A stretch of 29,662 nucleotides of DNA from a virus. Positions within the stretch are counted from its first letter, which is position 1, and each line of letters begins with the position of its first letter. The translations under genes and the position numbers were made by a program. Location: IMG/VR virus record IMGVR_UViG_3300032241_000606, positions 1 through 29,662 of that record, one strand, 5' to 3'. Below the pieces are notes generated by a model. It searched no databases. It worked only from the letters and a program-made list of their open reading frames with translations, and had not been told where the DNA came from. Of this stretch, positions 1-29,662 are shown one piece after another.

Positions 1-858
1 CCTACGCCTACACCTACGCCTACAGGTACAGCTACGCCCACACCCACACCTACTCCAACACCGACGCCTACACCTACGCCTACACCTACACCTACTCCAA
101 CAGCGACAGCTACGCCTACACCTACACCTACTCCAACAGCGACAGCTACGCCTACACCTACACCTACTCCAACAGCGACAGCTACACCTACACCTACACC
201 TACTCCAACGGCCACAGGTACACCCAAGCCTACGCCCACACCCACGCCTACTCCAACGGCCACAGGTACACCCAAGCCTACGCCCACACCCACGCCTACC
301 CCAACGGCCACAGGTACACCCAAGCCTACGCTACCGCCCACAACGGTGCCGCCTACAACAATTCCGCCAACTACGCTACCGCCCACAACGGTGCCGCCTA
401 CAACAATTCCGCCAACTACGCTACCGCCCACAACGGTGCTTACAACTGCGCCGCCAACCACTGTTCCAGTTACAACAGTACCACCAATAGTTACAACTAA
501 ACCTTCAACTACAACAACTGGGCCAACAGGATTAACACAGCCTCAAGCGCAAGCTTTGGCGACGGCGTTAGGCATCCCTGCACTTGCAAATGTGTTTTAT
601 TACGGCAAGCAGTTTGGTGCTAAGTTTGAAAAGGTAGACAAGTATGGGCACTTGATTGAAGAGCCATACAAGCCATTGAGCGTGACAAAAGCAGGGGCTG
701 AAGGGGATGAAAGCGATTATTACGGTAGTGATCTTCCGGTTGCTAAATCTGACCAAACCAGCGAAAATACTGGTAACGACACGGTATCTAAACTTTTAAG
801 TAGTGCAGATAACTCTGTATCCATGGATGATATTCTGAAAATTGTTAGGGGAACATAA
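1..858 (+). CDS. Pro/Thr-repeat virion-type protein, 5' end missing
   Basis: The frame is open from the first base, so the gene starts outside the window; a GTG at 346 is in frame but lies inside the repeat and is probably not the true start. The visible 285 codons split in two. Codons 1-175 are almost only Pro and Thr with some Ala, Gly, Val and Ile, built from three tandem repeat families. Codons 176-285 are ordinary sequence (GLTQPQAQALATALGIPALA, then a Tyr/Lys/Glu-rich stretch and an acidic Ser-rich tail). PT-rich tracts usually form extended, rigid linkers, so a stalk or spacer in a tail or fibre protein is a fair inference, but no fold is recognised. The stop shares its last base with the next start (TAATG), and the next gene's Shine-Dalgarno AGGGGA lies inside this gene's end. 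Confidence 0.8.
   Translation, partial: PTPTPTPTGTATPTPTPTPTPTPTPTPTPTPTPTATATPTPTPTPTATATPTPTPTPTATATPTPTPTPTATGTPKPTPTPTPTPTATGTPKPTPTPTPTPTATGTPKPTLPPTTVPPTTIPPTTLPPTTVPPTTIPPTTLPPTTVLTTAPPTTVPVTTVPPIVTTKPSTTTTGPTGLTQPQAQALATALGIPALANVFYYGKQFGAKFEKVDKYGHLIEEPYKPLSVTKAGAEGDESDYYGSDLPVAKSDQTSENTGNDTVSKLLSSADNSVSMDDILKIVRGT
73..216 (+). repeat. Tandem 36-bp repeat, four units
   Basis: Units at 73-108, 109-144, 145-180 and 181-216 each encode twelve residues of the pattern (A/P)TPTPTPTPTAT. The second and third units are identical at all 36 bases. The first differs in its first codon and the last in three codons. All units keep the reading frame. Confidence 0.9.
199..330 (+). repeat. Tandem 48-bp repeat, two full units and a partial
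   Basis: Units at 199-246 and 247-294 are identical, and 295-330 repeats the first 36 bases with one change. Each encodes PTPTATGTPKPTPTPT. The first unit overlaps the end of the 36-bp array because both begin with the same PTPT codons, as if one array grew out of the other. Confidence 0.9.
331..438 (+). repeat. Tandem 45-bp repeat, two full units and a partial
   Basis: Units at 331-375 and 376-420 are identical and encode LPPTTVPPTTIPPTT. Bases 421-438 repeat the first 18 bases before the sequence diverges. This third family uses a different five-residue rhythm (xPPTT) from the two upstream PT arrays, so the protein is a mosaic of separate minisatellites. Confidence 0.9.
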
Positions 859-2063
859 TGGGTGACGAAAACCAAACAAGTGGCTTTTTAGACGATTTTA
901 ATGACCCCGGGTACTCAGATAGCTCAAGCTATTCAGATAGTTCGTCAAATCCAACAGTGTTGAATTACTACACGCTGAATGGTAATACGTATCAGTTATT
1001 GTCGAATGGACAATATCAAGTGGTGGATGAAGCTGGAAACGTAACACCTTCAAACTCGACCGACTACAACAACGCCGCACAAGGCATACAATCAAGCACA
1101 GCTTCTAACATTACTCCTGCTGATAAATCAGGTAGTACTATTACTTCGTCAGGCGATACCTCCCTCGGCCAACAAATCAAAAATTTGATCTCGGGAAATA
1201 GTTCCCTTGGGGCTGCTGGCTCCATCGCCAGCCTTGCAGGTATTGCTTCACTTTTAAATAACGCGTTAGGTGGTAGCGGTACTAATGCCGCGTACAAAGG
1301 TTATACAGGTGGTATAGATAATTACTCTGCTACACGCCAACAATACGCAACGCCACAACAGCAAATTGGCACATATTCGGGTAATTTACCTGCTAATGCA
1401 ACGGCTGCTCAACAAGCCAACGCAATCACACCATCGCAACTTTCAAGCTACATAAATAATCCTAATCTTACAAATGCCCAAAAAGTGGATGCCATGAATC
1501 AATACGGAGTTACTCCGCAACAAGTGGCAAGTGCAACAGGAATGGATCCCGCTACAGTCCAAGAAGCATACCAAACTGCTATGGGCCCAAATGCAACATT
1601 AGGTTCTAATTACAGACCGGGGCAAGGTGGAATTACATACTTTAGTCCTATGGTGTACACACCTGTGACGTCCACGTTAAATAATGCGTCTGCGACATCT
1701 ACACCTACACCTACACCAACCCCAACACCTTCTGCCGCTTCGGGTGGAATTATGCGTAGTTACGCTACAGGTGGTGGAATTGGGTCTCTCGGTACGTATT
1801 CTGACGGAGGTAGAATGCTTAGAGGCCCAGGCGACGGAGTATCTGACTCTATTCCAGCAACCATAGGTGGTCACCAAAAAGCTGCGTTAGCCGATGGTGA
1901 GTTTGTTATTCCAGCCCGAATTGTTTCGGAAATTGGCAATGGCTCTAGCGATGCTGGGGCACGCAAGTTATACGCTATGATGGAGCGTATTCAACATGCT
2001 CGAAAAAAGACAACTAAAAATGTCGCTGCTGATACCAAAGCAGAAAAATATTTACCCGCATAA
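858..2063 (+). CDS. Virion-associated protein with PT linker and conserved C-terminal GPGDGVSDSIPA motif
   Basis: A 401-residue protein started by ATG at 858 behind AGGGGA. Residues 15-35 are Ser/Asp/Tyr-rich, 60-200 are low complexity, and about 200-245 form a short helical segment (YGVTPQQVASATGMDPATVQ). A PT linker at 281-291 (TPTPTPTPTP) echoes the previous gene, followed by GGIMRSYATGGGIG at 296-309. The C-terminus is the most protein-like part: GPGDGVSDSIPA at 323-334 and ADGEFVIPA at 345-353, a pattern I know from uncharacterised phage tail or virion proteins, then a basic tail. Its place in the virion gene run supports a structural role; the exact part is unknown. Confidence 0.75.
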   Translation: MGDENQTSGFLDDFNDPGYSDSSSYSDSSSNPTVLNYYTLNGNTYQLLSNGQYQVVDEAGNVTPSNSTDYNNAAQGIQSSTASNITPADKSGSTITSSGDTSLGQQIKNLISGNSSLGAAGSIASLAGIASLLNNALGGSGTNAAYKGYTGGIDNYSATRQQYATPQQQIGTYSGNLPANATAAQQANAITPSQLSSYINNPNLTNAQKVDAMNQYGVTPQQVASATGMDPATVQEAYQTAMGPNATLGSNYRPGQGGITYFSPMVYTPVTSTLNNASATSTPTPTPTPTPSAASGGIMRSYATGGGIGSLGTYSDGGRMLRGPGDGVSDSIPATIGGHQKAALADGEFVIPARIVSEIGNGSSDAGARKLYAMMERIQHARKKTTKNVAADTKAEKYLPA

Positions 2064-2072
2064 GGATATATC

Positions 2073-3002
2073 ATGACAACCACGGCAGCTACATCAGGAA
2101 CGGCAGCATCCGCACTACCCGCAATTGGCGGATCATCAAGCTCGACACTGTCTGACTGGGCGGGCCCGTATGTCACCCAAATGTTGGGGCAAGCGCAAGC
2201 TGTTGCCAATCAACCTTACCAAGTTTATCAAGGGCCCTTGACTGCTGGCCCTTCTAGCGTACAACAAAATTTATTTTCTGGTATTGGTGGTTTAACTTTA
2301 CCCTCAAACTATGGGCAGAGTTGGACTAATGCGGGAGCACCTGCATTACCCAGTGCAGCTACCAATGTACCAAGTCAAACATCATCTATTGATCAAGCTG
2401 CCGCAGGGAACACAAGTACATCAGGTTTAGCAAATACGCAAATGGCTAATCCCAATAATACAAGTATGGCTGCTCAGTATATGAATCCATACTTGGCGCA
2501 GTCTTTGACACCGCAATTAAATCTTTTGGCCCAAACTGCACAAGCCAATGAACAAAGCGATTTGGGTAAATTGACTTCGCAAGGCGCATTTGGTGGATCA
2601 AGACAGGCCGTACTTCAAGGCATGGATCAGAATGCTTTGTTAGGTCAACAGGCCAACTTGATTGGTCAAGGTTATAACACGGCTTACAACAATGCAATGC
2701 AGCAGTTTAATCAAGATCAACAAAATGCAAATCAACTGGCTAACACAATGAACACCATTGGTCAGACTCAGCAAGGTATCAACCAAGCTGGGGTCACTGC
2801 CGACTACAATGAGTTCTTGAACCAACGCAATTACCCAATGACTCAGTTGCAGTTTGAGCAATCTATGCTGCAAGGTTTGCCAATTTCTACAGTGACCAAC
2901 ACACCAACACAACAGACTGGTATCCAAGGCCTTTCTAGTGCAATCGGTGGTTTGGGGTCATTGGCTACAAACCTAAGCAACTTAGGTATTAAACTTAGTT
3001 AA
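2073..3002 (+). CDS. Gln/Asn-rich virion-associated protein
   Basis: A 309-residue protein with Shine-Dalgarno AAGGA before the ATG, nine bases after the previous stop. The N-terminus has an aromatic segment (GPYVTQMLGQAQAV, then PYQVYQGPLTAGPSSVQ). Near residue 165 is GAFGGSRQAVLQGMDQ, followed by a long Gln/Asn/Ala-rich helical stretch and a Gly/Leu-rich end. The combination of a PYQxYxGPLTAGPS-like start and a GAFGGSRQA motif is familiar from uncharacterised proteins beside internal virion proteins in podovirus-like phages, so a virion or neck-associated role is likely. No enzymatic motif or membrane segment is visible. Confidence 0.75.
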   Translation: MTTTAATSGTAASALPAIGGSSSSTLSDWAGPYVTQMLGQAQAVANQPYQVYQGPLTAGPSSVQQNLFSGIGGLTLPSNYGQSWTNAGAPALPSAATNVPSQTSSIDQAAAGNTSTSGLANTQMANPNNTSMAAQYMNPYLAQSLTPQLNLLAQTAQANEQSDLGKLTSQGAFGGSRQAVLQGMDQNALLGQQANLIGQGYNTAYNNAMQQFNQDQQNANQLANTMNTIGQTQQGINQAGVTADYNEFLNQRNYPMTQLQFEQSMLQGLPISTVTNTPTQQTGIQGLSSAIGGLGSLATNLSNLGIKLS

Positions 3003-3011
3003 AGGCTAACC

Positions 3012-4682
3012 ATGTTTGACTTAAATAGAACCATTGGCGACTTGGTAGCCACGGCGCACGGGATGAACCCTGCTTCTCCTCTTACGCCTATTCAAGCCAT
3101 GATGAAGTTGCAGCAAATTGACATGGCGCTCAAGCAAGGAAAAAATCCTAAAGACGTAGCCAAAAGCACTGTGCTTGATCAAACGCTTGAGGGGATTCAA
3201 TCTGCGTTAACGCCAAAATCTGCTCAACCATCCCAAGGTATTGCTCAAGGAATGCTAGTTCCACAAGGCGCCCCCCAAGGAATGCCACAAGGTGCACCGC
3301 AGGGCGGCCCACAAGCTGGCCCACTACAAGTGCAAGCACCAAGTCAACAGCAAGCAAACCAAGCACAGATGCAAGCTGCGGCTCAACAACAAGCGATGGC
3401 GGCTCAACAAGCACCACAGCAACCGACAATGTCCATGGCTCATGGTGGGATTACGCACGTTCCATCTAACTTGCATTTCCATGGCGGTGGAATCATTGCG
3501 TTCTCGGGGCCAACACCTGATAACAATAATAGCCAAGTACAAGACCCGAATGCCCCTGCCGCTAATGCCCCTGCCGCTAATGCGCCAGAAGTTCAACCCT
3601 ACGATGCAGATGCTGCATTAGCCCAAGCACAACAACAAGCACAGGATTTGATTAACTATCAACCCACAACAAATGTGCAGAGTAAAGCTGACATCTTAAA
3701 GACGATGCCTCAGTGGGCACAAAGCGCTGCAGCCGTTGCACCCGGTGCTAACTATCTTAAAGATCAAAACGATATTAACGATCTACAACAGAAACAATTC
3801 CTTGCCCAAAGAGAGCATCTCCAGCAACAGCAAGGTCTCCCTGCATTGTTCAAAGCATTGACACAAGCAGGTCAAGTTACAGGGCAAAGAGGTCTTGGCT
3901 CTTTCTTAGGCCAACTGGGTAGCGCAATCGACCAAGGCCAAGAAAGCCAATTTAATCAGCAAATGGCGTTGTCCACGGCTGAGATCAAACAAAAATCCAC
4001 GATGGCTGATGCCAGAAATACAGTCGAAGAATTACAACGTGCCACTGCCAATAACGACGTACAGGGTATTCAGAAGGCTCAGGCTGAACTTGATAAGATC
4101 GCCAAAGACTTACAAGTATCCAAAGCCACATTGGTCGGCCATTTGGCTACAACCGCTGGCTCAGTCAAGGCTGCTGAACGCAGGGCCGAAGCTACTGAAA
4201 ATGCTGCAGAAGTTGGCGCCGAGGCTAGACGTGCCGCTGCCAATACAGCAAAACCACCCAAAGACCAAGCTGAGGGTATTGCGACTTATTCGCCTGATAT
4301 TAAACGTGTGCACCCAGATTGGAGCGACGAACAAATTAAAGCCGAAGCTTTAAGACAGTATCAAATGGGCAAGCAAGCAGGTACACTAACTGGGGTATTT
4401 GCACGTTCGCACAAAGATGCAATGACTGCATTGCAGAAAGAAAAATTGAACCGATCAATAAATAGCCAAGCCCCGATGACGGAAGATGAAGAGCATGCGT
4501 ACATAGAGAAATATATGGCCGGTGCTATTCCTGCTATGTCTTCTGGAGCGCCAAGTGGTGGCGGTACTGGAGGAGGGGCTAATTCTGCTCAGCCCCCCGG
4601 TACAACATTAGGAAGACATGTTGAAGGCAAAGGGCAAGAAGTGCTGAAAGATGGTAAAGTAATCGGCTATATGCGGGATTAA
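3012..4682 (+). CDS. Ala/Gln-rich virion protein with MAHGGI and HGGGIIAFSG motifs
   Basis: A 556-residue protein preceded by AAAGG. Residues 75-140 are Gln, Pro, Gly and Ala repeats. Residues 142-166 hold MAHGGI and then HGGGIIAFSG. Gly-Gly-Ile segments of this kind recur in phage virion proteins of unknown function, and the upstream 401-residue protein has a related GGIMRSYATGGG. Next come an APAANAP duplication and a long predicted helical, probably coiled-coil region (about 300-420). The C-terminus has a Gly-rich stretch and ends in a short basic/acidic segment. It lies directly before the giant protein, which fits an internal or ejected virion protein, but the role is inferred from context only. 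Confidence 0.75.
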   Translation: MFDLNRTIGDLVATAHGMNPASPLTPIQAMMKLQQIDMALKQGKNPKDVAKSTVLDQTLEGIQSALTPKSAQPSQGIAQGMLVPQGAPQGMPQGAPQGGPQAGPLQVQAPSQQQANQAQMQAAAQQQAMAAQQAPQQPTMSMAHGGITHVPSNLHFHGGGIIAFSGPTPDNNNSQVQDPNAPAANAPAANAPEVQPYDADAALAQAQQQAQDLINYQPTTNVQSKADILKTMPQWAQSAAAVAPGANYLKDQNDINDLQQKQFLAQREHLQQQQGLPALFKALTQAGQVTGQRGLGSFLGQLGSAIDQGQESQFNQQMALSTAEIKQKSTMADARNTVEELQRATANNDVQGIQKAQAELDKIAKDLQVSKATLVGHLATTAGSVKAAERRAEATENAAEVGAEARRAAANTAKPPKDQAEGIATYSPDIKRVHPDWSDEQIKAEALRQYQMGKQAGTLTGVFARSHKDAMTALQKEKLNRSINSQAPMTEDEEHAYIEKYMAGAIPAMSSGAPSGGGTGGGANSAQPPGTTLGRHVEGKGQEVLKDGKVIGYMRD

Positions 4683-4684
4683 TT

Positions 4685-7600
4685 ATGCGCTTTGTACCTA
4701 TTGAGGATGCAGCAGAACAGCCAACTACCACGGGGCCTAAATTTGTGCCCCTTGAAGAGAGCACTGGGCCTAAGTTTGTACCTATCGAAGAAGATACTGC
4801 GCCAGCCCCAATTGTTAAAGCCAGCGCACCCGTAGCTGCACCGACACCCACATCAGCCCCATTAGCTGATCTTGGCTCCCCCATGGGGGAAAGTCTTGGT
4901 ACTGAGATTACCAACGTTGCACAACCTAAACCTGTAAGTGTATTGCAGGGTAAACAGCTTCCTCCCACTGCACCGACTGAAGATAAGTTTGTACTTAATC
5001 CTAAGTTTACCAATGGTATAGAAGCTAAACTTAATGCTTTACCTGAAGAAGAACGCCAAGCCGCATTGGATAATCTTGCCGAACGCACGGATGCTTATGG
5101 CCGTGCAGCTAAGTTAATTCAACAACGTTATAAAAATTACGACGCTCTCAAAACCGATACTGAGAAAAAGACATTTGACCCTAGGCTCGAAGCCCAGCAA
5201 AAACGTTTCATGGAGCAAGGTGCTGGTGCAGATACTGCTGAAGTATTGGCAAAACAACAAGCTCTCAGTGGGCAGATTGGCCCTAACGCAGCACAAGTAA
5301 CTGAGACACCCAAAGCGGTACAAGAAGGCCAAGAATATAGGCCGAATGAGAATGCTACGCCGATTGAGCAGACAATCAATACTATTCAACGTGGCGCCAA
5401 GAAAGGACTTATTGGTGCGGAACAAGGGTATCGTGGTATTAATCTGTTTGCTGGAGAAGCTCTCGGCATTGACGTATCGCAGAACAAAAATCGTCTTGAT
5501 GCGCTTAATGAAAATCTTCAAGGCATGGGTGAAAACCCTAATAAAGCCCTTAATCATATTGAGAATGCGATAGCATCTATAGGACAACAGCTTCCTTATA
5601 TGTTAGCTGGTACAGCGACAGGTTCGCAGCTTGCCGTACTAGGCCCTATGTTTACCAATTCATTTGGTCAAAACTATGAAGAAGCTCGCCGAAATGGTTT
5701 GAGTTTTGAAGATAGTACGATTAGAGGTTTATTCAATGGTTTGCTTGAAGTAGCTGGTGAATTTCCCGGATTGAGCCAAGAAATTGAGGCTCTTAAAAGT
5801 GTAACGGGCAAGATGTCCACCAGTGAGATTATTGCAAATTTTTTCCGACCCCATCTGAAAGAACAAGCGGGCGAACTGCTCACGTACGCAGGACAGACTG
5901 GGGTGGACACCGCATACGGGTTAAACCCCGATATGGATTTACAGAAGTTTTTAAGTGGTGCTTTGGATACCATAATTGCTACATTCACCCAGCATGGTAT
6001 TTTGGCGACCGGCGGCGCAGCCATGAACAAAATGCTATCCAGAGCGGCAGGGCTAAAGAATATTAAAAACCCAGAAGAAACCCATCTAGATGCGGAAAAA
6101 CTAGCCGAGCAAAAAGGGTTCTTGGTTCCAACGCCTAAGAAAGAGGAAGCTGCCCCACCAGCCCCTGCACCAAATTATGGTGTGCAAAATGCCACGTATC
6201 AAAAAGGATATGGCGAAACCAATATCAATGCCCCAGCCGCTGCTGTCACTACACCAACTGATTTAGGGCCAATCGGTGAAGTTAGACCAAGCGAAGAATT
6301 AAAACCTACGACTACTACAGAAACACCAGCACCAGCCCCTGCAGTAGACCAAGCAGCACAAATAAAACAGCTTACTGAAGAACATGTAAAAAGCGGCGTT
6401 CCAGAAGAAGATGCCCAAGTATTAGCTGAAAGAGAAGTAAAAGGAATAGAAAATGCTAGACAGCCTGTCAGTACACCAAGTGGAGTTAGCACTACAACAC
6501 CTAGCGAACCCTCTGCCGGAGGCGCCCCCACAGGAGCTGGAGCACCTGCAGGAAATGGAGTGGTTTCTACTGAGCCGAATGCTGGACAGCCTATTGCTGG
6601 AGAAGAAGCGAAGCCCGCTACAGTAGATCAGGAGACTGGGGAGATAACCCCAACTGAAACTAAAGAGCAACCCAAAACACCCGAGGAAACTCAGAAAGCT
6701 TTAACAACAGGAGAACTCAGTGGCCCTTCGACCCTTGAAACCGTCCAAGCAAAACCGCAAGAACAGAAAACAAAATCAGCCGCCGGAAGACCAGCAGCAC
6801 CTGCGGAAGTAAAGGACAAAAAAGCTGCGGCAGCTAAGGAAACTCGGGCCGCTACTGATAAAGCCAACTACACAGTCAAGAAGGCATTGCCTCTTTTAGA
6901 TCAACTTGCTCAGCCTGTTGATACGTCGGAAGCTGCAGATGAAGACGCAGCTAAAGAAATGGTCGCAGCACATGCGGCTAAAAAGAGAGCGATCATCAGA
7001 GAACTGCTGATGCATTTCAATAACCCCAAGATTAGGGGTACTGAAGCATGGAAGCGTGTTAAGTCTGCTCTGGCTCATCCATCAATTACGGAAAAAGAAA
7101 AGAGCGACATTGATGCGGGTTTGAAGATTGCTCAGAAACCATTGAAGCAGTCTAGCAGTCCAGTCGGCAAAGCAGACAGAAGTTTCAGCAGAGTTCCAAA
7201 TGCGGCCCAAGCGTTGGCTCGCATCATGAAGACCGGAACCATATTTGAAAAACTGATCGCTGGGCGTTTGCGTGGGTATGTTAATGGTGTTAAGTTTGTT
7301 GTTATTGAAGTCGGCCAAGAGTTACCTGAAGAACTCCAGCAACATATCCAAGACTTTGATGCGGCTCGTGGCTTGTACATGCCCGACACCAACACGGTAT
7401 ACCTCAAAGGCGATAGCTACGGCAACGACCATGGTATCAACAACATCACTGTGCTGCATGAATTGCTCCATGCTGCAACCAACCAAAAGATTGTGCTCGG
7501 CCTCAATGCCCTGCACAAAGGATTAAGCGACGCCAAACTCACTGGGTTTGTACGGGATTTGACCAATCTTGGTATGCGTGCATCTAAGATATACGATGCC

Positions 7601-10600
7601 TTAGACCGCAGGGGTTTGGTATCCAAAGAGCTCAAGCAAGTGGTGGAATCTACATTAGAGTTCCATGACGACGGCACGCCCTACTACAAAATTTTTGATG
7701 AACCCCAAGAGTTCTTGGCTTATGGTTTGACCGACCCTACGTTCCAAAACTTCTTGGAAATCATTCCATCTACTAAAGCAGAGAAAAGCGCCTTTGGTGA
7801 ATTCGTTCGCAAAATCCTAAACCTCTTTAATATCGGCAAGGATAATTACAGCGCACTGCACGATTTGGTTGATGTCACCGACAAGATCCTTGATGCCAAG
7901 AAAACTCCACTGATGCGTTTGGTGGAGTACGGTATGCCACCATTGAAGTCGGCATTACCATCACAGCAGAATGCGGCTGATCAAGCCAAGCGTGATGCGC
8001 AGCAATTTGAAGCACAAACAAAAATCTACGACCGTAGCAATACAGGTGCGGAGATTCTCAAGGCCAATCAAGCCATTCAAATTATAAAGAACCCATCTAA
8101 GGCTTTGGGTGCATTTAAGTATGCATTCAAGGATATGACTTACGCCAACAAGGACTTTATCCTTAACTTTCCCACAACCGACTTTGTGGCTGAAGTATCC
8201 GGTATCCAGTCTTTGAAAGATGCCAACATGCACTTAGAGCGCATGGGCGGCATGCAGAAACAAATGATGTCCGATGTATCAAACTTGATTGAATCAATCG
8301 AGAAGGACTTAGGTGACGATGACGCATTGAAGAACGAATGGACTCAGTTTACATTTGCTGTGCAGGGCATTAACCCAGAAACAACTGGGGCGCAAAACGT
8401 TAAAAACGCATGGAATGCGCTTGGGGCAAAAGGTCAGTCTGCTTTTAAGAAGATCACAAAGTACTACGCCCGCATGTTCGATTACATGGGGCTGATCCTA
8501 GAACAGAATCTGCAAGCTCTCGGCGGGGACAGCTCAGAAACAAGCCATGTGCTCGATCAAGTACGGGCTACGATCAATTCGCAAAACAGAATTGATTCCT
8601 ATGTGTCTTTGTTGCGTGATCAAAATGGCCAATTCTGGGTGGCTGAAAAAGGCGGTGGTTTTTGGACTGCTAAAACCCAAGCCAACCGCAGAAAGTTATT
8701 GGAGTTCTTTGCCAAGGAAAAGAATAAAACAGTTGACCAACTTATAAAAGATGGTGATGTTCGCCAAGGTAATGACTTGGCCTCTTTGCGCAAAGACACA
8801 TTGGAAACAAGCCCACTGCTTCAGCGCATCTTCACATTGATTGATAAGTCAAGTTTCAACACGGGCGATCCAATCCGCAACAAGTCTTACCAAGAAGCGA
8901 TCAAAGAAGATATCTTCCAAATGTGGCTGCATCTGCAACCTGAGAACAGCATCCGCAAGAACTTCATTAACCGTAAGACAATACCCGGATACAACGTTGA
9001 TCTTTTGCAAGGGCTGGCCATCCAAGGCAGTAAGTTCTCATTGCAGATTCCAAGGTTGAAATATGGCCGAGCAGCTCGGTTGGCTGTGTCTGCGGCTAGA
9101 GCGAATACCAAGGATCAGCTTGAGTTGACTCCATACGTTAAGCAGATGGATCAACGGGTTACGAACGCAATGACTCCTGAGAAGGAAGGCAAGATCAGCA
9201 CGGTGGCTCGGTTCTTCACCAACCTGTCGTCGATATATTATTTATCTGAGGCTACTGCAATTACTAACGTATTGAGCGCTTATGAGGTTGGTTTACCCCA
9301 ACTAATGAAGAAGCATTCTCCTGCCGCTGCCGCTGCCGAGCTTGGTAGGTCAATGAAGGTATTTAATCTAACCGGAGTTCGCAATAAAGATGGTGGCTGG
9401 ACTATGCCGACCATACTCAATACCGTGCAAGAAAATGAGGACGATGCACCTGACGTAGCAAATAGGAAAAAAGAAGAGCGCATGGCTCTGAATCAAATGG
9501 TTAACCTTGGGGTTAGCGAGAACACTGCGATCAGAAATCTATTCCACAGGGCTGAGACTCCCAGCGATAGCGATCTTGACAAGGCATTGCGCACTGCTAA
9601 AACGATTGGTACTTTGGCAACGTTTGATATTATCCATGCGTCCGAACGTATCTCTCGTGAAATGATTTATTACTCATCGTTTAGATTGGGTAGAGATAAA
9701 CTCTTAAGGGGCCTTAAAAATAGTCTTAGATATAAAACGTTGAAGACTGATGAGGAAAGAAATGCGGCAGAGCATCAGTTTGTTAAAGACCATATGGATG
9801 ATCTAGTGGCTCAAGCCGCTAAAGATGTGCGTCAATCATTGTTTAACTACAATCCTGCCAACCGTCCATCATTCCTTAAGTCAACTGGCGGTCGCTTGAT
9901 GTTCCAGTTTGCGGTGTACAAACTCAACATTCTGCAATTCCAACTCAGAAACTTGATCGGCATGGTCAAGCCTTTGGACGACAGCACCCGTGCTGAAGCA
10001 ATGCGTGCGTTCTTTGGCTCCATGTTTACTTCATGGACTCTTGGTGGTGTGACCAACATGGCTGGTGGATCTTTACTGATTGGTTTCCTCAGCGCACTTT
10101 ACAACAGAGAAAGAGATAAGTTACCTGCCGATATGCGCCAGCTAGAAGGATTTGAATGGTACAAGCACAACTGGCTCAAGAACTTGGCTGACGTTAGAAT
10201 TGGTAATAGCGACTTAGGCTCAATCGTTAGAGATGGCCCAGTCAACGCATTCAGTGGGCTCGACATCGGTAGCCATACCAATATGTCCGATATATTCTTT
10301 AACCCCAGCAGTGTGGTTGAAGGCCGCACCATGCGGGATCAGATTGTGAATTACTTGACGGCTATTCTGCCGCCTGTACCGTCTATGGTTCAATCCATGG
10401 CGCAAGGTCTCCAGCATTTGTCCGACGGTGAATACTTAAAAGGTATTGAGAAACTTTATCCTGCAGCGTCTATGCGCCACTTGTTACAAGCCTACCGTTA
10501 TTCAACGCAAGGTGAGACAACCAAATACAATCAAACAATCATGACACCTCCCGGTGCTACACGTACTGACAAAGACTTTAGACGCGGTGAGATTCTAGGC

Positions 10601-10963
10601 CAAGCAATCGGCCTACGTCCTATGCGCTTAGAAGAATTGCAGGATGCCAATCGCATGTGGTATCAACTGGATAAAGAGCGTGAGAATGAAAGATCCAAAG
10701 TAATAACCAGCATGACGGATGCCTTGGTGAAGAACAACAAGGCGAATATCCAAAGGGCTGCTAAGCAAATGGGTGAGTTCAACAAAAAGTACTCGGCCAC
10801 ATACCCAGACAGTGCCATCACAATCGACAGCATTGACGCATCGTACAAATCTAAGATGGATGCTTTGGGGCTTAATTGGAGGGGCGCTCAGCTCAACGAG
10901 AAGAATATGCCGATGGCAGGGCAAGTTCTCGGGCCATCACACAGGGTTAGCCCTAACCCATAA
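4685..10963 (+). CDS. Giant polyvalent virion protein with HELLH metalloprotease motif and LPD38-like C-terminus
   Basis: A 2092-residue protein beginning two bases after the previous stop. The N-terminus repeats FVP(I/L)E(E/D) at residues 3, 20 and 31. Residues about 300-370 (AGTATGSQLAV, then NYEEARRNG) resemble the first helical domain of phage polyvalent proteins. Residues about 490-740 are Pro/Ala/Thr/Glu-rich linker. A metalloprotease-like domain follows, with HELLH at 925-929 and a possible third ligand in EPQEF at 1006-1010. Residues about 1725-1815 (NRPSFLKSTGGRLMFQFAVY and after) look like the LPD38 domain of very large phage proteins, with a hydrophobic segment near 1794-1807. Such proteins are usually carried in the capsid and ejected with DNA. 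Protease activity and ejection are inferred. It is the last gene of the + run. Confidence 0.85.
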   Translation: MRFVPIEDAAEQPTTTGPKFVPLEESTGPKFVPIEEDTAPAPIVKASAPVAAPTPTSAPLADLGSPMGESLGTEITNVAQPKPVSVLQGKQLPPTAPTEDKFVLNPKFTNGIEAKLNALPEEERQAALDNLAERTDAYGRAAKLIQQRYKNYDALKTDTEKKTFDPRLEAQQKRFMEQGAGADTAEVLAKQQALSGQIGPNAAQVTETPKAVQEGQEYRPNENATPIEQTINTIQRGAKKGLIGAEQGYRGINLFAGEALGIDVSQNKNRLDALNENLQGMGENPNKALNHIENAIASIGQQLPYMLAGTATGSQLAVLGPMFTNSFGQNYEEARRNGLSFEDSTIRGLFNGLLEVAGEFPGLSQEIEALKSVTGKMSTSEIIANFFRPHLKEQAGELLTYAGQTGVDTAYGLNPDMDLQKFLSGALDTIIATFTQHGILATGGAAMNKMLSRAAGLKNIKNPEETHLDAEKLAEQKGFLVPTPKKEEAAPPAPAPNYGVQNATYQKGYGETNINAPAAAVTTPTDLGPIGEVRPSEELKPTTTTETPAPAPAVDQAAQIKQLTEEHVKSGVPEEDAQVLAEREVKGIENARQPVSTPSGVSTTTPSEPSAGGAPTGAGAPAGNGVVSTEPNAGQPIAGEEAKPATVDQETGEITPTETKEQPKTPEETQKALTTGELSGPSTLETVQAKPQEQKTKSAAGRPAAPAEVKDKKAAAAKETRAATDKANYTVKKALPLLDQLAQPVDTSEAADEDAAKEMVAAHAAKKRAIIRELLMHFNNPKIRGTEAWKRVKSALAHPSITEKEKSDIDAGLKIAQKPLKQSSSPVGKADRSFSRVPNAAQALARIMKTGTIFEKLIAGRLRGYVNGVKFVVIEVGQELPEELQQHIQDFDAARGLYMPDTNTVYLKGDSYGNDHGINNITVLHELLHAATNQKIVLGLNALHKGLSDAKLTGFVRDLTNLGMRASKIYDALDRRGLVSKELKQVVESTLEFHDDGTPYYKIFDEPQEFLAYGLTDPTFQNFLEIIPSTKAEKSAFGEFVRKILNLFNIGKDNYSALHDLVDVTDKILDAKKTPLMRLVEYGMPPLKSALPSQQNAADQAKRDAQQFEAQTKIYDRSNTGAEILKANQAIQIIKNPSKALGAFKYAFKDMTYANKDFILNFPTTDFVAEVSGIQSLKDANMHLERMGGMQKQMMSDVSNLIESIEKDLGDDDALKNEWTQFTFAVQGINPETTGAQNVKNAWNALGAKGQSAFKKITKYYARMFDYMGLILEQNLQALGGDSSETSHVLDQVRATINSQNRIDSYVSLLRDQNGQFWVAEKGGGFWTAKTQANRRKLLEFFAKEKNKTVDQLIKDGDVRQGNDLASLRKDTLETSPLLQRIFTLIDKSSFNTGDPIRNKSYQEAIKEDIFQMWLHLQPENSIRKNFINRKTIPGYNVDLLQGLAIQGSKFSLQIPRLKYGRAARLAVSAARANTKDQLELTPYVKQMDQRVTNAMTPEKEGKISTVARFFTNLSSIYYLSEATAITNVLSAYEVGLPQLMKKHSPAAAAAELGRSMKVFNLTGVRNKDGGWTMPTILNTVQENEDDAPDVANRKKEERMALNQMVNLGVSENTAIRNLFHRAETPSDSDLDKALRTAKTIGTLATFDIIHASERISREMIYYSSFRLGRDKLLRGLKNSLRYKTLKTDEERNAAEHQFVKDHMDDLVAQAAKDVRQSLFNYNPANRPSFLKSTGGRLMFQFAVYKLNILQFQLRNLIGMVKPLDDSTRAEAMRAFFGSMFTSWTLGGVTNMAGGSLLIGFLSALYNRERDKLPADMRQLEGFEWYKHNWLKNLADVRIGNSDLGSIVRDGPVNAFSGLDIGSHTNMSDIFFNPSSVVEGRTMRDQIVNYLTAILPPVPSMVQSMAQGLQHLSDGEYLKGIEKLYPAASMRHLLQAYRYSTQGETTKYNQTIMTPPGATRTDKDFRRGEILGQAIGLRPMRLEELQDANRMWYQLDKERENERSKVITSMTDALVKNNKANIQRAAKQMGEFNKKYSATYPDSAITIDSIDASYKSKMDALGLNWRGAQLNEKNMPMAGQVLGPSHRVSPNP

Positions 10964-10966
10964 AAA

Positions 10967-10990
10967 GACCCCGCACATAGGCGGGGGTTT
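10967..10990. terminator. Bidirectional hairpin terminator between convergent operons
   Basis: CCCCGC at 10969-10974 pairs with GCGGGG at 10981-10986 around the loop ACATAG. On the + strand the stem is followed by GTTTAA. On the - strand it is followed by TCTTTTTAT, the better T-tract. It lies four bases after the giant virion gene and about 70 bases beyond the last minus-strand gene, so it can serve both. Two further hairpins lie beside it in the gap to 11060: AAGAAAG/CTTTCTT at 10998-11018 and ATCGGC/GCCGAT at 11024-11046. No gene is seen in 10964-11060. Confidence 0.8.
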
Positions 10991-11060
10991 AAGTGCAAAG
11001 AAAGGAACTAACTTTCTTCAGAAATCGGCAACTGCAGGAAGCCGATGGGTCTATTGTAGT

Positions 11061-11255
11061 TCAAACACGCCAGACCCGCAATCCTCTTATCCCATCCTCG
11101 ACGACACATTTTGAGATCGTGTCGATATTTAGCCGTTTTGTAACCACGTGCAATGATTTACGTGCGGCCTTTGGATCGATGCAGGGCACGAAAAAAGAAG
11201 TTCCCTTTTTAAACCGTTTCCAGTTTATCTGATAACTCACCGTTTCTATTTTCAT
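11061..11255 (-). CDS. Small basic phage protein overlapping the primase 3' end
   Basis: A 64-residue protein (MKIETVSYQINWKRFKKGTS at the start, GIRGLRVWRV at the end) whose first 47 bases overlap the end of the primase gene in another frame. I choose the ATG at 11255. An ATG 39 bases upstream is possible but lies deeper in the primase gene. The composition (FKKGTSFFVPC, regular Val/Arg/Lys pattern, EDGIRGLRVWR terminus) is that of a folded small protein and resembles a small family I associate with phage replication regions; its function is unknown. It explains most of the apparent gap before the terminator and is the last gene of the replication operon. Confidence 0.7.
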   Translation of the reverse strand: MKIETVSYQINWKRFKKGTSFFVPCIDPKAARKSLHVVTKRLNIDTISKCVVEDGIRGLRVWRV

Positions 11256-14043
11256 TGGGTTCGATTTGTAAAAACTCAGTGGTTGAAGCATCAAACATCA
11301 ATACCCGTACGGCAGGAGACACAACTTTCATGCCCTTGGCCATGCGTTTATTCATGGTTTCTTTGTAAATACCTACCTCTTTCAGCTTGATAAGTAGTTC
11401 TTTATGGTTAATTTGGTTACGCACACAGTAATCTCTAAATGGTTTAGCGACCACATAAAGTATTTTGTTGTCCGGTTCGTAACGGATTAATAGTTCATTT
11501 CTAGGTTCTAGCATAGGCATAGTGCTTAGCCCGCTGCGTGAATCAACTTCTCCATTCACAACCAAAGTATTAGCCACGTGAGAGTTGATATAGTCACCCA
11601 AGATCGTGAATGGTACATCTGCTGGAGGCTTAACGTCTTCACGCATTTCGCCGAGCATTTTAACCAGCCACTTGTACACAAGTTTCATGTCGTAGTCGTG
11701 CAGCCCTAGGCTCTTGGCGATCAGCCCACCGGCGATGTTACAAGCACAAACTGCAGACCAAAAGCGCTCACGTGCGGTGAACTGAACTTCCTTGTCGATC
11801 CTTGCTTGGACTTCCCGAATCAAAGACTTGGCTTCTTCAAGATTATTCACAAGCCACTGGCAATAAATCTCACCGGCATGGCCATAGTTTTCCCTGAGTT
11901 GATGGTCAAACATCTCTTTGGCGACGGCTATATCGAGGATGTTATTAGGCTCAATCTTGTACTCAATCAAGCGCATGGACTCACCGTCGGGTGAATTCTT
12001 TAACGCCCCAAGTTTCTGATAGAAGCTAGCGTTGGATGAAGCCAAAGTCATGTTGTTCCACACCGTGTTATTGATGCGCATCTCATTGGTCTGTGCCTTC
12101 ATCTTGTCCTTGCCACGGCCTTGAGAAATACTGTAAGCCAAGTCAGAGAACTCTGCGGGTGACGTGTTTGTAATCTCGTCGATCGTGTTGGGCAGGTTGT
12201 TCATGATACCCAGTCGGTGCATCTTGGACTGAGCAGTATCCTTCCACTGCGACGCCAGCTTAACAGGATGTCCGTATACGCTGTTACACATAAACAAAGC
12301 CGTTGACTTACCCGATCCTGATTTCTCATGGATCAAGTTAATGATCGCACCGCTCATGCCGGTGAACTTCAGCAAAGGCGAACCAAATGCAGTCAATGCG
12401 GCAAATGCATGGGGCTCAAGACCGGGTCGGCCGTACATGTTAAATACTTGTTTCCACTTCTCAAATGTACCTTTGGGATGAATGTGCTCCACGATACCCC
12501 GTGTAGCGATGGATGGCGGGCTATAAAACACGCCGTCTTTGGTAATCTCACGCTCGCCAATGATAAACTTGCTGTCATTATCAGCCCAACCAAATTGTGT
12601 TCTCATAATATCTGCTCTTCTTTCTACTTGCATGTTCTTAATAAATGTCATCATGTAGATGTACATTTGGTCTAATTGCTTGGTAAACAAGACCACACCG
12701 TAGTGCGCCAATGTTTTTCTGAGTTCTTCCTTAACCGTGATTGAGGTCAGGGGAACCACAAACTCTTTTATCCCGTCTTTTGGTAGGTGCAGTTTGATGA
12801 GTGCAACTTCGCCAGCATCAGGGTCAACCAGTCGCTTTAATACGTACAAATCATGCTCGTACACTTGGACGACTTCATCCTCTTCGTCATCGCCTCGGCG
12901 ATAGATGCCACCGTTCTTACCACGGAAAAATGGGAATGGGTACTCCGGTATGTTGTGCGTCTCTACGATGCCTTCTTCGGTTTCAACTTCGATGGTATTG
13001 TCTTCATCATCAGCTTCAGCAATCTCTTCGCCCAATACGATAGGCGACTTAATCTTTCCACGGTGTGTGCATCCATCACAAAATCCTTTATTGTTTTTCT
13101 CAAATGTTAGGCAATGATGCGGGGCTCCGGTAGCGACCAAGTTGTCGGCTTTGCGTTCAGTCTCCCGTTCATCATAATCAGGGTGATTCTTCGATATCTT
13201 GTGGATAGCGGTGTCTCTGTCTACGCAAAAAGCAGCAATCGATAACGCGCTGCGCCAAAGGTTATATTCAATTGTGTCTTGGTTTTGGAAGCAGTACAGT
13301 AACTGTGCGCAGCCTTTACCCTCAACCGACTTCATCATGATTGTCTTGAACCGTTTGACTCGATTCGATACCAACTGGCTCATCAGGGGGCTCAAGCCCT
13401 TGGGGATAAAATCAGGTGGCAGTTCTTTAGGCTCGGGTGCGCCGAGTAGTTCTTTCATCTGAGCGTAGGAAATACGTTCAGAAACTTCGTTGATTATTCT
13501 TACTTCAACAGGTGTATCGCCTTTGAAGTTAAAAGTCCCAGGTATTCTCAGTACTCGTGATGCTTCAAAAACAGCAGGGTCAACTATGAATTCATTCTCT
13601 TTGCACAACTCATGAAGCCTGTCGGCCAATGGCTCCCACTCACGACGCTCGATTGTTTCTTCTAGTAGCCAGTAAGCATGGATGCCGTAGCCTGAATCGA
13701 CAATGATCGGTGCGGGTAACTTAACAGTTTTGCAAAACTCTTTGAACTTCTTCAACCCTTCTGCTTGGGTGCGGTAGCCCTTGCCTTCAGCCGCTTTAGC
13801 TTCACCACAATCGACGTCAATCCACAATGCCCTAAAGTATTTAGCGTTGGCATGGGTGCGGTTATTTTGCTCCCCATACTTGGCACAACCATAAAAAGCA
13901 TTGACGTTGTTCTTGACGAACTCTTGGGCTATTGCTTCGACTTCAGCACGTGTATCGCAAAAGCGTTGGTCTGGAAACTTGCCCAAACCGAACACGCAGT
14001 ACCTACCCTCTGCTGGTAGAACAGCATTCAGTAGATCGAACAT
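11209..14043 (-). CDS. Primase-helicase: AEP primase domain fused to DUF927-like helicase
   Basis: A 944-residue replication protein. Residues 1-200 look like an archaeo-eukaryotic-type primase/PrimPol: the DxD metal pair in LWIDVDC (D76, D78), the SGYGIHAYW segment at 117-125, and SRVLRIPGTFNFK at 162-174. Residues 309-327 carry a probable zinc site (HHC then CDGCTH). The C-terminal half holds a Walker A motif GSGKST at 576-581 and a Walker B-like IDE at 621-623, in the context SGAIINLIHEKSGSGKST typical of DUF927-type P-loop helicases. Primer synthesis plus unwinding at the phage fork is the expected role. It starts two bases after the HTH gene and overlaps the 64-residue gene. Fold assignment is by motif, not alignment. 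Confidence 0.9.
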   Translation of the reverse strand: MFDLLNAVLPAEGRYCVFGLGKFPDQRFCDTRAEVEAIAQEFVKNNVNAFYGCAKYGEQNNRTHANAKYFRALWIDVDCGEAKAAEGKGYRTQAEGLKKFKEFCKTVKLPAPIIVDSGYGIHAYWLLEETIERREWEPLADRLHELCKENEFIVDPAVFEASRVLRIPGTFNFKGDTPVEVRIINEVSERISYAQMKELLGAPEPKELPPDFIPKGLSPLMSQLVSNRVKRFKTIMMKSVEGKGCAQLLYCFQNQDTIEYNLWRSALSIAAFCVDRDTAIHKISKNHPDYDERETERKADNLVATGAPHHCLTFEKNNKGFCDGCTHRGKIKSPIVLGEEIAEADDEDNTIEVETEEGIVETHNIPEYPFPFFRGKNGGIYRRGDDEEDEVVQVYEHDLYVLKRLVDPDAGEVALIKLHLPKDGIKEFVVPLTSITVKEELRKTLAHYGVVLFTKQLDQMYIYMMTFIKNMQVERRADIMRTQFGWADNDSKFIIGEREITKDGVFYSPPSIATRGIVEHIHPKGTFEKWKQVFNMYGRPGLEPHAFAALTAFGSPLLKFTGMSGAIINLIHEKSGSGKSTALFMCNSVYGHPVKLASQWKDTAQSKMHRLGIMNNLPNTIDEITNTSPAEFSDLAYSISQGRGKDKMKAQTNEMRINNTVWNNMTLASSNASFYQKLGALKNSPDGESMRLIEYKIEPNNILDIAVAKEMFDHQLRENYGHAGEIYCQWLVNNLEEAKSLIREVQARIDKEVQFTARERFWSAVCACNIAGGLIAKSLGLHDYDMKLVYKWLVKMLGEMREDVKPPADVPFTILGDYINSHVANTLVVNGEVDSRSGLSTMPMLEPRNELLIRYEPDNKILYVVAKPFRDYCVRNQINHKELLIKLKEVGIYKETMNKRMAKGMKVVSPAVRVLMFDASTTEFLQIEPNENRNGELSDKLETV

Positions 14044-14045
14044 GT

Positions 14046-14282
14046 TTACTTCCGTTTCTTGTGCTGACGCATGAACGTGGCAATCGACTCTTCGTATTTC
14101 TTAGCAGGGATTGTTAAACCCCAAAACCAATTGTAAATCGTGGCACGACTCACACCTAGATCATTAGAAATATGATTAACCGATATGTCCCGTTCAATGC
14201 ATAGACGGCCAAGGGCTACACCCAACGAATCACCCGCTACTTTATTCGCTTCAATTAAACGTTGACTGTAGCCGTAGCTCAT
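14046..14282 (-). CDS. Small helix-turn-helix DNA-binding protein
   Basis: A 78-residue protein. The segment VNHISNDLGVSRATIYNWFW at residues 35-54 is a clear helix-turn-helix (a Gly-Val-Ser turn, then the recognition helix RATIYNWFWG), as in Cro/XRE-like or excisionase-like proteins. The C-terminus is basic (RQHKKRK). It is packed between the Cys4 protein gene (two-base gap) and the primase gene (two-base gap), so it is co-expressed with replication. It could regulate the operon or act as an accessory initiator. The target is unknown; it is one of three candidates for the palindromic sites described elsewhere in this annotation. Confidence 0.8.
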   Translation of the reverse strand: MSYGYSQRLIEANKVAGDSLGVALGRLCIERDISVNHISNDLGVSRATIYNWFWGLTIPAKKYEESIATFMRQHKKRK

Positions 14283-14284
14283 AA

Positions 14285-15163
14285 TTACTCCTCACTCCAT
14301 GCTTTAAGAACATCGTCCAAGTCTTTCTTGGGCGCAACTGTTGGGGCTTCTGCCTTGGGTCGTTTGACTGGCTCCTCCACCACTTCGGATTTGGGCTCAG
14401 CTTTGACTTCGGGTTTAGCCAAAGGTTTCATACCACTTGCTTGTGCTTCGTATGGTGTCATGATGACCATCTTCTGCACTTCGGGTTTGGCGGCGGCTTT
14501 ACTTGTGACTGCGTGAATATCTTTAGTGATATAGCGCATAGGCGTGAACAAAATAGATTGATTGTCGTTGTTCTCATTGAAGCTCAACGAGGTGACAATG
14601 TGCTCGATGCTCTTGCCGTTGTTTGCCAAATGTTTTGTGTAGTCTTCAAAAACAAACTTGTTGTCTCCGACGCCCTCACCAAACAAAGACTTGGATGCCA
14701 AGTTCATCTGATAGACTCGGCCTTCTAATGAAGTACCAAAGTCTTCTTCAAGAACCACTGCGATACGGCGTGTGTATCTGCAAGCCTTGGATGTGCCTTG
14801 ACCTGAACCTTTGATGTTGTTGGGGCAAGAATCGCAACGCTCAGATTGTGGGTTGGTTGAACCTTTGTCGGGTGTTTGACCGTCGTTGGAAAAGCAGTCG
14901 GGAGATGTTGGCTCTGACTCAGGATTCCATGCTTTCGCATAGAAAATACGTCCCACTTTTGGTGAAGCGTTGATGATCACAACTTCCAAATCGCCTTTAA
15001 CTTTGCCTTGCTCATCAGTGCCGAGCATCTTACGGAAGATTCCGTTCTTAGGCACAATGCGGGGGACACCGGACTTACCGGCCAAGTTTTTGGTTAACTC
15101 ACTGACTGGTGCAGATTGCAGAAAGTCGGGTAAGTCTTGGTTAAATAATGCTACGTTACTCAT
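14285..15163 (-). CDS. Cys4 protein of the replication operon, possible ssDNA-binding protein
   Basis: The 292-residue form starting MSNVALFNQD at 15163 is preferred over a start 17 codons upstream: it follows GGAAGAATGAA and leaves one base after the upstream stop. Residues 90-128 hold four cysteines (C90, C110, C113, C128, the middle pair as CDSC), probably a zinc site, in the context DCFSNDGQTPDKG ... RCDSCPNN ... KACRYTRRIAVV. I know this pattern from uncharacterised phage proteins encoded beside primase and polymerase. The C-terminus is Lys/Pro/Glu-rich and acidic at the last residues (AWSEE), as in many single-stranded-DNA-binding proteins. Function as an SSB-like protein is inference; no OB-fold could be verified. 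Confidence 0.75.
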   Translation of the reverse strand: MSNVALFNQDLPDFLQSAPVSELTKNLAGKSGVPRIVPKNGIFRKMLGTDEQGKVKGDLEVVIINASPKVGRIFYAKAWNPESEPTSPDCFSNDGQTPDKGSTNPQSERCDSCPNNIKGSGQGTSKACRYTRRIAVVLEEDFGTSLEGRVYQMNLASKSLFGEGVGDNKFVFEDYTKHLANNGKSIEHIVTSLSFNENNDNQSILFTPMRYITKDIHAVTSKAAAKPEVQKMVIMTPYEAQASGMKPLAKPEVKAEPKSEVVEEPVKRPKAEAPTVAPKKDLDDVLKAWSEE

Positions 15164-15164
15164 T

Positions 15165-15590
15165 TCATTCTTCCTTTTTACGTCTAACAACCACGGTAAA
15201 CTGATTCTCAACATTCAACCCTTCGGGATAAACATCAGGATTCTCTTGCAGAAACTCTTTCATATGCGTTTGCTGAATTCGTTTCTCCAATAGGCCATAC
15301 GCACCATGTTCTTTGATGAACCGATACATAGAATCCCAGTCATTCGTCCAGTACCGTGACTTAACCGAACGAATAACAGTGCCGTGACTTGTGCCAAGTG
15401 TGTTGGTGTTTAGGTCTTTGCAAAGATCAAGCAGTGCTTGCTCGATCAGATCCATCTGTGCTTGGATCTCTTTATCTTTCTCTTCCCACTCCCGCTTGAT
15501 AACAGAACGTGCATCACGCATCTTGATATACGCTTGTGCAAGTTTGTCAACATCGACGGGGGGTCTTTCCTCCTGAACAGTATCGTCCAT
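15165..15590 (-). CDS. Conserved phage protein, helical N-terminus
   Basis: A 141-residue protein with Shine-Dalgarno AAAGGAA upstream. Residues about 15-65 are a long charged helix (KLAQAYIKMRDARSVIKREW and on), likely coiled coil. The C-terminal half is mixed, with DWDSMYRFIKEHGAYGLLEK at 93-112 and a basic end (VVVRRKKEE). The arrangement recalls Gp157-like or similar recombination-accessory proteins that accompany phage SSB and nuclease genes, but I do not recognise a specific family. It is followed after one base by the Cys4 protein gene, so the two are probably translated together. Confidence 0.75.
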   Translation of the reverse strand: MDDTVQEERPPVDVDKLAQAYIKMRDARSVIKREWEEKDKEIQAQMDLIEQALLDLCKDLNTNTLGTSHGTVIRSVKSRYWTNDWDSMYRFIKEHGAYGLLEKRIQQTHMKEFLQENPDVYPEGLNVENQFTVVVRRKKEE

Positions 15591-15623
15591 AATTTAGTTC
15601 CTTTCTTTGTTATGGTCTTGATA

Positions 15624-17033
15624 TTATATGTCTTGATTAGACATTGTCAAGTCTTCTTGTAAAATTTCTTCTTTATAAAGATCAATTATTTTGGAGTGGT
15701 CGGTGATCTTGTTGCGCAACATTTGATAGAGCTTGGTTTCAACAGCGCTACCTCTTATATGTACGATCGTCATCGGATTCTTCTGTCCGGGTCTATCGAT
15801 CCTTGCGTTTGCTTGAAGATACGTTTCAACACTCGTGCATGGAGCATACCATATGATTGTGTTTGCGGCAGTTAAGGTTAAACCATGAGATGCGGCTTGT
15901 GGCTGAATGACGAGTACCTTTGGCTCTGCATTGCTTTGGAACTCTCTGACAATCTCTGCACGTCTATTGGCGCTCACGTTGCCATTAATAATATCGTTCG
16001 TAATACCTTGCTTGGTTAGGTATTTGGTTAACAAATCAATCGTGTGGTTGAACGGTACAAAGATCAAAACCTTGTGGCTCGACTCATCAATCACTTCCTT
16101 GACCACTTTCATCCGACTCGATACGTCAAAGTCAACCACCTCTCCAGTGTCTGTGTACACTGAACCGCATGAAATCTGCAGTAATTTAGTCAACATTGAT
16201 GCGGCGTTGACGGCACTGACTTCTTCACCGGCTGCTTCGATAAGCATCTGACTCTTCAGTTTCTTGTAGTACACCGACTGCTGCGGCGTAAGTGGTGCAT
16301 CTCGATCAATATATGTAAGTGGTGGCAGATCCAGACATTGAGCTTTCTCAAACCTGATGGCGGGCTGAAGAACTTGGTGCACAACCTTGTCGGCAGTCGG
16401 CCTAGGTATCCACCGGAATTCACTGACCTTCACCATGACTGTATCTTTGAACTGACCAAAGAACATCGGTACACCCTTGGGGTTCACGAGCTTTGCCAAT
16501 CCGTAAGCATCCGCAGGGCTTTGGGCGGCTGGCGTTCCTGTCAACATCCACAAGCCAAACACATGTTTACCCAAATCCCTCATCGCTTTCCATCGTTTGG
16601 TCTGCGCATTCTTGTAGGCTGACGCTTCGTCAACCACGATCAAATCAAACTCACCTTGAATGATTTCATTCTTAACAATCTCAACACCGTCAAAGTTGAT
16701 GATGACATACTCAGCACCACCAAGAATAATCTCTTTGCGCTTGCTCGCACTTCCATGCGCAACGCTGACCCTGCGGTGTATGGCAAACTTAAACAAGTCT
16801 TCCTGCCATGCGGCTTTCATCACCGAGAGTGGACAAACAATCAAGACCCGCTTCAAGATACCCCGTGTCATGAGGTAGTCGGTTGCCCAAATAACTGACG
16901 CAGTCTTACCTGTACCCTGCTCATTGAAACAGAACGCCTTTCGGTGTTTGGTCAAGAAATCCGCAGTCTGAACTTGATGGGCGAACGGAGTGTATCCGTG
17001 TGGTCGGGGCCAGTTGTATGTAGCTAAAGTCAT
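15624..17033 (-). CDS. SNF2-family DEAD/DEAH-box helicase
   Basis: A 469-residue helicase with both RecA-like lobes. Lobe 1 has FNEQGTGKT (Walker A, residues 36-44), VCPLSVMKAAWQED (motif Ia, 66-79), VVDEAS (Walker B, 133-138) and LTGTPAA (motif III, 164-170). Lobe 2 has LIFVPFNHTIDLL, then QPQAASHGLTLTAANTIIWY and the motif VI arginine finger QANARIDRPGQ. The short linker and the GLTLTAANTIIW/RIDRPGQ signature place it in the SNF2/Rad54 group common in phages, acting as a DNA translocase in replication or recombination. Its ATG overlaps the stop of the HNH gene (ATGA). Length is typical of phage-type SNF2 proteins without extra domains. Confidence 0.93.
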   Translation of the reverse strand: MTLATYNWPRPHGYTPFAHQVQTADFLTKHRKAFCFNEQGTGKTASVIWATDYLMTRGILKRVLIVCPLSVMKAAWQEDLFKFAIHRRVSVAHGSASKRKEIILGGAEYVIINFDGVEIVKNEIIQGEFDLIVVDEASAYKNAQTKRWKAMRDLGKHVFGLWMLTGTPAAQSPADAYGLAKLVNPKGVPMFFGQFKDTVMVKVSEFRWIPRPTADKVVHQVLQPAIRFEKAQCLDLPPLTYIDRDAPLTPQQSVYYKKLKSQMLIEAAGEEVSAVNAASMLTKLLQISCGSVYTDTGEVVDFDVSSRMKVVKEVIDESSHKVLIFVPFNHTIDLLTKYLTKQGITNDIINGNVSANRRAEIVREFQSNAEPKVLVIQPQAASHGLTLTAANTIIWYAPCTSVETYLQANARIDRPGQKNPMTIVHIRGSAVETKLYQMLRNKITDHSKIIDLYKEEILQEDLTMSNQDI

Positions 17034-17305
17034 TTCTTGGGTTTGTTCTTTTTGACTGTGTGATCACTGTTTCTACTGAAAGATCGGTTGGCACTTGGGC
17101 TTTTGAGTTTCAAGTTCGACGGAGCATTTGTGCCACCCTTGGATAAAGGGATGGTGTGGTCGATGTCTTTACCTTTGCGGTCGATGCCCTTCTTGTCCAT
17201 CTCATTGCGAGCACGCTGACGATCCATGCGATCCTCATGCTCACCACGGGCTTTCTGTTGCTGATATTCTTTTTTGTACGGTCTAGGTTTGTTTACGTAT
17301 GGCAT
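17030..17305 (-). CDS. HNH endonuclease
   Basis: A 91-residue basic protein. The HNH core is DIDHTIPLSKGGTNAPSNL at residues 47-65: D49-H50 of the first strand, the GGTN turn, N64 of the central helix, and N73 in SANRSF at the third position, so it is closer to H-N-N than H-N-H. The first 45 residues are Lys/Arg/Gln-rich, probably a DNA-contacting extension. No zinc CxxC pairs are seen. It overlaps the upstream gene by 23 bases and the SNF2 gene by four. Being inside the replication operon, it may process DNA during replication or recombination; a free-standing homing-type nuclease is the alternative. Confidence 0.85.
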   Translation of the reverse strand: MPYVNKPRPYKKEYQQQKARGEHEDRMDRQRARNEMDKKGIDRKGKDIDHTIPLSKGGTNAPSNLKLKSPSANRSFSRNSDHTVKKNKPKK

Positions 17306-17654
17306 TTTGACTTCCTTCGATCATGTGGCTATTTAAATCCGCTTCGCCCAATCCAAATTCTGCGGGATCGGTTTCCCATAAAGGAGTACGGCCTTGTTTA
17401 TCAGCAACTTGCATTGTTTTACCTACTGCTAGGCAGATCTCCATTATCATTTGCTGTTTGTACTTGTCAAGTTCTTCGTGTACTGTTTTGCCGATTACAT
17501 TGACAACGGTGCGCTCAACGAAACCTTTGATGAAACCATTAAGCCTAGTGTCTTTGCCTGTTAGCTCTTTGGTTACTACGTCTATGATCGTTCCCTTTAC
17601 GTCGTCTTGCAGTTTGATATACGCTAGTGTTGCTTGTTGTTCTTCTTCAGTCAT
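17283..17654 (-). CDS. Small protein, paralogue of the upstream gene
   Basis: A 123-residue protein of unknown function. Its first 28 residues (TEEEQQATLAYIKLQDDVKG) match those of the next gene upstream (TEDEQAALAYLKLQDDARK), after which both continue with an Ile/Val-rich helix, so the two are tandem paralogues. The middle is amphipathic helix; the C-terminus (TPLWETDPAEFGLGEADL) is unique to this copy. It starts one base after the paralogue's stop and overlaps the HNH gene start by 23 bases. Nothing catalytic is visible. Confidence 0.7.
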   Translation of the reverse strand: MTEEEQQATLAYIKLQDDVKGTIIDVVTKELTGKDTRLNGFIKGFVERTVVNVIGKTVHEELDKYKQQMIMEICLAVGKTMQVADKQGRTPLWETDPAEFGLGEADLNSHMIEGSQNAIRKQT

Positions 17655-17655
17655 G

Positions 17656-17937
17656 TTAACTCCTGTATGGAAATGCTAATTTAAGGATTGCGTCTTGAAG
17701 TCTATGTTGCGGAAGTTTTATGGGATTGACATCATTACTACTCACATCTATTTTGTCCTCAATCGCATTCCGAATAATATTTATGATTTCGCTTTGAACA
17801 ATATCGGCCATAGGGTCTGTTGTTTCAGTCATCAGCAGATCAATAACGATTTCTCGAATCAATTTCCTTGCATCATCCTGCAGTTTTAAATAGGCTAACG
17901 CCGCTTGTTCATCTTCAGTTAGTTTTTTCTTTGTCAT
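17656..17937 (-). CDS. Small protein, paralogue of the downstream gene
   Basis: A 93-residue helical protein of unknown function. The N-terminal TEDEQAALAYLKLQDDARKL is shared with the following 123-residue protein, consistent with gene duplication and later divergence of the C-terminal halves. The remainder is rich in Ile and Asp (TTDPMADIVQSEIINIIRNA). Its ATG overlaps the stop of the Cas4-like nuclease gene (ATGA), so its translation is likely coupled to that gene. A structural or dimeric accessory role is possible but unsupported. Confidence 0.7.
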   Translation of the reverse strand: MTKKKLTEDEQAALAYLKLQDDARKLIREIVIDLLMTETTDPMADIVQSEIINIIRNAIEDKIDVSSNDVNPIKLPQHRLQDAILKLAFPYRS

Positions 17938-18608
17938 TTTCTACTCCTGTTTACATAATGTTCACAATCGGTGACTGGACACCACCCGCACAGTGCGCCT
18001 TGTTTGGCGTTCCATACTCCGCTCTCAAACGCCCCTTCTAGTCTTTCGATGTGGGGCAGTACTTTGTCTATGTACTTTTGTTTTGTTTCGGCCAGATGTT
18101 CGGCCTTTACGAATTCTTTACTCACCACAAACATCAAGGCTGATTTGATCTTCTTGATCTCCGGAAATTTTGCGAATAGCCCACAAGCGACAAGATCGAG
18201 TTGAGTAACGTCCGCATATCTCGCATTCTTGCTTGTCTTGTAATCTATCGAATAGCACGTTCCCGTCTTCCTGTTGATAATCACTAGGTCGGCTACCCCA
18301 TGCCACCAAACATTCGGAGCATCGAAAGTGCACTCTTCTAAATTCTTCGTCAAACCAAGTTCTACTTCGCAATATTTGTCTCCTTCAATCGCATTCAATC
18401 TATCTAGTGAAGAACGCAGATACTCAAACTTTGGCGGTAAGTCTTTACCGTCACGAATATACTCCTCCGCCGCTAGGTGCATCTCTGTTCCGTACAGCGC
18501 CGCTTCACCTGTTGTATCTTTAACATCCTTAGCCACCTTTAAGTGGTAATACTTCTTAGGACATTGTTGAAATGTCTTAAGGCTACTGAACGACCATACT
18601 AAACTCAT
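17934..18608 (-). CDS. PD-(D/E)XK nuclease, Cas4/RecB-like, with four cysteines
   Basis: A 224-residue nuclease. Motifs in order: SSLKTFQQCPKKY at 8-20 (includes C16), H44 in YGTEMH, E81 in CEVELG, GVADLVI at 104-110 (D107), and the catalytic IDYKTSK at 121-127 (D122, K124). The C-terminus has CGWCPVTDC (C207, C210, C215). One cysteine near the N-terminus plus three near the C-terminus is the layout of the 4Fe-4S iron-staple nucleases (Cas4, AddB, Dna2). The phage version probably resects or trims DNA ends together with the SNF2 helicase encoded nearby. It overlaps the upstream and downstream genes by ATGA. Confidence 0.9.
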   Translation of the reverse strand: MSLVWSFSSLKTFQQCPKKYYHLKVAKDVKDTTGEAALYGTEMHLAAEEYIRDGKDLPPKFEYLRSSLDRLNAIEGDKYCEVELGLTKNLEECTFDAPNVWWHGVADLVIINRKTGTCYSIDYKTSKNARYADVTQLDLVACGLFAKFPEIKKIKSALMFVVSKEFVKAEHLAETKQKYIDKVLPHIERLEGAFESGVWNAKQGALCGWCPVTDCEHYVNRSRK

Positions 18609-18847
18609 TCTTGTCCCCTTGTTCGTATTTGTTCAGCAATAACTTTTGATGGGTGTGGATAACTAACCGACCATAAATCTGCAATCTTTGCACACGCCTC
18701 ACGCTCTGCTTCTACGCCCGCGTCATACCCATATCCCCAACCCATCTCTATCAAGGCACGTTCATCTTTTGAGTATGCTTTCTTGCGTGGCTCTCCTGTT
18801 TCAAGAAATCGTCCTTTGACCCATTGTTTAAATGTTGTGTAAATCAT
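18605..18847 (-). CDS. Small conserved phage protein
   Basis: An 80-residue protein preceded by AAGGAGAAG. The first half is basic with aromatic residues (IYTTFKQWVKGRF). The second half (GVEAEREACAKIADLW, ending AEQIRTRGQE) resembles a short helical domain that recurs in many small phage proteins, where it ends in a similar Ile-Arg-x-Arg segment. Function unknown. Its start lies inside the 3' end of the zinc-site micro-gene and its stop overlaps the nuclease start. Confidence 0.75.
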   Translation of the reverse strand: MIYTTFKQWVKGRFLETGEPRKKAYSKDERALIEMGWGYGYDAGVEAEREACAKIADLWSVSYPHPSKVIAEQIRTRGQE

Positions 18848-18977
18848 TCTTCTCCTTAGATTTATTTATCCAACATATCCAATGATAAACAATCCCGTTA
18901 TCATTCCAAAATCTGTCCCCCACCTTGAATAACCCAAAGCATCTTGGGCATTGATGCGGCTTGAATAAGTCATTCAT
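18828..18977 (-). CDS. Micro-gene: 49-residue putative zinc-binding protein
   Basis: ATG at 18977 follows a strong Shine-Dalgarno (GGAGGAAGA), and the frame closes at 18828, inside the next gene. The product contains CPRC at residues 10-13 and HWIC at 32-35, giving C-x2-C-x18-H-x2-C, a plausible single zinc site of the treble-clef/LIM-like type, with GDRFWNDNGIVYH between. It fills an otherwise blank gap between the polymerase and the 80-residue gene. A second ATG at 18973 opens a 35-residue hydrophobic frame, but the Cys/His pattern makes the first more convincing. Confidence 0.65.
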   Translation of the reverse strand: MNDLFKPHQCPRCFGLFKVGDRFWNDNGIVYHWICWINKSKEKNDLHNI

Positions 18978-19096
18978 TCTTCCTCCGGAGGTAATCTAAA
19001 TTCCCAAAAGCCATAAGCATCGCCTCGGCTCCATCTTTTCCATGAAAAATGTACATCCCTTGTGCGCTTATTGATGTACTTCCACAGTACACGCAT
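18974..19096 (-). CDS. Micro-gene: 40-residue basic Trp-rich protein
   Basis: ATG at 19096 overlaps the polymerase stop (TGATG), and the stop at 18974 overlaps the next micro-gene's start, so it bridges polymerase and zinc protein without a gap. The product (MRVLWKYINKRTRDVHFSWK, then RWSRGDAYGFWEFRLPPEEE) is rich in Arg, Lys and Trp and ends acidic. No family is recognised. The evidence is the two-sided coupling and sensible composition; alternatively it is a chance open frame. Confidence 0.6.
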   Translation of the reverse strand: MRVLWKYINKRTRDVHFSWKRWSRGDAYGFWEFRLPPEEE

Positions 19097-20910
19097 CAGC
19101 AATCTCCATAAGAAATCCCTGCGCCCGCTTCACAATTCAATGGCAGTTCGCTTGCCCACCTGGGTCTCCAACGCATGCACATTTCAACGTATTCCTTACC
19201 AATTTCAAGTTGATCCTTTGGTACTACGCACATCACGGCATCATGCACTGTCATGACTACTTTATACTTCTTAGCAATCATCAGCATCTGCTCACCGATA
19301 ATGATTCTAGCCAATGCCTGACAAACATTTTCAATGACTTTACCTCCGTAGATACGGGTAGGGATTGTGGCTTTTCCTTTTTTCGTATCGTACATGAGTT
19401 CAGATTTATCGCCGTTGCTAACCACACGTAGATTGGGATACTTCAAGTACAACCCGTTGGGAAGTTTGATTCCTTTTTTACCCTCAACCATAAGCGCACC
19501 ACTTCGGCCTAACTTAGTGGTTTCATCGTTCATGATGGCTTTAAGGGCTAACGCCCCTTCCCTCCATAATTCAACAATAAATGGGTACGTTTCTCTATAT
19601 GTCGTAATAATTCTCTTTGATTCCTCCTCCTCGATCTCCACTCCAAACGTTTTAAGTTGCGCCTTAAACTTAGTCGCCCCCATGCCGTACCCAGCACCAA
19701 GAATCGTCGTCTTACCAACGAACCTTTCGTCTTTTGTAATCTCTGCTTCTCCTTTAGCATAGATAGCTGATGCCATGATTTTGTATACGTCCTGTCCATT
19801 TTCAAATGCTTCCACTAAATCGTTTTGTTCGGCTAGCCATGCTAGAGTTCTTGCTTCAATCTGTGAACTGTCCGAGTCAATCAGCCAAAAACCCTCGGGC
19901 GCTAAGATTGCTTTCTTGATGGGCGATTGACGTGGCAAATTTTGGAGGTTAACTTTGTCATCACCACCCCACCGTCCCGTATGGGCGGCGTAGTATCTTA
20001 GGGGAACTGGCATAGGCCCACGCATTGACATGTCCAGAAACCGAGCGGTTCTTGTTTCTTCTAGCGTAGACTTAGTGCCTAGTCTCGCTGCCACAAGAGC
20101 TTGCACCTGTGGGTCATCATGTTCAAGCAATGCTTTGAATTCTTCATCGGTTTTAGAGAACGCAAACGTCTGCTTACCTGTGGCAAGACTCGTCTTCATC
20201 GGGGGCTCGATGCCATGTTCAATGAGTAACTCGGCGAACTTGGGGTTGCTCATCAAGATATCTTTATCAAAATTCTGCAACAGGTTTTCTTTGTGTAGGC
20301 GAACTGTGATTAAATGGGTATGCAAATGGTCTGTGGACAATACCAATACTGGCTCGGTGAACATACGCAAGGTCTGATCAATCAGGCTTAGCTCAAACGT
20401 TGGGAAGTCCTGCATCACCAAGTTGAAGATTGCATAAGTTAGTGCAACGTCGTTTCGACAGTATTCACCGTAGCGTGCCAGTTGGTCGGCAGGGAAATCC
20501 TCTCGGCGCAAGCCCAGTGCATTGACCACTTCTTCGCCCTTGATCCCTACGTCGTAATACTCAGCCAGCTTCTTCAAGCTACCGCCTACCTCAGTACCAT
20601 GAATAGCCCGTGCCATGCTCAGCGTATCCAACCACTTCTTAGGCTTAATATCGAATAGCCAACTCAATATGGCGCCGTCGAACTGCGCATTGTGGGCGAG
20701 CACCATGTGTTTGTGCATCTCAAAGCTATCAAGAAACAGTTTGGTCAGGCTCATGTTTCCGGTGAACCACTTGGGCTCACCATCATCCACTTGCACCGCC
20801 ACGCCGATCACCTCGAACTGCTCGCTCCTCACGTACTCCTCGGTTGTCATCTTGGTAAGACTGAACTCTCTAGAGTAAAAAGTTTCAAAGTCAATTGTAA
20901 TTATGCTCAT
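19096..20910 (-). CDS. Family A DNA polymerase with 3'-5' exonuclease
   Basis: A 604-residue replicative polymerase of the Pol I/T7 family, shorter than E. coli Pol I because the 5' nuclease domain is absent. Exonuclease motifs: DFET (D7, E9), AHNAQFDGAIL (72-82) and YCRNDVALTY (150-159). Polymerase motifs: TGRWGGDDKVNLQNLPRQ (311-328), motif A IDSDSSQIEAR (344-354, catalytic D347), motif B R396-x3-K400 with YGMG at 408-411, and motif C TVHDAVMCV (554-562, catalytic D557). Motif C has Ala where most members have Glu (HDE). It should copy the phage genome with proofreading. It overlaps the upstream gene (ATGA) and the downstream micro-gene (TGATG). Confidence 0.96.
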   Translation of the reverse strand: MSIITIDFETFYSREFSLTKMTTEEYVRSEQFEVIGVAVQVDDGEPKWFTGNMSLTKLFLDSFEMHKHMVLAHNAQFDGAILSWLFDIKPKKWLDTLSMARAIHGTEVGGSLKKLAEYYDVGIKGEEVVNALGLRREDFPADQLARYGEYCRNDVALTYAIFNLVMQDFPTFELSLIDQTLRMFTEPVLVLSTDHLHTHLITVRLHKENLLQNFDKDILMSNPKFAELLIEHGIEPPMKTSLATGKQTFAFSKTDEEFKALLEHDDPQVQALVAARLGTKSTLEETRTARFLDMSMRGPMPVPLRYYAAHTGRWGGDDKVNLQNLPRQSPIKKAILAPEGFWLIDSDSSQIEARTLAWLAEQNDLVEAFENGQDVYKIMASAIYAKGEAEITKDERFVGKTTILGAGYGMGATKFKAQLKTFGVEIEEEESKRIITTYRETYPFIVELWREGALALKAIMNDETTKLGRSGALMVEGKKGIKLPNGLYLKYPNLRVVSNGDKSELMYDTKKGKATIPTRIYGGKVIENVCQALARIIIGEQMLMIAKKYKVVMTVHDAVMCVVPKDQLEIGKEYVEMCMRWRPRWASELPLNCEAGAGISYGDC

Positions 20911-21341
20911 ATATGTGTTGTTGCCATTAGTTTTGCATATGATTCGGGGTCAATACCGTATTTTGCGCAGTACTCAATTTGAGTACTATTGAGGTGTATT
21001 CTTGGGTCATTCCAGTAACTCACTGGTTGCCCTTGACCTTTAACTTGTGCTTGTCCAAACCTACCTTGCGTTTTGTACTTCACACTAGCGGGGCCCTCGT
21101 GTTCTTGCTCCTCTTCTTCTACCTTTAAGATTTCCTTAAGAATCTTTGATTCAAATTCTTTTCTGCGTACTTCCCTAAGTGCAGTGTGAATGGCGGCCTT
21201 CTCAGGTTCGGTTAGCACTTCTCTAAATGTTTCTTTGTAAATGAAAGCCCATCTGTCTTTTTCTTTGGGGTCAAAGAATTCCTCGGGGGCTTCTTTCATT
21301 CTGTTAACTAGTGCTTGCACTGCACCTGATATGTCATTCAT
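20907..21341 (-). CDS. Unknown protein between VRR-NUC and polymerase genes
   Basis: A 144-residue acidic protein of unknown function. The first 85 residues are helical and charged (RWAFIYKETFREVLTEPEKA ... KILKEILKVEEEEQEHEG). A Gly/Gln linker follows (GRFGQAQVKGQGQP). The C-terminal 35 residues (YWNDPRIHLNSTQIEYCAKY) look like a compact conserved tail. Shine-Dalgarno AAGGAGC precedes the ATG, which lies inside the end of the VRR-NUC gene, and the stop overlaps the polymerase start. Position suggests a polymerase partner, but that is inference. Confidence 0.75.
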   Translation of the reverse strand: MNDISGAVQALVNRMKEAPEEFFDPKEKDRWAFIYKETFREVLTEPEKAAIHTALREVRRKEFESKILKEILKVEEEEQEHEGPASVKYKTQGRFGQAQVKGQGQPVSYWNDPRIHLNSTQIEYCAKYGIDPESYAKLMATTHI

Positions 21342-21657
21342 CGTTAGCTCCTTTTAAAATTTTCATATTTTCTAATACGGCTTGCAACACACCAAGCTCA
21401 ATGCTCTGTTCATTGATGATTAAAGTTCGACCTCCGGCCTCTTCAATCTCACGTAGGTTTTTGTATTGCAACGCAGTGGGTACACCTTTGCCCGCCTTGG
21501 CTTCGATCGCTAAAAACTCGCCGTCTAAGCACACTAAAAAATCGGGAACACCGGCGTTACCAAAGCCCGATCCAATCGGCATGGCGTAATAAGCGCCAAA
21601 CGATTTCAAGATCGCCTTGATTTGTTTTTTAACTTTTGCTTCGGGGGTTTGTGCCAT
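21334..21657 (-). CDS. VRR-NUC domain nuclease
   Basis: A 107-residue stand-alone VRR-NUC enzyme, a PD-(D/E)XK subgroup common in phages. Visible motifs: E6 in the first helix, GNAGVPDFLV at 33-42 (D39), the catalytic AIEAKAG at 50-56 (E52, K54) and Q64 in ALQYKNL. It probably cuts structured or branched DNA, as the FAN1 and phage homologues do. It is the first gene of the replication operon. There is no Shine-Dalgarno before its ATG, and the promoter -10 box ends only seven bases upstream, so it may be translated from a nearly leaderless transcript. Confidence 0.9.
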   Translation of the reverse strand: MAQTPEAKVKKQIKAILKSFGAYYAMPIGSGFGNAGVPDFLVCLDGEFLAIEAKAGKGVPTALQYKNLREIEEAGGRTLIINEQSIELGVLQAVLENMKILKGANDE

Positions 21658-21664
21658 GTACCGT

Positions 21665-21692
21665 AGTATAGTGGTACATTAGACTTTGTCAA
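21665..21692 (-). promoter_or_regulatory. Sigma70-like promoter of the replication operon
   Basis: Reading the minus strand, -35 TTGACA (21692-21687) and -10 TATACT (21670-21665) are separated by 16 bases. Predicted transcription start falls at or just before the VRR-NUC ATG at 21657. A second possible -10, TATAAT (21702-21697), lies upstream; its -35 position would coincide with the palindromic operator at 21714-21730. No other promoter is seen for the ten kilobases that follow. Confidence 0.7.
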
Positions 21693-21713
21693 TAGTATTA
21701 TATAAAATATTTA

Positions 21714-21730
21714 CCCTAACATTGTTAGGG
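21714..21730. promoter_or_regulatory. Palindromic site A, perfect 17-bp copy
   Basis: CCCTAACATTGTTAGGG, perfectly symmetrical around its middle base. It lies 21 bases upstream of the -35 box of the replication promoter and over the -35 position of the alternative TATAAT promoter, as expected for an operator or activator site. Confidence 0.8.
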
Positions 21731-21780
21731 GTGGTTGGGGGGTTATGCAGATTCCACGCCCCCCTCATGGTTGGAAAGGT

Positions 21781-21820
21781 CTACGTACGTCAAAAATCTT
21801 TAAAGCGGGGACGTACGTAG
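21781..21820. repeat. Perfect 11-bp inverted repeat with 18-base spacer
   Basis: CTACGTACGTC at 21781-21791 and its exact reverse complement GACGTACGTAG at 21810-21820 surround an 18-base A/T-rich spacer. Each arm also contains the self-palindrome ACGTACGT, so the element could bind two protein dimers as well as form a hairpin. No T-tract follows on either strand, so it is not a standard terminator. Confidence 0.85.
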
Positions 21821-21875
21821 CACGTATAAGTTCGCATCTGCAAGGTTTCCTTACACGTGATTTAAGCAACCCGCT

Positions 21876-22409
21876 TCAAATGTGTAGCTTCATAATAGCA
21901 CGTTCGAGATACCATTGTGCTTTCTTAAGGTCTTCAAGTTCATTGCCCTTGTGCTTGGCTCTAGTAACGTACTTGATAACGTTGCCCAAGTGATAGCCTA
22001 ACTCTTTCGCTTCGATGAAATCGATAGTCTCAATACCGCCAGTCTTGTAATGCGGTGGGTGATTGACGTTGTCGGCCTTTGGCTCTTCCGTCTTAATGCG
22101 GAGCACGGAGATTGATTCAGGTGTGGGCGGTTCTCTATCAAATGACGCTTGCATTCTCGTTTTGTTTCTACCCGAGGACAACAAGAATATTCGTCGTGCA
22201 TATTCTTCAGGAGTCATATCTAACTTCTTGGCTACCTCAGCTTGTGTTGCAGTGATAACTACTTTCTTCTTTGCCTTTCTCTTCTTCTCGTCAGACTTGA
22301 CTTGGTACACATACTGAGTCGTGACTTTGCACTTCTTGGCTACTTCCGCAGTTGTAGCGTCGGGGTTTGCGTTCATGTACTCACGTACGATTTGTGCTCT
22401 ACTTTTCAT
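21876..22409 (-). CDS. HTH protein with C-terminal DUF3310 domain
   Basis: A 177-residue two-part protein. Residues 1-45 look like a helix-turn-helix (DATTAEVAKKCKVTTQYVYQ) followed by a Lys-rich stretch (KKRKAKKK). A second HTH-like segment (TQAEVAKKLDMTPEEYARRI) lies at about 55-74. Residues 113-175 match DUF3310: NHPPHYKTGGIETIDFIEA, then HLGNVIKYVTRAKHKGN and EDLKKAQWYLERAI. DUF3310 is common in phages and sometimes labelled a nucleotide-kinase-like domain, without a firmly established role. The HTH fusion suggests DNA binding or regulation. The ATG lies within the end of the ribbon-helix-helix gene behind AAGGAAC. Confidence 0.85.
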   Translation of the reverse strand: MKSRAQIVREYMNANPDATTAEVAKKCKVTTQYVYQVKSDEKKRKAKKKVVITATQAEVAKKLDMTPEEYARRIFLLSSGRNKTRMQASFDREPPTPESISVLRIKTEEPKADNVNHPPHYKTGGIETIDFIEAKELGYHLGNVIKYVTRAKHKGNELEDLKKAQWYLERAIMKLHI

Positions 22410-22614
22410 TGGTTAGTTCCTTGTTTACATAATCGGTAAGAATTTCTCGTATCTTGGCTTGCTTTGCATACGGATAGCGTGAATCAAAAAAATCCATCAC
22501 ATCTTTCGGCAAGCGCAAGCTCAAGTGCACAAGCGCAGGTTTCTTACCAAGACCCCGCCCATGCTTTTTCTTTTCTATTCCAGTTTTCAACTCGTCGATA
22601 CGGTCGAATATCAT
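22399..22614 (-). CDS. Ribbon-helix-helix-like DNA-binding protein
   Basis: A 71-residue protein. The start at 22614 overlaps the upstream stop (ATGA) and is preferred to an ATG five codons earlier. Residues 29-66 (VHLSLRLPKDVMDFFDSRYP ... REILTDYVNKEL) fit a ribbon-helix-helix: a basic beta strand with alternating residues, then a Leu-Pro-x-Asp turn and two helices, as in BrnA/CopG-like proteins. The N-terminal 28 residues are basic. RHH proteins bind palindromes as dimers, so it is a good candidate for the dispersed TAACA-W-TGTTA sites. No toxin gene is recognised beside it. Confidence 0.65.
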   Translation of the reverse strand: MIFDRIDELKTGIEKKKHGRGLGKKPALVHLSLRLPKDVMDFFDSRYPYAKQAKIREILTDYVNKELTNEK

Positions 22615-22856
22615 TCTTCCTCCTCCCAATATAAATCATTTGTCCATACGATAACAGGCGTATCCTCACCAATGTAGGCGCCCTCAAGATTGTATTCAAT
22701 AAACTCACGTGCATCTTCCATGCTCATGGAGTCACGCTTCATCAAAATATCTCGCATAGCATCGCCATCGTAAACCAATACCTCTACTCTAGTATTGCCA
22801 TTCCAAATGCTCGCTGGCCCAAGAATCGCTTCGTCGAATCCGTCCCATTTCTTCAT
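22611..22856 (-). CDS. Small acidic conserved phage protein
   Basis: An 81-residue acidic protein of unknown function (MKKWDGFDEAILGPASIW at the start). The second half, SMEDAREFIEYNLEGAYIGE followed by DTPVIVW, is a pattern I recognise from small phage proteins of unknown role. It ends in an acidic run (WEEEE). It overlaps its neighbours on both sides by ATGA, so it is part of a tightly coupled run from 23116 down to 21876. Confidence 0.75.
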   Translation of the reverse strand: MKKWDGFDEAILGPASIWNGNTRVEVLVYDGDAMRDILMKRDSMSMEDAREFIEYNLEGAYIGEDTPVIVWTNDLYWEEEE

Positions 22857-23116
22857 TGCTCTAGCCCTTTCATCATCATCACAGTCGCCATAGCTTCAGC
22901 CAATGTCTCTCCGTCTTTTACGATATAGCATTGGTGTGTCCAGTCAGGCCCATTTGGGTTATGCTTGTACGTACTGATCTCAATGATCTTGCCATTCAAC
23001 GCTTGAATCACACCAAACTTCACATCGCTTTCTGAACGTAAGTCGCTCGGGCTTCGTGTGGTTAAAGCGCCTTGGGATTGTTCCCCCATTATCATTTGTC
23101 TTATACTATTTAACAT
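22853..23116 (-). CDS. Small conserved phage protein
   Basis: An 87-residue protein of unknown function. Residues 32-70 form a beta-rich core (VKFGVIQALNGKIIEISTYK, then DWTHQCYIVKDGETL), followed by a Met-rich helix (AMATVMMMKGLE). The first 30 residues are Ser/Arg-rich and probably flexible. The start is near the stop of the membrane-protein gene, behind GAGGAGC. It overlaps the following gene by ATGA. Confidence 0.7.
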   Translation of the reverse strand: MLNSIRQMIMGEQSQGALTTRSPSDLRSESDVKFGVIQALNGKIIEISTYKHNPNGPDWTHQCYIVKDGETLAEAMATVMMMKGLEQ

Positions 23117-23301
23117 TCTTTGTGCTCCTCAATGTGGCTATCAATCTTGCTATAAAACTCTTCTCGTAACCCCTTGTTCTCAATCAAGGTAGTCACAAAT
23201 CTCCTGTGGTTCCTATCTTCCTCCCAATAGTGCAGTGCCATGCCTGTGGCAATACCCGCCCATGCCAATAGGACTATCTCCGTAAGTGTAAATTCAATCA
23301 T
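23110..23301 (-). CDS. Small single-span membrane protein
   Basis: A 63-residue protein. Residues 5-25 (TLTEIVLLAWAGIATGMALH) form one transmembrane helix, followed by a charged cytoplasmic-type region (YWEEDRNHRRF) and a helical acidic tail ending EEHKEC. Location in the inner membrane is inferred. Its start overlaps the end of the 37-residue membrane micro-gene, so two membrane peptides are made from adjacent frames. Confidence 0.65.
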   Translation of the reverse strand: MIEFTLTEIVLLAWAGIATGMALHYWEEDRNHRRFVTTLIENKGLREEFYSKIDSHIEEHKEC

Positions 23302-23407
23302 TGTTCATGCTCCTGTAAATCAACCACATTAAAAATACCACTAGACCTGCGTTCATCAATGCACAAATGAATGCAAAACTCACTACAACAAATGTTAGCT
23401 CAGTCAT
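23294..23407 (-). CDS. Micro-gene: 37-residue membrane peptide
   Basis: ATG at 23407 overlaps the preceding stop (ATGA), and the stop at 23294 overlaps the next start. The product is almost a bare transmembrane helix (LTFVVVSFAFICALMNAGLV then VFLMWLIYRSMNND). Size and composition suit a phage small membrane protein such as an anti-host or lysis-timing factor; no family is recognised. Confidence 0.65.
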   Translation of the reverse strand: MTELTFVVVSFAFICALMNAGLVVFLMWLIYRSMNND

Positions 23408-23544
23408 AGCGGTGCTTCCTCCATCTCAGCGACGGCCTTCTGCTTATCCCTACGTTGTATTTCCTCAAGTATCTTTGGATCAACCCAATCGAAAGGCCAC
23501 CATTGGTTAGCCATAATTTTGGCTATGATTTCTTCGTTGGTCAT
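23404..23544 (-). CDS. Small protein with Trp-rich segment
   Basis: A 46-residue protein. The start at 23544 (MTNEEIIAKI) has Shine-Dalgarno GGAGAAA and overlaps the previous stop by ATGA; a start 18 codons upstream would run back into that gene. The segment NQWWPFDWVDPKILEEIQ is distinctive, followed by a charged helix. Function unknown. Confidence 0.65.
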   Translation of the reverse strand: MTNEEIIAKIMANQWWPFDWVDPKILEEIQRRDKQKAVAEMEEAPL

Positions 23545-23636
23545 GTCGTTTTCTCCAGTATGTGAACAATGTCCTTGAGATTCCAGTTGACGATGCACAA
23601 CTCAAGCCAAATTAAGAATAGCCAAAACGTTCTCAT
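23541..23636 (-). CDS. Micro-gene: 31-residue membrane peptide
   Basis: ATG at 23636 overlaps the upstream stop and TGA at 23541 overlaps the downstream start, both as ATGA. The product begins MRTFWLFLIWLELCIVNW, a short hydrophobic helix, and ends polar (DIVHILEKTT). It fills an otherwise empty gap and is supported mainly by the double overlap. Confidence 0.55.
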   Translation of the reverse strand: MRTFWLFLIWLELCIVNWNLKDIVHILEKTT

Positions 23637-23836
23637 AAGTGCCCCTTCAATGCTAGCTTTACTATTGTGTTGATACTTGCTATGGTGAACTCAGGACTGT
23701 CGTCATGGTCAAAGTGTTCTTGTATACGTTTCTCCACACGTTGTAACGCTTCCTTGTACTCGGTTGCTTTCATTGCGTCTTCTAACTTACCCTCATCCTC
23801 GGGATAATTAAACGATAGTGTTGCTTGCATTTTCAT
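23633..23836 (-). CDS. Small acidic protein, unknown
   Basis: A 67-residue protein. The start at 23836 (MKMQATLSFNYPEDEGKLED) is chosen because GGGAGGGC lies just upstream. The region is beta-like at first, then helical (MKATEYKEALQRVEKRIQEH) and acidic in the centre (FDHDDSPEF). It resembles small phage proteins of unknown role. It overlaps the upstream gene by 29 bases and the downstream micro-gene by ATGA. Confidence 0.7.
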   Translation of the reverse strand: MKMQATLSFNYPEDEGKLEDAMKATEYKEALQRVEKRIQEHFDHDDSPEFTIASINTIVKLALKGHL

Positions 23837-23993
23837 TAGCCCTCCCAATCTTTTTTAACAAAAGCCAGTTCCCATTGTCTCTGACCACACGCACCGCCTT
23901 CACCCACTTGCGCATGTTCGTCCTGTTCTCGTAGTGGGACATGTAATCCACCGCCCACAATTCCCTTGCACGTTTTAACATCTCTGTATTCAT
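23808..23993 (-). CDS. Small basic phage protein with possible frameshift site near its end
   Basis: A 61-residue protein. The core (HYENRTNMRKWVKAVRVVRD, then NGNWLLLKK) resembles a small phage family with an RxxWVxxVRxL...WLL pattern. Near the end the codons TTA AAA AAG form a dnaX-type slippery sequence (A AAA AAG). The zero frame adds IGRANENASNTIV and overlaps the next gene; a -1 shift would add DWEG and stop at the TAATG of the next gene. The ATG follows GAAAGG and operator site B. Confidence 0.65.
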   Translation of the reverse strand: MNTEMLKRARELWAVDYMSHYENRTNMRKWVKAVRVVRDNGNWLLLKKIGRANENASNTIV

Positions 23994-24008
23994 ATATACC
24001 TTTCAACC

Positions 24009-24023
24009 CCTAACATTGTTAGG
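24009..24023. promoter_or_regulatory. Palindromic site B
   Basis: CCTAACATTGTTAGG, perfect over 15 bases (one more C on the left, not mirrored on the right). It contains the stop codon of the 271-residue gene on the minus strand and lies about 15 bases upstream of the next start at 23993. Confidence 0.75.
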
Positions 24024-24834
24024 TAACAATTAAGAACGTATCATCATGTGTTCTGCATCCCACATCCGATACACACTGGTGAACCTCCACCAACTTCAGC
24101 ATACCGAGCTTACCTCTGTATTCTTCGGGGAGTGTATTATCATCATAAGATTGTACATTGTCAATAGTCTTAACAATATATTTACTCCCATTGATATGGA
24201 TAAGTACATGGTTGTCTGTCTTTACCTTTTCCTCAATTGCGTCGATTGCGTTGAACTCCGCAGTTATCTCATAAAATTCTTTGAGCTTACTTAATAGTTG
24301 TGAACTGTCATGTTGCTTGGTCAAAAACGAAACGAACTGCTCCCGAGATTCTTCGAATGTGTACTTATGCATAACATCCCTCAACGAACCTACACAATCC
24401 CCTGCTTTGCTACCCTTGCGGTATCGTTGTTGTTGCACTGCATCTCTAGCTTCTCTATACTTCTCGCCTATTATTTCTTTAATAGACTTAACCGTGAAAC
24501 GTTTCTTTGCTTCACGAATGGCCTTCTTGTTGTCGGACGTGACTGTGAATTCTCCGTTGCGTCTATACTCATTGGGCTTACTAACTCTCGTTGCATTACC
24601 ACCGGCTCGGTTAGAATACTCACGGTTAAGGTAACCAATCTGTTGCCCCTCTGCGTATACGTAAACCGTACCAATGCGATCTCTGAACTGATGAGGTATG
24701 CACTCGAATGACCACGTCGGATTAGTAGTAGCTAACGCAACCACAATCTCAGATAGATTAGAGTCCATCTTCACGTCGGTCTTACTCTTATTCTTCTCCA
24801 TGTAAACACTGGATAGCATCATTGCATCAATCAT
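24019..24834 (-). CDS. Unknown protein of the MoxR/VWA gene group
   Basis: A 271-residue protein of unknown function. The start at 24834 overlaps the previous stop (ATGA); an internal Met at residue 12 is possible. The N-terminal third is beta-rich (TWSFECIPHQFRDRIGTVYV, EGQQIGYLNREYSN), the middle is helical and basic (KKAIREAKKRFTVKSIKEII ... QQQRYRKGSKAG), and the C-terminus is beta-like (HVLIHINGSKYIVKTIDNVQ). I recall similar proteins beside MoxR-VWA genes in phages, but no domain name. It lies at the end of the block that begins with the ATPase gene, so it may belong to the same system. Confidence 0.75.
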   Translation of the reverse strand: MIDAMMLSSVYMEKNKSKTDVKMDSNLSEIVVALATTNPTWSFECIPHQFRDRIGTVYVYAEGQQIGYLNREYSNRAGGNATRVSKPNEYRRNGEFTVTSDNKKAIREAKKRFTVKSIKEIIGEKYREARDAVQQQRYRKGSKAGDCVGSLRDVMHKYTFEESREQFVSFLTKQHDSSQLLSKLKEFYEITAEFNAIDAIEEKVKTDNHVLIHINGSKYIVKTIDNVQSYDDNTLPEEYRGKLGMLKLVEVHQCVSDVGCRTHDDTFLIVT

Positions 24835-24995
24835 TTAAAATTCTCCATTATCATTTCAGTTACCAATACGATAGCGTTGATTGGATCAAGCGCCATCACC
24901 TCAACTTGATTACCATCTCGGTCTTCCACAATATGTGGAATCTTCTCAAGAACATCCGAATCAAATGTGTTCGGATACTTAGTCCATGCTTTCAT
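24831..24995 (-). CDS. Small acidic protein between coupled genes
   Basis: A 54-residue protein found in a gap between two longer genes. ATG at 24995 follows GGAGTTAGT three bases after the previous stop, and its TGA overlaps the start of the 271-residue gene (ATGA). The sequence (MKAWTKYPNTFDSDVLEKIP, then NAIVLVTEMIMENFK) has the balanced composition of a real small protein. Function unknown. Confidence 0.7.
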   Translation of the reverse strand: MKAWTKYPNTFDSDVLEKIPHIVEDRDGNQVEVMALDPINAIVLVTEMIMENFK

Positions 24996-24997
24996 TA

Positions 24998-25213
24998 CTA
25001 ACTCCTCTCTAGTTGATCTTGTTTGTTAAGCATATCGACATATCGCTTAGCCTCATCAATGTCTTTGGTTGTGTAAATCACTTGGTCACTTGCGTGCATC
25101 ATTGCTTTCACAATGTCCACTACCTCATAGTGCATGATGTATAGCTCATCCTTTGGGTTGGGACTTGTTACCCATCGCACCGCATACTTATCTTTTAATG
25201 GTCGGTCTAACAT
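24998..25213 (-). CDS. Small protein with start codon inside palindromic site C
   Basis: A 71-residue protein of unknown function (MLDRPLKDKYAVRWVTSPNP, then YIMHYEVVDIVKAMMH and a helical end). Shine-Dalgarno AAGGGG lies six bases before the ATG, and the ATG is the centre of a TAACAATGTTA palindrome, so a protein bound there could affect this gene. It follows the DUF3150-like gene after nine bases. Confidence 0.7.
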   Translation of the reverse strand: MLDRPLKDKYAVRWVTSPNPKDELYIMHYEVVDIVKAMMHASDQVIYTTKDIDEAKRYVDMLNKQDQLERS

Positions 25214-25218
25214 TGTTA
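25208..25218. promoter_or_regulatory. Palindromic site C, core copy over a start codon
   Basis: TAACATTGTTA on the + strand. On the minus strand the middle reads ATG, the start of the 71-residue gene. The outer arms do not match the 17-bp consensus, so this copy might be partly a by-product of the usual leader sequence. Confidence 0.55.
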
Positions 25219-25222
25219 CCCC

Positions 25223-26074
25223 TTACCAATTGAACTTTCCAATGATGGCATCTACTTTATTCTTCAAGGCATGACGCTCGAACGAATCTTCTTTCAGTCC
25301 ATCCATGTCTGCACCTACCAACGCACGCTCAAGGTCTTGACGGGCCTCCTCCAACTTCGGATCATTGGTCACATTTAACTTGGTCAACAGCGAGCACAAG
25401 TCTTGCGCATTCGTTAGTAGACTGTCGTGATACCGAACCTTCTGATCACTAGCTCGTTCGGTGAGCTTCTCAGACATTGCAGTTAACGTAGTATGCAGAC
25501 GTTCCCACGGTGCACGCATAGCATCAGCGAGTCGCTCGCTGAACTTGGATTCGTATTGTGTTTTGATATCCTCAAGATCACTGATGCTCACATCTAATCT
25601 GAAGTCACCACTCTCAGGGATTGGATCGACGGATCTTCTGAACCCGAACTTACCTTTGACTTCCTCGATATCGGGGTAGTCGCTTGCTTTGTAGAGTGAA
25701 CCTAGACTTACGCTCGCATCCTGTACCAACTGAGGATACATGGCGTAGAAGTTATTGCACATCATATTGAATGTGTGCTCGTGTGCATCCATGGTCTGCT
25801 TGTATTCCATGAATAGCTTAGTAGGTAGAAGTCGTTGACCCTTATCTGCCCAAGGCAATGTGTGTTGGTTGTGATACAGACGCACTCGGGCGGCGAACTT
25901 GTCGATATCCTTACGCATGCTCGTACCCGCAAAAAGATTCTTCTTGGTCTGGCTGGCATCTCGCACTGCTGATGCGTTGCTATTCACAAGGTCAGTTGTT
26001 TCACGGTCAACTTTACTGGCTGGCCATACGCTGATATTCAATTCCACTAATACTGCTGATGAACTAATACTCAT
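25223..26074 (-). CDS. DUF3150-like protein of the MoxR/VWA group
   Basis: A 283-residue mostly helical protein. The N-terminal ELNISVWPASKVDRETTDLV, then KKNLFAGTSMRKDIDKFAAR and RVRLYHNQHTLPWADKGQRL, fits what I recall of phage DUF3150-type proteins, which are typically encoded beside a MoxR ATPase and a VWA protein. The remainder is long helices with an Asp-rich central sheet (DFRLDVSISDLEDI). The start follows AGGAGAAATCAA. A role as the third component or substrate of the ATPase/VWA pair is inferred from gene order; the biochemical function is unknown. Confidence 0.65.
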   Translation of the reverse strand: MSISSSAVLVELNISVWPASKVDRETTDLVNSNASAVRDASQTKKNLFAGTSMRKDIDKFAARVRLYHNQHTLPWADKGQRLLPTKLFMEYKQTMDAHEHTFNMMCNNFYAMYPQLVQDASVSLGSLYKASDYPDIEEVKGKFGFRRSVDPIPESGDFRLDVSISDLEDIKTQYESKFSERLADAMRAPWERLHTTLTAMSEKLTERASDQKVRYHDSLLTNAQDLCSLLTKLNVTNDPKLEEARQDLERALVGADMDGLKEDSFERHALKNKVDAIIGKFNW

Positions 26075-26092
26075 TTGATTTCTCCTGTTAAA

Positions 26093-26344
26093 TTATGAAC
26101 GCTCGGGTTTACCCGCTAGCTTAGCCATTCGGTATTTCTCGTTAGGGATAACCTTGGCATTGAACACCGTGTCATTCTCATACACGTGGTATGTGTGATA
26201 CGCTTCGCCTGTTGTGTTGCCATTGGCATCTTTCGATACGTACCTGTCCTCGTATCTCTCTGCCTTGCTCAGTAGCTCTAACAATGTTATGGCGTCCTTG
26301 GTCGGCAACGCATAGTCTTGGTATCCAATAGTTACAATCATCAT
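26093..26344 (-). CDS. Small protein between VWA and DUF3150-like genes
   Basis: An 83-residue protein. The start at 26344 (MMIVTIGYQDYALPTKDAIT) follows GAGAGGTGATGAA and matches the expected beginning; longer forms run back into the VWA gene. The sequence is beta-strand first, then LLELLSKAERYEDRYVSKDA and HTYHVYENDTVFNAKVIP, ending MAKLAGKPERS. It seems to be a conserved small member of this gene group; function unknown. Palindromic site D lies inside it. Confidence 0.7.
   Translation of the reverse strand: MMIVTIGYQDYALPTKDAITLLELLSKAERYEDRYVSKDANGNTTGEAYHTYHVYENDTVFNAKVIPNEKYRMAKLAGKPERS
26279..26289. promoter_or_regulatory. Palindromic site D, core copy in coding sequence
   Basis: TAACAATGTTA inside the 83-residue gene; on the minus strand it spans codons for Ile-Thr-Leu-Leu. 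The outer bases match only on one side. Confidence 0.5.
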
Positions 26345-26375
26345 TTCATCACCTCTCAGTTGTGCTCGGTTAATA

Positions 26376-27566
26376 TTAATTGTTGATGTGAATTGTTTTG
26401 CCATTCGGTGAAACGACATCATTACCTCCTACGATAGTCCACAGAATTGGCGCAGTCCAGTTGCCACCCCAGTCACTGCCTACGTATCCATCGGTAAGAA
26501 CAATGATGCACTCAGGCACAATCTTCTTTTCTTCGAGATAGTCGGACACGCAACTCGGCGATGTACCCCCACCGTCCTTGGGCTTTGTAGAACTAACAAT
26601 GTTAGCCACCGCATTGCCTTCGTACTCTTCGTGACCTGCAACATCTGAACCCCAGTAGATCAAGTCAACCTTCTCAGGATGCACCTCCTCTGCTACACCT
26701 TTGACTTCACCGAGGAACTCAGATAATTCTTGTTGTCCTACTGACCCCGATGTATCTACGGCTATCACGATATGACCAACTCGCTCACCGATCATGCTCG
26801 GCATGTACATACCAGTCGATAGATAACGTCGGTTAACCCTGCGCCATGACGATGTGTCCTTGGCATTGCATGTGGCTTTCACGAACTCACGCAAGACTTC
26901 ACGCCAATCCACCTTGGGGTTGAGTAGATCTTCAAGCTCTCGGTCACCACCACTTCTACCCTTACCGGCAACTTTGTGTTGTGCCATGAGTCCTTGTCTT
27001 ATGGCTTGGTCAATATCCCTAGCCAACTCACGTTTCTCCGCATCGGTCATGCCTTTCGTTGCTTCTTCCCAGTCATGCTCATCGAACCCACCTTCGCCCG
27101 ATCCATCATCGTTCTGCTTCAGTAGGTCGAACACTTGCTTGGAATTCATACCCCGATACTTCTCATCGATCAAGCCCATCGGCTCACCCTTCTTCTCGCC
27201 ACTCTTCCACCGTGGCATGGTGATCACGGTTTGCTCGGGGTCTGTATCTTGTAGCATCAGGTTGATCACGTAATCACACGCACCATTCGCCATCATTGCA
27301 TTCTCTTCGTGTAGCTTCTTATACGTAGTCAAGTGACGATACATCTTGTGCGACGCTTCGTGTGCAATCACAAACGCAAGCTCCTTCTCGGTCAACTCGT
27401 TGATGAACTTACGCCCATACCACTCGTCACGTCCGTTAGTCCTAGCAGTCGGTGTGTTGTCATCCACATACGTACGTCCCACCATCAAGATACCGCTGAG
27501 CAATGCGAACTTGGGGTTACGCATCAAGCTGATCTTGGCCTTCTGTATTTTTCGTTCCTCTAACAT
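26376..27566 (-). CDS. VWA protein with HEXXH metallopeptidase-like domain (DUF2201-type)
   Basis: A 396-residue protein. The N-terminal domain has IAHEASHKMYRH at 67-78 (zinc motif H69-E70-x2-H73) with a likely extra ligand D98 in NGACDYVIN. A Gly/Asp-rich linker (150-165) follows. The C-terminal domain is a von Willebrand A fold: MIDAS D271-TSGS at 271-275, GGGTS at 332-336 and LTDGYVG at 357-363. This architecture is found in phage and bacterial VWA partners of MoxR ATPases, where the ATPase lies next to it, as here (twelve bases upstream). A chaperone or remodelling role on a metal-containing or virion target is plausible but unproven. The start codon lies in palindromic site F, and site E lies in the coding sequence. 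Confidence 0.88.
   Translation of the reverse strand: MLEERKIQKAKISLMRNPKFALLSGILMVGRTYVDDNTPTARTNGRDEWYGRKFINELTEKELAFVIAHEASHKMYRHLTTYKKLHEENAMMANGACDYVINLMLQDTDPEQTVITMPRWKSGEKKGEPMGLIDEKYRGMNSKQVFDLLKQNDDGSGEGGFDEHDWEEATKGMTDAEKRELARDIDQAIRQGLMAQHKVAGKGRSGGDRELEDLLNPKVDWREVLREFVKATCNAKDTSSWRRVNRRYLSTGMYMPSMIGERVGHIVIAVDTSGSVGQQELSEFLGEVKGVAEEVHPEKVDLIYWGSDVAGHEEYEGNAVANIVSSTKPKDGGGTSPSCVSDYLEEKKIVPECIIVLTDGYVGSDWGGNWTAPILWTIVGGNDVVSPNGKTIHINN
26593..26605. promoter_or_regulatory. Palindromic site E, 13-bp copy in VWA gene
   Basis: CTAACAATGTTAG, perfect over 13 bases, inside the VWA domain coding region (codons for Asn-Ile-Val-Ser). The frame differs from sites D and I, so the sequence is not fixed by one peptide. 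Confidence 0.65.
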
Positions 27567-27572
27567 TGTTAG
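27560..27572. promoter_or_regulatory. Palindromic site F, 13-bp copy over VWA start codon
   Basis: CTAACATTGTTAG on the + strand. On the minus strand AGGAG-CTAACA-ATG-TTAG, so the site spans the gap between Shine-Dalgarno and start and could control translation or transcription of the VWA gene. AGGAGCTAAC is also seen before the start at 21341, so part of the match may come from a common leader. Confidence 0.6.
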
Positions 27573-27578
27573 CTCCTA

Positions 27579-28643
27579 TTAAAGTAAGTCTTGATTCTTC
27601 GCAACCCAATCACTGAACGCCTTGCAACTGAACGCTATCGCTTGCTTGCTTGGTGTCTTCGCAATGTTGATCGCAAACACGGCTTGCCACTCGGCATCGA
27701 ACCGTTGTAGATACTCCATGAATGGAGTGATGCTCTCCTTGGTCATACGTGCAATCGCACCGAATACCACAATCGCACAAGCACCGGCTGATGTTGGTAT
27801 CTGCGTAGTCTTAGGGTTAGCAATCGTCGCTTCCCATGTCGGCAGTTGATCCGAGAACTCGATGTACGCTTGCATATCCCGAGCACCGGCTTCACCGATC
27901 GCACCAGTCAATGCGGATATCACCGTATCAGGATCGTTATCCTTACGAGTCCTAACAATGTTAGATGCAGTCTCTAGCGAACGAGGGGAAACAAACGCCT
28001 TCTGATTACTCTTAGGTGAATAGATGTATGGGTTATCTCCGGATCCACCATCGGTATAGCTAGCCAACACATGAGGGAACCGATTCACCCATGCAATCAC
28101 CTCGGGCTCGATGTTCTTACCCATCGCCCACTCAATCCACTCATCGGCATCGGGTTTGCGGATACGCACGGGAACCAAACGATTACGACTATGTGCTTTC
28201 AGGGAGTCACCCACACCGTCGGTCGAAAGATTACCAGTCAAGAACACAATGGTCTCCTTGGGTATTGGGATATCACCGAGTCGAGGGTTTGCCTTCTCTA
28301 GCATGGGATGGAGCATATTCTTCACAGGGTCTGCACCTTTGGTGAACTCGTCGAGCATGATCACCAGTGGTTTGCCTTCGTGAATCTTGAACCTAGCATT
28401 GGGGTAATACTTGGTAGTTTTGGTGTCGTGGTCAATCACAGGCATCGCAATGTCACCCAAATCCATGTTCGGCACGTCGATGTAGGCATAGTCGTAGCCC
28501 ATGCCGTTGGCTATACTCTCTAATAGGGATGACTTACCAATTCCCGGCTCACCCTCCAATAGAAAACGAGTCTCAGGGTTGGATTGAATGAGCTTTGATG
28601 CTTGCTTCAATGTAATTGACTTACCGAAATTTACTTCTGACAT
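27579..28643 (-). CDS. MoxR-type AAA+ ATPase
   Basis: A 354-residue ATPase. Walker A GEPGIGKSS at 31-39, Walker B VIMLDEFTKG at 94-103, sensor 1 TGNLSTDGVGD at 136-146, and the second-region motif SRNRLVPVRI at about 152-161. The sequence after Walker A (YIDVPNMDLGDIAMP) with substrate-loop-like spacing fits the MoxR/CobS group, which works with VWA proteins to remodel or insert cofactors into targets. The start follows AAGGAACTAAAA and is the first gene after a good promoter. Site G is inside it and site H lies in its leader. Confidence 0.9.
   Translation of the reverse strand: MSEVNFGKSITLKQASKLIQSNPETRFLLEGEPGIGKSSLLESIANGMGYDYAYIDVPNMDLGDIAMPVIDHDTKTTKYYPNARFKIHEGKPLVIMLDEFTKGADPVKNMLHPMLEKANPRLGDIPIPKETIVFLTGNLSTDGVGDSLKAHSRNRLVPVRIRKPDADEWIEWAMGKNIEPEVIAWVNRFPHVLASYTDGGSGDNPYIYSPKSNQKAFVSPRSLETASNIVRTRKDNDPDTVISALTGAIGEAGARDMQAYIEFSDQLPTWEATIANPKTTQIPTSAGACAIVVFGAIARMTKESITPFMEYLQRFDAEWQAVFAINIAKTPSKQAIAFSCKAFSDWVAKNQDLL
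27951..27964. promoter_or_regulatory. Palindromic site G, in ATPase coding sequence
   Basis: CCTAACAATGTTAG, one base short of the 15-bp form (the last base is A instead of G). It encodes Asn-Ile-Val-Arg on the minus strand in the same frame as site E. Confidence 0.65.
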
Positions 28644-28667
28644 TTTTAGTTCCTTCTAGGTTAATAT

Positions 28668-28684
28668 CCCTAACAATGTTAGGG
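28668..28684. promoter_or_regulatory. Palindromic site H, perfect 17-bp copy in the MoxR operon leader
   Basis: CCCTAACAATGTTAGGG, perfectly symmetrical. It lies 25 bases upstream of the ATPase start and about 40-60 bases downstream of the predicted transcription start, where a bound protein would act as a roadblock. Between 28644 and 28764 no gene is seen. Confidence 0.8.
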
Positions 28685-28731
28685 GGTTGCTGACAAACAC
28701 AATTCACTTCGTTCATTTAGTTTTTAATAAC

Positions 28732-28760
28732 ATTGTACCACAGAATAATACCCGAGTCAA
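28732..28760 (-). promoter_or_regulatory. Sigma70-like promoter of the MoxR/VWA operon
   Basis: On the minus strand -35 TTGACT (28760-28755) and -10 TACAAT (28737-28732) with a 17-base spacer, near consensus. A degenerate palindrome copy (TAACATTGTAC, 28728-28738 on the + strand, nine of eleven core bases) covers the -10 box. The predicted leader is about 80 bases and contains site H. Confidence 0.7.
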
Positions 28761-28764
28761 GCAT

Positions 28765-28920
28765 TTAGTCTTGACGCAGGACATAAGCCTTCACTGTTTT
28801 AAGCGTGGGGTATTGGATAGCAAAGCGTTCTTTTGCCTTGGTCATGCTTCGGCATTCGTAAGTTTCAGCTATCCACATGCCAAACCTCGGGCTGAACCCT
28901 GTTACGTAGTACTTGTTCAT
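28765..28920 (-). CDS. Small protein, 51 residues
   Basis: ATG at 28920 follows GAGGAGTAACG. The product (MNKYYVTGFSPRFGMWIAET, then YECRSMTKAKERFAIQYPTL) is a balanced basic small protein of unknown function. The gene ends five bases before the -35 box of the MoxR operon promoter. No homologous family is recognised. Confidence 0.7.
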   Translation of the reverse strand: MNKYYVTGFSPRFGMWIAETYECRSMTKAKERFAIQYPTLKTVKAYVLRQD

Positions 28921-28929
28921 CGTTACTCC

Positions 28930-29109
28930 TCACTTGAAATGTTGGTGATATTTCATGATGCACTCGGCAAACTCTTGGGTTTTCACAAGTTCCTCGAATA
29001 CGCTCCTCAGTTGCTTGTCTCTGCCTATACGCAAGATCAAATCAATGGCGGGCTTTAGTTCTTCACTTGGCTCAACGTACCAAAATGCTTCTTGGTTTTT
29101 ATTACTCAT
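28930..29109 (-). CDS. Small acidic helical protein
   Basis: A 59-residue protein. The start at 29109 (MSNKNQEAFWYVEPSEELKP) has GGAGAGGATAAG upstream; a longer form would need to overlap the membrane-peptide gene. It is mainly helical (AIDLILRIGRDKQLRSVFEE). Function unknown. Confidence 0.7.
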   Translation of the reverse strand: MSNKNQEAFWYVEPSEELKPAIDLILRIGRDKQLRSVFEELVKTQEFAECIMKYHQHFK

Positions 29110-29111
29110 GC

Positions 29112-29207
29112 TTATCCTCTCCTGCAGATAAATAAGTCTGCACATACCACAATAACCGCAATCAGAAAGATCACGCGTGATATCAATTCTCTCCGTCGGT
29201 CATTCAT
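29112..29207 (-). CDS. Micro-gene: 31-residue membrane peptide
   Basis: ATG at 29207 overlaps the previous stop (ATGAATGA), behind GGAGAACAAT, and the stop at 29112 lies two bases before the next start. The product is a basic N-terminus (MNDRRRELISR) and one hydrophobic helix (VIFLIAVIVVCADLFI), a single-span membrane peptide with a positive-inside start. Function unknown; it fills an otherwise empty 90-base gap. Confidence 0.65.
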   Translation of the reverse strand: MNDRRRELISRVIFLIAVIVVCADLFICRRG

Positions 29208-29406
29208 ATTGTTCTCCTTTCGTTAGTGCTATCATCTTCCTTGCAGTTTCGTAAGTTAAGTCCTCAGCAATCACCTCAACTCGCTCTATTGTTCTTGGGT
29301 GCTCCATCATTGAGTCCCACACTGGCTTGGTCGTGGCTATTAAACTGAATGGTTGTCCAATTATTCTGTACACAATCCATTCTGGTAGATCATCAAAGTC
29401 GTTCAT
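29200..29406 (-). CDS. Small acidic protein, 68 residues
   Basis: A 68-residue protein of unknown function (MNDFDDLPEWIVYRIIGQPF, then RTIERVEVIAEDLTYETARK). Shine-Dalgarno-like GGGGAAGAAG precedes the ATG and is part of palindromic site I. It overlaps the upstream gene by 14 bases and the downstream micro-gene by a few bases. Confidence 0.7.
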   Translation of the reverse strand: MNDFDDLPEWIVYRIIGQPFSLIATTKPVWDSMMEHPRTIERVEVIAEDLTYETARKMIALTKGEQYE

Positions 29407-29533
29407 CTTCTTCCCCTAACAATGTTAGGGCTTCCAATATGTTGATATGAGCAAAGTCATAATCGCCTTCCCTAATGTTGCGCTCAGCATCCTTGATGAG
29501 TTCAAGTGCTTTTAAGTAGTCTCCTTCAGTCAT
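29393..29533 (-). CDS. Small helical protein, 46 residues
   Basis: ATG at 29533 behind AAGGAGAACAACG; it overlaps the preceding partial gene by eight bases. The product (MTEGDYLKALELIKDAERNI, then EGDYDFAHINILEALTLLGE) is a helical, acidic small protein; the spacing recalls a tetratricopeptide-like pair of helices. Palindromic site I is inside the 3' part. Confidence 0.65.
   Translation of the reverse strand: MTEGDYLKALELIKDAERNIREGDYDFAHINILEALTLLGEEDERL
29414..29430. promoter_or_regulatory. Palindromic site I, perfect 17-bp copy
   Basis: CCCTAACAATGTTAGGG, perfectly symmetrical, eight bases upstream of the start at 29406 and inside the end of the 46-residue gene (Leu-Thr-Leu-Leu-Gly). Confidence 0.8.
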
Positions 29534-29662
29534 CGTTGTTCTCCTTTAGTGTTACACCATTGATAACTCGCTTGCCTTTAACATCTGCTAGCATGCGCTC
29601 AAGACAAAAGATAAGACCCTCAAGAGTCTCGTCCCCTGAGCATACGTTCGTATACCCTGAGA
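29526..29662 (-). CDS. Small protein, 5' end outside the window
   Basis: The frame is open from the window edge to a TGA at 29526, giving 44 visible residues (SGDETLEGLIFCLERMLADV, then KGKRVINGVTLKENNDD). It overlaps the next start by eight bases, as the other genes here do. Function unknown; the real start is beyond the window. Confidence 0.6.
   Translation of the reverse strand, partial: SGYTNVCSGDETLEGLIFCLERMLADVKGKRVINGVTLKENNDD

Follow-up and report, generated by a model that had tools for sequence, protein, structure and literature searches.

The viral DNA analysed here, the 29,662 nucleotides of IMGVR_UViG_3300032241_000606 (hereafter the window), carries nine exact copies of the core TAACA-N-TGTTA, as many as the sequence-only reading had claimed. 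The leftmost copy (TAACATTGTTA, 21717..21727, within the full 17-mer CCCTAACATTGTTAGGG) is centred at about -64 from a sigma-70-like promoter on the minus strand (TTGACA-16-TATACT, 21665..21692, a consensus match with an inferred start site) that reads into ORF 21657-21334. The next copies lie over the stop codon of ORF 24834-24019 and upstream of ORF 23993-23808 (24011..24021), over the start codon of ORF 25213-24998 (25208..25218), and inside ORF 26422-26093 at the codons ITLL (26279..26289). A gene for a DUF2201 metallopeptidase/VWA protein (PF13203, PF09967; 26376..27566, minus strand) has one copy inside it at the codons NIVS (26594..26604) and another over its start codon at 27566 (27561..27571). 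The AAA ATPase gene of the same site-bearing operon (phrog_1297; PF07728; 27579..28643, minus strand) holds a copy at the codons SNIVR (27953..27963), and its leader a further full 17-mer (28671..28681) centred at about +49 from a second consensus match to a sigma-70-like promoter, situated upstream of the gene and with TG before the -10 box (TTGACT-17-TACAAT, 28732..28760, minus strand). The last copy (29417..29427), again a full 17-mer, is found just upstream of ORF 29406-29200. The three full 17-base copies (starting at 21714, 28668, and 29414) and the single 15-base palindrome (24009) are as first described, and so are the translations of the coding copies at 26279 (ITLL), 26594 (NIVS), and 27953 (NIVR); a fourth coding copy, said to encode Leu-Thr-Leu-Leu, could be matched to no gene.

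Nine exact cores compare with an expectation of about 0.04 and a maximum of 2 in 2,000 first-order Markov sequences, so that the earlier chance estimate of 0.01 was slightly low while the conclusion of rarity stands. Of the 43 palindromes of the 5-N-5 type in the window, only those with the half-site TAACA occur more than twice. The first 21.7 kb are free of cores, as stated before, and a search of the window allowing one mismatch returned no further copies (1.27 expected by chance). Confinement to the right 8 kb holds within the window, which is itself a fragment to judge by a 63.6-kb relative (G001), and the site-bearing stretch is the front part of an early operon. The first gene of this operon lies just beyond the right end of the window contig and encodes a protein of about 160-190 aa, named PalR in this analysis, that is the predicted binder of the palindromic word and would most likely control the early genes.

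Relatives of the window carry sites of three classes, TAACA-N-TGTTA (class 1), TAACA-NN-TGTTA (class 2), and TGACA-NN-TGTCA, and a single class usually dominates any one genome. As with stoperators, the sites are scattered over promoters and the spaces between genes, though often in fewer than 20 copies (9-23 in the 13 records of at least 50 kb, up to 24 in one locus). Eleven longer records have the sites confined to one block of 7-26 kb, so the equal density over whole genomes that would have spoken against a dedicated array is not what the long relatives display. On the structural side, the stretch between -8 and -2 kb relative to PalR is free of sites; density reaches about 2 per kb over the first 2 kb counted from the PalR start and has dropped to about 0.2 per kb at a distance of 12-13 kb. 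Only 54 of 168 sites lie inside genes, compared with 64-86% of random positions. A start codon follows within 60 nt downstream of 43 of the 168, and within 20 nt of 36. Seven plus two scattered sites occur in one genome in which PalR is undetectable (G037), and five in a locus with no PalR in the 5 kb upstream of the ATPase (L153).

The association between PalR and the sites was seen from both directions. Scans with PalR only returned 45 unseen loci, all with at least one site and 43 with at least two, and a scan with the DNA pattern only recovered PalR in 40 of 81 stretches. A site precedes PalR by no more than 400 bp in 69 of 72 class-1 loci, and one follows the PalR stop codon by no more than 300 bp in 68 of 72; the corresponding figures for class-2 loci are 31 of 50 and 44 of 50. 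The collection of 173 distinct PalR proteins covers the three site classes, and the PalR tree divides into a side with 93 spacer-1, 1 spacer-2, and 6 unclear rows (clade A) and a side with 52 spacer-2, 8 spacer-1, 1 TGACA, and 12 unclear rows (clade B). Only 2 changes of site class are needed on the PalR tree (50 rows), compared with 8 for the ATPase, 9 for VWA, 9 for p283, 7 for p271, 8 for DUF3310-HTH, 6 for the ribbon-helix-helix protein (RHH), and 5 for DNA polymerase; limiting these trees to PalR-holding genomes leaves 5, 6, 6, 5, 6, 5, and 4 changes, respectively. DUF3310-HTH and RHH, both proposed at first as binders, were for this reason dropped as specificity determinants. The third candidate, a small HTH protein (14046-14282), falls into one cluster with genes from 6 of 7 class-1 and 2 of 5 class-2 genomes. 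The association with PalR has exceptions, as spacer-1 sites go with a clade-B PalR in L154/G007, 12 spacer-2 sites go with a clade-A PalR in L297, and spacers are mixed in several clade-B genomes.

PalR has no convincing match in Pfam, PHROGs, NCBIfam, or the PDB, where the lowest E value in a sequence search was 0.22. At E 0.01 no HTH family was matched by any of 67 PalR proteins (Pfam, NCBIfam, PHROGs), nor was another DNA-binding family recognisable, a weak resemblance of one member to GapR aside. Two structure models (mean pLDDT 80.8 and 75.6; 158-170 residues) are almost all helical with 5-6 helices, and their best Z scores to solved folds, 5.4 and 6.0, are within the usual background for helical models; a search of BFVD gave no match at E 0.001. 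PalR was not found in isolated phages at E 0.1 (tblastn with one PalR against INPHARED), and one scan of a collection of 84,980 genomes with a clade-A pattern gave four stretches, none of them a relative.

Around predicted promoters, which are sigma-70-like consensus matches with inferred start sites, the sites take defined positions. Flanking windows were set on PalR's own promoters and then applied to the others. Among 81 strong promoters, 73 are flanked by a site in the interval -100..-50 or +20..+80, usually near -75 or +48, and the interval -40..+20 is free of sites. At 69 other promoters on the same strand, the interval +40..+60 contains 34 sites where the control gives 2.1, and -40..+20 is again empty. 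Both sides are flanked at 14 of the 81 strong promoters and one side only at 59, 48 of these having the downstream site alone. In the 14 doubly flanked promoters the paired sites are 103-147 bp apart, with 115-122 bp in 10.

These observations fit best with a multi-site operator or stoperator-like system, which was among the functions first suggested. On balance it is probable that the nine copies are operators of the phage-encoded PalR, acting as a sequence-specific, autoregulated repressor that binds double-stranded DNA and loops or roadblocks early promoters. PalR, probably as a dimer, would read two TAACA half-sites set 1 bp apart and bind sites around its own promoter and around most strong early promoters (near -75, near +48, or both), and may also occupy the sites over start codons and within genes. 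Accumulation of PalR would then most likely turn off the early operon, the PalR gene included, as flanking operators are bridged into a loop and elongating RNA polymerase is blocked at internal, stoperator-like sites. A layout like that of the doubly flanked promoters is known from the dimer-type gal operators OE (-60.5) and OI (+53.5), which are 113 bp apart and flank the promoter without overlapping it, and where looping by GalR represses (PMC4693257). The spacing in most of the 14 doubly flanked promoters is close to that of the gal pair; the majority of the 81 strong promoters have a site on one side only. On the other hand no match of the LacI/GalR type, which has a LacI-type HTH and a periplasmic-binding-like domain, was found for any of the 67 PalR proteins (Pfam, NCBIfam), PalR is about half the size of GalR, and PalR-linked sites are also present inside genes.

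The cluster A mycobacteriophages (L5, Bxb1, and the TipsytheTRex repressor), where a protein bound to the stoperators arrests elongation, offer the other comparison. These temperate phages, with integrase or parABS, carry 20-30 dispersed short operators in promoters, close to the repressor gene and in short gaps between genes, and operator specificity differs among related phages and tracks the repressor; the stoperators are asymmetric, 13-14 bp long, oriented with transcription, and bound by a monomer with an N-terminal HTH (PMC6550527, PMC9283540). The PalR-linked sites resemble them in being dispersed and in that their class follows the candidate regulator, but differ in being palindromic, in occupying one early block and in flanking promoters. 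Nor are they oriented, since the central base, read on the sense strand, is A in 245 and T in 157 of 413 class-1 sites, the bias to A perhaps coming from start-codon overlap. Finally, the cluster A phages have integrase or parABS, and no integrase or ParA was matched here: PF00589, PF00239, and PF13614 gave no match in any of 25 records, which may be incomplete, while controls matched. With tyrosine integrase, serine recombinase, and ParA all at 0 of 25, lysogenic immunity and partition were rejected as functions, and the carriers of the array are probably a group of uncultured virulent phages. The profile for single-subunit RNA polymerase (PF00940) had no match, control genomes being silent too.

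It is possible, though doubtful, that PalR represents a new family, perhaps with a new fold, that builds an early-operon repressosome in virulent phages, in which promoter-flanking and intragenic sites are bridged across about 10 kb and in which specificity can change via dimer geometry, with operators rewritten genome-wide to match; dimer geometry is suggested because the half-site remains TAACA when the spacer lengthens from 1 to 2 bp.

An activator could also act from sites at about -75. PalR might thus be an activator or timing switch of early and middle promoters, with the -75 site recruiting host RNA polymerase and the +48 and intragenic sites tuning or organising the operon. Class I activators bind around the -100..-40 region, which at PalR promoters holds 39 sites, and nearly all strong promoters carry a site. 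We nevertheless regard activation as unlikely, as the commonest position at other promoters is downstream of the start, as many promoters have the downstream site only, and as intragenic sites and those at start codons would be of no help to it.

Repression from flanking operators leaves much of the array to be accounted for. Only 119 of 601 non-redundant sites (20%, against 4.5% in a shifted control) flank a promoter with a score of at least 10, and most sites therefore need another role. It is conceivable that PalR coats or bridges the early region as a nucleoprotein domain for protection, segregation of replicating genomes or insulation, and that regulation is secondary. Most sites do lie away from strong promoters, their number is graded outward from PalR, and they are exact inside this zone (83 exact and 3 with one mismatch in the window and five class-1 relatives with a clade-A PalR). 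In addition, a weak resemblance to the nucleoid protein GapR (E 0.003) is seen in 1 of the 67 PalR proteins. Such tight promoter geometry is however unexpected of a mere organiser, and the partition mark suggested by the sequence-only reading is disfavoured because ParA is missing from the records. IncP plasmids offer a further comparison in their KorB operators, palindromes dispersed in about a dozen copies that affect many promoters, also at a distance; they are bound by a ParB-family protein that works with a ParA partner, whereas ParA was matched in none of the 25 records here. An organising role as the main function seems about as improbable as activation, and the operator reading is preferred.

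The coding copies indicate at what level selection acts. The ATPase has the residues SNIVR in 43 of 45 class-1 and 23 of 30 class-2 genes, whereas the class-1 core is present at these codons in 43 of 45 and 6 of 30, and at the NIVS codons of VWA in 36 of 47 and 0 of 30 (distinct genes only, both class patterns scored). Intragenic sites are kept or lost largely via synonymous change, which supports the proposal that selection is on nucleic acid and not on protein. The nucleic acid could in principle be RNA, with hairpins (CCCUAAC-AWU-GUUAGGG) in early mRNAs near start codons that are bound by PalR or block ribosomes. The proximity of many sites to start codons, the 7-bp stem that the 17-mer can form (one copy scored as terminator-like), and covariation of the spacer-2 arms at positions ±6 (z 6.2) agree with this, the last being read as a mixture of specificities, though pairing is possible there. 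The class-1 arms, in contrast, show no clear covariation beyond symmetric preference at ±6, 7, and 8 (z 1.7, 0.8, and 1.8; 413 sites); they vary independently, and duplex DNA is therefore favoured over RNA hairpins. Furthermore, in the class-1 loci examined every other 5-N-5 palindrome is limited to two occurrences at most, so that no repeated alternative stem with compensating arms is seen, and in L083 the first site precedes the predicted PalR promoter. RNA hairpins are accordingly very improbable as the basis of the array.

A search on stoperators, dispersed early-gene operators, Kochitakasuvirus, and virulent or freshwater phages found no published description of such an array, most subscription papers being outside the search. 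Rhizobium phage RHph_TM3_14A was considered as a cultured relative and rejected, as the 50 kb read carry a different palindrome and no PalR below E 1; its six promoter-like matches have no site within 130 bp. Stretches of 50 kb from KPP25, Rollin, and phiA008 have no dyad with 5-base half-sites at five or more copies. To our knowledge, the dispersed operator arrays described from phages serve mainly in the immunity of temperate ones. If PalR acts as proposed, an array of this kind in phages that give no hint of lysogeny would extend the role of such arrays to timed shut-off in lytic cycles, and an unnamed protein family would gain a testable function. The 173 regulators and three site classes would also be a natural test bed for how a regulator and at least ten operators change specificity together, including a shift of the spacer by 1 bp, which touches a long-standing question of operator evolution.

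That a host protein, e.g., a MazE-like antitoxin such as MtvA, binds the sites while PalR merely modulates is the least probable alternative of all, since the site class switches between close relatives and tracks PalR, which a host factor does not explain unless hosts differ likewise. MtvA itself, encoded by plasmid pPAD8, binds exactly TAACATTGTTA in EMSA and autoregulates (PMC11826091). MtvA belongs to a toxin-antitoxin operon, and PalR differs in being predicted almost all helical and in having no Pfam match to MazE, the type marked by a MazE/AbrB swapped-hairpin domain. The MtvA operator is identical to the class-1 11-mer, though MtvA is unrelated to PalR.

The right 8 kb of the window, an IMG/VR virus record of 29,662 bases, holds the front part of a phage early region, with genes reading leftward that encode an AAA ATPase, a DUF2201/VWA protein, two uncharacterised proteins and a DUF3310 protein, followed further left by a DNA polymerase, a helicase and a primase. 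The nine dispersed palindromes that the sequence-only reading described here are borne out, as the window holds nine exact TAACA-N-TGTTA cores, and no copies with one mismatch, against 0.04 exact cores expected by chance. In the nearest long relative, G001 (63,570 bases), whose alignment covers most of the window, all 11 sites are confined to 19,952-29,639, and each of 11 longer related records has a single site block of 7 to 26 kb. The left end of the window (1-120) has CCTACACCTACG-type repeats. The gene at 26376-27566 carries the PHROG label 'HNH endonuclease' but has DUF2201 metallopeptidase and VWA domains in Pfam, and the PHROG name for this family looks wrong.

Among the 80 loci fetched with the ATPase (best 80 of 286), 45 carry TAACA-N-TGTTA sites (sp1), 32 TAACA-NN-TGTTA (sp2), two TGACA-NN-TGTCA (tg) and one a single site; the highest copy number in any locus is 24 (L012). 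Comparing the gene content of sp1 and sp2 genomes singled out the first gene of the operon, which in both belongs to one divergent family, here named PalR, the putative binder of the sites. The proteins are about 157-194 aa long and share two tryptophans that are invariant or nearly so; apart from stray hits of single members, comparison with Pfam, PHROGs and NCBIfam gave no matches. AlphaFold models are helical (mean pLDDT 80.8 and 75.6), and structure comparison of these models found nothing convincingly similar. The PalR gene would fall beyond the end of the window, since the window extends just 1.0 kb upstream of the ATPase, and the distance from the ATPase to the upstream PalR start in the related locus L083 is about 2.6 kb.

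Stretches retrieved by the 17-bp DNA pattern alone encode PalR in 40 of 81 cases, and 22 of the 41 without it have one site only. Of the ATPase loci (best 80 of 286) 52 encode PalR, 19 of the remaining 28 having less than 2.6 kb upstream of the ATPase; L134 has 10 kb there, no PalR and just one site. Conversely, scans with PalR only yielded 45 new loci, all with at least one site and 43 with at least two. Both sites and PalR were searched for in 26 records, 13 of them at least 50 kb long; all 13 have nine or more sites and 11 encode PalR, the others being G010, which starts within its site block, and G037. Two PalR genes each are present in L003, L008, L010, L012, L014, L034, L053 and L073, all found by the pattern search only and with up to 24 sp1 sites.

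As judged from gene trees, site specificity tracks PalR. For 50 ATPase-bearing genomes the three classes cost two changes on the PalR tree, the minimum possible, compared with 5 to 9 for seven other genes of these genomes; limiting the latter to PalR-bearing genomes brings the figure to 4 to 6 (FastTree; gene sets partly different between genes). With 173 distinct PalR proteins 7 changes are needed, against 45 with shuffled labels. One side of this tree (clade A) holds 93 sp1, one sp2 and six unclear rows, and the other (clade B) 52 sp2, eight sp1, one tg and 12 unclear rows. True exceptions are L154, with sp1 sites and a clade B PalR adjoining mixed-spacer relatives, and L297, with sp2 sites and a clade A PalR. 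In most genomes the classes exclude each other (e.g., 17:0 or 0:19 sp1:sp2), and they are mixed in some clade B genomes (5:10 in L306, 5:6 in L312, 5:3 in L354 and 4:14 in L323).

That selection acts on DNA or RNA and not on protein, as the earlier reading held for DNA, is supported by comparing codons and cores in distinct genes of the relatives. At the ATPase residues SNIVR the sp1 core is present in 43 of 45 sp1 genes, 40 of them with the identical spelling TCT AAC ATT GTT AGG, whereas 23 of 30 sp2 genes still encode SNIVR and only 6 of 30 have the core, others using codons such as TCG AAC ATT GTC CGG. In p283, one of the seven other genes above, the core at LTMLG is found in 37/41 sp1 but 1/29 sp2 genes, 10 of the 29 keeping the residues, and a second place has the sp2 core in 14/29 sp2 and 1/41 sp1 genes. 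The VWA gene has the core in 36/47 sp1 and 0/30 sp2 genes, but here the residues differ too. These counts come near to the check on relatives that the earlier reading proposed. The arms of 413 thinned sp1 sites are independent (z of 1.7, 0.8, 1.8 and -2.6 at ±6, 7, 8 and 9), a pattern that a dimer bound to duplex DNA should give and a paired stem should not. Covariation of the ±6 pair in 222 sp2 sites (z 6.2) may come from subclasses, such as L127 with its GTAAC flanks.

Around PalR in 79 sp1 and 53 sp2 loci (two-PalR loci left out), the region from -8 to -1 kb has two sites in about 334 kb of the sp1 loci; their density is 2.3-2.4 per kb over the first 2 kb from the PalR start and falls to 0-0.26 per kb beyond 10 kb, the sp2 profile being similar with a slower fall. 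Of the 168 sites in a set of 12 sequences, 54 are intragenic, against 64-86% for random positions, and 36 are followed by a start codon at a distance of 0-20 nt. The strongest positional regularity is the relation to predicted promoters, i.e., sigma-70-like matches with start sites inferred from the -10 box. The 54 PalR promoters with a score of at least 10 have 39 sites between -100 and -40, 21 between +20 and +80, one near -214 and none from -40 to +20. At 69 other non-redundant same-strand promoters of the operon, 34 sites lie at +40..+60 (control 2.1), 17 at -100..-60 (control 4.0) and again none at -40..+20, a pattern absent from 16 opposite-strand promoters. Of 81 strong promoters 48 have a downstream site only, 11 an upstream site only, 14 both and eight neither. 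Higher-scoring matches are more often flanked (27/142 at score 9, 24/42 at 10, 39/41 at 11 and 35/41 at 12), and promoter-flanking sites make up just 119 of 601. In the window, the matches at 28760 (site at +49) and 21692 (site at -64) obey the rule, and the intragenic match at 24164, with its nearest site at +113, is off it.

In 10 of 14 doubly flanked promoters the paired sites are 115-122 bp apart, near the 113 bp between the gal operators, where GalR makes a repression loop (PMC4693257), and sites inside genes and over start codons resemble stoperators (PMC6550527 and PMC9283540). Because of these two likenesses we propose that PalR is an autoregulated repressor, which would loop or roadblock early promoters and obstruct elongation inside the operon, resulting in a timed shut-off; repression as the sign of regulation is part of this proposal. 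The phages look virulent, since searches of 25 records for tyrosine integrase, serine recombinase and ParA found none of them, and a clade A PalR scan of 84,980 genomes gave no PalR relative.

Some sites or arrays occur where PalR was not found. G037 (63,122 bases; L371-L374) has no detectable PalR and seven sp1 sites, against about 0.14 expected, plus two sp2 sites, dispersed genome-wide; L153 has five sites and no PalR in the 5 kb upstream of its ATPase. The cultured Rhizobium phage RHph_TM3_14A (L199, record 10890-60889), which shares the genes for the ATPase, metallopeptidase, polymerase and helicase, carries 26 copies of another palindrome, GTTACC-N5..7-GGTAA(C), spread across early and structural genes, with neither PalR nor the sigma-70 promoter geometry in that stretch. 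In L083, the PalR gene is followed after about 230 bp by a strong intrinsic-terminator-like hairpin (8112-8141), which a site precedes by 10 bp, and PalR may there form its own short transcription unit.
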